The position numbers were made by a program, and so were the translations under genes. The notes under the pieces are model-generated. The model ran no database searches and was not told the DNA's origin. It saw only the letters and a program-made list of their open reading frames with translations. A stretch of 64,000 nucleotides of DNA from Sanguibacter antarcticus (GTDB lineage Bacteria > Actinomycetota > Actinomycetes > Actinomycetales > Cellulomonadaceae): contig NZ_PDJG01000001.1 in NCBI RefSeq assembly GCF_002564005.1, positions 2,604,001-2,668,000 of the forward strand, in the 5' to 3' direction. This document shows, piece by piece, positions 1 through 64,000 of the stretch (positions are counted from its first letter, which is position 1; each line of letters starts with the position of its first letter).

Positions 1-2172
1 CCGGTCGACGACGATCTGCAGCGTGGGCTGCTCGGCGGCGCGGTCGGAGCCGACCTCGGTGGCGTCGTCGACGTCCTGGACGGCGGTGAGGACCTGGTCG
101 GCGGCCTCGGCGAGGGACGCGTCGTCCCCGGCCTCGACGATGATGTCGACGGTCGAGGAGAACCCGCCGCCGTTGTCGGGCAACGTGATGGTCCCGGCGT
201 CGGTGAGCGCGGCCATGGCGTCACGGACGGTGTCCTTGAGCGCGACCTGGTCGGCGTCCTCGTCGGTCGTGACGATGAACGACGCGGTGCCGCCGCCTCC
301 GCCGAGCATCGCGGCGAGGCCGTCGCCGCCGGAGCCTGCCGTCATCATGACGGCGTCGATCCCGTCGATGTCCGCGAGGGCGTCCTCGACCTTCGTGGCG
401 CCCTCGCTCACGGCGTCGAGGTCGGTGCCGGGCTCGAACTCCTGCGTGATCGAGAGCGAGTTCTGCCCGGTGCTGCCGAGGAAGTCGACCTTGAGGAGCG
501 GCACGAGGGAGACGGTGACGACGAGGAGGAGCACCGAGGCGACGAGCGTGATGACCGGGTGGCGCTGGGTGGAGCGCAGCACGGGCTTGTACGCGCGCTG
601 CAGCGGACCGTTGTGCTCTTTCTCCTCGGCGTCGGCGCGCGCCTGCGCGGCCAGCGCGGCGGCGGCCGGGTCGGCGGTGGTCGTCGCGGTGGCGTTGGCC
701 GTCGTCCCGAGGAACCAGTAGGAGAGCACGGGGACGATCGTCAGTGCCACGACGAGCGAGGAGAGCATGGCGATCGCGACGGTGATCGCGAAGGGCCGGA
801 AGAGCTCGCCGACGGTGCCGCTCACCAGAGCGATGGGCAGGAAGACGGCGATGGTGGTGAGCGTGGAGGCGGTGATGGCGCCGGCGACCTCGCGGACACC
901 GGTGAGGATCGAGGCCGTCTTGGGCTCGCCGTAGCTGAGGTGTCGCTTGATGTTCTCGATGACGACGATGGAGTCGTCGACGACGCGTCCGATGGCGATG
1001 GTCAGCGCACCGAGCGTGAGCATGTTGAGCGTGTAGCCGCCGAGGTACAGGCCGACGAACGTCACGAGCACGGACAGCGGGATGGAGATGGCGGTCACGA
1101 GCGTCGAGCGCACGGACATGAGGAAGACGAGGATGACGACGACGGCGAAGACGAGGCCGAGCAACCCCTCGATGGCGAGGTGGTTGATGGACTCTTCGAT
1201 GAACGGCGCCTGGCTGAACAGGACGTTGAGCTCGACGTCGTCGAGCTCGGTCGCGAGCGACGCGAGGACGTCGTCGACGCCGTGGGAGACGGTCACGAGG
1301 TCGGCGTCGGTCGTGGCGGTGATGGAGAGCGAGAGGCTCTCGACGCCGTTCGTGCGCGTGATCGAGGTGATCTCGGAGGGGACGAGCGAGACGTCGGCGA
1401 TGCTGCCGAGCGCGACGACGGCGCCGGGCGTCGTGGCCGACGCGAGCGGGAGGGCCGCGAGGTCGTCGAGCGTCGTGAGCGGGGAGCCTGCCTGGACGGA
1501 GAGCTCTTCGCCGTCCTCGGCGATGCTCCCGACCGGGAGCGTGAGCCCGTTGGCGTCGAGCGCGGCGCTGATGTCCGTGACGGAGACGCCTGCGGCAGCG
1601 AGGTCGGCCATCCGCGGGGAGATGACGATGCGTTCGGTCTGCGCGCCGGAGACGGTCGCGGCGCGGACGCCGTCGACGGCTTCGAGCTGCGGGACGGCCA
1701 CGGCGGCGAGCCGGGCGGAGAGGTCGGTCGTCGAGCCGCCGGAGGATGCGGTGATGAACATGATGGGGAACTCGGAGAAGCCGCCGGAGAGGACCTCGGG
1801 GGTGGCGTCGGCCGGGAGCGACGTGACGGAGTCGAGAGCGGACTCCAGCGCTCGCGTGAACTCGACGGAGTCGGTGCCGAACGCGTAGTTGACCGTGATC
1901 ATCGAGAGGGACCCGGAGGAGCTGGCGACGACCTGCTCGACGTCCGGGACGGCCGTGATCGCCTGGGAGAGCGGGGCGCTGATCTGCTCGTCGATCACCT
2001 CGGGGCTGCCGCCTGGCAGCGTGGTGATCACCGTGGCCTGGGGAAGGTCGATCGAGGGGATGAGCTCTTGCTTGAGGCTCGTCATCGAGTAGAGACCGAG
2101 CCCGGCGATCATGAGCGTGACCAGGGCGACGAGCGCCCTGTTGGCCAGGCTCAGTCGGGTGAGGCGAAACAT
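1..2172 (-). CDS. RND-family efflux permease (HAE1/AcrB type), 3' part outside window
   Basis: Membrane exporter of the RND superfamily, of the kind Gram-positives use for drugs, lipopeptides or fatty acids. The frame is still open at base 1, so only 724 residues are seen; members usually have 1000-1050. The protein starts with a membrane anchor after MFRLTRLSLANRAL, then a porter domain beginning PGGSPEVIDEQ near residue 55. A membrane block near residue 400 carries GRVVDDSIVVIENIKRH, the conserved RND segment. ATG 2172 is chosen because it lies directly before the anchor; no clear ribosome binding site is seen. The gene is divergent from marR across a large palindrome, so ligand-relieved repression is likely. 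Substrate unknown. Confidence 0.9.
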   Translation of the reverse strand, partial: MFRLTRLSLANRALVALVTLMIAGLGLYSMTSLKQELIPSIDLPQATVITTLPGGSPEVIDEQISAPLSQAITAVPDVEQVVASSSGSLSMITVNYAFGTDSVEFTRALESALDSVTSLPADATPEVLSGGFSEFPIMFITASSGGSTTDLSARLAAVAVPQLEAVDGVRAATVSGAQTERIVISPRMADLAAAGVSVTDISAALDANGLTLPVGSIAEDGEELSVQAGSPLTTLDDLAALPLASATTPGAVVALGSIADVSLVPSEITSITRTNGVESLSLSITATTDADLVTVSHGVDDVLASLATELDDVELNVLFSQAPFIEESINHLAIEGLLGLVFAVVVILVFLMSVRSTLVTAISIPLSVLVTFVGLYLGGYTLNMLTLGALTIAIGRVVDDSIVVIENIKRHLSYGEPKTASILTGVREVAGAITASTLTTIAVFLPIALVSGTVGELFRPFAITVAIAMLSSLVVALTIVPVLSYWFLGTTANATATTTADPAAAALAAQARADAEEKEHNGPLQRAYKPVLRSTQRHPVITLVASVLLLVVTVSLVPLLKVDFLGSTGQNSLSITQEFEPGTDLDAVSEGATKVEDALADIDGIDAVMMTAGSGGDGLAAMLGGGGGTASFIVTTDEDADQVALKDTVRDAMAALTDAGTITLPDNGGGFSSTVDIIVEAGDDASLAEAADQVLTAVQDVDDATEVGSDRAAEQPTLQIVVDR

Positions 2173-2208
2173 GGGGACCACCAGGGGTGTAGGGGCTGCT
2201 AGCGTAAG

Positions 2209-2246
2209 TACTTAGCGTCACACAAACGTTAGTGTGAGGCTAAGTA
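2209..2246. promoter_or_regulatory. 38-bp palindrome between RND pump and marR
   Basis: Arms TACTTAGCGTCACAC (2209-2223) and GTGTGAGGCTAAGTA (2232-2246) are complementary except for one pair, and the centre holds the palindrome AACGTT (2225-2230). The element lies 36 bp before the pump start and 52 bp before marR. Size, symmetry and position fit a MarR dimer operator controlling both genes. This is inferred, as no binding data are available. Confidence 0.75.
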
Positions 2247-2298
2247 ACCTGTCAACGCGGATCGCCGACAGGTCGACCCGAACCGGGAGAACAGACGC

Positions 2299-2808
2299 AT
2301 GGCACCCGTGGACACCGCCGCCCGCGACGACGATCACGCCGACGAGCGCGCCGACATCATCAAGCAGCTCTTCGAGGCCCAGTGTGAGCTGGAGACCACC
2401 GTCATGCCCCGGATGGCCGAAGAGCTCATGACGATCCCGCTGACGATGCAGCAGCTCAAGGTCCTCGCAGTCCTCGTCACCGAGACCGACGACAACACCG
2501 TCCACGGGCTGGCCACCACGCTCAACGTCTCCCTCGCCACGATGTCCGGGATCCTCGACCGCCTCACGACGCACGGCATGGCGACCCGCACCGAGGACCC
2601 CACAGACCACCGGGTGCGGCGCATCCTCGCGACGACGGAGGGCCGGAACATCATCCGACGCCTGCTCGTCGCCCAGCCCCAGGTCGACCACGCCCCCGTC
2701 GCGCTCCTCGCGCTCGACGACCTCAGGGCCCTCAACCAGGGCGTCCAAGCACTCGTGCACGCGACCCGGGCAGCAACACGCGACGAGACGTCAGAGACTC
2801 CCTCCTGA
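2299..2808 (+). CDS. MarR-family transcriptional regulator
   Basis: 169-aa winged-helix regulator. The recognition-helix region TLNVSLATMSGILDRLTTHG is followed by the wing with the DPTDHRVRRI segment typical of MarR proteins (D-R pattern near residues 100-106). Flanking helices would form the dimer. ATG 2299 is preceded by GGGAGAAC about 8 nt upstream. It is divergent from the RND pump, with a near-perfect 38-bp palindrome between them, so it probably represses the pump and itself until a ligand binds. The C-terminal half is shorter and less conserved than in classical MarR. The ligand cannot be read from sequence. Confidence 0.88.
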   Translation: MAPVDTAARDDDHADERADIIKQLFEAQCELETTVMPRMAEELMTIPLTMQQLKVLAVLVTETDDNTVHGLATTLNVSLATMSGILDRLTTHGMATRTEDPTDHRVRRILATTEGRNIIRRLLVAQPQVDHAPVALLALDDLRALNQGVQALVHATRAATRDETSETPS

Positions 2809-2887
2809 CCCGTCCGACGCGCGCGACCTGCCCGTTCGTCGCAGACTGGGAGACGCCCACCGCCATCGCACCCAAGGACGTGACACC

Positions 2888-3070
2888 GTGAAGCACCTCG
2901 CCTCCAGGCTCCGCTCGATCATCGTCGTGAGCGTCGTCGCCTGCATCGCGCGCGCCATCGGCCGACGCATCTCCGACCAGTCCGTGAAGAACAACCACGG
3001 CCAGGCGACGAGCCTCTCGCAGACGCTCGACTCTCTCACGGCGAAGCGTGGGGCGACCGCGAAGCACTGA
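2888..3070 (+). CDS. Small membrane-associated protein, unknown function
   Basis: A 60-aa reading frame starting at GTG 2888, seven bases after an AAGGACG ribosome binding site (2874-2880). Residues 9-22 (LRSIIVVSVVACIARAIG) are a short hydrophobic stretch after a basic N-terminus; the rest is polar (SDQSVKNNHG). It lies 79 bp after marR and could be co-transcribed with it. I do not recognise the family. Support is the good ribosome binding site and the lack of a competing frame; it may still be a chance ORF. Confidence 0.4.
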   Translation: MKHLASRLRSIIVVSVVACIARAIGRRISDQSVKNNHGQATSLSQTLDSLTAKRGATAKH

Positions 3071-3085
3071 CGCTGGTCCGCCACC

Positions 3086-3355
3086 TCACCCCCGACGCGC
3101 GGCCATCTTCTCGTAGCGCCACGCGAGCAGCTCCCGGTCTGGCCGGTCGGCGGAGCGTTGCGACGTCGAGATGGTGCGCCCGTGCATCTCCTGGAGACCG
3201 TGCTTGAGCACGGGGCCGTCGGTCTCAGCAGGAAGGTCGCTGTCGATCTCGACGCCACAGTCGGGCGTGATGCCCATCATGTTCTGGTCAGAGGCCCGGT
3301 ACTGGACCCCGTCGATGATGCGCAGCCGCAGGGCCGCCTCGACCAGGGTGTCCAT
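3086..3355 (-). CDS. Hypothetical 89-aa protein
   Basis: Small protein beginning MDTLVEAALRLRIIDGVQYR and ending in WRYEKMAARRG. A strong ribosome binding site, GGAGGTGAG (complement of 3364-3372), sits nine bases before ATG 3355, so this start is preferred over an in-frame GTG at 3364 that overlaps the site. The protein has no signal peptide or membrane segment and no motif I recognise. It is convergent with the 60-aa gene (stops 15 bp apart) and divergent from the tandem peptide genes. Base composition and balanced amino-acid use suggest a real gene. Confidence 0.6.
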   Translation of the reverse strand: MDTLVEAALRLRIIDGVQYRASDQNMMGITPDCGVEIDSDLPAETDGPVLKHGLQEMHGRTISTSQRSADRPDRELLAWRYEKMAARRG

Positions 3356-3402
3356 GGGCTGCACTCACCTCCACGACACGCCGAGCGCAGTATCTGAGCG
3401 TC

Positions 3403-3428
3403 TGCGGGCACTTCTCCCCATGGCGGCA
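3403..3428 (+). repeat. 26-bp leader repeat, copy 1
   Basis: This 26-bp sequence, with core GGGCACTTCTCCCCAT at 3406-3421, is identical to 3683-3708. It ends 57 bp before the first 30-aa peptide gene. A third, partial copy of the core with one mismatch is at 53825-53840. Role unknown; a regulator or RNA element of the leader is possible. Confidence 0.8.
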
Positions 3429-3485
3429 GGGCGACCTCGTCGTCAGAGTAGGTGGAGCATCTGCCAACCCGACAACGGAGCCCCC

Positions 3486-3578
3486 ATGTCCAGGCGCCGC
3501 CGTTTCACCTCCGTTCCCCGCCGTATCGTCCGAGCAGCGGTGCGCGTGCTCAAGGCCTTCCTCGAGCTGAACGGCTGA
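3486..3578 (+). CDS. 30-aa cationic peptide, tandem paralogue 1
   Basis: ATG 3486 follows an ACGGAG ribosome binding site (3475-3480). The peptide starts MSRRRRFTSVPRR and ends RVLKAFLELNG, giving a net charge of about +8 and an amphipathic C-terminal half. The same-length ORF at 3769 shares R4, R6, S9, P11-R12-R13, A17-A18-V19 and several leucines, and the same leader repeat lies 57-60 bp before both. Paired conservation of leader, length and pattern argues for real coding. Function is unknown; a short antimicrobial, signalling or leader peptide is conceivable. Confidence 0.5.
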   Translation: MSRRRRFTSVPRRIVRAAVRVLKAFLELNG

Positions 3579-3682
3579 GAACGGCGCAGCCGAACGCGTG
3601 CTGAGCCCTGACCTGCGTGGCTGGGACGACTTCGTCACGGAAGCCGAGCTGATGGAGCCCGCTCGTGAGTCCGCGGAGGACG

Positions 3683-3708
3683 TGCGGGCACTTCTCCCCA
3701 TGGCGGCA
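3683..3708 (+). repeat. 26-bp leader repeat, copy 2
   Basis: Identical to 3403-3428 and offset by exactly 280 bp. It is followed 60 bp later by the second 30-aa ORF. The whole unit (leader plus ORF) therefore looks like a tandem duplication that has diverged outside the leader core. Confidence 0.8.
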
Positions 3709-3727
3709 AGGCTGCGCCGGGGTCACA

Positions 3728-3750
3728 GTGGGTGAAGTTTTTTCACCCGC
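3728..3750 (+). promoter_or_regulatory. Stem-loop in leader of second 30-aa peptide gene
   Basis: GGGTGAA (3730-3736), loop GTTTT, TTCACCC (3742-3748) form a perfect 7-bp stem, extended by a G-U and a G-C pair. It ends 21 bp before ATG 3769, directly upstream of the GGAG ribosome binding site. A weaker hairpin (GGTGG/CCAACC, 3451-3470) is at the matching place in unit 1. It may act as a translational or transcriptional control hairpin. Confidence 0.5.
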
Positions 3751-3768
3751 CCGACTACGGAGCCTCCT

Positions 3769-3861
3769 ATGCCCACGCGCCACCGTCCTGCCTCTGCTCC
3801 ACGCCGCGCGACCCAGGCCGCGGTGCTCGCGCTCACAGCGCTCCTCTCGCTGAGCGCCTGA
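3769..3861 (+). CDS. 30-aa peptide, tandem paralogue 2
   Basis: ATG 3769 follows ACGGAGCCTCCT. The peptide starts MPTRHRPASAPRR and ends ALTALLSLSA, so a basic head is followed by a hydrophobic tail that resembles a signal peptide with nothing behind it. It has exactly the same length (93 bp with stop) as the ORF at 3486 and about a dozen matching positions, while the arginines of the second half are replaced by hydrophobic residues. I do not recognise a family. The two could be a pair with different membrane behaviour. Confidence 0.5.
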   Translation: MPTRHRPASAPRRATQAAVLALTALLSLSA

Positions 3862-3939
3862 GACCGCGAGTCCTCCTCGGAGGGCGCCTCTCGAGGCCTC
3901 TACGCTGATGGGGTCCTGGCCGTCGTCGAGAGGCGTCGC

Positions 3940-5115
3940 ATGTCTGATCGCCCCGCGTTCCTGCCTGCCGCCTCGGTGGGTGCGCCTGGATCTGAGGTGG
4001 CGTCGGCCCCGGTGCGCCGACGCCCCCGGAGCCGGCCGTGGTTGATCGGCATCGTCGCGGCGCTCGTCGTCGTGCTCGCTGCGGGTGCGGTGGTCGTCGG
4101 GTTGTTCCTGGTCACCGAGGCACGCAGGTCGGTGGCGGCGCGGGACATCGACGACATCCTGGGTGCGGCTCCCGGGGTGAGCGTCGTGGACGTCTCGTAC
4201 TCCTCCAGCCCCTTCTCGTCGGGGCGGACCTTTCTCGTCACTGTCCGCGTGGACACTGGGACGAGCACCTCGGACCTCTCAGCAGCACTGGTCGCCTGTC
4301 AGCAGCGCTGGCGCGACTCACCTCTCGGGGACGACGCGGTCCAGACGGGTATCGAGATCGTCGCGGCCGACGATGCTGAGGTCGATGCTGAGGTCGATGC
4401 GTCGGACGCGCAGGCGTCTCTCTCCTTCAGCGGCTGGCACCTCGCCGAGGAGCAGACCGCCGCCCACGTCGCGTACTGGGCGATGCTCCGCGAGGTGCTC
4501 GGCCCTGTCACGGTCGGGGTCTCCTCCTACGTCGACGAGACGACGAGCTCGCTGTTCGTCGACGTTCCGCGGGCGACCGTCGCGACGCCGACGGACCTGG
4601 CCGACCGGATCGACGAAGCCGCTTCGGCAACGCCTCCCGCTGGCCGGTGGACGTGGTCGGTCAGCACCGTCGGCTCCCCTGGTGACGACACGTCGCGGTA
4701 TGCGCTCGATACGCTCGGGAGCCGCCCCGATGCTCGGGTTCTCGAGCTGTGGCGAGGTGCCGCCGCGCTCGCGTCGAGCAGCCCTCGCACGCCGGGGCTG
4801 TGGCTTCGGACCGGGACGGGGGTCGATCCCGCAGCCACGCTCCTCGTCACGTTCCCGGCCGGAGAGGGCCTCGACGGCCCGGACGGCTCCGACGCCGCGA
4901 GCGACGCCTTCGTCGGCGGCCCCTCCTGGGACGACGCCGTCGGGTTCGCCGAGCTCGTCGCCGCCTCGGAGCACGGCACCCGGCTGTGGATCCAGGTCGA
5001 GGGGACGTTCGTCGCGGAGATCTCGTCAGGCTCGTGCGCCGCAGCCCCGGCGCAGCAGGTCGTCACGCAAGCGCTCCTGGAGCACCTGAGAACGGCTCGG
5101 CCGGACGACTGCTGA
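3940..5115 (+). CDS. Membrane-anchored extracytoplasmic protein, unknown function
   Basis: 391-aa protein with a basic, proline-rich cytoplasmic head (VRRRPRSRPW), one membrane helix at about residues 30-58 (IGIVAALVVVLAAG) and a large Ala/Asp/Ser-rich outer domain. An acidic repeat DAEVDAEVDA occurs near residue 147. The outer part has two similar alpha/beta stretches, which may be a duplicated fold, and a Cys pair near the C-terminus (SGSCAA and DDC). ATG 3940 has GAGAGG upstream. It stands alone, convergent with the YitT gene. No enzyme motif is visible; a surface or binding protein is the most that can be said. Confidence 0.75.
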   Translation: MSDRPAFLPAASVGAPGSEVASAPVRRRPRSRPWLIGIVAALVVVLAAGAVVVGLFLVTEARRSVAARDIDDILGAAPGVSVVDVSYSSSPFSSGRTFLVTVRVDTGTSTSDLSAALVACQQRWRDSPLGDDAVQTGIEIVAADDAEVDAEVDASDAQASLSFSGWHLAEEQTAAHVAYWAMLREVLGPVTVGVSSYVDETTSSLFVDVPRATVATPTDLADRIDEAASATPPAGRWTWSVSTVGSPGDDTSRYALDTLGSRPDARVLELWRGAAALASSSPRTPGLWLRTGTGVDPAATLLVTFPAGEGLDGPDGSDAASDAFVGGPSWDDAVGFAELVAASEHGTRLWIQVEGTFVAEISSGSCAAAPAQQVVTQALLEHLRTARPDDC

Positions 5116-5152
5116 GACCCGACCCGCGACGCCGCCGAACTCGCCGTCGACC

Positions 5153-5818
5153 TCAGGCGAGGTAGCGTCCGGGCCGGTGGTTCATGGCGAGGATGACGTT
5201 GAGCACGACCACCCCGAGCACCGAGGCGAGCACCACCTGGGCGTCGACGACGAGGAGTGCGGCAAGCACGATGACTGCGTCGAAGCAGAGCTGGACGAGC
5301 CCGGCGCTGAGCCCGAACCGTTCTTGGACGAAGAGGACGAAGATGCCGAGGCCGCCGGCGCTGGCGCGGTGACGGAAGAGCACGATGAAGGCCAGGCCCA
5401 TGAACATCCCGCCCATCGCGCACGCATAGAACGGCGTGATGAACGTGATGGTGATGTTGGCTGCGTGCGCCTCGGTGAGCACGGAGATGAGACCGACGAC
5501 GGTGAACGTCTTGAGCGTGAACACCCACCCCATCCGCACCACGGCCAGGACGTAGAACGGCAGGTTGATGAGGAAGAAGACGATGCTGAAGCTCCAGCCC
5601 GTCGAGTAGGTGATGAGGAAGGCGATCCCGGCGAGACCACCGGAGACACCACCGACGTCTTTGAGGAGCATGAGCCCGAAAGACAGCGCCGTCGCACCGA
5701 CGAGGAGCGCCACGACGTCCTCGCTCGGACGGTGCGGTCGCGCGGGGACGGGTGGTGCGGCTGGCCGCGCGGGGCTGGTAGTTGTCACCGGTGTAGCGTG
5801 CGGCCAGACGCTCGCCAT
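5153..5818 (-). CDS. YitT/YczE-type integral membrane protein
   Basis: 221-aa membrane protein with five to six hydrophobic segments. GGVSGGLAGIAFLITYSTGW near residue 55 is the glycine-rich signature of the YitT (DUF161) family, and the last segment ends VLNVILAMNHRPGRYLA. Family members are putative transporters of unknown substrate. ATG 5818 is used; a longer frame upstream would run into the divergent regulator. The gene is divergent from an Lrp/AsnC regulator with a TGCGCA repeat between them, and Lrp proteins often control a divergent exporter, so amino-acid-related export is a reasonable guess. Confidence 0.8.
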   Translation of the reverse strand: MASVWPHATPVTTTSPARPAAPPVPARPHRPSEDVVALLVGATALSFGLMLLKDVGGVSGGLAGIAFLITYSTGWSFSIVFFLINLPFYVLAVVRMGWVFTLKTFTVVGLISVLTEAHAANITITFITPFYACAMGGMFMGLAFIVLFRHRASAGGLGIFVLFVQERFGLSAGLVQLCFDAVIVLAALLVVDAQVVLASVLGVVVLNVILAMNHRPGRYLA

Positions 5819-5840
5819 GCACAACAGAGCGGCCGTCGGT

Positions 5841-5855
5841 TGCGCATAGTGCGCA
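5841..5855. promoter_or_regulatory. Lrp-type operator between YitT gene and lrp/asnC
   Basis: TGCGCATAGTGCGCA is a perfect inverted repeat (TGCGCA, spacer TAG, TGCGCA) between two divergent starts, 22 bp from the YitT start and 33 bp from the regulator start. TTGCGCA-type half sites are known for actinobacterial Lrp/AsnC proteins, so this is the likely binding site. Confidence 0.6.
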
Positions 5856-5888
5856 CTCAGATCACCGCGCGGGCGTAACGTGCTCAGC

Positions 5889-6353
5889 ATGACACCGATC
5901 GACGCCCTCGACGCCCGTATCCTTCTCGCGCTCGACGACGACCCGGACGCGACGACGCTCGGCCTCTCGCGGGAGCTGGGAGCAGCCCGCAACACGGTGC
6001 ACGCGCGGCTGCGACGGCTCGAGGAGTCCGGGGCGCTGCGCGCGCCGAGCCGGCGTCTCGACCCGCGTGCGCTCGGGTACGAGCTCCTCGCGTTCGTCAC
6101 GCTGTCGATCAGCCAGGCGTCGCGCGAGGACGCCGTCGCGGGGCTGGCCCGCATCCCGGAGATCGTGGAGATGCACGCGATCTCCGGCGAGGGCGACCTC
6201 ATCGCACGCGTCGTCGCGCGCGACACCCAGCACCTCTACACGGTGACGAGCGCGATGCTCACGATCGACGGGATCGCCCGCTCCAGCACGACGATCGTGC
6301 TCGCCGAGGAGCTCCCGTCACGGATGGGACCGTTGCTGCGCTCGCTCGTGTGA
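5889..6353 (+). CDS. Lrp/AsnC-family transcriptional regulator
   Basis: 154-aa regulator. The N-terminal helix-turn-helix (LDARILLALDDDPDATTLGL, then RELGAARNTVHARLRRLEES) is followed by the RAM ligand-binding domain, where EMHAISGEGDLIARVVARD is the conserved G-D loop. ATG 5889 is preferred; a GTG at 5880 is in frame but would start closer to the operator. It is divergent from the YitT-type gene, with a TGCGCA inverted repeat in between. It probably responds to an amino acid and controls that exporter-like neighbour. Confidence 0.88.
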   Translation: MTPIDALDARILLALDDDPDATTLGLSRELGAARNTVHARLRRLEESGALRAPSRRLDPRALGYELLAFVTLSISQASREDAVAGLARIPEIVEMHAISGEGDLIARVVARDTQHLYTVTSAMLTIDGIARSSTTIVLAEELPSRMGPLLRSLV

Positions 6354-6400
6354 GGTGCGTCCGCGGCCCTGCGGGTTGACATGGGAGCGGTTACGTTCGG

Positions 6401-8911
6401 GTGGTGGCCCACGACCCGAACGACTCCTTCGTCCATGTCCGCGGAGCCAGCGAGCACAACCTCAAGACGATCGACGTCGACCTGCCCCGGGACGCGATGG
6501 TCGCGTTCACCGGCGTCTCCGGCTCTGGCAAGTCGTCGCTGGCCTTCGGCACGCTCTACGCCGAGGCGCAGCGCCGCTACTTCGAGTCGGTCGCTCCGTA
6601 CGCACGTCGGTTGTTGCAGCAGGTGGGTGCTCCGCACGTCCAGGAGATCACCGGCCTGCCGCCGGCGGTGGCGTTGCAGCAGCGCCGCGGCGCACCGACC
6701 TCTCGCTCGAGCGTCGGCACGCTGACGACGCTGTCGAACCTCGTGCGGATGCTCTACTCGCGCGCCGGAACCTACCCGGACGGTGCAGCGCGGCTGGGGG
6801 CGGAGGCGTTCTCGCCGAACACTGCGGCCGGCGCGTGCCCGCGCTGCCAGGGCCTGGGCGAGGAGCACGACGTCAGCGAGGACCTGCTGGTGCCGGACAC
6901 GTCGCTGAGCATCCGCGAGGGTGCGATCGCGGCGTGGCCGGGCGCCTGGCAGGGCGCCAACCTGCGCAGCATCGTCGCGGGCCTGGGCATCGACGTCGAT
7001 GCTCCGTGGCGCTCGCTCACGCCCGAGGACCGCACGTGGCTGCTGTTCACCGACGAGCAGCCGAAGGTCCTCATCAAACCGGAGCGCGACCGCATCGACT
7101 ACGGGTACTACGGGCTCTTCTGGAGCGCCCGCGCGCACGTCCACCATGTTCTGGCGACCTCGAAGAGCCAGATGATGCGTGACAAGGCGATGCGCTTCGT
7201 CCGCACCGCCGAGTGCTCGGTCTGCCGAGGCACCGGGCTGCAGCCGGACTCGCTGACGGTCACCTTCCGCGGGCTGGACATCGCGGAGGTCAACGCGTTG
7301 TCGTTCACCGAGCTGGTCACGCTGCTGCGCCCGGTGGCTGAGCTCACCGAGGCGGGCGCCGCGACGTCGTCGGCTGCTTCCGGCGAGGCGACCGAGGTCG
7401 CGGTCCGCCTCTGCGCCGATCTCGTCGCGCGGGTCGAGGTGCTGCTCCGGCTGGGGCTGGGCTATCTCTCGCTCGGGCGCAGCTCGACGACGCTCTCGCC
7501 CGGGGAGGCGCAGCGCCTGCGGATCGCCACCCAGCTGCGCTCGGGCCTCTTCGGGGTCGTCTACGTGCTCGACGAGCCGTCCGCGGGCCTGCACCCTGCA
7601 GACGCCGCGCCGTTGCTCGACGTGCTCGAGTCGCTCAAGGGCGCGGGGAACTCGCTGTTCGTCGTGGAGCACGACCTCGACATCGTGCGGCGGGCCGACT
7701 GGGTCGTCGACATCGGTCCAGGTGCCGGAGAGCACGGTGGGCAGGTGCTCTACTCCGGGCCGGTCGCGGGGCTCGAGCACGCTGAGGGGTCGGTCACGGG
7801 ACAGTATCTCTTCGGTCGTGCAGAGCCTCTCGAACGGCCCCTGCGCACGCCTCACGGCTGGTTGCACCTGCACGGGGTCAGCCGGCACAACCTCGACGAC
7901 GTCTCGGTCGACGTGCCGCTGTGCGTGCTGACGGCGGTGACCGGGGTGTCGGGGTCGGGCAAGTCGACGCTCGTCACGCAGGTGCTCGCGGAGCTGGTGC
8001 GACGCCACCTCGGCCAGGCGCCTGACGACGCGGAGGACGACGACCTGGAGATCGATGTCGACGACGCCACCGGGCTGGAGGCCTTCGACCGGCTCGTGCG
8101 CGTGGACCAGCGCCCGATCGGCCGCACGCCCCGGTCCAACCTGGCGACCTACACGGGCTTGTTCGACGCGGTCCGCAAGCTCTACGCCGCAACCCCTGAG
8201 GCGCGCGAGCGCGGCTACGGCGCCGGCCGCTTCTCGTTCAACGTCGCGGAGGGACGCTGCGAGACGTGCCAGGGCGAGGGGTCGGTCTCGGTCGAGCTGC
8301 TCTTCCTGCCCGGGACGTACGCGCCGTGCCCCACGTGCCACGGGGCGCGCTACAACGCGGAGACCCTCGAGATCGAGCACCGTGGCAAGACGATCGCTGA
8401 CGTGCTCGCGCTCTCGGTCGACGAGGCTGCCGACTTCCTCGCCGAGGTGCCGTCCGCGGCACGCAGCCTGGCCACGTTGCGCGACGTCGGGCTGGGCTAT
8501 CTCCGCCTGGGCCAGCCCGCCACGGAGCTGAGCGGCGGCGAGGCGCAGCGGATCAAGCTGGCGACCGAGCTGCAACGGGCCCACCGCGGTCACGCGCTCT
8601 ACCTGCTCGACGAACCGACCGCCGGCCTCCACCCCGCCGACATCGCCCTGCTCCTGCGTCAGCTGCACCGCCTGGTCGACGCGGGCAACACCGTGGTGCT
8701 CGTGGAGCACGACCTCGACACGATCGTCAGTGCGGACTGGGTCATCGACCTGGGGCCCGGCGGCGGGGACCAGGGTGGTCGCGTGGTCGCTACCGGCACG
8801 CCGGAGGAGGTCGCCGGGGCGGTAGGGAGCGTCACGGGGCCGTACCTGGCGGCGCGGCTGGCGGGTCGTGGGGCTGACGGCGACGATGCTGAGCGCGCTG
8901 TGGGCGGCTAG
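6401..8911 (+). CDS. UvrA-like ABC ATPase (excinuclease A paralogue)
   Basis: 836-aa double ABC ATPase of the UvrA family. Half 1 has Walker [13 protein letters not shown], zinc-type cysteines CPRCQGLG and CSVCRGTG, signature [15 protein letters not shown] and Walker [13 protein letters not shown]. Half 2 repeats this with [18 protein letters not shown] and [23 protein letters not shown] and [12 protein letters not shown]. Canonical UvrA has about 940-970 aa, so this is the shorter UvrA2/drug-resistance-type class, linked in streptomycetes to resistance to DNA-binding drugs. No Shine-Dalgarno is seen before GTG 6401 or GTG 6404. A TACGTT box at 6392-6397 would make the mRNA leaderless. The gene is monocistronic. 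Confidence 0.9.
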
Positions 8912-8920
8912 CCTCGCCGG

Positions 8921-9925
8921 TCATCTCGCGTGTTCTCTGACCCGCCGCTGGATGTCCTGCCGGTGCTCTTCCCAGTGGATCGCCAACCATCCGACCTGTT
9001 CCTCCCGGAGCCGCAGAGTCATCGGTTGGTCGTGGAGCCGCGCGTACTGGGGATAGTCGGCAAGACTCGGCGCAACGTCGATGCGGTGGGTCGAGGGCTC
9101 CACCGCGAGCAGCCCGTCGTCGAACAACCGATGAATGTCCCGCCGCAGCATCAGGCCGCCATGGTTGAAGTGCGTACCCAGCTGCGCGTAGCTGTACAGG
9201 TGCCCCGCTTCCAAGACTCGTGGAGGAGCACCACCCGTGAAAGCGCACATGTTCCCCTGCGCTGCGAGGATCTGTTCACGAAACTGTTGTTGTCCTCTGC
9301 GCACGCGAACGAGCGCATGGTTGAAACCCTGCGGAGAATCGACAAGAGAGATTGCCTTGTCCTGCCAGCCGAAGTCGATGCGCGCGGCCACACGATCACC
9401 TGCGCGGCCAGCTCCTTTCATGGCAAGCGCCTCACGGAACGGAACCCAATCGAGCGGACGCATGGCATTGATGTCTCCTGCGTTGACCGCGAAGGACCGG
9501 GTCTCGCTCTCGTCCAGGATCCCGTCGAGCGATGTCCATGCCGCGTCGTACCGGGCCTTGTAGTGCTGCACCTCGATGGTCTCGGCACGCGGGACCTCAA
9601 ACTCGTGATGGCATTTCATGCAACGGAACTGCGGTGTGGCCCTCTTACGTCGAGAGATCCGAGTCGTGGCGCAGTGTGGGCAGCGACTGAGCGTCTTCTG
9701 ACCACGCGACGTCTCAATCTCCTCGATGACCGAGACGCCGAGCAATCGCGTCTTGTCCCACAGGGCGATCGGATCCCCGACGGCCAGCTTCTTGTGGTTC
9801 GGAACGTTGCTGTCCCAGGAGTAATAAGCGTCGACCTGGTCGTCATACCCAGAGTTGCCACCGTGTCCGCGGTTGTCCCCAGCCGCCATCAACAACCATG
9901 CGTGCTCGGGACGACTGCTCTCCAT
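8921..9925 (-). CDS. HNH endonuclease with EVE-like domain and zinc ribbon
   Basis: 334-aa nuclease. The N-terminal 150 residues resemble an EVE-type base-reader fold (HAWLLMAAGDNRG, VGDPIALWDKTRLLGVSVIEE) with an inserted zinc ribbon (CPHC near residue 85, CMKC near residue 104). The C-terminus has an HNH_2-type site: LEAGHLYSYAQLG, then NHGGLMLRRDIHRLFDDGLL. Proteins joining a modified-base reader and an HNH nuclease act as modification-dependent (type IV) restriction enzymes; that role is inferred here. ATG 9925 is used; an upstream TTG at 9952 is possible. It is convergent with the UvrA-like gene and stands alone. Confidence 0.75.
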   Translation of the reverse strand: MESSRPEHAWLLMAAGDNRGHGGNSGYDDQVDAYYSWDSNVPNHKKLAVGDPIALWDKTRLLGVSVIEEIETSRGQKTLSRCPHCATTRISRRKRATPQFRCMKCHHEFEVPRAETIEVQHYKARYDAAWTSLDGILDESETRSFAVNAGDINAMRPLDWVPFREALAMKGAGRAGDRVAARIDFGWQDKAISLVDSPQGFNHALVRVRRGQQQFREQILAAQGNMCAFTGGAPPRVLEAGHLYSYAQLGTHFNHGGLMLRRDIHRLFDDGLLAVEPSTHRIDVAPSLADYPQYARLHDQPMTLRLREEQVGWLAIHWEEHRQDIQRRVREHAR

Positions 9926-10012
9926 AGGAGACAGCTTGGCACGGTGTCTCAAGGAACGACAGCGAACACGGCAGGATGGGAGCCGATGGCCTGAGGCTGG
10001 ACAGGGTGCGCG

Positions 10013-10828
10013 CTATCGGTTGTTCCGCGCCTGCCCTGGAAGCTGACCGAAGCCCCCGCGCGACGTCGTGTCCGCCCTCGGCTGCTGGACCGTCGGACGG
10101 CTGCCTGCCCGAGACAGCGCCAGACGCGCCCGTGCAAGGCCATCGTCTGCTCCGGACACTGCTCCGAGGATCCTCGGAGTCTGCGCCAGTGTGCTGAGCG
10201 CCGTATCGAGGTAGCGAAGGTCGCGCGCCGTCGCGTCTTGGAGCCGGTCGGCCGGTACGACGAGCGTCAGGAGAACAGCCAGGTCCGCGAGGTGACGATC
10301 CCTTCCTGTGTCGAGTGGGATCGTGAATGCAGCAGACTTCGCCACGAGGCTGCCCAGCAAGGAGGGGCGACGCACCGTGCCGGTGCGTCCCGCAACCTCG
10401 ACTACGACATCCTCGGTGCGATCCAAGGCTTGTTGAGCGGCCTTGGTCTCGAGCGTCGTGCCGCCGCCGACCCCACGTCGAGAGCTCGCCCGCTCGCCGA
10501 GATGGCGCGGGATGAGTATGTCGATGACCGCCTCTCCGCTCACCCAACGTTGCTGATGCCCCTGCCAGCTCTCTCCTGCCGAAGTGAACCCCAACCCAGC
10601 CAGCATGCTGGTGACGTTCCACAGCACCTGCGGCTCAGCACGAACGTCAAGAACCGTGTCGATGTCGTCGGTGGGTCTCGTCGGACTGGCTCCCCGCTCG
10701 GCGCAGTGCAGGTGCACCATCTGCCCGCCGACGAGAGTCCATCCCGTCGGCTTGCGGTCGTAGAGGTCAAGTACAGCGTGCCAGCCGACGGTCTGGGCAT
10801 CAGTCATGACCGGCATGACGACGCTCAT
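10013..10828 (-). CDS. Nucleotidyltransferase-like toxin candidate
   Basis: 271-aa protein with a nucleotidyltransferase fold signature: GGQMVHLH near residue 33 followed by TDDIDTVLDV near residue 57, which matches the GG...DxD catalytic pattern of AbiEii-like toxins. The rest is helical with no membrane part. Its ATG (10828) overlaps the TGA of the upstream DNA-binding gene as ATGA, so the two are translationally coupled. In such modules the transferase modifies tRNA or protein and is kept in check by the partner; this is inferred from family and arrangement. It could also be a minimal antibiotic-type nucleotidyltransferase. Confidence 0.65.
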   Translation of the reverse strand: MSVVMPVMTDAQTVGWHAVLDLYDRKPTGWTLVGGQMVHLHCAERGASPTRPTDDIDTVLDVRAEPQVLWNVTSMLAGLGFTSAGESWQGHQQRWVSGEAVIDILIPRHLGERASSRRGVGGGTTLETKAAQQALDRTEDVVVEVAGRTGTVRRPSLLGSLVAKSAAFTIPLDTGRDRHLADLAVLLTLVVPADRLQDATARDLRYLDTALSTLAQTPRILGAVSGADDGLARARLALSRAGSRPTVQQPRADTTSRGGFGQLPGQARNNR

Positions 10829-11502
10829 GCGCCGCCGTCGTTCTGGTGCGCCGCGAGCCATGCACGGAGGAGCTCGCGCGCGCGACCCTCCTCGCGAGGA
10901 CCGTCCGCGTCAGCCAGGTCAGCGATCACCAGCAGCTCGGGCACCGGGGCCGGCGGAAGGACGAGGGCGACGTGGAGCCTGACGTTCGCACGAGCACGTG
11001 GCACCGGCACGAGGAGATGATCGACCAGAAGGTCGTCGGCATCGTCCGCGTGCACGTATACCTCGGCGAACGAGGCCGCCGACATCCCCGAGCGGGGGTC
11101 AGACACCCCGGAGGGAACAACCCGCCCGTCTGCCAGCAGGCCCGGGATGTCTTGCGCCTGCAGATGACGCACCTCTGACCTGCCCGGCACCCATGCCCGC
11201 ACCACCGCGAGCGCGTCAGGCACGAGGCGGAGCCTGTCCATGCGACGTCGTATCCGGTAGGCCTCGTCGGCACGCAACCATCCGGAGGGCTCGCGGTCAG
11301 GTCCGAGCAGGAGCCCCCAGGCGATCCGTGCGCTCATCGGTCGGCCGGGCAGCGGTGCACTGCGGCGCAGCGAACCAGGATCGACCACCCAGCGGCCCGC
11401 GACCTGCTGCGCATCGAGGTTCCCGGCAAGGATCATCTGGCGTACTCGAGCCGGGCTGACGCGCATCGCGACGGCAGCTTCGGCGACAGAGAGCAAAGAC
11501 AT
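10825..11502 (-). CDS. Helix-turn-helix protein, antitoxin candidate of a two-gene module
   Basis: 225-aa protein with an N-terminal excisionase/MerR-like DNA-binding region (LLSVAEAAVAMRVSPARVRQ, then GRWVVDPGSLRR) and a C-terminal region of unknown fold. It lies first in a coupled pair with a nucleotidyltransferase-like gene. The start is set at ATG 11502 because a TAGCAT -10 box ends seven bases before it, with no Shine-Dalgarno, so a leaderless mRNA is likely. An 11-bp inverted repeat overlaps this start, as expected for an autoregulated toxin-antitoxin operon. The pairing resembles AbiEi/AbiEii logic, but the antitoxin does not look like AbiEi. Confidence 0.65.
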   Translation of the reverse strand: MSLLSVAEAAVAMRVSPARVRQMILAGNLDAQQVAGRWVVDPGSLRRSAPLPGRPMSARIAWGLLLGPDREPSGWLRADEAYRIRRRMDRLRLVPDALAVVRAWVPGRSEVRHLQAQDIPGLLADGRVVPSGVSDPRSGMSAASFAEVYVHADDADDLLVDHLLVPVPRARANVRLHVALVLPPAPVPELLVIADLADADGPREEGRARELLRAWLAAHQNDGGA

Positions 11503-11540
11503 AGGCACAATGCTACGCGCGGAGCAAGGATTGTGTCTAT
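11501..11540 (-). promoter_or_regulatory. Autoregulated promoter of HTH/nucleotidyltransferase module
   Basis: Arms ATAGGCACAAT (11501-11511) and ATTGTGTCTAT (11530-11540) match at 10 of 11 positions with an 18-bp spacer. On the minus strand TAGACA (-35), an 18-bp spacer and TAGCAT (-10, complement of 11510-11515) lie inside the repeat, and the start codon overlaps the near arm. Binding here would block the promoter. Confidence 0.6.
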
Positions 11541-11577
11541 CGAGCCGCGTGCGGCTGTTGTCCTCTCGCGCGCGAGA

Positions 11578-12788
11578 TCACGCGAGGCCTCCCCGAGCCA
11601 GTGCCGCGATGAAGCCACCGACGAACGTGTCTCCCAGCCCGACCGTCGTCGGGAGGTCGACGTCAAGGACGAGTGCGGGCACGCACACCAGCGCCGGCAC
11701 GGCACCGCCCCGTGGACCTGCGGACTCGAGCGTCTCGGCGACGCGGGCGCCACCGGGATGCACGGGCAAGGTCGCGACCCGGGCGTAGTCGTCGGCCGTG
11801 AACCCGTCGCCGACGACGTACCGGGTGCTGGCCATGGTGATGCCGCCGACGAGCCCCGCGCGGACCTCGTCCGCCCGGACCCCGCGCGCCAAGGACCAGT
11901 ACTTCGTGTGGACCACGGTGGTCGACGCCGGGACGATCGCCGCCAGCTCGTCGAGCGCACGGAGCACGTCGTCGGCGTCGAGCAGGTCGACCGGGCGCTC
12001 GACGTAGGCCTGGAGCTCGTCCTCGTTCATGCTGAACACGTCGATGACGTCAACGAGCCGGTCTCGCACGCGCAGGTTGAGCCCGGGCACGTGGAAGCCG
12101 GAGTCTTCGTAGAAGACGAGCGCGCCGGCGGGGAGCTCGGCGATGTCGGTGCGGATGCGCGCGAGGCGATCCTCGAGGACTTCCTCGTCCTGGATGACGT
12201 TGAATCCCGCGACCATGAACACGCTCGCCCGGCGCAGCGCCGGGCCGAGCTCGTCGCTGATGACGAGCTCACGGTTGGGCGGGTCGTTGGCGTAGATGAT
12301 CCGGTTCGGGTGCGGCGAGCGCAGGTCGATGTCCCCCGCCTGGACGCGCACGCCTTCGGCGAATTGGACGATGAGGTGCGGGTCGGTCGTGTCCTGCTCG
12401 GCCGAGCACATGTACGCGCAGCCCTCGGGCAGGAGTCGCCGGACGTGGTCGTCGATGCTCACCAGGTGCAGCGTGCACACGACGCCGAGGGCACGCATGG
12501 CGATGGCCGCGCGCACGCACGTCCCCCGAGGGTGATGGCTCGCGTGAAGCGGGCGGCAAAGGTCTCGACGATCTCGGAGGAGACGACGAACCGCTCTCCC
12601 CCGACGCCGTCGCGCACGAACGCCAGCAGCGTCACGACGAGGTCCCGCTCGGTCGAGACGGCGACCGCCGTGGAGAGCTCCGCCGCACGGATGTCGTACT
12701 CACGGACGAGTCCTTCGAGGACCGCGGAGTCCCAGACGATCTCGTAGTCGACGGTCCCGCCCAGGCCCAGCACCAGCGAGTCGTTCAT
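11578..12788 (-). pseudogene. ADP-dependent phosphofructokinase/glucokinase-type sugar kinase, frameshifted
   Basis: The two frames together encode about 400 aa of the ADP-PFK/GK kinase fold. The first (ATG 12788, behind GGGAGGAC) gives MNDSLVLGLGGTVDYEIVWD to ITLGG. The second carries the rest, including NRIIYANDPPNRELV, EDSGFHVPG and the catalytic GLGDTFVGGF near the end. The frame is lost around 12524-12530 beside a run of five C; adding one base restores it. This is either a true single-base deletion that inactivates the enzyme or a sequencing error. It is last in the sugar operon and should phosphorylate the sugar phosphate that the upstream aldolase cleaves. Confidence 0.75.
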
Positions 12789-12863
12789 GGTCGTCCTCCC
12801 ATCCAGGGTTGGTCTGTCGTTCATGAGCGGTGCGCTCCGGTGACGGTCCGGGGACACCGCGCT

Positions 12864-12892
12864 GCCCGGGCCGGAACTGCTCCGGCCCGGGC
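12864..12892 (-). terminator. Strong stem-loop between aldolase and kinase genes
   Basis: GCCCGGGCCGGA (12864-12875), loop ACTGC and TCCGGCCCGGGC (12881-12892) form a perfect 12-bp stem nine bases after the aldolase stop. There is no U-tract. It may partly end transcription before the kinase gene or protect the 3' end of the aldolase message. Confidence 0.75.
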
Positions 12893-12901
12893 CTGTGCGG
12901 A

Positions 12902-13759
12902 TCAGTACAGCGAAGCCTTGCCTGCTGCGTTGAACAGGTCGATCTTCTGCGCAGCGACGACCTTCATCGCCGCGATGGACGGCGGCTGGATCGTGTTGGG
13001 CTCGCGAGCACCGGCGTCGGTGAGCACCTCACGCATCTTCTGGTGGTAGGCCGCCTTGATGTCGCTCGAGATGTTGATCTTGTTGATGCCGATCGTCACA
13101 GCCTGACCGATCTCGTCGTCAGGGTTGTTCGACCCGCCGTGCAGGACGAGCGGGATCTCGACCTTGGCCTTGATCTGCTCGAGCAGGTCCAGGCGAAGCT
13201 TGGGCTTGAGCGTCGAGGGGTAGAGGCCGTGGCTCGTGCCGATCGCGATGGCGAGCGAGTCGACGCCGGTCTCGGCGACGAACCGGACCGCCTCGTCGGG
13301 CTTCGTGTAGATGATCTCTCCGCCGGCCTCGGCCTCCTCGTCGAGCTTGCCGATGGTGCCGAGCTCGCCCTCGACCGAGAGACCGACGGCGTGCGCCGTC
13401 TCGACGACCCGCTTGGTGAGGGCGATGTTCTCCTCGAGAGGGAGCATGGACCCGTCGATCATCACCGACGTGAACCCCGCCTGGATCGCTGTGAGCACCT
13501 GCTCGTAGCTCGCGCCGTGGTCGAGGTGGATCGTCACCGGGACGGTGGAGCGGTGGGCGCGGGCGATGATCGAGTGGAGCATGTCCGTGCCGATGTGACT
13601 GAGCTCGTCAGGGTGGATCGCGATGATGACCGGGGACTTCTTCTCCTCGCTGATCTCGAAGATGCCGTTCATCATCGCGTAGTCGCTGATGTTGAAGGCG
13701 GGGACCGCGAAGTCGTTGGCGTTCGCGACGTCGAGCAGGGCCTGACCATTGATCAACAT
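12902..13759 (-). CDS. Class II ketose-bisphosphate aldolase
   Basis: 285-aa zinc-dependent aldolase of the fructose/tagatose-bisphosphate type. Visible sites are AVPAFNISDY near residue 17, VTIHLDHGASYEQV with the metal-binding HxDH pattern near residue 77, EGELGTIG, and the second metal histidines in IGTSHGLYP and LHGGSNNP. It cleaves a ketose 1,6-bisphosphate into dihydroxyacetone phosphate and an aldehyde. ATG 13759 follows AAGGAG with a 10-nt spacer; a longer frame has no such site. It sits between the permease genes and a sugar kinase, so it belongs to the catabolic branch of the imported sugar. Whether it prefers tagatose, fructose or another sugar is not decided. Confidence 0.9.
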   Translation of the reverse strand: MLINGQALLDVANANDFAVPAFNISDYAMMNGIFEISEEKKSPVIIAIHPDELSHIGTDMLHSIIARAHRSTVPVTIHLDHGASYEQVLTAIQAGFTSVMIDGSMLPLEENIALTKRVVETAHAVGLSVEGELGTIGKLDEEAEAGGEIIYTKPDEAVRFVAETGVDSLAIAIGTSHGLYPSTLKPKLRLDLLEQIKAKVEIPLVLHGGSNNPDDEIGQAVTIGINKINISSDIKAAYHQKMREVLTDAGAREPNTIQPPSIAAMKVVAAQKIDLFNAAGKASLY

Positions 13760-13880
13760 GCGGGAGTTCTCCTTCTGGGTGTGCGGACAGGATCGAGGGG
13801 ACGACGACACAGGCGTCGCCAGGGATAGGGGTTTGCGGTGCGCCGGAAGCGGCGCCTGGGGCCTGCCTGGTCGGGCGGCG

Positions 13881-14729
13881 TCAGCTCTTCACGGAGCCGG
13901 AGGTGAGCCCGCCGATGAAGTAGCGCTGGAAGAAGAGGAAGAGCACGAGCACCGGGATGCACCCGAGGATGCTCATCGCCATCATCTCGTTCCACTCGTA
14001 CGAGTGCTGGCCCATGAGCAGCTGGATGCCGATCGGGACCGTGCGCATGTCGTCCGTGCGCGTGAGGGTGAGCGCGAAGAGGTACTCGTTCCAGGCGATC
14101 ATGAACGTGTAGATGCCCACCGAGACGATCGCCGGGATCGAGATCGGCACGAGGATGCGCCACAGCGCGGTCATCGGGCCTGCGCCGTCCACCTTGACGG
14201 CCTCGTCGAGCTCTTTCGGCAGGGTGTTGAAGTACCCCGTCATCATGATGATCGCGTACGGCAGCGTGAACACCATGTACGTGAGGATGAGGCCCTGGTA
14301 CGTGTTGTAGAGCTTGAGCGTGACCATGAGACCGAAGAACGGGATGAGCAACGTGATCGGCGGGACCGCCTGGATGCTCACGATGAGCATGTTCAACGGC
14401 CGCTTTCCCTTGAACTGGTACCGGCTGAAGCCGTACGCCGCGAGGAGCGCGACGACCAGCGTCAGGGCCGTGACCGACAGCGACACGATGTAGCTGTTGA
14501 TGAAGAACCGGACCTTGGTGGGGTCGGTGAGGATCGTCGTGTACGCGTCGAACGAGAAGTTGTCCGTGAGGATCCGGGGCGGGAACTCGAAGATCTCCGA
14601 GTTGGCCTTGAAGGAGCTCGCGAGCATCCAGAAGACGGGGAACCCCGCGAAGACCGCTCCGGCGAGGAGCGCGACGACGACGCCTGACGTCTGGAGGCGA
14701 CGGTTACGGATCTGCTGTGTGGTGGTCAT
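13881..14729 (-). CDS. Sugar ABC transporter permease, MalG type
   Basis: 282-aa inner-membrane permease with six hydrophobic segments. The EAA loop is LDEAVKVDGAGPMTALWRIL near residue 190, and the C-terminus ends FFQRYFIGGLTSGSVKS, typical for the second permease of carbohydrate ABC importers (CUT1). ATG 14729 lies one base after the stop of the first permease gene, so both are made together. No ATPase gene is in the operon; in actinobacteria a shared MsiK-type ATPase often serves such importers. The sugar is unknown. Confidence 0.92.
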   Translation of the reverse strand: MTTTQQIRNRRLQTSGVVVALLAGAVFAGFPVFWMLASSFKANSEIFEFPPRILTDNFSFDAYTTILTDPTKVRFFINSYIVSLSVTALTLVVALLAAYGFSRYQFKGKRPLNMLIVSIQAVPPITLLIPFFGLMVTLKLYNTYQGLILTYMVFTLPYAIIMMTGYFNTLPKELDEAVKVDGAGPMTALWRILVPISIPAIVSVGIYTFMIAWNEYLFALTLTRTDDMRTVPIGIQLLMGQHSYEWNEMMAMSILGCIPVLVLFLFFQRYFIGGLTSGSVKS

Positions 14730-14730
14730 G

Positions 14731-15690
14731 TCAGTCCCGCGCATTCTGGTGACGGGCGTAGAAGAACGCCAGGACCATCGAGGCGACCAGGACGATGACC
14801 GCGCTCGCTGAGGCGAGCGAGAACTCGTACCGGCTGAACGCCAGCTTGTAGGTGTAGGTGCTGACCATCTCGGTGACGTCGAGCGGGCCACCACCGGTCG
14901 TCATCCAGATGAGCGCGAACTGCTGCGACGTCCAGATGATGTCGAGCATCGCCATCGAGACGATGATCGGCTTGATCTGAGGCAGCGTGACGTTGAGGAA
15001 CTGCTTGAAGGCCCCCGCACCGTCGACCGTCGCGGCCTCGTAGAGGTCCTTGGGGACGCCCTGGAGCCCGGCGAGCAGGCTGATCATGAAGAACGGGTAG
15101 CCGGCCCAGATGTTGATGAACGTCACGGCCAGCAGCGCGGTCGACGGCGAGGAGAGCCACTGGACCTGCTGGTCGATGATCCCGGCAGCCTGCAGGAGGT
15201 AGTTGATGACGCCGTTGGGGTTGAGCAGCAGGCGCCACAGGACCGCGATGATCGCGACCGTGAAGAGCCACGGCATCACGTAGATCACGCGGAAGATCGC
15301 CTTGATGCGGTTCGCCAGGAGCTTCGTGTTGAGCAGCATGGCGAAACAGAGACCGATGAGCAGGTGCGCGACGACGCTGGTGATCGTGAACACGAGGGTG
15401 TTGCGGACCGCGACATGGAAGGTGGGGTCGGTGAGGATCTCCACGTAGTTGGCGAGGCCCACGAACACGGGGTTCTTGTTCGTGATGACGTTGTCCATGG
15501 TCGAGTAGCCGATGACCATGACGACGGGGACCACGAGCAGCACGAGCATCAAGACGCCCGTGGGCGACAGGAACCCGTAGGGGACGAGCTTGTACCGCAA
15601 GGACGACTTGCGCCGAGACTTGCGCACTTCGGGGTGAGGGGCCACGTCGTGGCCGGTCGGTGCGGCGCGCTCTGCGAGGGCAGGCTTCAT
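14731..15690 (-). CDS. Sugar ABC transporter permease, MalF type
   Basis: 319-aa permease, first of the pair. After a basic head (KSRRKSSLRYKL) come six hydrophobic segments, with the EAA loop DLYEAATVDGAGAFKQFLNV near residue 215. ATG 15690 has GAGGAG seven bases upstream, which rejects a longer in-frame start. It follows the lipoprotein gene across a strong hairpin and precedes the MalG-type gene by one base. Together they form the membrane channel of a CUT1 sugar importer. Confidence 0.92.
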   Translation of the reverse strand: MKPALAERAAPTGHDVAPHPEVRKSRRKSSLRYKLVPYGFLSPTGVLMLVLLVVPVVMVIGYSTMDNVITNKNPVFVGLANYVEILTDPTFHVAVRNTLVFTITSVVAHLLIGLCFAMLLNTKLLANRIKAIFRVIYVMPWLFTVAIIAVLWRLLLNPNGVINYLLQAAGIIDQQVQWLSSPSTALLAVTFINIWAGYPFFMISLLAGLQGVPKDLYEAATVDGAGAFKQFLNVTLPQIKPIIVSMAMLDIIWTSQQFALIWMTTGGGPLDVTEMVSTYTYKLAFSRYEFSLASASAVIVLVASMVLAFFYARHQNARD

Positions 15691-15712
15691 CGCGCTCTCC
15701 TCTGGGGGTAGC

Positions 15713-15744
15713 GGTCGCGCCACGACGGGGGTCGTGGCGCGACC
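15713..15744 (-). terminator. 14-bp perfect stem-loop between binding protein and permease genes
   Basis: GGTCGCGCCACGAC (15713-15726), loop GGGG and GTCGTGGCGCGACC (15731-15744) pair perfectly. It starts 20 bp after the lipoprotein stop. Such elements in ABC operons usually give more binding protein than permease by partial termination or by protecting the upstream mRNA. Confidence 0.8.
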
Positions 15745-15764
15745 TGGCAGACCATGCTGGGTGG

Positions 15765-17045
15765 CTAGAACTCAGCCATCCACGCGTCCTGCGACGCCTG
15801 GAGCATCTCCGGGACGGACTGCTCACCGGTGAGAGTCATCTGGAGCTGCTCATCGAACAGACGCATGAGCTGCTCCGCCACGGGGAGGCCGACGAACTCG
15901 TTGGCCGGGTATCCCGACGTGTAGATGTCGAACGCGTCCTGGAAGAGCTCGTCGCCCTCGACGAAGTCCGGCACCGCGGAGGTGTTCCCAGGGAAGGCGT
16001 TGGCGAGGGAGGAGAGCTCCGAGTTGGTCTCCTCGCTCATGAGGAACTCGACGAGCTTGAAGGCCTCGGCCTGGTGCTCCGAGTTCTCGGCGACGCCGAT
16101 GCCCCAGGAGGCGTAGGGGATGCCGCGCTCACCGGTGAAGGAGTCCTCGGCCGGGATCGAGGAGACCGAGAAGCTGAGGTCCGGGTTGCTCTCGCGGATG
16201 AGGTTGATGTGGGCGAGGGAGTCGATCATCATGGCCGCACGGCCGTTGGTGAACTCCTCGACCTTGTCCTGCTCTTTCATGGTGAGGGATCCCGGTGCGA
16301 CGACTCCGGCGTCCCACAGGCTCTGGACGTAGTCGACGGCGCTGGTGACGTCGTCGTTGGTGAGGTCCGGCTGACCGTCGTCGAGCATCGTTCCGCCGGA
16401 GGCCCACGCCCAGGACATGACGTCGTTCTGGATGCCGTTGGGCGCTTCCATCGACAACGGGAGGATCCAGCCGTACGTGTTGTCGCCCTGCGCTGTCACG
16501 GCCTCGGCCGCGTCGAAGAACTCGCTGCGGGTCGACGGCGGCGCGGTGACGCCGGCGTCGGCGAGCAGTCCGTCGTTGGTGAAGAGGGGGTAGACGAAGT
16601 TGATGACGGGGACCATGTAGGTCGATCCGTCGATCTGGATCTGGCTGGCGAGCTGGTCCTCGTCGTAGCCGGCGTCCGTCATGAGCGCGGACATGTCGGC
16701 GAGGGATCCTTGCTTGGCGAAGTCGCTCACCCAGGCGCCGTCGAGGCCGACGACGTCGGACATGGTGCCGGTCGCGGAGCCTGCGACGACCTGTTCCTTG
16801 GTCGAGGCGTAGGGCCCGCTGAGGAGCTCGACAGTGATGCCGGGGTTCTCGGCCTCGAAGGTGTCCATGAGTGCGCGGAGCGCGCCGTCGGGCAGCTCTG
16901 GCTCCCACCACTGCGTGAACTCGAGCGTCACGTCGCCGTCCGCGGTGGAGTCGTCGCCACCGCCGCTGCAGCCCGCGACGAGGAGTACTGCTGTCGTCGC
17001 GCCTACGAGGGCGGACCACTTCTTGTTTCGAGCGTCGTTGCTCAT
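15765..17045 (-). CDS. Sugar ABC transporter substrate-binding lipoprotein
   Basis: 426-aa extracellular solute-binding protein (family 1). The signal peptide ends in a lipobox LLVAGC-SGG near residue 25, so the mature protein is anchored by lipid on the outer face. The body has LEFTQWWEPE near the start, VPVINFVYPLFTNDGLL near residue 150 and EAFKLVEFLMSEETNSEL near residue 335, typical for CUT1 binding proteins. ATG 17045 is chosen because it gives the right signal-peptide length; a GTG 18 bases upstream is in frame. It is the first gene of the sugar operon and divergent from the DeoR regulator. Confidence 0.92.
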   Translation of the reverse strand: MSNDARNKKWSALVGATTAVLLVAGCSGGGDDSTADGDVTLEFTQWWEPELPDGALRALMDTFEAENPGITVELLSGPYASTKEQVVAGSATGTMSDVVGLDGAWVSDFAKQGSLADMSALMTDAGYDEDQLASQIQIDGSTYMVPVINFVYPLFTNDGLLADAGVTAPPSTRSEFFDAAEAVTAQGDNTYGWILPLSMEAPNGIQNDVMSWAWASGGTMLDDGQPDLTNDDVTSAVDYVQSLWDAGVVAPGSLTMKEQDKVEEFTNGRAAMMIDSLAHINLIRESNPDLSFSVSSIPAEDSFTGERGIPYASWGIGVAENSEHQAEAFKLVEFLMSEETNSELSSLANAFPGNTSAVPDFVEGDELFQDAFDIYTSGYPANEFVGLPVAEQLMRLFDEQLQMTLTGEQSVPEMLQASQDAWMAEF

Positions 17046-17171
17046 CGTTCTCCCATCAGACACATGCTGGATTGCGCCGACTTCTGCGTCTTAGTGCGCG
17101 AATAGTGGCATCGTAGCCACGGCGGAACGCAGCCGTCAAGCGTCGATCTGGACACGAGGACGGCGAGAACT

Positions 17172-17282
17172 GGGCACTTTCAGCCGGAAAGTCGCCCTTG
17201 AGGGCAGTGCGGGACACTGCACATGTCGCATCTCTCGATACGCGCTACGCTGTTCTAACCAGCACTAGCGCGCAGATCTGCG
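17172..17282. promoter_or_regulatory. Operator region between sugar operon and deoR-type gene
   Basis: Three inverted repeats lie in the 270-bp divergent gap. GGGCACTTTC/GAAAGTCGCCC (17172-17197) has one bulged base. GCAGTG-CGGGA-CACTGC is at 17204-17220. The 12-bp perfect palindrome CGCAGATCTGCG is at 17271-17282, 33 bp before the regulator start; its TCTGCGTC also occurs near 17082 on the operon side. One or more should bind the DeoR protein. Confidence 0.5.
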
Positions 17283-17315
17283 TCAGAAGAGGCACAAATA
17301 TGCTAGAAAGTTCCC

Positions 17316-18149
17316 ATGCTTGAGACGCCAGCCCCCGGCACCGACCGCGCGAGCACCGCCCGCAGGTTCCCCGCCGGCCGCAAGGCCGAGCTCGCGGCCT
17401 ACGTCTCGGAGGCTGGGCAGGTCACGGTCGCCGAGATCGCCGAGCGCTTCGACGTCTCGACCGACACGATCCGCCGCGACCTGGACCACCTCGCCGCCGA
17501 GGGCGTGCTCGTGCGCACGCACGGGGGCGCGATGAGCAAGAGCGCGCTCCCCCAGATCAACACCGGCTTCGACACGCGCCTCGGCTACCAGGCCCACGCG
17601 AAAGAGAAGATCGGGAGCCTCGCCGCGACGCTCGTCGACGACAACTCTGTCGTCATGATCAACGCCGGCACGACGACCGTCGCCCTCGCGCGCGCCCTCA
17701 AGGACCACCACGGGCTGACGATCGCGACGAACAGCCTGCGGCTGCCGCCCGAGCTGTCGACCGACTGCTTCCGCGGGCTCTATGTCTTCGGCGGAGCCGT
17801 CCACATCGCCGACCAGAAGACCATCGGGCCGGTCAGCTTCCATTCCTCGAGCGGGCACCACGACCTCGACGTCCAGTGCGACCTCGCCCTGCTGGGCGTG
17901 GGAGCGGTCTCAGCCGAGACCGGGTACTCGACGAGCAACCTCGAGGAGGCGGCCATGATGAGCGAGATGATGGCTCGCGCCTCGCGGGTCGCGATCCTCG
18001 CGGACTCGTCGAAGTTCGGGAGGCGGCTGTTCGCGCAGATCGCGAGCCTGGGGCGGGCGGACTACTTCGTGACGGACGCCGAGCCCCCGGAGGAGCTGGC
18101 AGGGATGATGCGGGAGAACGGGGTCGAGATTCTCGTCTCGGGAGCCTGA
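17316..18149 (+). CDS. DeoR/GlpR-family sugar operon repressor
   Basis: 277-aa regulator. The N-terminal winged helix (VTVAEIAERFDVSTDTIRRD, then LVRTHGGA) is the DeoR signature. The C-terminal domain has the sugar-phosphate-binding loops INAGTTTVALARAL near residue 111 and ILADSSKFGRR near residue 228. It is divergent from the sugar ABC/aldolase/kinase operon and likely represses it until a phosphorylated intermediate binds. ATG 17316 has only a weak GAAAG upstream, so expression is probably low. Confidence 0.92.
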   Translation: MLETPAPGTDRASTARRFPAGRKAELAAYVSEAGQVTVAEIAERFDVSTDTIRRDLDHLAAEGVLVRTHGGAMSKSALPQINTGFDTRLGYQAHAKEKIGSLAATLVDDNSVVMINAGTTTVALARALKDHHGLTIATNSLRLPPELSTDCFRGLYVFGGAVHIADQKTIGPVSFHSSSGHHDLDVQCDLALLGVGAVSAETGYSTSNLEEAAMMSEMMARASRVAILADSSKFGRRLFAQIASLGRADYFVTDAEPPEELAGMMRENGVEILVSGA

Positions 18150-18152
18150 GAC

Positions 18153-18168
18153 GCGGTCGGCAGACCGC
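18153..18168. terminator. Short stem-loop after deoR-type gene
   Basis: GCGGTC, loop GGCA, GACCGC begins four bases after the repressor stop. It lies between convergent genes (stops at 18149 and 18198) and may serve both strands. Confidence 0.5.
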
Positions 18169-18197
18169 CCCGGACCCCGTTCCCGCAGGTCGTCCTG

Positions 18198-19958
18198 CTA
18201 GTCGATGAGCTTGTGCTCCGTGAGCAGCACCCCGATCTGGGACTTCTTGAGCTTGCGCTCGATGCGCTTGCTCATGAACGACGGGCCCGGCACCTTGAGC
18301 TTCTGGCCGTCACGCATCCGGCTCATGGCTGCGAGCATCTTGCGGACGTCGTACGTCGAGCTGAACACCTCGGGGACACCGCGGTCGATGCCGACGAGCT
18401 GGTAGACAGCCTCCATCGGGGTGCGCACGGAGTACTCGGTGGTGAAGATGCAGTCACGACCGGTCTCGGCGAACTGCCCGATGAACGCGAAGTTCACCGC
18501 GCCTGCCGGGACCACCTGAGGCCGGTCGCCTGCCTGGCGGGGCATGAAGAACGACGTCACGTACGGCATCATCACCGGGACGCACGTGGCGCCGTTCGCA
18601 GCGAGGTCGGGGATCTCCTCGACGGGAACGCCCATGTGGAAGAGCCACTCGGCGGTGATCTCCTCGCCCGTGCACTCCTGCATGGGCTTCTTGATGTAGT
18701 CACCGGGACGGTCGACGAACAGCGAGTAGACCCAGACGACGATCTGGTCCGCGGACTGCTCCTTGAAGTGGGGCTGACGGTTCACGGTCCAGCTGAGGAG
18801 CCAGCTGGAGTCCTTGACGGTCACGATGCCGCCGGTGACGACCTTGCCGCTGAACGGGTCGCGCTTGCAGATCTTCTCGATGTAGGCCGGGATGCGCTTG
18901 TCGAGCGTCGTGACCGTCGCCGACTCCCACTTCGTCTTGGCGATGTGCGCGCCGAAGACGTCAGGCCGCCCGAACGACGGGTCCTTCGCAGCGATGCGGC
19001 GCCACAGGTCCCAGGCGGGTGCGGGGCCTTCGTCGAGCCGGGCGGGCGTGTGCTGGTCGCCGCTGTTCGAGTTCTCCGTGAGCGACCCGATGGTCATGAA
19101 CAGGAGGTCGTCCGGGCCGAGGTCGGTGCTGCCCGCTGCGCCTTCCGCGAGCCAGTGCAGACGGGTGGCCTGCTTGCGGTCTGCGGCGATGTCGAAGTCG
19201 ACGTCGGTCACCTCGGTGCCGAAGCGGAAGGTGACGCCCTGGTCGAGCAGCCAGCGGTACAGCGGGAGCACGAGGGACTCGTACTGGTTGTACTTGGTGA
19301 ACTTCAGCGCGGAGAAGTCGGGGAGACCACCGATGTGGTGGATGAACCGGTGCAGGTAGAGCTTCATCTCGAGGGCGCTGTGCCACTCCTCGAAGGCGAA
19401 CATCGTCCGCCAGTAGAGCCAGAAGTTGCTCGAGAGCACCTCGCTGGTGAAGACCTCGTCGATCCGCTTGTTCTCCATCTCCTCGCGGGTGGCGAGGAAG
19501 ATCTTGACGAGCTCTTTCTGCCCCTTCTTGCTCAGGGTGAAGAGACCGTCGGTGTGCCCGTCCTGCCCCTGCTCGACCGTGGCGCGCTGGAGCGAGTAGT
19601 TCGGGTCTTCTTTGTCGAGCCAGTAGAACTCGTCGAGCACGCTCGCACCCTCGACCTCGATCGAGGGGATCGACCGGAAGAGGTCCCACAGGCACTCGAA
19701 GTGGTCCTCCATCTCACGACCACCGCGGATGACGAAGCCCTTCTTGGGCTCCTTGATGCCGTCGAGGGCTCCACCCGGAAGCGCGAGCCGCTCGAGGATC
19801 GTGATCTTCTCCCCCGGCATCTGCCCGTCACGGATGAGAAAAGCGGCGCCTGCAAGCGAGGCCAGGCCTGAACCGACGAACCATGCGGTCTTCTCGTCCA
19901 CGCCCGCGGGCTTTCGCGGCCGGGCGAACGCCTCATAGTTGCCGTTGCTGTAGTACAT
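18198..19958 (-). CDS. ohyA: Oleate hydratase (FAD-dependent, MCRA family)
   Basis: 586-aa flavoenzyme that adds water to the cis-9 double bond of oleate to give 10-hydroxystearate, at the membrane face. The FAD-binding motif is VGSGLASLAGAAFLIRDG near residue 28. RGGREMEDHFECLWDLF near residue 79 and KYNQYESLVLPLYRWL near residue 222 are hallmark segments of this family, and the length fits. It lies 57 bp after a TetR gene on the same strand, so both are probably one unit induced by fatty acids. The enzyme can detoxify unsaturated fatty acids from hosts or environment. Confidence 0.95.
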   Translation of the reverse strand: MYYSNGNYEAFARPRKPAGVDEKTAWFVGSGLASLAGAAFLIRDGQMPGEKITILERLALPGGALDGIKEPKKGFVIRGGREMEDHFECLWDLFRSIPSIEVEGASVLDEFYWLDKEDPNYSLQRATVEQGQDGHTDGLFTLSKKGQKELVKIFLATREEMENKRIDEVFTSEVLSSNFWLYWRTMFAFEEWHSALEMKLYLHRFIHHIGGLPDFSALKFTKYNQYESLVLPLYRWLLDQGVTFRFGTEVTDVDFDIAADRKQATRLHWLAEGAAGSTDLGPDDLLFMTIGSLTENSNSGDQHTPARLDEGPAPAWDLWRRIAAKDPSFGRPDVFGAHIAKTKWESATVTTLDKRIPAYIEKICKRDPFSGKVVTGGIVTVKDSSWLLSWTVNRQPHFKEQSADQIVVWVYSLFVDRPGDYIKKPMQECTGEEITAEWLFHMGVPVEEIPDLAANGATCVPVMMPYVTSFFMPRQAGDRPQVVPAGAVNFAFIGQFAETGRDCIFTTEYSVRTPMEAVYQLVGIDRGVPEVFSSTYDVRKMLAAMSRMRDGQKLKVPGPSFMSKRIERKLKKSQIGVLLTEHKLID

Positions 19959-20015
19959 CGTGCCTCCATGTGTCCTGCTGGTGGGTGTGGAGAGAACGGC
20001 GTCCTGGGTCCGACG

Positions 20016-20678
20016 TCAGGGCCGCTCGTCGACCGTCACGAGCAGGCCTCGGACGATCTGGGCCGTCTGCTCGCGGAGCTCTTCGCGCACGTCGCTGCCG
20101 GGGTGCGCGCTCGTGCACGGCTGGACGAGGAGGAGGTTGAGGACGGCGAAGACGCTCCGGGCCGCCCGCATGGCAGCCTGTCGAAGCATCGGGTCGACGG
20201 TCTCCGTCCCGCGCGCCGTGAGGACGGCGACGACGAGCCGGTCCGCGACCGCGTCCTCGAGCCCGGCGACGAGAGCGAGGCCCTCCGCCCGGTACTGCTC
20301 GTCAGGAGAACCGAAGAGCAGCTCCCGCTGGTAGACCACTGCGCTGTCGCGGCCTGTCGCCGCGACCATGATCGGCTCGACGAGCGCGCACACCGCGTGC
20401 GAGACGTCGGTCTCGCGCCGGGCACGGTGGGCACCGTCGGCGATCGCTGAGCGCAGCTGCTCGTTGTAGACCATGAGGAACAGCTCGCTCTTGGACGAGG
20501 CGTACCGGAAGAGAGTGCCTGCTGCGACGTCTGCCCGGTCTGAGATCTCCTGGGTGGTCACGCCCTCGAAGCCGTGCTCGTGGAACAGGTCGGTCGCGGC
20601 CGCGAGGATCCGCTCGCGCTTGTCCTGCATGCTCCGAGCACGTCGCCCTACGGTCTCGCCTACGGCGTCATCACGCAT
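20016..20678 (-). CDS. TetR-family regulator upstream of oleate hydratase
   Basis: 220-aa regulator. The N-terminal helix-turn-helix region reads RILAATDLFHEHGFEGVTTQ, followed by AGTLFRYASSKSELF; the rest is an all-helical ligand domain. ATG 20678 follows GGGAGG. It is first in a likely two-gene unit with oleate hydratase and has a palindrome 30 bp upstream, so autoregulation with a fatty acid or acyl-CoA ligand is likely. Confidence 0.88.
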   Translation of the reverse strand: MRDDAVGETVGRRARSMQDKRERILAAATDLFHEHGFEGVTTQEISDRADVAAGTLFRYASSKSELFLMVYNEQLRSAIADGAHRARRETDVSHAVCALVEPIMVAATGRDSAVVYQRELLFGSPDEQYRAEGLALVAGLEDAVADRLVVAVLTARGTETVDPMLRQAAMRAARSVFAVLNLLLVQPCTSAHPGSDVREELREQTAQIVRGLLVTVDERP

Positions 20679-20707
20679 GTCAGCCTCCCAGCCGGAGTGT
20701 ACTCATT

Positions 20708-20723
20708 ACTGAGGCTACTCAGT
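20708..20723. promoter_or_regulatory. TetR operator candidate
   Basis: ACTGAG-GCTA-CTCAGT is a perfect inverted repeat 30 bp before the TetR start. A third half-site, ACTCA, lies at 20701-20705. It also lies in the upstream region of the plus-strand transglycosylase-like gene. Confidence 0.55.
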
Positions 20724-20861
20724 TGTGGGCGATGTGCAACTATTTGTACTACAAAGGCACTGGTCAACGGCGTGACGGCATCTTCACCCACCCCAGCAGG
20801 AGCGCGACACCTGCGCCGTGCCGATGAAACAGGTGCAACCTCATCGAAGGGACCCGACCAT

Positions 20862-21599
20862 ATGGCGAACGCATCTCACAAGCTCGTCACCCATGACCGC
20901 TCCAGGGCGGCAGTGCGCACCGGAGTGCTCGCAACGCTGACGGTCGCACTCGTGTGGACGTCGACGTCCGGTTCAGCGCTCGCCGACGTGGACACCGACG
21001 TGACCACGACGACGGTCGCCGGCGACCACGAGACAAGCTCCGCAGCCTCACGTTCGCTCGAGCGCACACCTCTGCCGGTCACGGCCGCACCCGAGGGAAC
21101 CTGGGACACGCAGGAGCCAGAAGACAGCATCACCGTCGTGTCTCGCGCCGAGCGCGAGGCGGCAGAGAAGGCTGTAGCCGACGCGATCGCCGCAGAGGAG
21201 GCGGAACGCGCTGCCGAGGCACAGGCGATCCTGGACGCTGAGGCGAAGGCCAAGGCCGACGCGGAAGAAGCAGCACGCCCCGCCGTCGTCGCGAGCACCT
21301 CGTACGAGATCAGCGAGATCAAGGCGTACGCATCCGGCCTCGTCGGCGGCGGCGACCAGTTCGCGTGCCTCGACGCCCTCTGGACCAAGGAGTCCGGATG
21401 GAACTACACCGCTGACAACCCGTCGTCGAGCGCCTATGGGATCCCCCAGGCGCTCCCAGGGTCGAAGATGGCATCAGCTGGCGCCGACTGGGCGACGAAC
21501 CCCCAGACGCAGGTCCGCTGGGGCGTCTCCTACATCGCCGGCCGGTACGGGACGGCGTGCGCCGCGTGGGCGCACTCGCAAGAAGTGAACTGGTACTGA
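20862..21599 (+). CDS. Secreted transglycosylase-like cell-wall protein
   Basis: 245-aa exported protein. A signal peptide (RTGVLATLTVALVWTSTSGS, ending in SALA) is followed by a Thr/Ser-rich linker and an Ala/Glu coiled-coil stretch (AEREAAEKAVADAIAAEEAE). The C-terminal lysozyme-like domain has CLDALWTKESGWNYTADNPS, SSAYGIPQALPGSKMAS and the AAWAHSQEVNWY end seen in aggregation-promoting/Rpf-related muralytic domains, with a likely catalytic Glu in KESGWN. ATG 20862 is used; RBS GAAGGGAC. It is probably involved in peptidoglycan turnover. The 5' region is about 120 nt and shows no riboswitch I can name. Confidence 0.85.
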   Translation: MANASHKLVTHDRSRAAVRTGVLATLTVALVWTSTSGSALADVDTDVTTTTVAGDHETSSAASRSLERTPLPVTAAPEGTWDTQEPEDSITVVSRAEREAAEKAVADAIAAEEAERAAEAQAILDAEAKAKADAEEAARPAVVASTSYEISEIKAYASGLVGGGDQFACLDALWTKESGWNYTADNPSSSAYGIPQALPGSKMASAGADWATNPQTQVRWGVSYIAGRYGTACAAWAHSQEVNWY

Positions 21600-21653
21600 C
21601 GGTCGATCCTCGTCCGCCGCCCGCCGCGCCCCAGCCGGGGCACCTACGCCGAC

Positions 21654-21672
21654 GGGGCCGCCCGGCGGCCCC
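21654..21672 (+). terminator. Terminator of the transglycosylase-like gene
   Basis: GGGGCCG, loop CCCGG, CGGCCCC begins 55 bp after the stop codon. The stem is GC-only with no U-tract. Confidence 0.6.
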
Positions 21673-21893
21673 CGCGCGACGGCGGGTCGTGGCGGTGGAC
21701 GAGGAGCCCGCAGGCCCGCTCTGGCGTGAATGTGCGCCAGAGTCAGCACCCCCAGCGCTCCGGCGTCGAGTCGGGCGATCCACGAGTCCCGCGCCTCGAC
21801 GCCGTCGAGCCGCGCCGGTGTCGGGTGCTGCAGATCGACGGCCACTGCGCGCAACGCTCAGGGAGCACGCAGGCCCTTGATAGGACGACCTGA
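21673..21893. other. Gene-free stretch with an inverted repeat
   Basis: No supported gene is seen. A perfect inverted repeat CTCTGGCG-(8)-CGCCAGAG lies at 21719-21742. A minus-strand open frame over 21474-21854 starts plausibly but runs antisense into the transglycosylase-like gene, so it is not called. This is the edge of the accessory island. Confidence 0.4.
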
Positions 21894-21990
21894 AGGTTGA
21901 CAGACTTAGCCCAGAGACACCCTTCCAGGTTGATCCAAGTGCACATTCCATGAACCTCTAGGTTGTCAATCTAGGGATATCTGACAACCT
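21894..21990. promoter_or_regulatory. Periodic AGGTTGA operator array before mobile mystery A remnant
   Basis: Half-sites AGGTTGACA (21894), AGGTTGATC (21927) and AGGTTGTCA (21960) are spaced exactly 33 bp apart. An inverted TGACAACCT (21982-21990) makes a perfect 9-bp inverted repeat with the third. Three turns of B-DNA put all sites on one face. The array ends eight bases before the remnant of a helix-turn-helix gene, so it was probably its autoregulatory operator. Confidence 0.6.
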
Positions 21991-21997
21991 GCACGTT

Positions 21998-22311
21998 GTG
22001 ACTACACCCGTTCTCCGCGCACAAAGGGCCCGTCGCTCTCGACAAGCGGCTGGATCACCTACGTCCAGTCGCCACGTCGGCCTCCGTTCCGTTCCGGTCG
22101 GGGATGGGTGCGAGCGATCCGCGACGCCCTCGGATGAGCGCCGCCGATCTCGCCGCACGGATGGGCACCTCGGCGGCCGCAGTCAGCAAGCTGGAGGCCT
22201 CGGAGCGGAGGCAGACCGCGCGGCTAGAGACGCTCCAGCTCGAGAGATGTTCAGGGACATGGTGAACGACCTCCTCGACCAACGGGGCCTGTGGCGTGAC
22301 GGATCACCTGT
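21998..22311 (+). pseudogene. Mobile mystery protein A remnant (HTH protein)
   Basis: Pieces of the mobile mystery A family appear in order but in different frames. They are TTPVLRAQRARR from GTG 21998, then LDKRLDHLRPVA, then WVRAIRDALG, then MSAADLAARMGTSAAAVSKL and EASERRQTARLETL, and finally RDMVNDLLDQRGLWRDG of the C-terminus. At least three frameshifts and an internal deletion of the middle part are needed to explain this, so the gene is dead. Intact copies are DNA-binding partners of the Fic-type mobile mystery B and lie in mobile regions, which fits the IS element and defence genes nearby. Confidence 0.7.
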
Positions 22312-22560
22312 TCAGCGACTCCGACGGGGCGCCCCCTCTAGATCGCGGTCGAAGTCTCCGGTCTGGTCGCAGACGCGGCCTGCTGGCTCGCACCTGGCGT
22401 GGCGTGGATCTCGCGTGACCAAGCCGTCGCCAAGGTCCACCATCGACTCGTCGCCATCTATCCCTTCCCGAACGGCAACGGGCGGCACGCTCGCGCCTGC
22501 TGCGATCTCTTGATGAAGGCGCTGGGTGGCCCACCGTTGACCTGGGGCGGTTCGACCGAC
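22296..22560 (+). pseudogene. Mobile mystery protein B remnant (Fic-domain protein)
   Basis: GTG 22296 starts VTDHLFSDSDGAPPLDRG, like the N-terminus of mobile mystery B. After a deletion of most of the middle, the Fic core reappears from about 22399 as WISRDQAVAKVHHRLVAI, then YPFPNGNGRHAR (the HPFxxGNGRxxR AMP-transferase motif with H changed to Y) and LLMKALGGPPLTWGGS. The frame changes between the two parts and the C-terminus is missing. It overlaps the end of the A remnant, as in intact pairs. Inactive. Confidence 0.7.
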
Positions 22561-22660
22561 CCGCCAGATCATCGACGGCGGCAGCCCATCGCCCGAAGCG
22601 CCTCGACCCCGCCCGTCGTCACTGTGCACACGCCACGTACCCCTGCGAAACACGCCGGGG

Positions 22661-22960
22661 CTACGCGTACAGCGTTCCCCGGAAGCCCTCGTACGGCTCG
22701 ACCAGGTCGTCGCCGTCACGCCTGACAGCGACAACGGCGGACAGCCCCTCGCCCGCCACGTAGTACCGTCCCTTCGTCTCCCCCACGGGGCGTAGCAGCC
22801 CGACGTCGGTCAGGCGTCTGAAGCCGCGCGTCGCTGTGCGTTCGTCCACCGCCGCGGAGCGCACGTACGACGAGCGCCGGAGCCGGAAGCCGACGACGGC
22901 CGAGAACAGCAGGTCGAGCGTGCGATCGGGCAGTCCGTGCTGGTCTTCCAGATCGTCGAG
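22661..22960 (-). pseudogene. C-terminal fragment with winged-helix-like end
   Basis: An open frame without start reads LDDLEDQHGLPDRTLDLLF, then VDERTATRGFRRLTDVGLLR and ends YEGFRGTLYA at TAG 22661. It looks like the C-terminal winged-helix end of a larger protein, such as those closing Fic-family or regulator proteins. It stops at an in-frame TAG at 22961-22963, 18 bp from the IS481 end. The 5' part was therefore lost before or during the IS insertion. The family is not certain. Confidence 0.5.
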
Positions 22961-22980
22961 CTAGATCATGAGTGTCTCGA

Positions 22981-24165
22981 TGTCTCTATTCTTGGGACAG
23001 GAGCTCTAGCTGTTGTAGGTCATGACGTTGTTGACACGCCGGGGAGTGTGGGCGTGAGGAAGGGGTAGGTCCCCGAGTGCAGGATGGAAGTACCTCTACA
23101 TCCGCCTGCGAGAAGGACCTACCCCTCATGACACACGCTAACGCCCCGTTGACCCCAGCCGGAAGACTGCGCGTTGTCCAGCGCTGCCAATCTCGTCCGA
23201 TTGCTCACGTCGCGGCCGAGGCTGGGGTTGCTCGTGCGACGGTGACGAAGTGGGTGCGCCGCTACGCCGAGCACGGCGAGCTGGCCTTGGTCGACGTCTC
23301 CAGCGCCCCGCGGTCTCAGCCGACCCGCACCGCGCAAGAGGTGGTGGAGCGGATCGAGGACCTGCGCCGGACCCACAAGTGGACCGCCCGTCAGATCCAC
23401 CTCGAACTGGTCCGCGAGGGCCACCAGATCTCCCCGGTCACGGTCTCGCTGTGGCTGCGCCGGTTGGGGATCTCCCGCCGCCGCGACATCGACCCGTCCG
23501 GCGCGACGAACCGAGTCGTCAGGAAGATCGTGGCCCGGTATCCCGGGCATATGGTCCACCTGGACGTGAAGAAGGTCGGGCGCATCCCTGACGGCGGCGG
23601 CTGGCGCACCCACGGGCGCGGCTCCGACCAAGCCAAAGCAGTCGAACGGGCCAAGACCAAGGGCTCCCGGGCCGGCTACATCTACCTGCACTCAGCCATC
23701 GACGGCTACTCCCGCCTCGCCTACACCGAAGCCCTGCCCAACGAGACCGCCGCAACCACGATCGCCTTCTGGGCCCGCGCGAGGGCGTTCTTCACCGCCC
23801 ACGGAATCACCCGGTTCACCCGCGTCGTGACCGACAACGGGTCGAACTACCGCGCCCGCGACTTCCACCGCACCATCGCGGGCACCGCCGCCCGCCACCA
23901 GCGCATCCGCCCCCACACGCCCAAGCACAACGGCAAGGTCGAACGTTACAACCGCACGCTCGCCGAAGAGCTCCTCTACGCCACCGAATGGACCTCAGAG
24001 ACACAGCGGGCCAACGCGATCACCGTCTGGAACATCCACTACAACTACCATCGACCCCATACTGCAATCGGTGACCGACCCCCAGCCTCACGCATGCCAG
24101 CACGTGTCACCAACGTCATGACACAGAACATCTAGCCTGCCAGGCCTGTCGCAAGAATCGGGACA
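22981..24165 (+). mobile_element. IS481-family insertion sequence
   Basis: 1185-bp element. Left end TGTCTCTATTCTTGGGACAG and the complement of the right end, TGTCCCGATTCTTGCGACAG, are imperfect inverted repeats; similarity continues inward to GTCATGACGTTG. It is flanked by a 4-bp duplication TCGA (22977-22980 and 24166-24169), though TCGA is itself palindromic and could belong to the ends. It carries one transposase gene that looks intact, so the element may still move. Confidence 0.85.
23128..24135 (+). CDS. IS481-family DDE transposase
   Basis: 335-aa transposase. The N-terminal helix-turn-helix is VAAEAGVARATVTKWVRRYA. The rve integrase core has HLDVKKVGRIPDGGG (first D), VVTDNGSNYRARDF (second D) and HTPKHNGKVERYNRTLAEEL (E), the complete DDE set. 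The C-terminus has WNIHYNYHRPHTAIGDRPPA. ATG 23128 follows AGAAGGA by about ten bases. It fills almost the whole element. No frameshift is seen. Confidence 0.93.
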   Translation: MTHANAPLTPAGRLRVVQRCQSRPIAHVAAEAGVARATVTKWVRRYAEHGELALVDVSSAPRSQPTRTAQEVVERIEDLRRTHKWTARQIHLELVREGHQISPVTVSLWLRRLGISRRRDIDPSGATNRVVRKIVARYPGHMVHLDVKKVGRIPDGGGWRTHGRGSDQAKAVERAKTKGSRAGYIYLHSAIDGYSRLAYTEALPNETAATTIAFWARARAFFTAHGITRFTRVVTDNGSNYRARDFHRTIAGTAARHQRIRPHTPKHNGKVERYNRTLAEELLYATEWTSETQRANAITVWNIHYNYHRPHTAIGDRPPASRMPARVTNVMTQNI

Positions 24166-24858
24166 TCGAGATACCTCGGCTTCGCGCCGTTCCACGGAGG
24201 GCGATCTGCTCTGCACTCCCTACAAGGCACGGTCAGATGTCACGCATCCGCGCCCCGCGCCGAACTGCGAGCAGCCGAGCCCGTCCAGCTCGAGCAAGCT
24301 GAACAAGTCGCCGCACGACTGCTGCGTGCGTCGGCATTACGCTGGTTGGTGTGTCATGACCAACTTGGCATTTCTCATTCGTTTTCGATGACAGCGCTCG
24401 CACCGAGCGGCGCTCATAAAGCAAGAGATTCCGAGAAGCACTTCCGGTCGAACCGGATCGCAATGACGATGTGACCGAACCTTCCCGCTCTCGGTACTTC
24501 TCAATGGCGGCCGCCGCCCGGATACCGTCCTCGTGCGCTCGCCGCATGTCGCACGCGGGTCGACGAGCGGGATACAGCGATGCCGTCCGAGTTCGAATCA
24601 CCGTTTGCCCTCCGCGAACCGAAACGCCCTGAACCCCGCTATCGCCCGCGGAGCCGAGGCGGAAAGCCTTTGCTCGACTCCCTCAGGTACCGCTCCGGCG
24701 AAGAGTTGACGATGACGCCGACGTGCGCGTGCTCGCCTTGGCTCAATACGGTGGTGCAGCAGGATGGTCGTCGTGCTGGGCCGCTCAGACCTGCAGCGAA
24801 CAACCTCTCGAAGCGAATCCAGCAGTCTGGCCTCGGGCTCCTGAGAAGAACTCGGCGC
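24166..24858. other. Gene-free debris between IS481 and drmB
   Basis: No convincing gene is seen on either strand in this 690-bp stretch, although the place after drmB is where drmC (PLD nuclease) stands in DISARM loci. Minus-strand frames at 24639-24902 and 24233-24601 show no HxK PLD motif. A run RAHEDGIRAAAAIEKYRERE near 24520 looks protein-like but is short. Likely the scar of a deletion. Confidence 0.5.
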
Positions 24859-26571
24859 TCACCCCGGAAAGAGTGCAGCTCCCGGAAACTCCTGGCTTCC
24901 AACTACGCAGACCCTGTCGAGGAAGACGTTCCGGTTCTCGCAGCTCGTCTCTGGCAGCAGGACGCATGCGTGGCAGGCCGCCAGGTTGAGGTTGTCGGCA
25001 CCAGACCCACGCGACTCCGCGCACACTGGGTCCGAGGAACACCACCGGCCGCGCTCGATCGCTGCCAGAAAGATCTCCTGGAAGAGTTCCTCCTGCGCCA
25101 GGGCAGACAGTCCCCCAAGGCTCCCGGCCGAGTCGGAGGATGCCGTGTAGATCAGGATCCCCGCTTGGCCGGGCGCCGTGTAGGTGCGTTCGCGCAACGA
25201 CGCAGCCGGATAGCCCGCATGCAGGCTCAGTTCGTCGAGCAGCATGTGCGAAAAGGTGTGCAGCGCAAGCGTGCGCGGCGAGACCGGCGACGCGGGCGGT
25301 CGATCGAAGTCGGCGTCCCGTCGTTCTTGGGCGGCGTTGATGGACCCCGCTCGCCTCGACGGCTCCGGCCGATCCTCCTCCCACTCCGCCACCAGTTCCT
25401 CACGAAGGCGTACGAATATGCCCTCGCCGTGCACCTCGATGGCAGGCAGCCATCCAGGAGTGCCTTCGCTGAGCGGGGCCAGCGGTCGCAGGTCGTCCGG
25501 AACGTGTGGAGTCACGCGAGAGAACCCCTCGAGGGCGCGCACTTCCCGGAGGCGTCCGACGGCCGAGACCTGTTCGACGAGGTCGGCGATGCCCGAGCCG
25601 ATTCGCTCCGGCTCACAGATGAACGTGTCCAGGGCGGAGCCCTGGCCAGTGCCAGTACACAATGCCGTGTACTCGTCAGCTCGTAGTTCCGCGTCGGTCG
25701 GCACGCTGCGACCCGCAAGACCACGCCGTTGTGCCATCACTGCCTGAACCGCCTGGGCAGTGACCCCGCGATGGTTCTCAACCATCGGGCCCAGCACATC
25801 CGCCAGTGCGGCATCTGCAATGTGCTCCAGCACGACCCAGTGCTTCTCGACGAATGAGGACGCTGCAGTGGACCACGGGGGGATCGAGATGGTCGAGCGC
25901 ATCGAGCCGAACCAGACGTTGGACGAGCCGCGCTGAAGGGTTCTCAGGGGACGGTCACACTCCGGGGAGTCCGTCTCGAGCCACGGCCGATGTCCGCTGC
26001 AGGACCTGATGCCCATGAGCGCTGCTTTACCGAACGAGCCGTTCAACGACTTGGGCTTCACGCCGCACGAGCAGCCGATGACGATGTCGGAGAGAGAGGA
26101 CGACCGCCCCCGGATCCGGAGCGACAGCTCGTGGGACTTGGCGTCGCGGCCATCCTCGTCGCGAGCGTGGACCCACTGCCAGTAGGGGAAGTCCTCGATG
26201 TGCCCGGCGTCGCAGCACGCCACGAAACGCGATGGAACCAGGCGGGTCCCCGGGCACCGCTTGCAGAACATCGTCTGCTGGTCCTGGAGCTTCTGGATCG
26301 CTCCGAGGCGATGGCAGTTGGGGCAGTAGTGCGTGAGGGGGAACCTCATCACTGGCATGTCCCCCGCGTCACGACCGACGGACGGCGTCCTGAAGTGGTG
26401 AACGCCGAGCGCCCGGGCAAGGCGCGGTTCATCGAGCTGAGGGGAGGTCCTGGGCCAGTAATCCGTGCCCATGACCATGAAGCTCTGGTCCACCGACGGA
26501 AAGAGGCTTCCGACCCCGTAGGTCGTGACGAGCTGGCTCTGGCGCGCTTCGCCGATCTTCTTAGCGGACAC
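24859..26571 (-). CDS. drmB: DISARM protein DrmB (DUF1998, zinc-binding)
   Basis: 570-aa protein. The N-terminus (RQSQLVTTYGVGSLFPSVDQ) is typical of DrmB. Zinc-type cysteines CPNC/CKRC lie at residues 84-98 and CDAGH follows at 115. The DUF1998 end carries LALHTFSHMLLDELSLHAGY, and near residue 525 CHACVLLPETSCENRNVFLD. DrmB works in a complex with the helicase DrmA to recognise and block incoming phage DNA. It starts at GTG 26571, overlapping the DrmA stop by 11 bases. The expected next gene, drmC, is not found downstream. Confidence 0.88.
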   Translation of the reverse strand: MSAKKIGEARQSQLVTTYGVGSLFPSVDQSFMVMGTDYWPRTSPQLDEPRLARALGVHHFRTPSVGRDAGDMPVMRFPLTHYCPNCHRLGAIQKLQDQQTMFCKRCPGTRLVPSRFVACCDAGHIEDFPYWQWVHARDEDGRDAKSHELSLRIRGRSSSLSDIVIGCSCGVKPKSLNGSFGKAALMGIRSCSGHRPWLETDSPECDRPLRTLQRGSSNVWFGSMRSTISIPPWSTAASSFVEKHWVVLEHIADAALADVLGPMVENHRGVTAQAVQAVMAQRRGLAGRSVPTDAELRADEYTALCTGTGQGSALDTFICEPERIGSGIADLVEQVSAVGRLREVRALEGFSRVTPHVPDDLRPLAPLSEGTPGWLPAIEVHGEGIFVRLREELVAEWEEDRPEPSRRAGSINAAQERRDADFDRPPASPVSPRTLALHTFSHMLLDELSLHAGYPAASLRERTYTAPGQAGILIYTASSDSAGSLGGLSALAQEELFQEIFLAAIERGRWCSSDPVCAESRGSGADNLNLAACHACVLLPETSCENRNVFLDRVCVVGSQEFPGAALFPG

Positions 26572-29500
26572 GGTTCTTCCTCCTTACTTGGAAGAGCGAG
26601 CTCGTGGCGTCGACGTTCCGCAGGCTCGTCAGGGTCGGCCAAGGTGGTTCCGAGACCGGGAACTGGTCGAGCGGGCTCTCGTGCCCGTCGACCCTGCTCC
26701 CCGCCGGGACCACGAGGGCGCCGGCGGGAGCGCGCCACGCGACGTAGTGATCGACGCGGTTGTCGTCCACCGCGTCGCGCCAGTACTCGACCAGAGCATC
26801 GAAGGCTTCGAGGACCCGCTCCGTCTCGCGGGGCGCGACCGCGACGACCCGTCGGTGGATGATCTCCCGGACCGTTTCGATCCCGGCGTCGCCCGCAACG
26901 GATGCCACGGCGTTGGCCCCCGCGGCTCGGGGTACAAGAAGCCGCACCAACGACACGAGCACGCCGTGCAGCCCTCGGTCCACCGCGCGCGGGGCGAAGG
27001 GGGTGGCCCCCGTCGCCTCGACCTGCCGATAGAGCGCCCGGTGGTAGGGAAGGAAGGTCTCGTAGTGCGAGAGATCTCGCGTCCGGGCCGAGTTGTAGAG
27101 CGTCACGACGAGCCCCGGATGCCGTCGGCCGACGCGGCTGGTTGCTTGGATGTACTCGGACGTCGTCTGTGGCTGCCCCATGACGACCATGAGGCCGAGC
27201 CGGTCGACGTCCACACCTACCGAGATCATGTTGGTGGCCAGCATCACGTCCTGGCAGTCCTCCCCGCCAAGGGCCGTCGCAAGTTCCTCGAGGCGCCTCG
27301 GGACCTCGTCAGAGGGGACACGTGAAGTCAGCTCCTTCGGTTCCTTGATCTCTCGCACCTGCGACCCGAAGCGGCGAGCAATGACCGGGAGCCGTGCGGG
27401 GACGTCATCGATGGTCTGCATGAAGGCCGCTCCGAGAACACGGAGACTGTTGAAGTACCCGAGGAGCGTCCAATACGCGTCCTTGACCTCGTCGGGCGCG
27501 TCGAGGTCCTTGCCTGCCTGGAGCAGAGCGGCGTACGTGCGGACGAGCAACGTGGCGTGGCTGGTCCCTGGAGCCATAACACCGACGTACTGGCGCGACG
27601 GCAGTTCCTCGGCCGGCGCTTGCACGGCAAAGAAGCTGTCCCCTGGGTCGATGCCCGGGGGCGGAAACTGGCGAGACGCCCGGTCAAAAACCGCCTTCAC
27701 CTGTCCTTCGGCCCGCCGGATCGTCGCGGTCGAAGCCACCACCTTTGGGCGGGCGACGCCGGTGGACGCAGCGTCCACCGCGGTCTCGTACAGACCGACC
27801 AGGGTGCCGAGCGGACCGGAGATGAGGTGCAGCTCGTCCTGGACGATGAGGTCGGGTGGCGTGACCGCGCCGTCGGCGCCGAAGAGCCGCCGCGCCTCCT
27901 CGCGCCAGGCCATCATCGCGAACTTGTCGACCGTTCCGATGAGCAGCGAAGGACGCTGCTCGTACACGTCGGCATCAACGAGCAGGACCGGCAGACCTTC
28001 CCTGAACTCGCAGGTCGCTTCCGGGCAGCGCACGACCAGGCGCTCCGGCCGCCTCTCGACGCTGTAAGCCGACACCGGCAGGCGGGCGCCGCACCACGGG
28101 CACCTGAGGAGCTGCTGAGGGTTGCCCGAGGCCCCTGGGGACTGCTGGTTCTCGAGCGCCCGCAGGGCCGTACGGGCTTGGTCGTGGGTGTTGGGCGTTG
28201 CCGACTGTCCGACCCAGAGCCCGACCGTGACGGGAGCTGCCGATGGCAGGTGCCTTCGTCTCCATGACTCGAGCGCGCAGACGAGGCCTGCCGCGCGTTC
28301 GAACTGCTGCAGCGTCAGGAGCCGCAGTGTGTAGCGCATGATCACGCCGACGCCACCTCCGTCGCCCGTGGCGCCGCGCAGCCGCCGCAGCACGAGAGTG
28401 AAGGCGATGAGGCCCAGATACGCCTCGGTCTTGCCACCGCCGGTGGGGAACCAGAGAAGGTCGGCGATCTCCCTTTCGTCAGATTGGGGGTCGGCCAACC
28501 CATCGAGATTGAGCAACACGAACGCTATCTGGAACGGGCGCCACTGCTGCTCGACGTCCGAGGGCTCGGGAGCCTGGGAGCGGATCATCTCCTGGCGTGC
28601 ACGCTGCTCCTGCATGACCTCGTTCATCACCCGGAACGCCTGCGCCGCCTGTGGATCACGGTCGAGTACAGCGATGCCGCCGCGAATCCTCTCCGCCGCG
28701 GCACGGGCGGCGACGAGGTGGTCCTCCGCGGTGCCGCGGACGCCCTCCGCCAGATCGCCCAGGAGGCCCTCCTGGTCCGAGATCCACTTCTCGTACTCTT
28801 CGGCCAGTGCTATGAGCACGCCACGATCGTCGGTGCCAGCGAGCGTCGACATCCCAAAGCGCCCGCTGAGTTCCTTACGTTCCGCGCGGGAGACGAGAAC
28901 GTCTTGGCTTGGCAAAAAAGTGGTCTCGAGGCGGCGCGTAGGCACTGTGTCCCAGGTGGCGGCGCACCCGTGGCCCGCCGCGATACTCACGGCCTCGCGG
29001 TACAACAGTTCCGAGCTCGCCTCGTCCGTGCCTCGGGCGGATCGGGCGCCGGACGGGCGCTCGCTGAAGGTGCCCTCCACAGTTTCCACCGCGATGACCG
29101 GGCGGAACCAACAGAACTCGTCGGAACCGTTCGGTGTCTCACGCCGGAATGTGTTGACCAGGGCGATGGTGATCGCCGCTGTCCCGTCCACCGGGGGCCG
29201 AACCACGATCCGCAGATCGAGTCCCTCCACGATCGGGATCGGTTCGCGTTGACGGGCGGTGGTAGGGACCGTGATCTCGAAGGTCAGGCCTTCGACGATG
29301 CTCCAGATCTTCGGCCTCTTGCTGACTACACGCTCCACCACGCGCGCGTCGTCCTCGGCGTCACCATCGGTCGGGCCCTCGAGCGTCTCGTCGGCGAGCT
29401 GTCCATCAATCTGCGGGACGTACCGATCGGCGCGGACCGAGACCGTGATCTGCGACGTCACGACAGGATCCACGGCGAACGTCAGGCCCATGGACGAAGG

Positions 29501-29746
29501 CCGACGCATGTGCGACAGACTCACGCCGGGGTCGTATTCCGAGTCCGCCTGCGTGCCCGTCTCAATATCAGGCCGGTCCGTGACGTCCTCGACAGGATCC
29601 TCGCTCGGCGGATGCAGGATTCCCACCACAAAGCGGTCTAGGGGTGGCTCGTCAAGGCGCACGTCCTCCGAGGACCCCATCAGATCCCGTGCCAGAGCGC
29701 GCACCATCGCATCGCGGGCCTCGTACCAAGGGCTTAGGTCGTTCAT
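26561..29746 (-). CDS. drmA: DISARM helicase DrmA
   Basis: 1061-aa SF2-type helicase. From ATG 29746 the core has Walker A LLWFPTGGGKTEAYLG (about 430-445), a zinc pair CPWC/CPEATC (549-579), the motif II variant IVQDELHLISG (about 636), motif III VVASTATIRRAEG (about 672), and motifs V-VI NMISVGVDVDRLGL and SRVGRRHPGLVV (840-877). The GGGKTEAYLG and QDELHL forms are characteristic of DrmA. The long N-terminus has no other known domain. ATGA overlap with the upstream UvrD-like gene and 11-base overlap with drmB show a coupled operon. DrmA with DrmB binds DNA and senses unmodified phage DNA. Confidence 0.92.
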   Translation of the reverse strand: MNDLSPWYEARDAMVRALARDLMGSSEDVRLDEPPLDRFVVGILHPPSEDPVEDVTDRPDIETGTQADSEYDPGVSLSHMRRPSSMGLTFAVDPVVTSQITVSVRADRYVPQIDGQLADETLEGPTDGDAEDDARVVERVVSKRPKIWSIVEGLTFEITVPTTARQREPIPIVEGLDLRIVVRPPVDGTAAITIALVNTFRRETPNGSDEFCWFRPVIAVETVEGTFSERPSGARSARGTDEASSELLYREAVSIAAGHGCAATWDTVPTRRLETTFLPSQDVLVSRAERKELSGRFGMSTLAGTDDRGVLIALAEEYEKWISDQEGLLGDLAEGVRGTAEDHLVAARAAAERIRGGIAVLDRDPQAAQAFRVMNEVMQEQRARQEMIRSQAPEPSDVEQQWRPFQIAFVLLNLDGLADPQSDEREIADLLWFPTGGGKTEAYLGLIAFTLVLRRLRGATGDGGGVGVIMRYTLRLLTLQQFERAAGLVCALESWRRRHLPSAAPVTVGLWVGQSATPNTHDQARTALRALENQQSPGASGNPQQLLRCPWCGARLPVSAYSVERRPERLVVRCPEATCEFREGLPVLLVDADVYEQRPSLLIGTVDKFAMMAWREEARRLFGADGAVTPPDLIVQDELHLISGPLGTLVGLYETAVDAASTGVARPKVVASTATIRRAEGQVKAVFDRASRQFPPPGIDPGDSFFAVQAPAEELPSRQYVGVMAPGTSHATLLVRTYAALLQAGKDLDAPDEVKDAYWTLLGYFNSLRVLGAAFMQTIDDVPARLPVIARRFGSQVREIKEPKELTSRVPSDEVPRRLEELATALGGEDCQDVMLATNMISVGVDVDRLGLMVVMGQPQTTSEYIQATSRVGRRHPGLVVTLYNSARTRDLSHYETFLPYHRALYRQVEATGATPFAPRAVDRGLHGVLVSLVRLLVPRAAGANAVASVAGDAGIETVREIIHRRVVAVAPRETERVLEAFDALVEYWRDAVDDNRVDHYVAWRAPAGALVVPAGSRVDGHESPLDQFPVSEPPWPTLTSLRNVDATSSLFQVRRKNRVR

Positions 29747-31491
29747 TCCTCTGCCTTCCATTCGCGGCATGCGAATCCCACCGGTCGCACGCCCAGCCAC
29801 AGCCCATAGCGACCGATGCCGCCGGGAAGATCTTCTGTCGGTTCACCTCCGACAGTCTCGATGCACTCCACATGCACGTCCTTGAGGTCAAGGTCGATAC
29901 GACCCCACAGAAGACGCTTCGCATCCTGCCCGAACCCCTCCGTCGTGCGGCCCACCGTGACGCCCTCGTGTTGCAGCCGCCAGTACGGGACTTCACCGCT
30001 CGTCCAGTCGTACTCAAGGTGCAGCCGGTCACCCGTCGTCACGGCCGTTCGCAGATGGTGTTGGACCGCCAGCAAGTCGTCGTCGCCCGGCGGACGGCTG
30101 CGGTCGACGTCGTCACCGGAGATCTCCAGGGCCTTGACCCTGTTCTTCTTCACATAGCTCCGCAGCCAGCGGCGCGACTTATGGTCTCGATGAAGAATGT
30201 GAGGATAACGGTTCCGCTCGATCCGGCTGAGGCGGAACCGTGCGCGCGTCAGCCCGACGTAGATGATCCGAGTCACCTCGGCAGGCTCGCGATCACCGTC
30301 GACCGGCGGGGGATACTGGGCCATCACGACCGTATCGAACTCAAGGCCCTTCGCCCGATGAATTGTCGAGACCACAGGCACATCAGGATCGGAACCGACG
30401 AGCTCTGCAGGAATAGCCGCCCGCTGCAGCCGACGAGAGATGTCCCTCGTGGCGAGCGACCGAGAGCCGGCCGGCAACCAGGACCGGAGTCCACGCCACC
30501 GGTCGGTCGCCAACGCACGATCGCCGACTGAGGCAAGCAGATCCTCGAACGACCAGTTCGGCCGATCAGCCAGGACCTCAGCGACCCATCGGTCCACCAC
30601 CGGTGCGGTTGCGGGGCGCCGAACGATTGCGGGGACCCTCGCGCGCCACAGGTCCTGCACCTCCATCAGCGCCTCCCCGTTGGTCGCGGTCAGGATGGCG
30701 AACGTCCGCCCGTGCGAGCGCGCGAGAGCGGCCAGGTCCTCGTCGACGATCGGGGTCAGCTCACTGACGAAGTCGGCCACCTCATCGACCGCGTTCTCGA
30801 GGCTCGAACCGGCGCCGTCACGCAGAGCCACCGCGGCACGGGCCTCCCGCGTCCCGGCGCGGTAGGAGCCTGTGAGATCCCGCCGCACGACGCCGGCGCC
30901 TGCGCCAAGTCGTGCGAGGACTTCCGCACTAGTGGTCGGGTGCTCAGGGGAGAGCTGAAAGTCGTAGATCGCCTGTGCAAGGTCACCGAGCAGGGTGAAG
31001 CCGGCGCCCTCCGGGAGCGACTCGATGAGGGCCTCCAGGAACTCGGCACGCAGACCCACGACATCCTGCACCTCGTCGACGACAAGGTGGGCAACATCGT
31101 CGACGGCGTCCCACGCACCAGCCCGGAGCGCCTGGATCGCACGTTCAATTCGCCGATCGAACACGCGGTAGCTGGTAATCTCCTCGCCGAACGCCTCACG
31201 AGTGACCTGCTGCGCCAGAGAGTCGAGCGTCCGGACGGCTGCAGATGCTTGGATGTCGCCCGCCTGGAGGCGGCGGTTCACGGCGTGAACCGCCGCCCGG
31301 GAGAAGCTGACGACGAGCAGCTCGAACTCGGGATCGAGCCCCTCGTCCTGCACGAGCCGAGCTACCAGCCCGGAGACGACCTCCGTCTTGCCCGACCCCG
31401 GACCGGAGACGACGACCTGCCGCGACGACGGCTCGATCTCGACCGCCGCTCGCTGGCTCGCGTCCAGTTCCGGCGAACTCACTGCTTCCAC
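29743..31491 (-). CDS. UvrD/Rep-like SF1 helicase within the DISARM-like operon
   Basis: 582-aa helicase with Walker A VVSGPGSGKTEVV (about residue 27), a DEVQD Walker B in LVVDEVQDVVGLR, GDLAQAIYDF (motif III), STIHRAKGLEFDTVVM (motif V) and YVGLTRARFRLSR (motif VI). It is shorter than UvrD (about 720 aa), mainly in the 1B/2B insertions. A C-terminal 100-residue extension contains WRLQHEGVTVGRTTEGFG. ATG 31491 overlaps the upstream stop by 13 bases and its TGA overlaps the drmA ATG. UvrD-like genes are not part of classical DISARM, so this is an accessory or replacement component. Target unknown. Confidence 0.88.
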   Translation of the reverse strand: MEAVSSPELDASQRAAVEIEPSSRQVVVSGPGSGKTEVVSGLVARLVQDEGLDPEFELLVVSFSRAAVHAVNRRLQAGDIQASAAVRTLDSLAQQVTREAFGEEITSYRVFDRRIERAIQALRAGAWDAVDDVAHLVVDEVQDVVGLRAEFLEALIESLPEGAGFTLLGDLAQAIYDFQLSPEHPTTSAEVLARLGAGAGVVRRDLTGSYRAGTREARAAVALRDGAGSSLENAVDEVADFVSELTPIVDEDLAALARSHGRTFAILTATNGEALMEVQDLWRARVPAIVRRPATAPVVDRWVAEVLADRPNWSFEDLLASVGDRALATDRWRGLRSWLPAGSRSLATRDISRRLQRAAIPAELVGSDPDVPVVSTIHRAKGLEFDTVVMAQYPPPVDGDREPAEVTRIIYVGLTRARFRLSRIERNRYPHILHRDHKSRRWLRSYVKKNRVKALEISGDDVDRSRPPGDDDLLAVQHHLRTAVTTGDRLHLEYDWTSGEVPYWRLQHEGVTVGRTTEGFGQDAKRLLWGRIDLDLKDVHVECIETVGGEPTEDLPGGIGRYGLWLGVRPVGFACREWKAEE

Positions 31492-34400
31492 AACCGCTCG
31501 AAGCCGCGGAAGGCCAGCTGATCGCCGTACTTGCTGAGGTTGTCCTCGACATCGACGATCAGGACTTCTTCCGAACCCCCGTTGAGCTTTCCGCGCAGCC
31601 CCCGGCCCACCATCTGCTGATACACGTTGGGACTGAAGGTCGGCCGGCAGACGTAGACCGCCTTGACCGCGGGCGCATCGAAGCCCTGGGTGAGCACCTG
31701 GTAGTTGGTCAGGACACGAATACCACCCTTGCGGAATTGATCGATGTAGTGCCGACGCGCGGAGGATTCGGTGCCGCCCGAGATCGACACCGAAGGCGCC
31801 CCCCGATGCGAGAGCAGTGCTGCAATCGAGCGAGCGTTCTCGACGGACGGAGCGAACAGCAGAACCGGCCAGTCGTCCGGTAGGTCGAGGATTGACTGCA
31901 CGATGCGTTGGTTCCGGTCGTGATCGTCGCCGAGCGCCTGCTCACGACGTTGCGGGAACCGCCCCATCTGATCGATCTCCGCGAGCTCCTGATCCGTGAA
32001 GTCGACGGTCGCACCGTCGAGCCTGCGCTTCTCCACATTGGCCAGGACACCCATCTCCTGAAGCGTCCGGTACGGGTCGGGGCCCAGCACGCCTTCGTCG
32101 AGCAAGTTGCTGTCATAGCGCTTGACCAGGCGCTTCGTCTCCTCGTCCGACGTCCCTCGGAACGGCGTCGCGGTGAGCCCGATGAGGGGACGCGCCTTCT
32201 CCGCCTGCGCGCCACGACCAAGCCACTCGAAGATCGCCGTGTACCGCGGGCTGACGGACGTGTGCGCCTCGTCCACGATCACAACGGTCGGCTCCCGGAG
32301 CCAGGCGTAATCCTCCGATCGCGACGAGATGATCGAGTCGAGCTTGGCGTCGGTGGCGACGACGACCTGGGTTCCGTCGGGCTCTTCCTCGATCTCGTTC
32401 GATCCCCACAGCCGCCCGAGGATCAGCTGGCCGGCCGGGCCCAGCGAGCGCCAGACGTAGGTCCAGCTCTCGGCCGCCTGCTCGCAGAGTTCGTCCGACT
32501 GAGCGATCCAGACGATCGGACCCGTCAACCGGCCCCGGGCGATCTCCTCGACGAGCGCCTGGACCGTCACTCGAGTCTTCCCGGCCCCCGTGGGCAGCGA
32601 GACGATGCCGCGCTGACGTCCGATCCCGACGAGAAGCGCCCTGATTTTCTCGGTGACGCGGATCTGGTAGTCATGCAGTGGCGACAGCTCGATCGGGCCA
32701 TCGACGACTTCACGCGCTGGCGACTGCCGCGACGGAAAGCCTGCCCACTCAGCTGGCAAGCTAAGATCCGCGACCCACTTGCGTTCTTTCTGCCGCCCGG
32801 AGAACTCCCGGGGCGGCTCGAGCCCACGCTCGTTGAGCACCGACCGGAGCGACTTGAGGACACCGACACCGTGCACCGAGAGCACCAGCCGGGCCAGGTC
32901 CAAGTCTCCGATCTCCCCGTCGCGTGAGAGCAGCTCGAATGCCTGACGCGGCACCTGAGCACGCAGGCTATCCACACCGACGGCCGCAACGAGACCGGCC
33001 TCAGCACTGACCCTCGCCGCTTTTCGAACGTCGTTCTTGAGCTGAGACGCCCGCTGGTCCTCCATCGACTGCAGGACGCGATTTATTTCGGCCGACGTCA
33101 GACCCAGTTTCAGGGCGTCGGACACTTGAGTGAGCACCTTGGCGGGTTCAGTGGCCGTGACGAGAATCTGGCCCGGCTCGCGCCCGTACGGCAGGGTCCG
33201 CTCAACTTGTCCCTTCGGTGTGGCGACCAAGCGACCGATTCGGCTGCACAGCTGCAGGCGCAGGTCGAAATCGTCGGGCGTCATGGCCGGGTGGTTCTTC
33301 AGAGGTGGGAACTCGTCGGTCAGGAAGACTGACTCGCCGACACGCTCCGGGATGACCTCTTCGCACAGGAACTCCTTGCCGTCTCGCATCTCCCAGCTCT
33401 CGATGAAGAAGACGAGGTCCGCCTCGTCAACAAGCATCGCCGGAACCTGAGCCTCAAGCATCGCCTCGTACACCGAATCGGAACTCGTGACCCCGACGTT
33501 GACGGCGGGGACCCGCTCGGATCGCTGTCCCACCCGCACCACGAGGTCGGTGGCCGGGATCCGGCCGGGCAGGTACGTATAGAACTCGAACCTCAGCGGG
33601 TCGTCCGTCCATGCGTCGGCAAGCGTCTTGAGCCGCTGCCACTGCTCCGGAGTGAAATTGTCGGTGCTCTCCAGGACCGCCAGCCTCGCACAGACCTCTG
33701 TGGACAGGTCCAGCGCAACCGGGAAGAGATCCGGTCTCTGGTCCTCGCCCGGGATGAGCGCGTCCCGCGGTCGCATCGGTCCCATAGACGTGTCGATCAA
33801 CCCATGTTGACGAACCAGCCACACCTCGGGAGCCAATACCGAGATCGGTTTCGACCGACTGTCCGTGGCGCGAAGAACTCGCCAAGCTGGCATTGCACCC
33901 TTGTTCAGCAGGAGGCGCGACAGCTCGAGCCGACCTTCGTCGGACAGATCCGCGAAGAACCCAAGTGGCCACATAACCGGGCGCTCTTCGATCCGCAGGT
34001 CGACGGAGGTCGCTTCGCTCTCCATTTGTTGGCGGACGTGATCCATCATCGCATTGCGATATGTAGAAAGCCATGGCTCGGGAGCCGCTACGCCTCGCAA
34101 CTGCGGCTCGCTGACGGCGCCGAGCTCGCGCAGAAGCTCAAGATCCGTGGCATGGAACTGTGGGTCGATGAGCCTGCCAGCATCACGCCGAGCATGGGTG
34201 GGAATAACCGTGCCGCCGAGGAATGCCTCACTGAGGCCAACCCAATTACCGCGAGCTGTCCGTACCCGGACGAAATCAACAGCCCTCTTTCGCGTCCCGG
34301 TCTCGAGGACGTCGAACGCAACGTCCTTCGGCAGCTCGCGCGCCGCAGCCCAGACGCTGCCCCAAACATCCTTGCCCTCGCTCGCCTGGAGGACCAGCCC

Positions 34401-36122
34401 TTCGAGTTCCGCGCGCTTGTCTAGCACCGTCACGCCAAGCTCTGAGAGTGCATCGATGACGCCCGGAAGAGCGACGATCCTCGGGTCGACGAACACTCCA
34501 CTCGAGTCCTGAGGGCCCGAGCGGATGAAGACTCGGCCCTTGACGGCTTTGGCAAGGGCGCCATCCTCGAGCGGGATGATCCGGGCTGTCTTAGCCGAGT
34601 CGAGTACCTGCTGCTTCAACGGATTCCCTGGTGCGAGGCGCACCGACTCACGTTTGATCCGGGCCGAAAGCTTGATGGCGGCAGCGCATGCCTCGATATC
34701 GCCGGGATGTACGAGCGCCTCGAGCCAGTCCTTGACCGTGGCTGTGGAACCAGCCCTCGGATCAACGAGCCTACGCACCTTGAGGCGCCGTTCCGGGGTC
34801 GAGAACGCCTGCGGGTGAACCCATTCGTCCTTCGGCGCGCCTGGGGCCTGCGACCACTCACTGATCCATGTCGACTCTATGCCTTCCGGTGCGGAGTTCA
34901 GCTCGGATGCCTTGCGGAGCACCCCCCGTACGTCAGGCAGGCAAGCGATCGTGCGCAGGACGCGGAAGACAGGTTCGTTGATGGTGTCGTCCGCCCAGCC
35001 GCGGCCTTCACGTCCACGTGCAGGCAAGAGATCGAGTAGCGATGCCGGGTCATCGTCTCTCACGAATAGTCGCACATTGGACGCAAGCAGTTGAGGAAAG
35101 ACGTCTTCAAGGATGCCCTCATTGAAGGCACCCTGAAGAAGGTTTGCTCGGTCGTCGCTCAAACGCCATGGCGCGTTGATCAACCCCGCCATCGTGGTTC
35201 GAGCTGCAGTAGGGAAGTACGCCCAGAACTCGCCGATCTTCAATCGGTCCCTGCCTGCCAGTGGGACTGCCCAGTCGAGCCGCACGGACGAACGATCGGC
35301 CATGCGTCCGCCGTCGAGACGTGCGGCGGGGCCAGGTTTCCAGTTCGAAGAGAGGACTCTCCAAGTCGACTCGGCGGCTCCTTCCATGAGTGCAACGGTG
35401 CCGTCAGCTCGGGTCGTCGTCGAGATGTGGTGGTCGATACCGTCGTCGACCGTGAGTCGGACGGACTTCACATGTGGAGAGAAGAGCAGGAACTCTCCAC
35501 GGAAGCCGACAAGGTCGCGCAACAACGACCCGCGGGAAGTGAGGTCCGGCAGGACGATCACTGTACTCGCCCAGGACATCAGACCATCGAGGATCGGGTC
35601 CTCCATCGCGGCCCGTTGTGGGTCTACCGCTCGCGCAAGCCGCATCGTCGGGTATCTGAGAGCAGAGAAACCCGCATCGCTGATCGCCCGTTCGGCCCAC
35701 TCGCTCTCGAAGACCAAGGAGATCGAGCGGCTGAAGATGCGCGGCTCGGCGGTGACAGCCAGGACAGACTTGAACCCGATGCCAAAGCGACCGATCCGGT
35801 CGTCCGTCTTCCCCGAAAGATCGGAAGCCATCACCGCCTTGATCCCGGTCTCGTTAAAAGGCTCACCATCGTTGGCGACGTACAGCGTGTCGGCTGTGAG
35901 ACGTATTTCTATCCGACTACCGCCGAGACTCGCGGCGTCAACTGCATTTTGGAGCAGTTCGTGGAGCTGCCGATCGCGGTACCCACCCTCAGCGATCCGG
36001 CGCTCGTTGTTGGCGTCTTCCTCGATCCGCTTCGGATCGCGTCCGTACACTTCCAGACACGCCTGTGTCTGCTCTCTCACGACGCTCGCGAGGATTCCGT
36101 CCCCCGCCTCCCACGTGTTCAC
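31479..36122 (-). CDS. Giant GHKL-ATPase / SF2 helicase fusion
   Basis: 1547-aa protein. The N-terminal 250 residues are a sacsin/Hsp90-like GHKL ATPase: ELLQNAVDAA (N box, about 55), VANDGEPF (about 85) and GRFGIGFKS (about 111). About 900 residues without known domain follow. The last 430 are a DEAD/DEAH helicase: SLPTGAGKTRV (about 1170), VIVDEAHTSVS (about 1284), GLTATPFRG, and TQGFDAPAVKAVYV with QQMVGRGLRG (about 1504). GTG 36122 is chosen because GGAGCGG lies seven bases upstream and the conserved region begins soon after; the frame is open further. It is first in the four-gene operon. It likely senses or remodels DNA-protein complexes; the exact role is unknown. Confidence 0.85.
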   Translation of the reverse strand: MNTWEAGDGILASVVREQTQACLEVYGRDPKRIEEDANNERRIAEGGYRDRQLHELLQNAVDAASLGGSRIEIRLTADTLYVANDGEPFNETGIKAVMASDLSGKTDDRIGRFGIGFKSVLAVTAEPRIFSRSISLVFESEWAERAISDAGFSALRYPTMRLARAVDPQRAAMEDPILDGLMSWASTVIVLPDLTSRGSLLRDLVGFRGEFLLFSPHVKSVRLTVDDGIDHHISTTTRADGTVALMEGAAESTWRVLSSNWKPGPAARLDGGRMADRSSVRLDWAVPLAGRDRLKIGEFWAYFPTAARTTMAGLINAPWRLSDDRANLLQGAFNEGILEDVFPQLLASNVRLFVRDDDPASLLDLLPARGREGRGWADDTINEPVFRVLRTIACLPDVRGVLRKASELNSAPEGIESTWISEWSQAPGAPKDEWVHPQAFSTPERRLKVRRLVDPRAGSTATVKDWLEALVHPGDIEACAAAIKLSARIKRESVRLAPGNPLKQQVLDSAKTARIIPLEDGALAKAVKGRVFIRSGPQDSSGVFVDPRIVALPGVIDALSELGVTVLDKRAELEGLVLQASEGKDVWGSVWAAARELPKDVAFDVLETGTRKRAVDFVRVRTARGNWVGLSEAFLGGTVIPTHARRDAGRLIDPQFHATDLELLRELGAVSEPQLRGVAAPEPWLSTYRNAMMDHVRQQMESEATSVDLRIEERPVMWPLGFFADLSDEGRLELSRLLLNKGAMPAWRVLRATDSRSKPISVLAPEVWLVRQHGLIDTSMGPMRPRDALIPGEDQRPDLFPVALDLSTEVCARLAVLESTDNFTPEQWQRLKTLADAWTDDPLRFEFYTYLPGRIPATDLVVRVGQRSERVPAVNVGVTSSDSVYEAMLEAQVPAMLVDEADLVFFIESWEMRDGKEFLCEEVIPERVGESVFLTDEFPPLKNHPAMTPDDFDLRLQLCSRIGRLVATPKGQVERTLPYGREPGQILVTATEPAKVLTQVSDALKLGLTSAEINRVLQSMEDQRASQLKNDVRKAARVSAEAGLVAAVGVDSLRAQVPRQAFELLSRDGEIGDLDLARLVLSVHGVGVLKSLRSVLNERGLEPPREFSGRQKERKWVADLSLPAEWAGFPSRQSPAREVVDGPIELSPLHDYQIRVTEKIRALLVGIGRQRGIVSLPTGAGKTRVTVQALVEEIARGRLTGPIVWIAQSDELCEQAAESWTYVWRSLGPAGQLILGRLWGSNEIEEEPDGTQVVVATDAKLDSIISSRSEDYAWLREPTVVIVDEAHTSVSPRYTAIFEWLGRGAQAEKARPLIGLTATPFRGTSDEETKRLVKRYDSNLLDEGVLGPDPYRTLQEMGVLANVEKRRLDGATVDFTDQELAEIDQMGRFPQRREQALGDDHDRNQRIVQSILDLPDDWPVLLFAPSVENARSIAALLSHRGAPSVSISGGTESSARRHYIDQFRKGGIRVLTNYQVLTQGFDAPAVKAVYVCRPTFSPNVYQQMVGRGLRGKLNGGSEEVLIVDVEDNLSKYGDQLAFRGFERLWKQ

Positions 36123-36492
36123 TTCGCCGCTCCAATGCCCACGTGCGCAGAACCGAGGAGGCGTGGAGCCCACCGCAGGTGAGGCGTGGACGGGTGACCG
36201 TAGCGGATCGACTTCCCCCGAGCGGACCCGCGGGTGATGTCCTCCCGAGGGAGCGAATCCTCGGTGAGCTTGCGACGGGGAATCGCTGGAGGGTCGATCG
36301 ATGCTGCCGACGGATCTAGGACATTCATGAACGCGCTCCAACTCGCGAAGGCCGGCCTGATGAGCGTCGGAGCTTTCCGCGAACGGGCTGACGCCTTGAG
36401 TGTCGCTGTCGTCCACAGGTGCACCGGCCCGGACCGAACGGGTAGTTGCATGGTAGCGGCGCGGCCTCACCCTTTGTGGGCACCTGACCAGG

Positions 36493-36924
36493 TCAGCGGG
36501 TGAATTCAGCGCGTCGTGTGAGCCACGCGTCCGTGACCTCGACGGCAGTGCTCGTCATATTTTTGTGCGCCCAGAACCACAGCACGGTCCACTGCAGAGT
36601 GTGGAGGTGTGCATCGGTGTCGTGGTCACGAGCGACGTCCTTCGTCAGCTTCTCCTGCCTCCACGCTCCGTTATTGACCGGGGTCGTGCCATGAAGAGCG
36701 CACGAGTGCTAGAAGCAACCGTCCACGAAGACGGCAATGCGGGCGCGAGTCATCGGACGTCGGCTCGTCGTCACGCCATTCCCGGGAGCGGTGCGTCAAC
36801 TCAGTAGCGGAGCCCGAGCCGGTGGAACTCACGGCGCGGGAGCGGTTCCGGCACTGCATCCCGTCCACGCTGCCGCGCCATCCGGGCAGACGTCACCCCC
36901 GCGACTAAGTCCGTCGGAGGCTTC
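36493..36924 (-). pseudogene. vsr: Decayed vsr (very-short-patch repair endonuclease)
   Basis: Translation across frames shows Vsr pieces in order. TSARMARQRGRDAVPEPLPR and FHRLGLRY end at a TGA, then VDAPLPG, RRADV, ARIAVFVDGCF, a TAG where Vsr has Trp (FWH), HSCALHGTTP, WRQEKLTKDVARDHDTDAHL and WTVLWFWAHKN complete the set. At least two frameshifts and two stops make it inactive. Intact Vsr repairs T:G mismatches that arise when 5-methylcytosine made by its partner methylase deaminates, and a C5 methylase gene lies just beside it, divergently. Confidence 0.8.
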
Positions 36925-36975
36925 GCCCGCGTGCCAGTAGGCCGACGTGCCACCAGCCGGCTATCCTCATGTACT

Positions 36976-38166
36976 GTGACCATCCCGCGAGTGTCTACCC
37001 ACGACGTGCCACGCGTCCGACGCTCGCGGGCCGCGATCCGCACGCTCGATCTCTTCGCAGGCGCAGGGGGGCTGACGACCGGGCTGCGAACAGCGTCCAA
37101 GCGATTCCGGCCGGTCACGGCCGTTGAATGGGACGTCGCGGCAGCAGGTACATACGCTCTCAACCACGGGGGTGCCCTCGTCGAGGGTGCACTGAGCAGC
37201 GACATTGTCTACGCGGGGGGCATCGCCGACTGGCTGGAGCTAGGCGAAGTGCCATCGGTGGACCTCGTCGTCGGCGGGCCTCCCTGCCAAGGTTTCTCTA
37301 CGCTCGGAAAGCGCGATGTGGACGACGCACGCAACCTCATGTGGCACGAGTACGCCAAGACCGTAAACAAGGCTGAGCCGAAGTACTTCGTCCTCGAGAA
37401 CGTCCCGGCCTTCCTCAAGTCACCCCAATACGAAGTATTTCTGTCCGAGCTGGAGCCAGGCGGTCTCCTCGAGGACTACAGCTTCGAGGCACGCGTGCTC
37501 AACTCTGCGGACTACGGCGCGGCACAGGCTCGTAAGCGGGTCGTCGTGATGGGGCACCACAAGGACGTGATTGCACCGGGATTTCCTGAGATGACGCACG
37601 CTGAGCACCGGACTGTAGGGGATGCATTGAGCGGCGTGCCCGCCGAGGTTACGGCCACGGGACTCGCAGGCGAGGTCGTCACCTTCGCGGGCAGAGAGCT
37701 CCGGGGACCTTACTCATCGCGCGAACTCCATGTCGGCCGCAACTATGAGCAGATCTCCCGTGATCGTTTCCCACACATCAAGTACGGGGGCAATCGATTC
37801 AATCTCCCGGACCACTTGAAATCCCCTTGCTGGCTCAAGCACACATCAGGATCGGGCGACGTCATGGGCCGGTTGCGGTGGGAAAAGCCCTCGGTGACGA
37901 TCCGCACCGAGTTCTTCAAGCCGGAGAAGGGGCGTTACCTGCACCCGGAGGAGCATCGCGTCATCACGCACTACGAGGCGGCGCTCATCCAGGGGTTTCC
38001 GAGCGACTATCAGTGGCTCGGTTCCTGGGCCGACATCGCCCGGCAGATCGGGAACGCGGTCCCAATCGCTCTGGGAGCGGCGATCGGACGTCGCTTGAAG
38101 AATGCACTGGACTCGACCAACGAGGCTCCGTCGGAGGCCGACGCACCTGCTCCAGTTCTCCAATGA
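36976..38166 (+). CDS. drmMII: C5-cytosine DNA methyltransferase (DrmMII-type)
   Basis: 396-aa m5C methylase. Motif I DLFAGAGGLTTGL (about 22), motif IV GGPPCQGFSTLGK with the catalytic Cys (about 104), motif VI ENVPAF (about 141), motif VIII QARKRVVVMG (about 184) and motif X ARQIGNAVPIALG (about 357) are all present, so it should be active. GTG 36976 is a likely start; an in-frame GTG at 36931 cannot be excluded. It is divergent from the helicase operon and stands with a dead vsr. In class 2 DISARM a C5 methylase marks host DNA; here it has the same role by context. The recognition sequence is unknown. Confidence 0.88.
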   Translation: MTIPRVSTHDVPRVRRSRAAIRTLDLFAGAGGLTTGLRTASKRFRPVTAVEWDVAAAGTYALNHGGALVEGALSSDIVYAGGIADWLELGEVPSVDLVVGGPPCQGFSTLGKRDVDDARNLMWHEYAKTVNKAEPKYFVLENVPAFLKSPQYEVFLSELEPGGLLEDYSFEARVLNSADYGAAQARKRVVVMGHHKDVIAPGFPEMTHAEHRTVGDALSGVPAEVTATGLAGEVVTFAGRELRGPYSSRELHVGRNYEQISRDRFPHIKYGGNRFNLPDHLKSPCWLKHTSGSGDVMGRLRWEKPSVTIRTEFFKPEKGRYLHPEEHRVITHYEAALIQGFPSDYQWLGSWADIARQIGNAVPIALGAAIGRRLKNALDSTNEAPSEADAPAPVLQ

Positions 38167-38429
38167 GTGCGCTTCTGGTCTTCAGCCCGTCCCGTCCTGA
38201 AGTACCGGAGAAGATAGTCACCGTCGTAAGGGAGTTAGAAGCGCGCCGAGCTACGATTCGTCGAACGTTCTCTGACCGCGGAGGGATCACATGCCGAGAT
38301 GTCAGCCGAGTCGTCGATTCCACTCTGCACACTTCCGGCTTCGCGCCTGGCTCATACGCTACGTTCAGTCCAAACGAGTTGGTTGATTCTCCTCGTGCCC
38401 GAGCGATACAAGAACAGCTCGACGTATGA
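38163..38429 (+). CDS. 88-aa ORF coupled to the methyltransferase, possibly truncated
   Basis: ATG 38163 overlaps the methylase stop as ATGA. The product starts MSALLVFSPSRPEVPEKIVT and ends RAIQEQLDV. It has mixed secondary structure and normal amino-acid use, but no domain I know. The tight coupling suggests a functional partner such as a nuclease or specificity protein. The short length and the lower-GC, gene-free DNA that follows suggest that only the N-terminal part remains. Confidence 0.5.
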   Translation: MSALLVFSPSRPEVPEKIVTVVRELEARRATIRRTFSDRGGITCRDVSRVVDSTLHTSGFAPGSYATFSPNELVDSPRARAIQEQLDV

Positions 38430-38612
38430 TTCGGGCGTCAGCCAGCTCAAAGGACTAGAGGCCAGCTCAGGGGTACGCCTCGGCCTCCAGGGCATCTTTT
38501 TTTATCCCATACTGACAGGGCAATAGCGCCGACATCAGCGATGGCGTCCGGAGGGATCCCTAGCCCGACCGATCTGTTCATCTGAATACATAAAATTGGT
38601 CGTGTCAAACTT

Positions 38613-38628
38613 GGAACTCTTGAGTTCC
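38613..38628. terminator. Stem-loop at the right edge of the island
   Basis: GGAACTC, TT, GAGTTCC forms a perfect 7-bp stem in the AT-richer spacer between the 88-aa ORF and the core-genome oxidoreductase. The surrounding 38430-38681 holds no gene. Confidence 0.4.
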
Positions 38629-38681
38629 CAAAGGTCCGAGTGACGTTGCGAGTACAGCTCCCGCCGCGGCGTGTCGACGCA

Positions 38682-39716
38682 TCACGCCAACATCTCCCGC
38701 ACCAACGGCACCACCCGGGTCCCGTACAGCTCGATGCTCGTCATGAGCTTGGAGTGCTCCATGGGCCCGTTGGCGTACTTGAAGTCGAACCGATCAAGCT
38801 CCAACGCCTTGACCACCCGCACGATCTTCCGGGCAACCGTCTCCGGCGACCCGATGAAGTACGCCCCCTCGGGCCCCACCTGCGCGCGGAACTGCCCCTC
38901 GCCCATCGCCCGCCCACCACGCTCGAGCGCGATCTTCGAGAAGTACTTGCCGATGAGCGGCCACGAGTCCTCTATCGCCTGCTCGTCCGTCTCGGCCACG
39001 TACCCCGGGGCGTGCACGCCGACCGGCAGCGGAGCCGTGCCGAGCTCGCCCAGCGCACGCCGGTACAGGTCGGTGAACTGCTTGAACGCGACCGGGTCGC
39101 CACCGATGATCGCGAGCATGAGCGGCAGGCCATACCCAGCAGCACGCAGGACGCTCTCCGGGCTGCCGCCCACCGCGATCCACGTCGTGAGCAGGCCACC
39201 GTCAACGTGCGGGAACACGTCCAGCCCGTCGAGCGGCTTGCGCACGCTCCCCGACCACGTGACCGGTTGCTGCTCACGGACCTTCATGAAGAGGTCCAGC
39301 TTCTCCTCGAAGAGCTCGGTGTACTGCGCGAGGTCGTACCCGAACAGCGGGAACGACTCGATGAACGACCCGCGCCCGAGGATCACCTCAGCGCGACCGC
39401 CCGAGATCGCGTCGATCGTCGCGAAGCGCTGGAACACGCGGACGGGGTCGTCGCTCGACAGGACCGTCACCGCAGACCCGACCCGGATGCGCTCCGTCGT
39501 CGCCGCGATCGCCGCCAAGACGACGTCCGGCGCCGAGACCGCATAGTCCGCGCGGTGGTGCTCGCCGATCCCGATGACGTCGAGCCCCACCTGGTCGGCG
39601 AGCACCCCCTCGGCGACGACGTTCCGGAGCACCTGCGCGTGCGTCAGGAGCTCACCGTCCGGGCCACGACTGACGTCGCCGAAGGTGTCGATGCCGAATT
39701 CCAGTGCGCTGCTCAT
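38682..39716 (-). CDS. LLM-class flavin-dependent oxidoreductase
   Basis: 344-aa luciferase-like monooxygenase fold (TIM barrel, F420 or FMN). Family marks include GEHHRADYAVSAPDVVLAAI near residue 51, SGGRAEVILGRGSFIESFPL near residue 105 and GGSPESVLRAAGYGLPLMLA near residue 180. ATG 39716 follows GGAGACGGAC. It is the first gene after the island on the core side and stands alone. The substrate cannot be told. Confidence 0.9.
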   Translation of the reverse strand: MSSALEFGIDTFGDVSRGPDGELLTHAQVLRNVVAEGVLADQVGLDVIGIGEHHRADYAVSAPDVVLAAIAATTERIRVGSAVTVLSSDDPVRVFQRFATIDAISGGRAEVILGRGSFIESFPLFGYDLAQYTELFEEKLDLFMKVREQQPVTWSGSVRKPLDGLDVFPHVDGGLLTTWIAVGGSPESVLRAAGYGLPLMLAIIGGDPVAFKQFTDLYRRALGELGTAPLPVGVHAPGYVAETDEQAIEDSWPLIGKYFSKIALERGGRAMGEGQFRAQVGPEGAYFIGSPETVARKIVRVVKALELDRFDFKYANGPMEHSKLMTSIELYGTRVVPLVREMLA

Positions 39717-39815
39717 GTCCGTCTCCTGATCGAGGGTGCCGAGGTCGAACCGACACCACCCACAGTAGTTGATGATTCAACCAATGCCTGCTCGACCAGT
39801 CGACGGCCCCGCCGA

Positions 39816-40802
39816 TCAGCTGACGTCGCGCCGGCGGAACACCACCCCGGCGACCACGACGACGACCACAGTCAGGACGCCGATGACCGTGACACCGTGC
39901 GCGAGCGAGACGGTGCGGAAGTCCGACATGCAGGACTGCCCGAGGGCCTCCGTGGTGCACACCTCGACCCAGTACTGGCCCTCGCCCTTCGTGACCGCAT
40001 CGATGTTGACCAAGAGCAGGTAGGGACGGACAGCCTGGGCGAGGCCGGACACGATGCCCTCGAAGACGATCATGTACCCGACGAGCACCCCCAGGGCGGC
40101 CGCGGTGTGCTTGAGGAGCGCACCGACACCGACACCGAGCGCAGCGACGACCGCGGCCAGCGCGATCGAGCGCCCCGCGAGGGAAGCCACACCGCCCCAC
40201 ACGTCCCCGGTGAGGTCACCGAGCGCGTCGAACGACGCAAAGATCCCGTACGCCCCGACGACGAACACTGCGACGAGACCGAGCACGATCGGGATGGTCC
40301 CGAGCGCGGCGGCGGCAACCTTGCTCGCGTAGACGCGCACGCGCCGTGGCTCGAACGTCAGCCAGTTCCCGAGCGCACCGGTGCTGATCTCCGCGGCGAC
40401 GAATCCGGCCCCGAGCAAGAACGCGAGGACGACGAAGAGCGAGGAGATGTCGGCGAGCGCCGGCTCGAGGGCAGAGGCGAGCTCCCGTTGCGAGCCGATC
40501 CAGTCCTCGAGGCGTGGTGCAGTCATCTGGTCGCACCCCCAGTCGGCGGCTGGGTTGATCTCTTGCTCTTCGGCTTCGCCCTCGTAGCAGCCGGCGATCT
40601 GTTCGTCGCCGTTCTCTTCCCAGTACTTGGCCTGCTCCTCGTAGTTGCTCACCGCCCATGCCTGCTCCTCGTCGCTCAACGGCTTCGCGCCGTCCCACAG
40701 CCCGACGAGGGCGAGCACGACCACAGCGAGCGAGAGCACGGCACCGACGAGCACGAGCCGGCGGGCGAAGAATCTCTGGATCTCGACCTTGAGGAGACGC
40801 AT
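39816..40802 (-). CDS. ABC-2 type transporter permease
   Basis: 328-aa membrane protein with one N-terminal helix (LVGAVLSLAVVVLALVGLW), a large acidic outer loop with two Cys (AGCYEG and WGCDQM, residues 70-90), then five more helices and a short basic end VFRRRDVS. This layout fits ABC-2 exporter permeases. ATG 40802 overlaps the ATPase stop as TGATG, so the pair is coupled. Cargo unknown. Confidence 0.85.
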   Translation of the reverse strand: MRLLKVEIQRFFARRLVLVGAVLSLAVVVLALVGLWDGAKPLSDEEQAWAVSNYEEQAKYWEENGDEQIAGCYEGEAEEQEINPAADWGCDQMTAPRLEDWIGSQRELASALEPALADISSLFVVLAFLLGAGFVAAEISTGALGNWLTFEPRRVRVYASKVAAAALGTIPIVLGLVAVFVVGAYGIFASFDALGDLTGDVWGGVASLAGRSIALAAVVAALGVGVGALLKHTAAALGVLVGYMIVFEGIVSGLAQAVRPYLLLVNIDAVTKGEGQYWVEVCTTEALGQSCMSDFRTVSLAHGVTVIGVLTVVVVVVAGVVFRRRDVS

Positions 40803-41806
40803 CAGGCAACCTCTCCGTCGGTGTGACTACTCGCGGCTGCGATGTGGGTGCCGGGGCCTTCGCCAGCGGTGAGCTGGAGGAAGATCGACTCGAGACCAGC
40901 GCGCACGGGCACCAGCTCGTCGACGTAGAGCTCGTGGTGGGCGAGGCGCCGCGTGATGTCGGCGGGGTCGTCTGCTCCGTCGACCACGAGCTGGCGGCCG
41001 TCGAGGCGCACGGCCAGGCCTGCCTCGGTGAGGATGCGCAGGGCGCCAGGCAGGTCGGAGACACCGACGCGCACCTGGGTGGCTGCGTGGGCTCCTCCGC
41101 GGATGAGGTCGGCGACGGTCCCGCTCGCGAGGAGCCGCCCGTGGCCGATGATCGAGACCGTGTCCGCGACCTGCTCCACCTCAGCAAGGATGTGGCTGCT
41201 GACGAGGACCGTCTTCCCGCGCTCGGCGAGGCCGCGCATGGTCGTGCGGATCTCGCGGATGCCTGCGGGGTCGAGGCCGTTGGTCGGCTCGTCGAAGATG
41301 AGGAGGTCGGGGTCTTTGAGGAGCGTGGCAGCGATCGCGAGCCGCTGCTTCATCCCGAGGGAGTACGTCTTGTAGCGGTCCTTCCCCCGGTCGGCGAGCC
41401 CCACGTCGTCGAGCACCTTCCCGACGGCCGCTGCCGGCGCGCCGATCGCGCCTGCGAGGAGGTCGAGGTTCTTGCGCGCGGTGAAGGTCGGGAAGAACTT
41501 CGGCTGCTCGACGATGGCGCCGATGCGCCCGATGACGCCCGGCAGGTGGTCAGGCACCTCCTCGCCGAAGATCCGCATGCTGCCGGAGTCGGCGCGGATG
41601 AGGCCGAGGAGCATGCGGATCGACGTCGTCTTGCCGGAGCCGTTGGGGCCGAGGAACCCGTGGACACCACCGATCGGCACGTCGAGGTCGAGCCCCTGGA
41701 CAGCGACGTGACGTCCTTTGAGCGAGCGGTACGTCTTGCGCAGCCCGCGTGTGCTCACCGCGAGGGTGGTCGGGTCGACGTCGGGCGGTGCGGCGGTGGC
41801 TGTCAT
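40802..41806 (-). CDS. ABC exporter ATPase
   Basis: 334-aa ATPase with Walker A GFLGPNGSGKTTSIRMLLGL near residue 52, Q-loop VEQPKFFPTF, signature YSLGMKQRLAIAATLL near residue 148, Walker B LLIFDEPTNGLDPAGI and H-loop [11 protein letters not shown]. The C-terminal DrrA-like extension is typical for drug or bacitracin-type exporters. It is coupled with the permease behind it. No regulator is adjacent. Confidence 0.92.
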   Translation of the reverse strand: MTATAAPPDVDPTTLAVSTRGLRKTYRSLKGRHVAVQGLDLDVPIGGVHGFLGPNGSGKTTSIRMLLGLIRADSGSMRIFGEEVPDHLPGVIGRIGAIVEQPKFFPTFTARKNLDLLAGAIGAPAAAVGKVLDDVGLADRGKDRYKTYSLGMKQRLAIAATLLKDPDLLIFDEPTNGLDPAGIREIRTTMRGLAERGKTVLVSSHILAEVEQVADTVSIIGHGRLLASGTVADLIRGGAHAATQVRVGVSDLPGALRILTEAGLAVRLDGRQLVVDGADDPADITRRLAHHELYVDELVPVRAGLESIFLQLTAGEGPGTHIAAASSHTDGEVA

Positions 41807-41919
41807 CGGAGCTCCCCTGGGTGGCGCCTGCTGGTGCGCAGGCGTTCACAGGAAAGCGTATCGATGCAGGTCGGGCAGAGTCTGTACGACCGCAGGGGGA
41901 TCTTCTCCGTGTCGTGTCC

Positions 41920-41954
41920 GTCTCCGGACGGGTGGCGACCACCCGTCCGGAGAC
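41920..41954. terminator. 16-bp perfect stem-loop terminator
   Basis: GTCTCCGGACGGGTGG (41920-41935), loop CGA and its exact complement (41939-41954). It lies 14 bp after the aldo/keto reductase stop and 114 bp before the ABC ATPase start on the same strand, so it insulates the two units. Confidence 0.85.
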
Positions 41955-41968
41955 GAACGCGGCTGCGG

Positions 41969-42811
41969 TCAGCGGTACTGCGTGAACGCCGCCGTCGCCG
42001 GGTCGGAGCCGAGACGCTGCCCGGTCTCGAGCCCGGTGATGTCTGCCATCTCCTGTGCGGACAGCTCGAAGCCGAAGAGGTCGAGGTTGGACGCGATGCG
42101 CTCGGGGTCCGTCGACTTCGGGATGATGATGTGGCCGTTCTGGACGTGCCAGCGCAGCACCGTCTGCGCAGCCGTGACGCCGTGCGCCTCGGCGATCGCG
42201 ACGACGACGTCGGACTCGAGGTCCTCGCCCCGGCCGAGCGGGCTGTAGGCCTCGACGGTGATCCCGGCCGCGCGCGAGTCGGAGGCGAGCGACCGCTGCT
42301 GGAAGGTGGGGTGCACCTCGATCTGGTTGACGGCCGGCACCACGTCGGCGGACTCGAGGAGCGTGGTGAGGTGCTCGGGGAGGAAGTTGGAGACGCCGAT
42401 CGCGCGCACCACGCCGTCCGCGTAGAGCTTCTCGAACGCGCGCCACGTCTCCACGTACAGGCCCTCGCTCGGGTACGGCCAGTGGATGAGGTAGAGGTCG
42501 ACGTAGTCGAGGCCGAGCGCAACCCTGCTGTTCTCGAACGCCGTGAGGGTGCTCTCGTAGCCCTGGTCGCCGTTGCGCAGCTTGGTCGTGACGAAGAGGT
42601 CCTCGCGCGCGACGCTGCTCGCACGGACCGCCGCACCGACCCCTGCCTCGTTGTAGTAGCCGGCCGCGGTGTCGATGTGGCGGTAGCCGGAGCCGATGGC
42701 GGACTCGACGGCGCGCTGCGTGTCGTCGGCCGGGATCTTGAAGGTGCCGAACCCGACCTGCGGGATCGTGATGCCGTTGTTCAGTGTCACGGTGGGGTGA
42801 GAAGTAGTCAT
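41969..42811 (-). CDS. Aldo/keto reductase
   Basis: 280-aa NADPH-dependent reductase of the 2,5-diketo-gluconate reductase group. Catalytic set: RHIDTAAGYYNEAGVG (Asp, Tyr), VTTKLRNGDQ (Lys) and YLIHWPYPSE (His). The cofactor loop is HIIIPKSTDPERIASNLDLF. ATG 42811 gives the usual start MTTSHPTVTLNNG. It is divergent from the acetyltransferase gene (86 bp apart). The physiological substrate is unknown. Confidence 0.93.
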   Translation of the reverse strand: MTTSHPTVTLNNGITIPQVGFGTFKIPADDTQRAVESAIGSGYRHIDTAAGYYNEAGVGAAVRASSVAREDLFVTTKLRNGDQGYESTLTAFENSRVALGLDYVDLYLIHWPYPSEGLYVETWRAFEKLYADGVVRAIGVSNFLPEHLTTLLESADVVPAVNQIEVHPTFQQRSLASDSRAAGITVEAYSPLGRGEDLESDVVVAIAEAHGVTAAQTVLRWHVQNGHIIIPKSTDPERIASNLDLFGFELSAQEMADITGLETGQRLGSDPATAAFTQYR

Positions 42812-42896
42812 ACGTCTTTCATACCGCAGCGTGCTGCGCGGTGCAGGCTGTGCCTGCGCCTTCCGGTCGCGGCCGGCCACCGCTACATTGCCTCGT

Positions 42897-43568
42897 ATGG
42901 CCGACGACGCACGCCTCTCCCCTGCTGCCCCGCGCTACGCGGTCCGGCCCGCCGACACCTCCGACCCTGCCGAGGTCGACCGTCTCTACGAGATCTGCCT
43001 GCGAACCGGCGACAGCGGCGAGGACGCGACCGACCGTGCCGTGCACCCACGGCTCATCGGCGACCTCTTCCTCGGTCCGTACCTCGCCTTCGAGCCCGAG
43101 CTCGCGTTCGTCCTCGTCGACGAGACCCGCACCGGTCCGGACGCCGTCGTCGGCTACGTCCTCGGCGTCCGCGACAGCGCAGCGTTCGACGCCACCGTCG
43201 TCCGCGACTGGCTGCCCGCCGTCCGCGAGCGCTACCCGCTCGCCCAGGCGCGCGACGCGTCGTTGCCTGTGGGGACGGTCGACGCGATGTTCATCGAGAT
43301 CCTTCACGACCACCACGGACCCGACCCGGCGTTCCTCGACCTGTACCCGGCGCACCTGCACGTCGACGTGCTGCCGCAGGCGCAGGGCGGCGGCAACGGC
43401 CGTGCTCTGCTCGAGACGCTCTTCGGTGTGCTGCGGGGGCTCGGTGTGCCCGGGGTGCACCTCGGCATGGCGGCGGGCAACGTCCGGGCGGGCGGGTTCT
43501 ATGCGCACCTCGGGTTCATGCAGCTTGCGGCGGACGAGAACGTCGTCCACGTGGGGCTGCGTCTGTGA
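42897..43568 (+). CDS. GNAT-family N-acetyltransferase
   Basis: 223-aa protein. YAVRPADTSDPAEVDRLYEI is the usual GNAT opening. The acetyl-CoA-binding motif A is HLHVDVLPQAQGGGNGRALL near residue 160, and the C-terminal GVPGVHLGMAAGNVRAGGFY and HLGF complete the fold, as in O-GlcNAcase-linked or bacterial GNATs. ATG 42897. Acceptor unknown. It stands alone. Confidence 0.88.
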   Translation: MADDARLSPAAPRYAVRPADTSDPAEVDRLYEICLRTGDSGEDATDRAVHPRLIGDLFLGPYLAFEPELAFVLVDETRTGPDAVVGYVLGVRDSAAFDATVVRDWLPAVRERYPLAQARDASLPVGTVDAMFIEILHDHHGPDPAFLDLYPAHLHVDVLPQAQGGGNGRALLETLFGVLRGLGVPGVHLGMAAGNVRAGGFYAHLGFMQLAADENVVHVGLRL

Positions 43569-43679
43569 CGCGAGGCACGTGCCCGGCGGGGGCGGGGGCG
43601 TCGGTCCCGTGAGGTGGCGCACCTGCTGCCCGGTAGGTTGAGCCCGGGGCATCTCGCCCCGTCCGTGTGAGGAGCCACC

Positions 43680-46600
43680 GTGCTTGTTCTTGATGACGTG
43701 CTGGTGTGCAGCGCGACCGACATCGCCCTGTCGGCGACGTGCGAGCTGGCGCTCCTCAGCGCGCTCGATCTGCGTCTGGGGCGGACGGCGGCACCAGCCG
43801 CGGTGGCGGGCGACGCGATGCTCGCGCGCACGGCGCACCTCGGCCTCGCGCACGAGAAGCGAGTGCTCCAGGACTACCTCGAGCGCTTCGGTCCGCACGA
43901 CCCGGCGACCGGCTCGCTGCACCCGGACCGTGGTGTCGCGGTCCTCGAGGACGAGCGGTGGGACACGGCCGAGGATCTTCGGGCGGCGCACGAGCGCACG
44001 GTCGCGCTGCTGCGCAGCGGTGTGGACGTCGTCTACCAGGGCACCGTGTTCGACGGTCGGTTCCTCGGTCGCCCGGACTTCCTCGTGCGTCACGCCGACG
44101 CGCGCTCGGTCCCGCGCACGTCGTCGTCCCACGCGTCGTACACGGTCGTCGACACGAAGCTGGCGCGCCACGCGAAGGTCACGGCGCTCCTGCAGGTGGC
44201 GGCGTACGCGGACCAGCTCGCGTCGGCCGGGATCGCGGTCGAGCCGCAGGTGCGTCTCGTCCTCGGCGACGGCAGCGCGTCGAGCCACGCGGTGGCAGAC
44301 ATCGTGCCGGTCTACCGCGAGCGCCGCGCACGGCTCGAGGCGATCCTCGACGAGCACCAGGGCGAGGACGGGCCTGTCGTCTGGGGCGACGAGCGGTACC
44401 TGGCGTGCGGTCGGTGCGACGTGTGCGCCGTCCATGTGGCGGCGCACCGCGACGTCTTGCTCGTCGCGGGCATGCGCACGACGCAGCGTGCGCGTCTTGC
44501 GGCGGCCGGGCTGCGGACCATCGACGATCTTGCGGCAAGCAGCGGCCCGGTCGCGGGGCTCGCCGAGCGCACGCTCCATGCGCTGCGCGAGCAGGCCCGG
44601 ATGCAGGTCGCGCAGGAGCACCGCCCCCTGCTGGCGAACGGGCAGCCGGACGTGCGGGCGGTCGTCGTCTCGACGGACGCGCTTGCCGCTCTCCCTGCTC
44701 CCGACCCGGGAGACCTCTTCTTCGACGTCGAGGGCGACCCGCTGTGGGCGGAGCGCGGCTCGGGCGACTGGGGGCTGGAGTACCTCTTCGGTGTCGTCGA
44801 GGCGGACGGCGCCGACGGGCCGGAGACGTTCCGGCCGTTCTGGGCGCACACGCGCGCCGAGGAGAAGCAGTCGCTCGTCGACTTCCTCGACTACGTGACG
44901 GCGCGACGCGCCGAGCATCCTGCGATGCACGTCTACCACTACGCCTCGTACGAGAAGACGGCCCTCGGGCGTCTCGTCGGGCGGCACGGTGTCGGGGACC
45001 GTCAGCTCGACGAGCTCGTGCGCGCGGGTGTTCTCGTCGACCTCTACGCGACGGTGCGCCAGAGCGTGCGGGTCTCCCAGCCGTCGTACTCGATCAAGAG
45101 GCTCGAGCCGCTCTACATGCGCGACGAGCAGCGCAATGACGCCCTCGACAACGCGGTCGACTCGATCGCTCAGTACGCGCTCGCGTGCGACCTGCGCGAC
45201 GCCGGTCGCACGGACGAGCACGACGCTGCGCTCGATCTCGTCGAGGAGTACAACCGGTACGACTGCGTGTCGACGCTGCGCCTGCGCGACTGGCTGCTCG
45301 AGCGCGCCGCCGAGGCAGGCGTGACGCCGAGCGCCCCCGCCCTCGCCGAGGACACGGTCGTCTCCGCCCGCTCGATGGACGAGGAGAACCTCGAGGAGGC
45401 CATCGCGTCCGAGGCTCTCGAGCTCCTCCATGCTGCAGGTGACGCGCCCCGCGACGACCGCACGCCGGACGAGCAGGGCCTCGCCATGCTCGCGGCCGCG
45501 CTCGGCTACCACCGCCGGGAGAACAAGCCCTTCTGGTGGGAGCACTTCGACCGCCTCACGGCGCCGTCCGACGAGTGGGCGCAGTCGCGCGACGTGCTCG
45601 TCGCCGACACCGTGTCCGTCACCCGTGACTGGTTCAAGGAGGGCAACCAGCGCTCGCTGCGCCGTGAGATCACGCTCGTCGGCGCGCTCGCCACGGGCAG
45701 CACCCTCGGGGCCGGGTCGAGCGTCTGGTGCATCTACGCCGCGCTGCTCCCTGCAGGCCTCGTCGCGCCCGCAGGCGCGGTCCGCCAGGTCACCGGGACC
45801 GCCACGGTGCTGCGCGTCGCCTCGGACGAGGCAGGGCGCGACGTCCTCGTCGTCGAAGAGGTCCTCAAGAAGGGCCTCGACCCGTACGACGAGGTGCCCA
45901 TGGCGATCGGCCCCGGCAGCCCGGTCCGCACCACGCCGCTCGAGAACGCGATCCGCGAGGTCGCGAGCAGCGTCCGCCGGTCCCTGTACCTCCCAGGCCG
46001 CTCGTTCCCGGCCCAGGCTGGGCTCGACATCCTCCGTCGGCTCCCGCCGCAGCTGCGCGACACCTCGGGCCCGGGCGGCAGCGCGACGGGTGCCCTTCCG
46101 GCTCCGCGCACGGGCAAGGGCGCGTACATCAGCGCCATCACCGACGCGGTCCGCGCGCTCGACCGCTCGTACGTCGCCGTCCAGGGCCCGCCCGGGACCG
46201 GCAAGACCTTCGTCGGCGCGCGCGTCATCGAGCGGCTCGTGCGCAGCGGGTGGCACATCGGCGTGGTCGCGCCGTCCCACGCCGTCGTGGAGAACCTCCT
46301 CGACACGATCGTCGAGGCGGGCGTGCCCGGCTATCGCGTAGGCAAGACTCCCCACGACCCCGGCGTCGAGCGCACGTGGACCGCGATCCCCGAGAAGAAG
46401 CAGGCGAAGTTCCTCGCCGAGCACCGCGACCACGGCTACGTCATCGGCGGCACGGCCTGGGACTTCACGAACACCGCCAAGGTCCCGCGCGAGAAGCTCG
46501 ACCTCCTCGTCGTCGACGAGGCCGGTCAGTTCTCGCTCGCCAACACGCTCGCCGCGTCCGTCTGCGCCCACAACCTCCTCCTGCTCGGCGACCCGCAGCA

Positions 46601-47333
46601 GCTCCCGCAGGTGACCCGGGGGACGCACCCTGAGCCTGTCGACCAGTCCGCTCTCGCCTGGGTGGCCGAAGGCCACGACGCGCTTCCCGCAGACCGCGGG
46701 TATTTCCTCGAGCGCACCTGGCGCCTGCACCCGGCGCTGTGCGCCCCGGTGTCCCGGCTCGCCTACGACGGCCGGCTCCTCTCCGAAGAGGCCACGACGA
46801 CGGCTCGCGACCTCGCCGGGGTCGCTCCCGGCGTGCGGACCGTCCTCGTCGAGCACCGCGGCAACGCCGTCCTCTCGGTCGAGGAGGCCGACGAGGTCGT
46901 GCGACAGGTCGCCGCCCTGGTCGGCACCCCGTGGTCAGACGGGACCACCGACGAGCCCGACGACGAGCGCGTGTACCGGCCTCTCGCCGACAGCGACGTC
47001 CTCGTCGTCGCCGCGTACAACGCGCAGCGCGCCCTCGTCGAGCGTTCCCTGCGAGCCGCCGGGTTCGCCGGCACCCGCGTCGGGACGGTCGACACGTTCC
47101 AGGGTCAGGAGGCGCCCGTGGTCATCATGACGATGGCCGCCTCGTCTGCCGAGGACGCTCCCCGCGGCACAGGTTTCCTCCTCTCGCGCAACCGCGTCAA
47201 CGTGGCGGTGTCCCGGGGCCAGTGGCTCGCGATCGTCGTGCGGTCTCCGTGGCTGACCGACCACCTCCCCTCGACGCCGGAGGGCCTGTGCGAGCTCGGG
47301 GCGTTCATCGGGCTGAGCGGCACGCAGGGCTGA
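43680..47333 (+). CDS. TM0106-type RecB-like nuclease fused to SF1 helicase
   Basis: 1217-aa protein with three parts. Residues 1-300 are a RecB-like PD-(D/E)XK nuclease (GRPDFLVRH, then VVDTKLARHAKVTALLQVAA as the D...K site) with a cysteine group CGRCDVC that may bind an iron-sulfur cluster. Residues 340-560 are an RNase H-like exonuclease domain (LFFDVEGDPLW, VYHYASYEKTAL, NRYDCVSTLRLRDWL). The C-terminal Upf1/Dna2-like helicase has VQGPPGTGKTFVGA (about 840), VVDEAGQFSLAN, GDPQQLPQV, TVDTFQGQEAPVVIMT and LLSRNRVNVAVSR. GTG 43680 follows GAGGAG. Role in DNA repair or defence is unproven. Confidence 0.9.
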   Translation: MLVLDDVLVCSATDIALSATCELALLSALDLRLGRTAAPAAVAGDAMLARTAHLGLAHEKRVLQDYLERFGPHDPATGSLHPDRGVAVLEDERWDTAEDLRAAHERTVALLRSGVDVVYQGTVFDGRFLGRPDFLVRHADARSVPRTSSSHASYTVVDTKLARHAKVTALLQVAAYADQLASAGIAVEPQVRLVLGDGSASSHAVADIVPVYRERRARLEAILDEHQGEDGPVVWGDERYLACGRCDVCAVHVAAHRDVLLVAGMRTTQRARLAAAGLRTIDDLAASSGPVAGLAERTLHALREQARMQVAQEHRPLLANGQPDVRAVVVSTDALAALPAPDPGDLFFDVEGDPLWAERGSGDWGLEYLFGVVEADGADGPETFRPFWAHTRAEEKQSLVDFLDYVTARRAEHPAMHVYHYASYEKTALGRLVGRHGVGDRQLDELVRAGVLVDLYATVRQSVRVSQPSYSIKRLEPLYMRDEQRNDALDNAVDSIAQYALACDLRDAGRTDEHDAALDLVEEYNRYDCVSTLRLRDWLLERAAEAGVTPSAPALAEDTVVSARSMDEENLEEAIASEALELLHAAGDAPRDDRTPDEQGLAMLAAALGYHRRENKPFWWEHFDRLTAPSDEWAQSRDVLVADTVSVTRDWFKEGNQRSLRREITLVGALATGSTLGAGSSVWCIYAALLPAGLVAPAGAVRQVTGTATVLRVASDEAGRDVLVVEEVLKKGLDPYDEVPMAIGPGSPVRTTPLENAIREVASSVRRSLYLPGRSFPAQAGLDILRRLPPQLRDTSGPGGSATGALPAPRTGKGAYISAITDAVRALDRSYVAVQGPPGTGKTFVGARVIERLVRSGWHIGVVAPSHAVVENLLDTIVEAGVPGYRVGKTPHDPGVERTWTAIPEKKQAKFLAEHRDHGYVIGGTAWDFTNTAKVPREKLDLLVVDEAGQFSLANTLAASVCAHNLLLLGDPQQLPQVTRGTHPEPVDQSALAWVAEGHDALPADRGYFLERTWRLHPALCAPVSRLAYDGRLLSEEATTTARDLAGVAPGVRTVLVEHRGNAVLSVEEADEVVRQVAALVGTPWSDGTTDEPDDERVYRPLADSDVLVVAAYNAQRALVERSLRAAGFAGTRVGTVDTFQGQEAPVVIMTMAASSAEDAPRGTGFLLSRNRVNVAVSRGQWLAIVVRSPWLTDHLPSTPEGLCELGAFIGLSGTQG

Positions 47334-47359
47334 CGCTCGCCCGGCCGGCCGGGCGAGCG
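47334..47359 (+). terminator. 26-bp perfect palindrome directly after the nuclease/helicase stop
   Basis: CGCTCGCCCGGCC followed by its exact complement begins at the base after TGA. It can form a stem-loop and is the likely transcription end. Confidence 0.75.
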
Positions 47360-47429
47360 AGCGGATGAAAAACGTGGTGATCGAGCGCACACGCTCGCCT
47401 CGAGAGACGATCCGTCCGATAGTCCACTC

Positions 47430-48143
47430 ATGACTACATCGAGCTCGGACGTCGTCGCCGACCGTCCAGACGTCAGGGTGGGTGGAGCACGCACCAGCTT
47501 CGACGCCGCGCACAGCCACGTCCTGCACGTCCTCAACACTCCGGAGGACCACGGCTCGTACCCGGCGTACGACGCCTACGAGGGCGGGCCCTCGGAGCGC
47601 CTCTCGTCGGCCGACCTGCTCGCGCCATGGTTCGTCGGAGCGCCTCTCGCCAGCATCGCGACGTACGACGCGCTCGTCGACAACCTCCCGTCGATCAACG
47701 CCGTGCTCAGCGCGATCCCGCTGGAGACGTCCCTCGTGGGCGCCACCTACGACGACCTGGGGAGCGTCCTCGACCTCTACGCGTTCCTCGACACCCACCC
47801 GATGCCCGGCGTGTCCCTGACCACGTTCTCGGCGCTCTTGCACCGCAAGCGCCCGCGCCTCGTCCCAGTCTTCGACAAGCACATCTCCTCCTGCTACCTC
47901 GACGTCGAGGGAGCACCGCTCAAGCGCGACGACCGACGCTCGTACGCTGCGTTCGCACAGCTGTGGCTCCGTGCCGTCCAGCGGGACCTCGACAGCCAGC
48001 TCGACACGTGGGCGGAGCTCACCACGCTCGTCCCGCTCGACGGCCCGCCGATCAGCGCGCTGCGCGCCATGCACATCGTCGGGTCCTCCATCGGCACGCC
48101 CTCGCCCGAGACCGGCATCCTCACCGAAGAGACCACCACCTGA
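47430..48143 (+). CDS. Hypothetical protein (DUF6308-like)
   Basis: 237-aa soluble protein. LLHRKRPRLVPVFDKHISSC near residue 136 is a conserved-looking basic segment seen in actinobacterial DUF6308 proteins; flanking helices resemble DNA-glycosylase-type helical domains, but no catalytic site is evident. ATG 47430. It lies between the nuclease/helicase and the cold-shock gene and is probably monocistronic. The family assignment is from memory of the pattern only. Confidence 0.6.
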   Translation: MTTSSSDVVADRPDVRVGGARTSFDAAHSHVLHVLNTPEDHGSYPAYDAYEGGPSERLSSADLLAPWFVGAPLASIATYDALVDNLPSINAVLSAIPLETSLVGATYDDLGSVLDLYAFLDTHPMPGVSLTTFSALLHRKRPRLVPVFDKHISSCYLDVEGAPLKRDDRRSYAAFAQLWLRAVQRDLDSQLDTWAELTTLVPLDGPPISALRAMHIVGSSIGTPSPETGILTEETTT

Positions 48144-48151
48144 CACTGCCA

Positions 48152-48328
48152 CTAGCCACGACGGCCCGAGGTGTGTAGTCTCGGGACAGAAGTTGCTGTG
48201 CATCTCATGTCTTTGCCGCATCCGGGCCAATGCCCGCGGATCTTGTTCTTCAAGAGTTGACGACGGAACACCGTGACGAACGCCTCCGACACGCGGAGCC
48301 GTTGTGATCACTCTTGAAGGAGTATCAA
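48152..48328 (+). promoter_or_regulatory. Promoter and 139-nt leader of first cold-shock gene
   Basis: CTAGCCAC (48152-48159, -35 area) and TAGTCT (48176-48181, -10) precede AAGTTGCTGTGCATC, which starts 139 bases before the ATG. The same parts occur at equal spacing before the second cold-shock gene. TTCAAGAGT (48249-48257) is fully complementary to ACTCTTGAA (48310-48318), which overlaps the AAGGAG ribosome binding site. A temperature-dependent fold that frees the site in the cold is likely. Confidence 0.65.
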
Positions 48329-48532
48329 ATGACTGTTGGAACCGTGAAGTGGTTCAACGCCGAAAAGGGCTTCGGCTTCATCGCACCTGAGGACGGCTCG
48401 GCCGACGTGTTCGCGCACTACTCCGCGATCTCGTCCAGCGGATACCGCTCCCTCGACGAGAACCAGAAGGTCGAGTTCGACGTCACGCAGGGCCCGAAGG
48501 GCCCGCAGGCTGAGAACATCCGCCCCCTCTGA
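48329..48532 (+). CDS. cspA: Cold-shock protein, CspA family (copy 1)
   Basis: 67-aa single-stranded nucleic-acid-binding protein. RNP1 KGFGFIAP and RNP2 VFAHYSAI are present in the five-strand barrel; the sequence begins [18 protein letters not shown]. It acts as an RNA chaperone that melts mRNA structure. ATG 48329 has AAGGAG six bases upstream. It is nearly identical to the gene at 51727 (differences mainly at residues 2-3, 39, 56 and 67) and shares its leader. A strong terminator follows. Confidence 0.95.
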
Positions 48533-48596
48533 TTCTGGTGCCCTGACCTGGGCAGTCTGAGTAGTCGGACGCCAGGACAGCTACCAAGATCTCTAC

Positions 48597-48627
48597 GAAT
48601 GCCCCGGGACTCGTTCCCGGGGCATTC
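48597..48627 (+). terminator. Terminator of first cold-shock gene
   Basis: GAATGCCCCGGGA (48597-48609), loop CTCGT and TCCCGGGGCATTC (48615-48627) pair perfectly over 13 bp, 64 bp after the stop. Confidence 0.85.
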
Positions 48628-48747
48628 GTGTATCCAGACCTGCTGGGACAGCCGCGTCGCCGACCACGCCCGAGCTCGAGCGGAACTCACCGGTCGGCGG
48701 CCCCCGAGAACGACCTCTTGCGCTCACCCACTCCCCTCGGAGCCCCC

Positions 48748-49836
48748 ATGAGCGCGACGCTCACCCTGCCCGACCCTTCAGTTCCTCCCGAGTCGCCTCG
48801 CGTCCGCGCGGTCACCGACTTCGCCGAGATCTCACGACGCATCCAGGACGCCGGCCTCATGCGCCGCCGCTACGCGTACTACTGGGCCAAGCTCGTCGGC
48901 ATGGTCGTCGTGTGGGCAGCGCTCATCACCGCGTTCGTCCTCGTCGGCGACTCCTGGTGGCAGCTCGCCACCGCCGTCGTCGCAGCCGTCGTCATGACGC
49001 AGACCGCTTTCCTCGGCCACGACGCCGCGCACCGCCAGATGTTCGTGTCCGGCAAGTGGAACGAGTGGACGTCGCTCGTCGTCGCGAACCTCTTCGTCGG
49101 GCTCAGCTACGGCTGGTGGCAGCACAAGCACACCAGGCACCACGGCAACCCGAACAAGGAAGACGTCGACCCAGACATCGACCTGCCGGTCCTCGCGTTC
49201 ACCGCGACCCAGGCCGCCTCGCGCCGCAACCCGTTCACACGCTGGTTCGCCGCGCACCAGGGCTACTTCTTCTTCCCCCTGCTGCTGCTCGAAGGCATCG
49301 ACCTGCACTACCAGGGCCTCAAGCGCGTCTTCGGTCGCGAGCCCATCGCCCGCCGCGGCGTCGAGATCCTCTTCCTCGGCACCCGCCTCGTCGGCTACGT
49401 CGTCCTCGTCTTCGCGGTGCTCTCCCCGGTCAAGGCCGTCGTCTTCATCGCCCTGCACCTTGCACTCTTCGGCCTGTACATGGGCGGCTCGTTCGCACCG
49501 AACCACAAGGGCATGCCCATCGTGCCGAAGGACCTCAAGATCGACTTCCTGCGTCGTCAGGTGCTCATGAGCCGCAACGTCACCGGCGGACGCTTCGTCG
49601 ACGTCGCGCTCGGCGGGCTCAACTACCAGATCGAGCACCACCTCTTCCCGAGCATGCCGCGCATCAGCCTGCGTCGGGCGCAGCCGATCATCGCCGCGTT
49701 CTGCGCCGAGAAGGACGTCAAGTACACCCAGACGACGCTCTTCACGTCCTACGGCATCGTCATCCGCTATCTCAACGAGGTCGGCCTCGGCGCTCGGGAC
49801 AACTTCACCTGCCCGCTGGTGCAGTCCTACCGCTGA
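48748..49836 (+). CDS. Membrane fatty acid desaturase
   Basis: 362-aa di-iron desaturase. Three histidine boxes are visible: GHDAAHRQM (about 90), WQHKHTRHHGNPN (about 126) and QIEHHLFPSMPR (about 293). Four hydrophobic segments lie between them. It introduces a double bond into acyl chains of membrane lipids. ATG 48748 lies behind CGGAG. It directly follows a cold-shock gene, and lowering membrane melting is a known cold response, so co-regulation by temperature is plausible though a terminator separates them. Confidence 0.93.
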   Translation: MSATLTLPDPSVPPESPRVRAVTDFAEISRRIQDAGLMRRRYAYYWAKLVGMVVVWAALITAFVLVGDSWWQLATAVVAAVVMTQTAFLGHDAAHRQMFVSGKWNEWTSLVVANLFVGLSYGWWQHKHTRHHGNPNKEDVDPDIDLPVLAFTATQAASRRNPFTRWFAAHQGYFFFPLLLLEGIDLHYQGLKRVFGREPIARRGVEILFLGTRLVGYVVLVFAVLSPVKAVVFIALHLALFGLYMGGSFAPNHKGMPIVPKDLKIDFLRRQVLMSRNVTGGRFVDVALGGLNYQIEHHLFPSMPRISLRRAQPIIAAFCAEKDVKYTQTTLFTSYGIVIRYLNEVGLGARDNFTCPLVQSYR

Positions 49837-49965
49837 CGCAGACCTGTCGCGGATCCTCACGCCTTCTTCGCTGCCCCGGCGCGTGGCGCGCTCCCGGACG
49901 GGCTAGCCTCAGAGCGAGGACGCAAACCGCGAAGCCGCACCACCAGCGGCGCAAGGAGCCGCACT

Positions 49966-51510
49966 GTGAGCAGCACGGACAACCCCACGCCCACCCGCAC
50001 CGTGAGCACCCAGGTCGACGTCGGCCAGGGCCGGGTCCGGGGGACCATCACCGCGAGCGGGCTGCGTGCGTTCCGCGGCATCCCGTACGCGGCCCCGCCC
50101 GTGGGCAACCTCCGCTTCCGCGCTCCTCAGGGACCGGTCCCCTGGACCGGTACCCGCAACGCCATGCACCACGGACCGGTCGCACCGCAGCGCGTCACCC
50201 AAGGGTTCTCCGCCGCCGGGCCGGAGACCGAGCAGTCCGAGGACTGCCTCACCCTGAGCATCCTCGCTCCGCAGCCGGGGCCCGACGACGCGCCGCGCCC
50301 CGTCCTCGTCTGGTTCCACGGTGGCGCGTTCAGCCGCGGCGCCGGATCAGCACCCGCCTACGCAGCCGACACCCTGGTCGCTCGCGGAGACATCGTGGTC
50401 GTCACAGTGAACTACCGCCTCGGTGCGCTCGGCTTCCTCGACTTCTCGCAGTACTCGACCCCGCGGCGGACGTTCGAGTCCAACCTCGGCCTGCGTGACC
50501 AGGTCGCTGCGCTCGAGTGGGTCCGGGACAACATCGCCGTGTTCGGCGGCGACCCGTCGCAGGTGACGATCGCCGGGCAGTCCTCCGGCGGCGCGGCAGT
50601 GACCACCCTCATGTGCGTCCCGTCAGCCCGTGGCCTCTTTCACCGGGCGATCGCCCAGAGCCCGACCCTCGCTGCGGCCTACAGCCCGGAGCGGGCAGCC
50701 GGCTGGGCACGCGACTTCATCAACTGGTTGCACACCACGGAGAGCCTCGCTGTGGACGCCCTGCTCAGCGCGTCACCGAAGGAGCTCGTCAACGCCGGCG
50801 CACGCCTGGCAGCCCTCGTCCCCGTCGAGACGCCTGGCGCGCTGTGCATGAGCCCCGTCGTCGACGGCGACTTCCTGCCGGAGCACCCGCTCGACGCGTT
50901 CGCGGGCGGCCGCTCCGCGCCCGTGCCGTTCCTCGTCGGCTCGACCAAGCACGAGGGCATCGTCTTCGCCAGGCCCGGTACGTCAGACGTCCCGATCACG
51001 CCCGAGGCGATCAACCTCATGTTCGAGATCACCGACCCGGGCGCACAGCTCCAGGTGCTCTCCGCCTATCCGGGGTACCCGAGCGCGCGCGCACGGGCCC
51101 AGCTCGGAGGGGACGCGACGTTCTGGGTACCTGCCGTCGAGGCGGCCCAGGCGCACGCGACCCGCTCGCCGACGTTCGTGTACCGCTACGACTTCATGAC
51201 GCCAGCGCTCAACCTGGCGGGGCAGGGCGGCGGGCACGGCACGGACCTCGTGCCGGTGTTCGGCCTCCTCGACTCGGCTCGCGGACGAGGCATGACGTGG
51301 CTCGGCGGGCGCGAGGAGCTGGCCGCCGTCAGCGACCGGATGCAAGAGAGCTGGTTGTCGTTCGTCCGCACCGGCGCTCCTGTCGCAGGGTGGCCTTCCT
51401 ACGATGCCGACGACCGTCCGACGATGATCTTCGACGCCCGCGACAGGGTCATCAGCGACCCGGGCCGAGAGCGCCGACGCGCCTGGGACGGCGTCGCGGG
51501 CTACCGCTGA
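49966..51510 (+). CDS. Type B carboxylesterase
   Basis: 514-aa alpha/beta-hydrolase. The nucleophile elbow is GQSSGG (Ser, about 207), the oxyanion region FHGGAFSRGAG (about 115), the acid residue probably in TKHEGIVF (about 327) and the His in GGGHGTDLVPVFG (about 425). SEDCLTLSIL is the family signature near residue 91. GTG 49966 follows AAGGAG. No signal peptide, so cytosolic; the substrate may be a short-chain or p-nitrobenzyl-type ester. It stands between desaturase and the second cold-shock gene. Confidence 0.92.
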   Translation: MSSTDNPTPTRTVSTQVDVGQGRVRGTITASGLRAFRGIPYAAPPVGNLRFRAPQGPVPWTGTRNAMHHGPVAPQRVTQGFSAAGPETEQSEDCLTLSILAPQPGPDDAPRPVLVWFHGGAFSRGAGSAPAYAADTLVARGDIVVVTVNYRLGALGFLDFSQYSTPRRTFESNLGLRDQVAALEWVRDNIAVFGGDPSQVTIAGQSSGGAAVTTLMCVPSARGLFHRAIAQSPTLAAAYSPERAAGWARDFINWLHTTESLAVDALLSASPKELVNAGARLAALVPVETPGALCMSPVVDGDFLPEHPLDAFAGGRSAPVPFLVGSTKHEGIVFARPGTSDVPITPEAINLMFEITDPGAQLQVLSAYPGYPSARARAQLGGDATFWVPAVEAAQAHATRSPTFVYRYDFMTPALNLAGQGGGHGTDLVPVFGLLDSARGRGMTWLGGREELAAVSDRMQESWLSFVRTGAPVAGWPSYDADDRPTMIFDARDRVISDPGRERRRAWDGVAGYR

Positions 51511-51548
51511 GACCGGTCGATCTCGGACACCCGGATTTCACGGCGTGT

Positions 51549-51726
51549 CTAGCGACAACACCAGCGATGTGGCTAGAGTAAGTGGTGAAGTTGCAGTGCA
51601 TCGCACGTCTTACCTGCACCGACGCGAGTCGGGGTAGTTCTTGGTCCTCAGGAGTGGACGACGCGCGCCGTGACGAGCGGCCTCCGCAGGGGAGGTCGTC
51701 TTACACGCTCTTGAAGGAGTATGAAG
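51549..51726 (+). promoter_or_regulatory. Promoter and 139-nt leader of second cold-shock gene
   Basis: CTAGCGAC (51549-51556), TAGAGT (51574-51579) and AAGTTGCAGTGCATC (from 51588) match the first cold-shock leader in sequence and spacing; from AAGTTGC to ATG is again exactly 139 bases. The last part, CTCTTGAAGGAGTAT, is identical. The internal anti-SD match of copy 1 is less perfect here. Confidence 0.65.
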
Positions 51727-51930
51727 ATGGCAGTTGGTACCGTGAAGTGGTTCAACGCAGAGAAGGGGTTCGGCTTCATCGCCCCCGAAGACGGCAGCGC
51801 TGACGTGTTCGCCCACTACTCTGCGATCCAGAGCTCGGGCTACCGCTCGCTCGACGAGAACCAGAAGGTCGAGTTCGACATCACGCAGGGCCCCAAGGGC
51901 CCGCAGGCGGAGAACATCCGCCCGATCTGA
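51727..51930 (+). CDS. cspA: Cold-shock protein, CspA family (copy 2)
   Basis: 67-aa cold-shock protein with the same RNP motifs ([16 protein letters not shown]) as copy 1 and only a few substitutions. ATG 51727 is chosen over ATG 51721 because it aligns with the start of copy 1 and gives the same ribosome binding site spacing. It is a recent or gene-converted duplicate, 3.4 kb from copy 1. A terminator follows. Confidence 0.95.
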
Positions 51931-51959
51931 TCTCGCACCAGCGTCGATCCGATTCTTGC

Positions 51960-51989
51960 GAAGGCCCCGGTCGGGAGACCGGGGCCTTC
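51960..51989 (+). terminator. Terminator of second cold-shock gene
   Basis: GAAGGCCCCGGT, loop CGGGAG, ACCGGGGCCTTC: perfect 12-bp stem, 29 bp after the stop. Also placed to stop the minus-strand SDR transcript. Confidence 0.85.
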
Positions 51990-52020
51990 GTCGTCCCCGA
52001 ACGGTGAAGACCTGGCCCGC

Positions 52021-52878
52021 TCAGCGCCCGAGACGGCTCGCGACAGCGCGCGCGACGACCTGCGGCACAAGCCGACCAGCGTGGTAGAGCGCGCGGGTCT
52101 GGACGCCGACGACCCGGTTGACCCCACGGGGCACCCCGAGGACCCGTGATGGCTGCGTGGCCTGTCGGTAGACCGCCGCAGCGATCGTCTCGGTGGAGAG
52201 CCGGACCCCGAGGGCACTGACGCTCCCGGCAGCCTGTGCGTCGTCGACGAGCGCGGTCCGCACCCACAGCGGCGAGACGCAGAACGCCCGGATACCGAAC
52301 CGGAGCCACTCGAGGTCGAGCCCCTCGGTGATCGACTGGACGGCCGACTTCGTCGCGGCGTACGTGACGATGCCCGACTGGCCGTAGAACGCGGACGCCG
52401 AGCACATGGTGACGATGCGTGCCGGCTCACGCTCGGCCCCGACAGCGCCCTTTCCTCCCCCGCCGCGGGCACCTGCGACGCGCAGGTGGTTGAAGGCGGC
52501 CTGCGACCCCGCCAAGACGCCCTTGACGTTGATGTCGACGAGGCGAGACTGACTCTCCCAGGAGAGCTCCTCGAACGGCCCGGACACGATGGTCCCCGCG
52601 TTGTTGACGAGGACCGTGAGGCTGCCTGCGACAGCGACGAACTCGTCGAGCGCGCGGTCCCAGCCGCTACGGTCGGTGACGTCGAGCCGCGTGGTGACGA
52701 CAGGGCGGCGCGGTCGGCCCGTGCGGAGATCGGTGACGTGCTCCCATCCTGTCGCGAGCGCGTCCACGTCGACGTCGCTCACGCCGACGGTCCAGCCGTG
52801 GCGGAGGAAGGTCTCGGCGGTGGCGCGACCGATACCTCGGGCGGCGCCAGTGATGAAGACGGTGGTCTGGGAGGTCAT
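52021..52878 (-). CDS. Short-chain dehydrogenase/reductase
   Basis: 285-aa NAD(P)-dependent SDR. Cofactor motif TGAARGIG near residue 11, NNAGTIVSG near residue 92, catalytic Ser in CSASAFYG and YAATK (Tyr, Lys) near residue 162. A Gly/Ala-rich insert (GARGGGGKGAVGAERE) sits before the catalytic Ser. ATG 52878. It stands alone and the substrate is unknown. Confidence 0.9.
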   Translation of the reverse strand: MTSQTTVFITGAARGIGRATAETFLRHGWTVGVSDVDVDALATGWEHVTDLRTGRPRRPVVTTRLDVTDRSGWDRALDEFVAVAGSLTVLVNNAGTIVSGPFEELSWESQSRLVDINVKGVLAGSQAAFNHLRVAGARGGGGKGAVGAEREPARIVTMCSASAFYGQSGIVTYAATKSAVQSITEGLDLEWLRFGIRAFCVSPLWVRTALVDDAQAAGSVSALGVRLSTETIAAAVYRQATQPSRVLGVPRGVNRVVGVQTRALYHAGRLVPQVVARAVASRLGR

Positions 52879-53094
52879 GGGGAGAACTATCCACCTCAGC
52901 ATCGGTGCACGTCGCGCCAGAGATCTCGCCCGCCCAACGCCCACACCAACAGGCCGATAGTTTCGGCAGATCTTCGTTCCGAAGGACTCCTCATGGTCGG
53001 CCCCTCGAGGTCGATGGGCTGTGCGAGACCGGACCCATGGACGGGCCTGGGTCCAGGCCATGCGGACGGCCGAACAGAGGTCAGGAAAAGGTCA

Positions 53095-53718
53095 GTGGGT
53101 ATCGAGGCAATCTCTTCACGCATCATGGAGATCCAGACGACGATCGCGTCGATGTCGCAGCGCACTGCGCCGGTCGCCGCCTCCGCGAGCGTGTCCACCG
53201 CTGCGTCGAGCACATCGACCGCGTCCTCGTTCGACACAGTGCTCGCCCAGGCTCAGAGCCTCACCTCCGGCACCTCGACCGTCACCGCGAGCAGCGCCTC
53301 CCGATCGACGCTCAACGCCGACGGGATCCCGACCGATCTCGCGGCCTACGGCAACGGCAAGATCCCGCACGACGCCCTCGCGTCGATCGGCACGACCGGC
53401 CACCGCCTGTGGGCACCGGCGAGCGAGTCCTTCGAGAAGCTGCTCGCGGCCGCGAAGGCGGACGGCGTCGACATCGGCATCACGGACTCTTACCGGACCT
53501 ACGAGAGCCAGGTCGACCTTGCTGAGCGCAAGGGCTTGTACTCCCAGGGCGGCCTCGCCGCGACGCCAGGGACGAGCGACCACGGATGGGGCCTGAGCCT
53601 CGACCTCAAGCTCGACGGACCGGCGCTGGCCTGGATGCGGGCGAACGGCGCAGAGCACGGCTTTGTCGAGGACGTGCCGCGTGAACCGTGGCACTGGACA
53701 TTCCAGGGCGAAACGTGA
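53095..53718 (+). CDS. M15-family (VanY-like) peptidase with flagellar-type N-terminus
   Basis: 207-aa protein. The C-terminal half is a D-Ala-D-Ala carboxypeptidase-like domain: DSYRTYESQVDLAERKGLY, then GTSDHGWGLSLDLKL (zinc His/Asp) and PREPWHWTF (catalytic-zone His). The N-terminus, GIEAISSRIMEIQTTIASM followed by a Ser/Thr/Ala linker, has no signal peptide and looks like the leader part of peptidoglycan hydrolases encoded in actinobacterial flagellar clusters. GTG 53095 follows AAAAGG; ATG 53140 would cut the conserved N-terminus. It probably opens or trims cell wall; the flagellar link is an inference. Confidence 0.75.
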   Translation: MGIEAISSRIMEIQTTIASMSQRTAPVAASASVSTAASSTSTASSFDTVLAQAQSLTSGTSTVTASSASRSTLNADGIPTDLAAYGNGKIPHDALASIGTTGHRLWAPASESFEKLLAAAKADGVDIGITDSYRTYESQVDLAERKGLYSQGGLAATPGTSDHGWGLSLDLKLDGPALAWMRANGAEHGFVEDVPREPWHWTFQGET

Positions 53719-53824
53719 CTCTTCAAGAACCCGCGGTCACTGGACGACGGTAGGATGACAGCGATTTCAGCGCGAAAGTATCGAGCATGCGCTTTCTTCG
53801 TTGAAATTCTGCGGAATCACCCAT

Positions 53825-53840
53825 GGGTACTTCTCCCCAT
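53825..53840 (+). repeat. Third copy of the 16-bp leader core
   Basis: GGGTACTTCTCCCCAT differs by one base from the core in the two 30-aa peptide leaders (3406-3421, 3686-3701). Here ATGGG/CCCAT can pair. It lies in the gene-poor 53719-54131 stretch behind the M15 gene. About 55 bases further a GTG (53897) opens a frame to 54094, which is too weak to call. The rest of the stretch is C-rich and low in complexity. Confidence 0.55.
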
Positions 53841-54131
53841 ACTGTTCACCTCGCGTCGCCTTGAGTGCGGCCCCCGGTGGCTCTAGTGTCCTCAGGGTGA
53901 TCAGTCAGAAGCTCGATACCGCAGCAGAAGCTCCCCCTACGCTCGTCTCGCTCCGGCGAGTCGGATTTGCCGGGCTGGCGATGGCTAACCTCATCGTCGA
54001 GCACCCACTCGCGCCGTCGACCCCCCTCACCCCCCGCGCGGTCCGCGGACGCCGTTCTGGCGCCCCCGCCCGCGAGCACGCCCCGGTCTCCTGACGGCTC
54101 GTCTCCCTCTCCCCCCCCACCCCTGCACCAC

Positions 54132-54154
54132 CCCTCGCCCGCCCAGGGCGAGGG
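54132..54154 (-). terminator. Terminator of the ABC exporter operon
   Basis: CCCTCGCCC, loop GCCCA, GGGCGAGGG: perfect 9-bp stem ending five bases after the permease stop. Confidence 0.8.
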
Positions 54155-54159
54155 CGTAG

Positions 54160-55761
54160 TCATCGTGCGAGATCGCGCCTGCGGAAGCCCACGAAGCCGA
54201 TCGTCACGAACGCCGCCGTCACGAGGGCGAGCCAACCGAGCCCGCTCCAGTCCGTGTGGGTCGTGGCCATCTCTGGCACGTGCCAGAACGGGCTGATCGC
54301 CAGGACCCAGTCGCTGAGACCGAAGCTCGGCCCGAGAAGCGTGAGGCCGAACGAGGCGAGGACGCCCGCCCACGCGGCGATCCCCAGCGCCGGACGGGCC
54401 CCGATGACGAGCACAGAGAGCGCCACAACAGTCCAGACCGCCGGCGCGGTCGTCACCGCCTGCACGAGCGCGTCAGCGAAGCTCATCCCGATGTCCGCCC
54501 GTGCTGCGAGCAGCGCGACGAGGACCCCGGCGACGAGGACATAGACGGTCGAGGCGCCCAGCGCCAGCACCACGGTGCTCGCGAGGTAGCGGCGCCGAGA
54601 GACCGCGCCGGCGAGGACGGGCTCGACCCGGTCTTCGAGCTCCTCCGTGCGCAGCTTGAGGAGCACCTGGACGCCGGGCACCGCCGCGAGGATGCCCAGC
54701 AGACTCATGATGGTGCGGACGAACGCCGCGACCAGCTCGTCTGGGCTCGTCGCTCCGGCGGCCAAGATCTGCTGGACGGACGCGTCACCGCTGAAGAGGT
54801 CGTCGGCAGAGGCAGCGAAGTATCCGAAGACCACGCCGAGGCCCAGGAAGGCGACGGCCCACGTGATCATCGGTCCGCGGTTCAGGCGCACAGCGAGGCC
54901 CCAGGTGGTGAGCGTGGCACCGCGAGCGGACCCTGGGCGCGGCGCGATCGCCCCCTGCCCGTAGTCGCGACGGCTCTGCAGGACGAAGGCCACGGCCACC
55001 GCGACGAGCGCGAAGGCGACCGCGAAGAGCAGGGGCGCCCAGTGGCCGCCGCTGGCCGGACGGGTCTCCTGCATCCAGCCGAGCGGGTTGATCCACAGCG
55101 TCCAGGCCGGTGCGTCGAGCGAGGAGGAGAAGCCGCGGAGCACGAACAGGACGCCGAGGGTACCGACAGCCATCGAGCTGGCCGTGCGCGCGTCAGAGCC
55201 GATCTGGGAGGTCACCGCTGCCACCGCGGTGAACATCCAGCCGCTCGCAGTGAAGGTCGCCCCCAAGAGCAGGGAAGTCTCCCACCCTCCGCCGAACAGG
55301 ATCGTGGCGAGGCTGGCGACCACGCCCGCGGCCAGGGACCCGACGAGCGCCACCGCGATCCCGGACATCAGCCGGGAGGAGCGGCCCATCACCCCGGAGG
55401 CCAGGAGCTCGGCCTGGCCGGAGTCCTCTTGAGCGCGGGTGCTGCGGATCACCGTGAAGATCGCACCGAGCGCGACGAAGAACCCACCCAGCGTGAGGCT
55501 GCGCCAGGCGTTGAAGCCGTCGACCGAGCTGAGGTCGTAGGCGGGGCCGAAGATCAGGCCGAGCGCGGGGTTCGCGCCGAGCGCGGCGGCGAGCGCCAGG
55601 CGCTCGGCCGCGGTCGGGAAGACCCACGGGTAGATGAGGACGGACGACGCCGACAGGAACGTGACGATCCCGATCCAGGGGGCGAACCGGCGGCCGTCGT
55701 GCTTGAGGGAGGTGCGCAGCAGCGGCACCGTCCCGGTGAGGGACGTCGCGACGGCGCTCAT
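54160..55761 (-). CDS. Large ABC exporter permease
   Basis: 533-aa polytopic protein with about twelve hydrophobic segments in two similar halves, like a fused ABC-2 dimer (tetronasin/anthracycline-type exporters of actinobacteria). It begins [20 protein letters not shown] and ends [14 protein letters not shown] 55761 overlaps the ATPase stop (ATGA), so the two are coupled. The TetR gene divergent from the ATPase probably controls export of a toxic compound. Confidence 0.88.
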
Positions 55762-56666
55762 CGGGCTGCCTCTGCGTCGTCGCTGCCGTAGAGGCGCAGG
55801 AACAGGCTCTCGAGCGACGGCGGGGCGACGGTCAACGCCGTGAGGCCTGCGGGGGCGAGCAGGGTCATCGCCTCGCCGATCCGGCCGGACTCGACGCTCA
55901 CCACCAGCGTGGCGCCGTCGACGTGGACGTCGCCGAACAGCTCGCGGTCGCTGAGGTCGGGGGGTCGCGTCGTGCTGGCGTGGATCGTGGTGCGGGCGCG
56001 CCCGCGCAGGTCGGTCAAGGTGCCGGACCGGACGATCTGCCCGTCGCGGATGATGCTCACGCGGTCTGCCAGGATCTCGACCTCAGCGAGGATGTGGCTG
56101 GACAGAAGCACGGTCGCTCCCCGCTGCGTGGCCTCGGTGACGACCTCTTGGAAGACGTTCTCCATGAGGGGGTCGAGGCCGGAGGTGGGTTCGTCGAGCA
56201 CGAGGAGCTCGGCGTCTGAGGCGAGCGCCGCGACGATCGCGACCTTCTGGCGGTTGCCCTTGGAGTACTGCCGGCCCCGCTTGGTCGGGTCTAGCTCGAA
56301 GCGCTCGACGAGCTCGGCCCGACGCTGCTCGTCGAGGCCGCCGCGGAGCGCGCCGAGGAGGTCGATCGCCTCGCCTCCGGTCATCCCCGGCCAGAGGGAG
56401 ACGTCTCCGGGGACGTAGGCCAGGCGGCGGTGCAGCTCGACGGTGTCGGTCCACGGGTCGCCGCCGAGGAGGCGGACGGTGCCGCCGTCGGCCTTGAGCA
56501 GGCCGAGCAGGATCCTGATCGTGGTGGACTTGCCGGCGCCGTTGGGGCCAAGGAACCCGTGCACCTCGCCTCGCTCGACCTCCATGTCGACGCCCCGGAG
56601 CGCCGGGAACTTTCCGTAGGACTTCGTCAGTCCCACGCTCTCGACCACCGTGTCTGGTCCGCTCAT
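55758..56666 (-). CDS. ABC exporter ATPase
   Basis: 302-aa ATPase. Walker [21 protein letters not shown] near residue 35, signature [15 protein letters not shown] near residue 130 (an SKGN variant of LSGG), Walker [17 protein letters not shown] and H-loop [12 protein letters not shown]. The C-terminus is the DrrA-type extension. ATG 56666; a longer open frame upstream runs into the operator and is rejected. Coupled to the large permease. Confidence 0.92.
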
Positions 56667-56720
56667 CGGATCGTCCCCTCGTGTCTGGTGCACCCGACGG
56701 CCGGGCACCCCCAGTAAACT

Positions 56721-56748
56721 CCCCATACAGAGAATTCCACAAGTGGGG
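56721..56748. promoter_or_regulatory. Operator candidate between ABC exporter and TetR gene
   Basis: CCCCA (56721-56725) and TGGGG (56744-56748) are symmetric about the palindrome GAATTC (56732-56737), all sharing one centre. It lies 55 bp from the ATPase start and 30 bp from tetR. Confidence 0.5.
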
Positions 56749-56778
56749 AAGTCCACGCGCGGAGAGTATCGTGGGGGC

Positions 56779-57381
56779 ATGACGACGCCTGGACCCCGAC
56801 GGAACAGACCGACCGGTCGGAGAGCAGGCGACAGCGGCACCCGGGAGGCGATCCTCGACGCAGCCCTGAGCCTGTTCGCCGAGCACGGCTACGAGAGCGC
56901 CTCGATCCGCGCGATCGCCTCGACCGCAGGCGTCGACCCGGCGCTCATCCGGCACTTCTTCGGCGACAAAGAAGCGCTGTTCGCGGCAGCCGTCGCCGAC
57001 CGGACCACCATCCCGACCCGCATCGCGGCCGCCATGAGCGGCGACCCGACGACCGCAGGCCGTGAGATCGCCGACGTGTACCTGCGGCTCTGGGAAGAGG
57101 CGGACACCCGGAAGGTCCTGCTCGCGCTGTTTCGCTCGGCCGTGACCTCAGCGAACGCCGCCGACATCCTGCGCGACGTGTTCCTCGCTCGCATCCTGGA
57201 GAACGCCGCCCACGACGCCGAGGAGATGCGACGCTTCACCCTCGCAGGCTCCCACCTGCTCGGCGTCGCCCTCGCCCGCCACCTCGTGCGGATCCCCCCG
57301 CTCGCGGACCTCACCCTCGACGAGCTCGTCGACGAGGTCGCACCGACGATCCAGCGCTACCTCACAGACACCCACCGCTAG
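56779..57381 (+). CDS. TetR-family regulator of the ABC exporter
   Basis: 200-aa regulator. The N-terminal HTH region is [20 protein letters not shown], then [20 protein letters not shown]. The helical C-terminus resembles the TetR_C_17 type ([20 protein letters not shown]). ATG 56779. It is divergent from the exporter ATPase with a symmetric site between, so it likely represses both until the exported compound binds. Confidence 0.9.
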
Positions 57382-57383
57382 AG

Positions 57384-57400
57384 GACGGCCGCCGGCCGTC
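57384..57400. terminator. Bidirectional terminator between tetR and acyl-CoA dehydrogenase
   Basis: GACGGCC, loop GCC, GGCCGTC lies between convergent genes, three bases after the tetR stop and overlapping the other stop. Confidence 0.65.
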
Positions 57401-58577
57401 AGACGAAGGCCGCGTGCCCCGTGATGGCTCGCCCGACGATGAGCGAGTTCATCTCGCGCGTGCCCTCGAACGAGTAGATGGCCTCGGCGTCAGCGAACCG
57501 GCGGGCGACACCGTAGTCGAGCAAGATGCCGTTGCCACCCATGATCTCGCGCGCCCACCCGACCGTCTCGCGCATCCGGCTCGTCGCGAACGACTTCGCC
57601 AGGGCCGCGTGCTCGTCGCCCTGGCGACCCTCGTCGAGCAGCTGGGACACCTGCATGCACAGGGCGATGCTCGCGGTGATGTTGCCGAGGCACCGCGTGA
57701 GCAGGTCCTGGACGAGCTGGTGGGCCGCGATCGGCTTGCCGAACTGCTCCCGCTCCTTGGCGTACGCGAGCGCGGCCTCGTAGGCGCCGATCGCGTTCCC
57801 CACAGCCTGCCACGCCACCTCGGCGCGCGTGAGCCTCAGGACGGTCGCGACGTCGCGGAACGAGTGGATCTCCTGGAGGCGCAGCTCATCGGGCACGACG
57901 ACGCCCTGGAGCACGATGTCGGCGTTCTGCACGGTCCGCAGGCTCTGCTTGCCCTCGATCTTCGTCGCGGTGAAGCCCGGCGTCTCGGTGGGGACGATGA
58001 AGCCCTTCACCTGGTCGTCGGCGACGTCTCGCGCCCAGATGATCACGACGTCCGCAAAGGTCGCGTTGCCGATCCAGCGCTTGGCGCCGTCGAGCACCCA
58101 CGTGTCGCCACGACGCGCCGCCGTGGTCCGCAGCCCCCGCGCTGAGTCAGAGCCTGAGAGCGGCTCGGTGAGACCGAACGCCCCGATGATCTCGCCACGG
58201 CCCATCCTCGGGAGCCACTCCTTGCGCTGGACGTCCGAGCCGCCGACGCCGATCGCTCCCATGGCGAGCCCGCTCTGCACACCGACGAACGTCGTGACGG
58301 ACGCGTCGACCCGGCCCATCTCCAGCGCGGCCCAGCCGCGGTACCGGGCGCTGTTCTCGAAGTGGCGCGACTCTTCCCACGACGACCCGAGGACGCCGAG
58401 GTTGCCGAGCCCAGGGACGATCTCGTGCGGAAACTCGGCACGGTCCCAGCAGTCGTCGGCGATGGGGCGCACGTGGGTGTCGAAGAACTCCCGGATCTCG
58501 AGGATCGAGGTGTTCTCGCGGGCGGTGAGGCTGTCCTGGAAGTGAAAGAAGTCGACTTCGAGGGATCGTGCAAGCAT
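57399..58577 (-). CDS. Acyl-CoA dehydrogenase
   Basis: 392-aa FAD enzyme of the glutaryl-CoA dehydrogenase-like branch. GAFGLTEPLSGSD near residue 132, WIGNATFADVVIIWARD near residue 172, REQFGKPIAAHQLVQDLLTR near residue 279 and MGGNGILLDYGVARRFADAE near residue 346; the usual catalytic Glu lies in YSFEGTREMN near residue 370. ATG 58577 follows GGAG by six bases. It is divergent from a QsdR-type regulator with an inverted repeat between, so it is probably controlled by it. Acyl substrate unknown. Confidence 0.92.
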   Translation of the reverse strand: MLARSLEVDFFHFQDSLTARENTSILEIREFFDTHVRPIADDCWDRAEFPHEIVPGLGNLGVLGSSWEESRHFENSARYRGWAALEMGRVDASVTTFVGVQSGLAMGAIGVGGSDVQRKEWLPRMGRGEIIGAFGLTEPLSGSDSARGLRTTAARRGDTWVLDGAKRWIGNATFADVVIIWARDVADDQVKGFIVPTETPGFTATKIEGKQSLRTVQNADIVLQGVVVPDELRLQEIHSFRDVATVLRLTRAEVAWQAVGNAIGAYEAALAYAKEREQFGKPIAAHQLVQDLLTRCLGNITASIALCMQVSQLLDEGRQGDEHAALAKSFATSRMRETVGWAREIMGGNGILLDYGVARRFADAEAIYSFEGTREMNSLIVGRAITGHAAFV

Positions 58578-58636
58578 CCTGAGCTCCGTTGCTGTGGGTG
58601 GCCGCGCAGGTCGGCGACGAGCCTGCGCAGGCCAAC

Positions 58637-58666
58637 TATGCATCATTCCCCAGAACGTTGCATAGA
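58637..58666. promoter_or_regulatory. Inverted repeat between acyl-CoA dehydrogenase and QsdR-type gene
   Basis: CTATGCA (58637-58643) and TGCATAG (58660-58666) are exact complements 16 bp apart. ACGTTGCA of the right arm recurs at 58699-58706. A candidate operator for the TetR/QsdR regulator. Confidence 0.55.
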
Positions 58667-58737
58667 CCGCAGGGTGACCACATACCCCACGTCACAGGAC
58701 GTTGCAGCCGCGAGAAGCGCCCGGCTAGGGTGCGCCC

Positions 58738-59394
58738 ATGACCGACGAGCCCGGCGACACCAGCACCACGGCAGGGATGGGAAGCCTCGGCACCAGCCTC
58801 GTGCCCAGTGCCCTCTCCCGACGGCTGCAGCCCGGACCGGACCTCCACGAGGACGCCCTGCGGGCGTTCGTCCACGCCCGCAAGACCTTCATCGCCGGCG
58901 AACGCGTCGACATGACCGTGCTCGCCGCGAGCCTCGGCGTCGACCGCACGTCCCTGTTCCGCTGGGTCGGCAAGCGCGACGCCCTCCTCTCAGAGGTCCT
59001 GTGGTCCCTCGCAGCACCCACCCTCGACCAGGTCGACCGTCGGGCCGTCGGTGCCGGAGCCGACCGGGTCGTCACCGTGCTCACCGACTTCACCGGCGCG
59101 CTCATCGACACCGAGTACTTCCGCGCGTTCCTGCGCCGTGAGCCCGCCCGGGCGCTGCGCCTGCTCACCACGAAGGAGAGCCACGTCCAGCGCCGCTTCG
59201 TCGCCGTCACCGAGGCCGCCCTGCGCGAGGAGAGCGACGCCGGCCGCATGACGCTCACCCTCCCGTGCCACGACCTCGCCTACCTCCTCGTGCGGATCTC
59301 GGAGTCGTTCACCTACACCGACCTCATCACCGGCGAAGCCCCCAGCGGCGAGCGCGCGCTCGCCGCGTTCCGCCTCGTCCTGCGCCCGGCCTGA
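58738..59394 (+). CDS. TetR/QsdR-type transcriptional regulator
   Basis: 218-aa regulator. After a 35-residue variable head comes the HTH ALRAFVHARKTFIAGERVDM, then AASLGVDRTSLFRWVGKRDA. The C-terminal domain (RREPARALRLLTTKESHVQR, DLAYLLVRISESFTYTDLIT) matches the QsdR group. Family members control lactone or acyl metabolism. It is divergent from acyl-CoA dehydrogenase and probably senses an acyl-CoA. ATG 58738. Confidence 0.88.
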   Translation: MTDEPGDTSTTAGMGSLGTSLVPSALSRRLQPGPDLHEDALRAFVHARKTFIAGERVDMTVLAASLGVDRTSLFRWVGKRDALLSEVLWSLAAPTLDQVDRRAVGAGADRVVTVLTDFTGALIDTEYFRAFLRREPARALRLLTTKESHVQRRFVAVTEAALREESDAGRMTLTLPCHDLAYLLVRISESFTYTDLITGEAPSGERALAAFRLVLRPA

Positions 59395-59467
59395 CCTCGC
59401 ACGGCAGGTCCGCAGGTCCGCTCAGACCCACTGACGCGCCGCACGAGACCAGGCCGCGCATCGACGG

Positions 59468-59893
59468 TCAGGCTGCGTCGTAGGCGACCGCGACGTCAAG
59501 GACCCAGACGACGCCGAACGCGTCCTCCACCATGCCGTAGAGCGGGGAGAACGCCGACGGTCCGAGATCGGCGAGCACGGTCGACCCCTCGGCCAGCCGT
59601 CCCCAGAGCTCGGAGATCTCGTCGGCAGAGTCGCCGCGCACGGAGACGAAGAGGGACTTCTCGCCCTGGTCGTACGGGACGCTCGCGGGGACGTCGTACG
59701 CCATGATCTGGAACCCGTTCTCTACGACGACCTGGCCGTACTTCACCTGCTGCGCCTCGGAAGGCGTCTCGACGCTGGACGCGTCCGCGTTCGTGACGAC
59801 GACGAGCCGTCCGCCGAAGACGTCGTGGTACTTCTCGAGTGCCGCGCGCGCGTCGCCGCGGAAGTTCAGGTGAGGGGTGGTGGTGACAGTCAT
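59468..59893 (-). CDS. VOC-family protein (PhnB/glyoxalase-like)
   Basis: 141-aa metal-fold protein opening MTVTTTPHLNFRGDARAALE, with FGGRLVVVTNADASS near residue 26 and a C-terminal GMVEDAFGVVWVLDV typical of the PhnB/3-demethylubiquinone-like VOC group. In such short members the enzymatic role is usually unknown. ATG 59893. It is divergent from a WYL regulator (105 bp apart), which probably controls it. Confidence 0.9.
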   Translation of the reverse strand: MTVTTTPHLNFRGDARAALEKYHDVFGGRLVVVTNADASSVETPSEAQQVKYGQVVVENGFQIMAYDVPASVPYDQGEKSLFVSVRGDSADEISELWGRLAEGSTVLADLGPSAFSPLYGMVEDAFGVVWVLDVAVAYDAA

Positions 59894-59998
59894 GTCTGCT
59901 CCTGGGTGAGATGCGCCCCGGGTCGTTCCCCGGACACCACGAACTCTCACAGCGATACAGGACAGCCTCGGTCCTCTACCGACCGTAGGGTCGGGCCT

Positions 59999-61045
59999 AT
60001 GACGACGACCACCGCGACGACGTCTCGCCTCCTCGCGCTCCTCTCGCTCTTGCAGACACGACGAGACTGGCCCGGCCCCATCCTCGCCGAGCGCCTCGAC
60101 ATCACGCACCGGACGGTCCGGCGAGACGTCGAGCGCCTCCGCGAGATGGGCTACAGCATCCGCGCCCTCAGGGGACCGGCCGGTGGCTACCGCCTCGACG
60201 CAGGCACCGAGCTCCCGCCGCTGCTCTTCGACGACGACCAGGCCGTCGCGCTCGCCCTCGCCCTCCAGTCCGCGGCGTCGAGCGGTGCCGACATCGACGA
60301 GGCCGCCGTCCGCGCCCTCGCCACGGTGCGCCAGGTCATGCCGCCACGCCTGCGCCACCGGCTCGACTCTCTCGACGTCACCGTGCTCCCTGGACGGCCC
60401 TCGGCGCGGCCCTCCGGCGACCCCAGCAGCACCGCCGAGCAGGTGTCGCCCGGCCTGCTCGTCGACCTCTCGACAGCCGTCCGCGCCCGAGAGGTCCTAC
60501 GCCTCGACTACGCGAGCACCGGCGAGCAGGACCGCGATCGGGACGACACCCGTCGCGAGAGCCGGGACCTGCGCCCACCCCGCCGCATCGAACCGCACCA
60601 CGTCGTCACCTCGCACGGACGCTGGTACCTCGTCGCGTGGGACCTCGACGCGGACGGCTGGCGGATCTTCCGCACCGACAGGATCACCCTGCGCACCCCG
60701 AACGGTCCACGGTTCACCCCGCGAGAAGTTCCCGGCGGGGAGGTGCGCTCCTTCGTCTCCGCGCAGTTCAAGGGCGCACGACGGGCCGACGTCTGGCCCT
60801 GCCTCGGGACCGCCGTCCTCGACCTCCCGGCCGCCGCGGTCCTCCCGTTCGTCGGTGACGGGAGCGTCGAAGCACTCGGGCACGACCGGTGCAGGATCAC
60901 GGTCGGTTCCTGGTCCTGGGTGGCGCTCGCCGCCTCGCTCGGCCGGTTCGGCGCCGTCGTCACGGGCGTCGAGCCGCCCGAGCTCGTCGACGCCTTCAGC
61001 CTGCTCGCGGTCCGCTACGCGGAAGCAGCGACCGCGAGCCGCTGA
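59999..61045 (+). CDS. WYL-domain transcriptional regulator (YafY type)
   Basis: 348-aa regulator. The N-terminal winged helix (SRLLALLSLLQTRRDWPGPI, TVRRDVERLREMGYSI, RGPAGGYRLDAG) is followed by a WYL domain with RIEPHHVVTSHGRWYLVAWD near residue 200 and the C-terminal WCX extension. WYL proteins sense nucleotides or single-stranded DNA. ATG 59999. It is divergent from the VOC gene and convergent with yihY (stops only two bases apart). Confidence 0.92.
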   Translation: MTTTTATTSRLLALLSLLQTRRDWPGPILAERLDITHRTVRRDVERLREMGYSIRALRGPAGGYRLDAGTELPPLLFDDDQAVALALALQSAASSGADIDEAAVRALATVRQVMPPRLRHRLDSLDVTVLPGRPSARPSGDPSSTAEQVSPGLLVDLSTAVRAREVLRLDYASTGEQDRDRDDTRRESRDLRPPRRIEPHHVVTSHGRWYLVAWDLDADGWRIFRTDRITLRTPNGPRFTPREVPGGEVRSFVSAQFKGARRADVWPCLGTAVLDLPAAAVLPFVGDGSVEALGHDRCRITVGSWSWVALAASLGRFGAVVTGVEPPELVDAFSLLAVRYAEAATASR

Positions 61046-61047
61046 CG

Positions 61048-62190
61048 TCAGTCGTTCGTGGTCGTCTCGTTCGTGGTCGTCTCGCTCGCGCGCCGGTTCC
61101 CGACACGGTGCTCGGCGTCCGGGTCTGCGTCCACGCCCGACCTCTCGCGCAACGCACGCCCGCGCTCCACGTCCTCCTGGGCCTTCTCGGCCTTCTTCTC
61201 GCTCGCAGACGTGTCGCGCGGCGGCAGCTGGATCGTCTCCTCCGCGACGATGCCCGCCTGGAGCTCGCGCCCACGCTCGATCTCCGCGTCGAGCTCGGCG
61301 CCGAAGAGGAGCGCGAGGTTCGTGATCCACAGCCACAGGAGGAAGACAATCACGCCCGCGAGCGCGCCGTACGTCGCGTCATAGCTGGAGAACTTCGACA
61401 CGTAGAAGCCGAACCCGACCGAGGCGAGCGCCCACACGAGGATCGCGACGAACGCCCCGACGCTGAGCCAGCGGAACTTCGGCTGCCGCACGTTCGGGGT
61501 GCCGTAGTAGAGGATCGCGATGACGAGGACGACGAGCAGCAGGACGACGGGCCACTTCGCAATGTTCCATACGGTGAGCGTCTGGTCGCTCAGCCCGATG
61601 AACGCCCCGATGGCGCTCGCCACGGGCCCGGAGGCGACGAGCATGAGGCCGATGAGCGCGACGAGGACGAGGGTCACGAGCGTGATGAGCAGCATGATGG
61701 GGCGCAGCTTCCAGATCGGTCGCCCTTCGTCGATCTGGTAGATGCGGTTCATGGCGCGGCTGAACGCGTTGACGTACCCGGACGCGGACCAGAGCGCGAC
61801 GACGAGACCGGTGACGAACGCGAGCCCGGCAGCCGAGGAGCCGGTCACCTGCTCGACGACCGGTTCGATCGTCTTTGCCGCATTGGCCGGGACGAAGTCC
61901 TCAAGCACGTTCATGAGGTTGTCGACGATCTGCTCGCTGTTGCCGACGAGCCCGAGGATCGACACGAGGGCCAAGAGCGCAGGCGCGATCGCCAAGACCG
62001 CGTAGTAGGTCAGGGCAGCGGCGAGGTCAGTGCACTGGTCGGAGAGGAACTCGCGGAACGTCTTGCCAGCGATGAATCCCCACGAGTGCTTGGAGAGATC
62101 GGTCGGCGAACCTGGTTTGCGGTCGTCCTCAGGCTGGGGTGCGTCTGCCTTGAGGTGGGCTGCCGACACGGTGTTGTCGGTATAGCTCAT
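61048..62190 (-). CDS. YihY/BrkB-family inner membrane protein
   Basis: 380-aa membrane protein with six hydrophobic segments. WGFIAGKTFREFLSDQCTDL and AAALTYYAVLAIAPALLALV near residue 59, and GALAGVIVFLLWLWITNLAL near residue 280 are the YihY hallmarks. The C-terminal tail is long, charged and predicted cytoplasmic, ending in a tandem TTTNE repeat coded by a 15-bp duplication (61052-61081). ATG 62190 follows GGAGAG. The function of the family is uncertain; it is not the tRNA-processing RNase BN. Confidence 0.92.
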   Translation of the reverse strand: MSYTDNTVSAAHLKADAPQPEDDRKPGSPTDLSKHSWGFIAGKTFREFLSDQCTDLAAALTYYAVLAIAPALLALVSILGLVGNSEQIVDNLMNVLEDFVPANAAKTIEPVVEQVTGSSAAGLAFVTGLVVALWSASGYVNAFSRAMNRIYQIDEGRPIWKLRPIMLLITLVTLVLVALIGLMLVASGPVASAIGAFIGLSDQTLTVWNIAKWPVVLLLVVLVIAILYYGTPNVRQPKFRWLSVGAFVAILVWALASVGFGFYVSKFSSYDATYGALAGVIVFLLWLWITNLALLFGAELDAEIERGRELQAGIVAEETIQLPPRDTSASEKKAEKAQEDVERGRALRERSGVDADPDAEHRVGNRRASETTTNETTTND

Positions 62191-62253
62191 CGTGGTCTCT
62201 CCTTGCACGGGCACGGGGTGGCTCCCTATGGTCCGTCGGGTGAGACCGCACCG

Positions 62254-64000
62254 CTACCGGAACGCGACCTCACCGAGGTCTGTCGGCGCACCGGGGGCCG
62301 GCACGGCAGGCTGTGCGTCGACCCGGACGAGCAGGACCGCGATGTCGTCCGCGAGAGCATCACCGACGAGATCGCGCACGAGCACCGACGGCAGTTCCGC
62401 GAACGCCACTGTCCCAGACGACTCGAGGGTCGTGACGAGCCGTCGGAGACCGTCGAGGAACATCTCGTCGCGCCGCTCGACGAGGCCGTCCGTGTAGAGG
62501 ACGAGGACGTCCCCCGGCCCCAGGAGCACCTCGTGGTCGTGGCGCGTGATCGAGGGCTCCACGCCGAGCATGAGACCGTTGCGGCCCTGCAGGATCTCGA
62601 CCGTGCCGTCCGCGCGAGCGACGACGGGCGGCGGGTGGCCTGCGCTCGACCACCGCATCCGTAGCCCGTCTCCTTCGTGGCTGAGCCGCGCGACGATCGC
62701 CGTCCCGGTCGCGTCGAGCTTGATCCCACGGTTCGTCTTGTCGAGGATCGACAGGATGGCCGACGGCGGCTCGTTGTGCTCCCACGCGAACGCGCGCAGC
62801 ATCGACCGCAGCTGACCCATGACCGCTGCCGCAGCGACGTCGTGCCCGGTGACGTCGCCGATCATCACGGCGATAGAGCCGTCCGGCAGCTCGATCGCGT
62901 CGTACCAGTCACCGCCGACCTCTTCCGTGCGGGCCGCAGGCTCGTAGATCGACGCGAACGTCACACCCTGGATCGTCGGGAGCGGCGAGAGCATCGCCGC
63001 CTGCAGCGTCCTCGCCACGCCCTGGCGCGCCGCGAGCATCTGCGCACGGTCCAGCGCCTGCGCGGTGTACCCCGCGAGCGCCGTCTTGATCGCCCTCGAC
63101 TGCTCGTCGAAGACCCGTGGCATGTCCCAGACGAGCGTGAGCACCCCGAGGAGCTTTCCGCTCGAGATGAGCGGGAGCATGCCCCGCGCGCCGGTGACGT
63201 TGTGGGAGACGCTCGCCGTCATGGGGAACTTCCGCACCATCTCGGCGCTGTCGGTGAACATCATGGGCTTGCGGGTCAGGGCGACCAAGGACAGCGGACG
63301 GTCGTCGCCGATGTACGCCGTACGCCAGTTCTCGTCGATCTCGTCGTAGAAGCCGTCGAGCGACGTGTAGGTCAGGGACATGCCGTCCTCGTCGAGGAGG
63401 GCGAGGCCTGCGTAGCGGGCCCCGAGACCCGTGGTCGCGACGCGTCCTGCGGTCGTCGCCACGTCGTCGATCGTGATCGCGTCCGCGAACGCGTCGCTCA
63501 GCAGGAGAAGCAGGCGGCTCTGCCTGTTCGTCTGCGTCGTGAGGCGCTGGATCTCGCGAGAGCGCGCGTGCTCTCCTCGCAGCCGCAGCTCCGACGAGCA
63601 CACGTCGGCCAGGTCGGCGCAGAGCTCGAGGTCGGAATCAGACCAGTCCCGGGGACCGGCGTCGACGACGCACAGGGCACCGATCGGGACCGTTCCGATG
63701 CTCCGGAGCGGAAGAGCGACGAGGGCCCCGACCTCGGCGTCCGGACCAGAGAGAAGGTCACGCAGGGCGGGATCGTGCTGCAGGTCCCGACTCACGACCG
63801 GGGCGTCGCGCGCCACGACCAGGCTGGCGACCGACCCGCCCAGGTGCACCGCACCGTCGAGGGTCAGCGACACGACCGCTGCCGTCGCGCCGAGCTGTGC
63901 CCGCGCCAGGCGCGCATAGCGCTCCCGTGTCTCCTCGTCGAGGAGCTGCGCCCCGCTGGCGCTCGCGCCAGGACGCGGCGAGGATGGGGAGGTAGACGGC
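62254..64000 (-). CDS. GAF-domain PP2C (SpoIIE-type) phosphatase, N-terminus outside window
   Basis: 582 residues are seen and the frame is open at base 64000. Two GAF-like sensor domains (for example ALVALPLRSIGTVPIGALCV and MLPLISSGKLLGVLTLVWDM) precede the SpoIIE-type phosphatase core. In the core, the metal-binding motifs are EEVGGDWYDAIELPDGSIAV and IGDVTGHDVAAAAVMGQLRS, then SAGHPPPVV, GVLYTDG-like VLVLYTDGLVERRDE and ADDIAVLLV. Such proteins dephosphorylate anti-sigma-factor antagonists in actinobacterial stress signalling. No start codon is visible near the edge, so residue numbers are relative. A GTG at 63873 is internal to the first GAF domain and is not the start. Confidence 0.9.
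   Translation of the reverse strand, partial: PSTSPSSPRPGASASGAQLLDEETRERYARLARAQLGATAAVVSLTLDGAVHLGGSVASLVVARDAPVVSRDLQHDPALRDLLSGPDAEVGALVALPLRSIGTVPIGALCVVDAGPRDWSDSDLELCADLADVCSSELRLRGEHARSREIQRLTTQTNRQSRLLLLLSDAFADAITIDDVATTAGRVATTGLGARYAGLALLDEDGMSLTYTSLDGFYDEIDENWRTAYIGDDRPLSLVALTRKPMMFTDSAEMVRKFPMTASVSHNVTGARGMLPLISSGKLLGVLTLVWDMPRVFDEQSRAIKTALAGYTAQALDRAQMLAARQGVARTLQAAMLSPLPTIQGVTFASIYEPAARTEEVGGDWYDAIELPDGSIAVMIGDVTGHDVAAAAVMGQLRSMLRAFAWEHNEPPSAILSILDKTNRGIKLDATGTAIVARLSHEGDGLRMRWSSAGHPPPVVARADGTVEILQGRNGLMLGVEPSITRHDHEVLLGPGDVLVLYTDGLVERRDEMFLDGLRRLVTTLESSGTVAFAELPSVLVRDLVGDALADDIAVLLVRVDAQPAVPAPGAPTDLGEVAFR

Follow-up and report, generated by a model that had tools for sequence, protein, structure and literature searches.

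Gene content and organization of the locus

The window (the whole stretch of 64,000 nucleotides of the Sanguibacter antarcticus genome that was analyzed) holds an operon of four minus-strand genes, a C5 cytosine DNA methylase gene that diverges from it on the plus strand (36931..38166) and, between the two, a degraded minus-strand vsr remnant with in-frame stops (36454..36786). The operon encodes a fusion of a GHKL ATPase, a middle region of ~790 aa and a C-terminal RadD-like SF2 helicase (31479..36122; 1547 aa, GTG start), a UvrD-like SF1A helicase (29743..31491; 582 aa from the first GTG, with a C-terminal domain at ~450-582), the YprA-family SF2 helicase DrmA (26561..29746; 1061 aa) and the DUF1998-type protein DrmB (24859..26571; 570 aa). 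The open frame of the fusion extends to 36470 (1663 aa), but its homologues, of 1529-1621 aa, align only from the GTG at 36122. The original prediction, which drew the locus over 24859..38429, held for the gene set and the gene coordinates, but the right end is the end of the methylase at 38166; position 38429 is the end of a 200-aa ORF (37827-38429) that was rejected as a gene on its non-coding codon-position GC and lack of a family match. A 728-aa ORF (38640-40826) was also rejected, on codon-position GC and the lack of matches. The family-profile scan of window ORFs took in 20 ORFs.

The four genes overlap at their junctions by 4-11 bp: by 4 bp (GTGA) between the fusion and the UvrD-like gene if the coupled GTG at 31482 is taken as the start of the latter (579 aa), by 4 bp (ATGA) between the UvrD-like gene and drmA, and by 11 bp, with an AAGGAGG motif ahead, between drmA and drmB. 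In 61 relatives the median spacings are -4, -4 and -4 bp (starts inferred from matches), and the three junctions measure no more than 20 bp in 58, 59 and 60 of the 61, respectively. Given these medians, the coupling of the cassette is conserved and not due to chance, in agreement with the earlier proposal that the UvrD-like helicase and the 1547-aa fusion are translationally coupled to drmA and drmB.

The fusion protein and the UvrD-like helicase

The N-terminal module of the fusion is a Bergerat-fold GHKL ATPase of the MORC/Hsp90/sacsin type. The alignment of residues 27-354 with Hsp90, GyrB, MutL and MORC continues into the transducer part of these proteins, over both the GHKL and the S5 transducer domains, and the module has a clamp-type ATPase fold; MORC proper is described as carrying a GhXhhpXXRhl motif in its S5 domain (excerpts of PMC2292703). 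The PADLOC TmtA models match residues 128-523 of the 1663-aa ORF (~12-407 of the 1547-aa protein; best 162 bits), a resemblance limited to the N-terminal ~400 residues, and the word TmtA is absent from the literature searched. Motor motifs are retained in the cassette helicases, with the Walker A lysine at Lys1182 in the fusion and Lys35 in the UvrD-like protein; the N-box of the GHKL module has Asn59 and Asp62, and the methylase has the Cys of a PCQ motif. No nuclease was among the matches listed for the middle region of the fusion, in which the ATPase domain fills the lists and residues 355-1140 are poorly covered, nor was one recognized in the window cassette, where comparisons cover fusion residues 355-1140 and the UvrD C-terminus weakly.

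The UvrD-like protein has an SF1A fold that is structurally nearer to UvrD, Rep and PcrA than to GajB. Its matches to the PADLOC GajB models are weak (best 74.8 bits), and there was no GajA match among the window proteins scanned, which sets the locus apart from Gabija. A sequence search with its C-terminal domain gave no solved-structure relative. A HIRAN domain there, suggested by a motif and by one of 36 members (E 0.0014), was not supported: profile comparison with six of seven fetched bacterial HIRAN proteins gave a probability of 1.4%.

DrmA, DrmB and the absence of DrmC

Reportedly, Ofir described DISARM types I and II in 2018. Of the genes looked for as parts of both types, two are present, as originally recognized: DrmA scored 974.3 bits against NCBIfam DISARM_DrmAS (cut-off 950; run on a longer ORF of 1079 aa) and DrmB 459.8 bits against DrmB_fam (cut-off 240). 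Supporting these identifications were a match of DrmA to the Serratia DrmA 7s9v (547.6 bits) and its position in the tree described below, and, for DrmB, PADLOC matches and a match to the MZB family PF09369 (38.8 bits). DrmD and DrmMI, which belong to DISARM type I, were not among the window genes, and a DrmD-like gene lies near only seven of 80 relatives. No PADLOC match to DrmE was obtained in the window, a result of doubtful sensitivity, as the 801-aa neighbor in a class-2-like reference locus (L142) likewise gave none.

DrmC was found in the window neither with the PADLOC models nor with an HMM built for this analysis, and in the survey with that HMM it was found in none of 89 fusion loci (86 distinct, the window included) versus 20 of 40 other DrmA loci. 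Since both published PADLOC definitions of DISARM require DrmC (passages of PMC9252829), the locus belongs to neither type.

DrmA of the fusion loci is ~220 aa shorter than that of DrmC-bearing loci (median 1073 versus 1292). The window's DrmA has no alignable counterpart of residues 1-223 of Serratia DrmA, a stretch with the larger part of the autoinhibitory trigger loop (residues 176-232), in a sequence alignment that can miss a disordered loop. When DrmA was compared with the known classes in a tree, as had been proposed, the clade of the window lay apart from the DrmC-bearing class-1 clade, and the single class-2-like reference, L142, fell in another part on a long branch. The two groups of fusion-bearing DrmA do not form one clade, which implies that the partnership of the fusion with DrmAB either arose twice or was lost.

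Conservation of the cassette in actinomycetes

The search of genome contigs confirmed at least 472 relatives of the fusion, and the set is thus not confined to this strain. Eighty genome loci were kept for neighborhood counts, all actinomycetes as labelled in their sequence records except L073 (a Holophagae MAG). In 75 of the 80, drmA adjoins the fusion on the same strand. The five others were as follows: in L049 the contig ends after the UvrD gene and a DrmA-like fragment; in L059 and L073 the remaining 2.5 kb and 1.6 kb contain no UvrD, NERD-helicase or DrmA; and in L037 and L080 an adjacent drmA is absent although the sequence is at hand. An even sampling of the class (296 genomes) gave 14 full-length fusions, of which 13 were within ~2 kb of a DrmA match; the 14th lies 2.5 kb from a contig end, with two genes in the gap that match neither UvrD, NERD-helicase nor DrmA. 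As such, the extra genes are not usually far from DISARM genes, the finding that would have spoken against the original prediction.

The slot between the fusion and drmA is occupied, among the 75 loci, by the UvrD-like gene in 61, so that the order fusion/UvrD/DrmA sought in actinobacteria occurs in 61 of 80 loci; by a NERD-nuclease/SF1 helicase, in a sister clade, in 10 (one of them, L082, labelled 'none' in the trees); and by nothing in four. The earlier description of the UvrD-like helicase as standing in place of DrmC does not apply to operon position, and a positional substitute was ruled out: UvrD lies upstream of drmA, but DrmC, in the loci that have it, comes after drmB.

The four cassette proteins co-diverge closely, with r of 0.93-0.98 for all six pairs (n=62 loci); the correlations of cassette proteins with the methylase were lower but above chance (r 0.33-0.49, n=20 loci), and in both sets none of 999 permutations was as high. 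DrmA and DrmB thus are part of a conserved, coupled and co-diverging cassette with the fusion and a UvrD-type helicase, without DrmC. These results bear on the view that the locus is an ordinary class 2 DISARM that lost DrmC and that unrelated genes adjoin it. DrmA, DrmB and a C5 methylase are indeed present, and excerpts of the DISARM structure paper describe DrmC as dispensable and often missing (PMC9142583). However, the extra genes share one coupled operon with DrmAB in 61 of 80 loci and diverge in step with it, the class-2-like reference lies elsewhere in the DrmA tree, the methylase fits DrmMII poorly (see below), and the absence of DrmC, which was found in none of 89 loci, is not a recent loss. 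We therefore regard this explanation as quite unlikely.

The methylase, Vsr and NaeI

The methylase is a C5 enzyme (PF00145, 190 bits; PADLOC and NCBIfam matches agree) and the sole PF00145 match at 1e-20 in the S. antarcticus genome. Its designation as class 2-type is loose, as it scores higher with the PADLOC models of DruM2 (308 bits) and Type II MTase (MTase_II; 256) than with DrmMII (148.5). A C5 methylase was present in the fetched flanks of 72 of the 80 fusion loci and in none of the flanks of the other eight; across the class, 41 of the 98 whole genomes compared have any PF00145 match at 1e-20.

The vsr remnant was detected by tblastn, with the Vsr proteins encoded in related loci as queries; scores reach 82 bits, the best stretch matches at 47.6% across 82 residues, and the remnant has two stops in 111 codons; there is no intact Vsr in the S. 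antarcticus genome. Vsr occurs in 49 of the 80 fusion loci and a NaeI-type enzyme (PF09126, 334 bits) in 10, and in L037 a fusion that has no UvrD-DrmA-DrmB of its own adjoins a set of NaeI, methylase and Vsr genes. It is conceivable on this basis that the cassette is an accessory to C5 type II restriction-modification systems, in which a restriction enzyme such as NaeI is the effector and the cassette assists it, regulates it or repairs its cuts. We consider this unlikely given that 70 of the 80 loci gave no NaeI match and that the methylase is far less in step with the cassette than the cassette genes are with one another. The failure to find NaeI in the S. antarcticus genome adds weakly to this, as the control genomes gave no match either.

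Genomic setting

Among 39 related genomes the fusion was identified in one, that of S. antarcticus itself, and in none of the five other genomes of the genus. In stretches from these genus mates, the gene that borders the locus on the right encodes a protein with 76-87% identity, and no DNA in them matches the cassette; the right flank alone is conserved, and a left-hand insertion boundary was not found. An IS481 element with inverted repeats lies on the drmB side. The GC content of the locus (0.62-0.68) is weak evidence of foreign origin, because it overlaps that of the other parts of the window (0.63-0.73).

To compare neighboring genes, a random draw of 90 proteins was made out of 363 candidates and 66 were used, after five were left out by eye (edge fragments or DrmA pieces) together with the last 19, matching 66 controls from five genus-mate stretches. 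Matches at a threshold of 1e-15 fell in 31 PADLOC families for the test set, one member each among the 25 listed, and in six for the control set, with mad3 represented by three members and SoFic by two. No enrichment in PADLOC defence families can be read from these 66 versus 66 genes.

The patchy distribution also bears on the idea that the locus serves methylation-directed DNA repair and not defence, which is suggested by the likeness of its parts (a MutL-like clamp, UvrD and Vsr, next to a Dcm-like methylase) to mismatch and very-short-patch repair. The cassette was not found in genus mates, vsr is degraded here while the cassette is intact, and DrmA and DrmB belong to defence families (passages of PMC12458937), which makes a repair role quite improbable. 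A plasmid-borne fusion was ruled out in the records searched, with none at >=80% coverage in 72,556 plasmid records. This number, and the fact that the same parts would suffice, could favor a barrier to plasmids or transformation over an anti-phage system; but plasmid records are biased towards other phyla, and the proposal overlaps the defence reading given below. We judge it very improbable as a separate explanation.

Comparison with known systems

The locus shares with DISARM I and II the DrmA and DrmB homologues and a nearby methylase, but differs in the fusion and UvrD added in the same operon, in the missing DrmC, DrmD and DrmMI, and in a DrmA that forms its own clade. MORC/paraMORC restriction systems likewise have a GHKL ATPase with an S5 transducer domain, and an SF2 helicase (here in cis) and a cytosine methylase (here C5 and divergent) in its neighborhood, but the accessible portion of Iyer 2008 (PMC2292703) does not name DrmA, DrmB or UvrD in those operons; moreover, here the SF2 helicase is fused to GHKL, and beside the fusion only the degraded vsr and no intact restriction-fold nuclease gene was found. 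ARMADA, as described in excerpts of PMC12458937, resembles the locus in its YprA-family helicase, in its several helicases, including a GajB/UvrD-like one in type II, and in having Actinomycetota among its hosts. It has, however, BrxHII-like and PglX-like genes, neither of which was found in the window, and its YprA is typically fused to OB-CON-DUF1998 and a C-terminal nuclease, whereas DrmA and DrmB are separate genes here; the words GHKL and sacsin are absent from the main text of that paper. DISARM-like operons with ShdA homologues also combine DISARM genes with other partners, but the partner is an RmuC-domain protein and not a GHKL/SF2 fusion or UvrD (excerpts of the Shield paper, PMC10270631). 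No published name for the fusion/UvrD/DrmA/DrmB set appeared in the literature searched. Within that literature and the two published PADLOC definitions of DISARM, both of which demand DrmC, the original prediction that no described DISARM subtype has this set therefore stands.

Proposed function

The locus looks like an unnamed relative of DISARM, since the four linked genes stay together in many actinobacteria, usually beside a DNA methylase, and as a conserved unit it may protect cells from foreign DNA. It is rather likely, judging from its genes and their distribution, that it is a methylation-linked restriction system within the DISARM lineage, patchily distributed and probably gained by horizontal transfer, that combines DrmAB with a GHKL clamp ATPase/RadD-like motor and a UvrD motor, and has no DrmC. 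In such a system the C5 methylase would mark the host genome, and DrmAB would load on unmarked or end-containing foreign DNA and translocate, as others have proposed for Serratia DrmAB (passages of PMC9142583, in which the means of DNA degradation is called a mystery). The GHKL module may form an ATP-closed dimeric clamp, like MORC, MutL, GyrB and Hsp90 of the same fold. This clamp would detect or grip the DNA or the DrmAB complex and pass it to the RadD-like SF2 motor, and the UvrD motor would strip the strands. The invader would thus be unwound and its replication blocked, and host nucleases would presumably do the cutting; in the sister lineage, the NERD nuclease fused to an SF1 helicase in the UvrD slot may supply the cut. 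As the window DrmA lacks an alignable trigger-loop region, gating may have passed from this loop to the clamp ATPase.

We speculate further, and with some doubt, that this is a nuclease-free and mismatch-repair-like form of restriction, in which the clamp-motor fusion, UvrD and DrmAB strip DNA that lacks host 5mC and the clamp replaces the class-1 trigger-loop gate. DISARM would then have a third, widespread branch, formed, perhaps twice, when DrmAB joined the MORC/Mza-type restriction lineage.

The locus brings together two lines that have so far been described separately: GHKL ATPases of the MORC type, known from restriction systems (2008), and the YprA helicases of DISARM. Since DISARM definitions require DrmC and the system is common in actinobacteria, catalogues may miss it on some scale. 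This lineage, in which the survey found no DrmC although DrmAB is firmly tied to a clamp ATPase and another helicase, offers a natural test of which partners DrmAB needs.

Results

Four consecutive genes on the minus strand fill positions 24859–36122 of the window and encode, in order of transcription, a 1547-aa fusion with a GHKL ATPase at its N-terminus and an SF2 helicase at its C-terminus, a UvrD-like helicase of 582 aa, the 1061-aa DrmA and the 570-aa DrmB, with overlaps of 4, 4 and 11 bp at the successive junctions. The gene set of this cassette is as originally predicted, and DrmA and DrmB both scored above the NCBI curated cut-offs (974.3 versus 950 and 459.8 versus 240 bits, respectively). 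A C5 methylase gene (36931–38166) is divergent from the operon, and between the two lies a degraded vsr (36454–36786, minus strand) with two in-frame stops; no intact Vsr was found elsewhere in this genome. The locus end originally placed at 38429 was not retained, as it corresponds to an ORF without a match and of non-coding composition.

Among 39 relatives, the fusion was found only in the window's own genome. A luciferase-like protein to the right of the locus is 76–87% identical in stretches from all five genus mates, and the cassette DNA had no match in those five stretches. An IS481-family element (22972–24174; 352-aa transposase, imperfect terminal inverted repeats) lies on the drmB side, and the GC dip at the locus is slight. 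Beyond the conserved flank gene, 43680–47333 (plus strand) encodes a protein of 1217 aa that has both an RNase_H_2 and an SF1 helicase domain, possibly a second DNA-processing enzyme.

To search genome contigs, a profile of 26 fusion proteins was used, which gave relatives in at least 472 places; the best 80 were kept as loci, with up to 10 kb per side. The linkage recurs: drmA adjoins the fusion on the same strand in 75 of these 80, with UvrD between them in 61, a NERD-nuclease/SF1 helicase in 10 (L052, L060, L066, L067, L074, L076, L079, L081, L082 and L085, a sister clade of the cassette) and nothing in four (L070, L077, L078 and L084). Among the other loci, the contig of L049 ends after UvrD and a DrmA-like fragment; in the 2.5 and 1.6 kb remaining to L059 and L073, respectively, neither UvrD nor a NERD-helicase nor DrmA was seen; and L037 and L080 had no drmA beside the fusion, though flanking sequence was present. 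In L037 (Actinoplanes xinjiangensis), the fusion has no UvrD-DrmA-DrmB of its own and adjoins a NaeI/C5 methylase/Vsr set, and the same contig bears a complete cassette (L056). Resemblance to the fusion had decided which loci entered this set of 80, so 296 evenly sampled genomes of the class were analysed as well. Full-length fusions numbered 14, spread over 13 genomes; for 13 of these fusions a DrmA match lay within about 2 kb, and the 14th belongs to the L059 organism. DrmA itself occurred in 46 of the 296 genomes.

Neighbors in the 80 loci were counted with HMMs built from protein clusters (NaeI and NERD named from Pfam, DrmD from PADLOC). Of the 80, 72 had a C5 methylase, 49 had Vsr, 10 had a NaeI-type restriction enzyme and seven had a DrmD-like helicase. 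Of 98 whole genomes from the class, 41 had at least one C5 methylase at a stricter cut, and the window's genome has one, that at 36931–38166. In the Streptomyces-type loci (L020–L083), a three-gene module (at about 4.9–8.9 kb in these loci) encoding an HTH protein, a 330-aa protein and a DUF6339 protein lies beside the cassette, mostly divergent; its HMMs matched 36–37 of the 80 loci, and two of its genes have a weak likeness to PADLOC PDC-M33.

Across 62 UvrD-type loci, the window included, pairwise distances of the four cassette proteins correlated at 0.934–0.976, versus 0.33–0.49 between cassette proteins and the methylase in 20 loci (best methylase >100 bits, a subset chosen because its methylases resemble the window's enzyme). 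All of these correlations, including those with the methylase, exceeded 999 permutations, and shared descent adds to all of them.

Six-frame ORFs of ≥60 aa were searched for DrmC at 1e-5, with an HMM built on PLD proteins taken from 19 loci. DrmC was found in none of 89 fusion loci; 86 of these are distinct, since L126 is the window itself and L136 and L138 are repeats of L023 and L063. Among 40 DrmA loci that have no fusion next to drmA, 20 had DrmC.

In the DrmA tree (FastTree, 103 rows, leaving out 20 Streptomyces loci and 13 class-sample fusion loci), UvrD-type DrmAs form one 45-row group (support 99), including three in which no fusion adjoins drmA (L080, L102 and L139), and DrmC-bearing DrmAs form a separate group of 21 rows, including L118 and L146 (support 99). 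FastTree is prone to joining long branches, and both class-2-like DrmA rows are long. The 14 DrmAs of NERD-type and slotless fusion loci (support 100) are placed elsewhere, beside fusion-less DrmAB loci, and in the 61-row fusion tree the 14 NERD-type and slotless rows lie on one side of a branch (support 100), with all UvrD-type rows on the other. Since these groups part in both trees, which are unrooted, the fusion either met DrmAB twice or was lost in between.

Other DrmAB contexts were also observed. Seven loci (L087, L089, L090, L093, L094, L103 and L104) share an unusual one: beside drmA they carry a protein of one family, which in L089 contains sigma-70 regions 2 and 4, and in the first five a small SF1 helicase follows drmB. 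A Tsukamurella plasmid (L139, 4810–21162) encodes a C5 methylase, a 464-aa protein, UvrD, DrmA, DrmB, a DrmD-like helicase and 'subunit M', in which the UvrD-DrmA-DrmB part, without the fusion, is tied to class-1-like genes.

Discussion

As described for PADLOC, DISARM I comprises DrmA, B, C, D and MI, and DISARM II comprises DrmA, B, C, E and MII (PMC9252829); both include DrmC, so the window fits neither. ARMADA, as described, is similarly rich in helicases but differs in gene set (PMC12458937). Restriction operons with GHKL ATPases, SF2 helicases, C5 methylases and Vsr were reported by Iyer in 2008, but the available text describes no DrmA or DrmB (PMC2292703). Other GHKL genes were linked to C5 methylases in 2021 (PMC8011034), and DISARM-like operons with RmuC proteins appear in the Shield paper (PMC10270631). 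The gene set is absent from the available text of the HEPN paper (PMC3710099) and the BREX survey (PMC12839542). The prediction that no described DISARM subtype has this set held within the accessible open-licence literature, where no name was found.

Serratia DrmAB is described as binding 5'-overhang DNA, requiring ATP hydrolysis and being restrained by a trigger loop (residues 176–232), with DrmC dispensable in DISARM (PMC9142583). The window DrmA can be aligned to Serratia DrmA only from Serratia residue 224 onward, and its Walker A is ~170 residues closer to the N-terminus, from which we infer that gating would be done by the clamp (GHKL) ATPase. The cassette is real, conserved and DISARM-related, and apparently unnamed so far; its descent and the company it keeps suggest its function.
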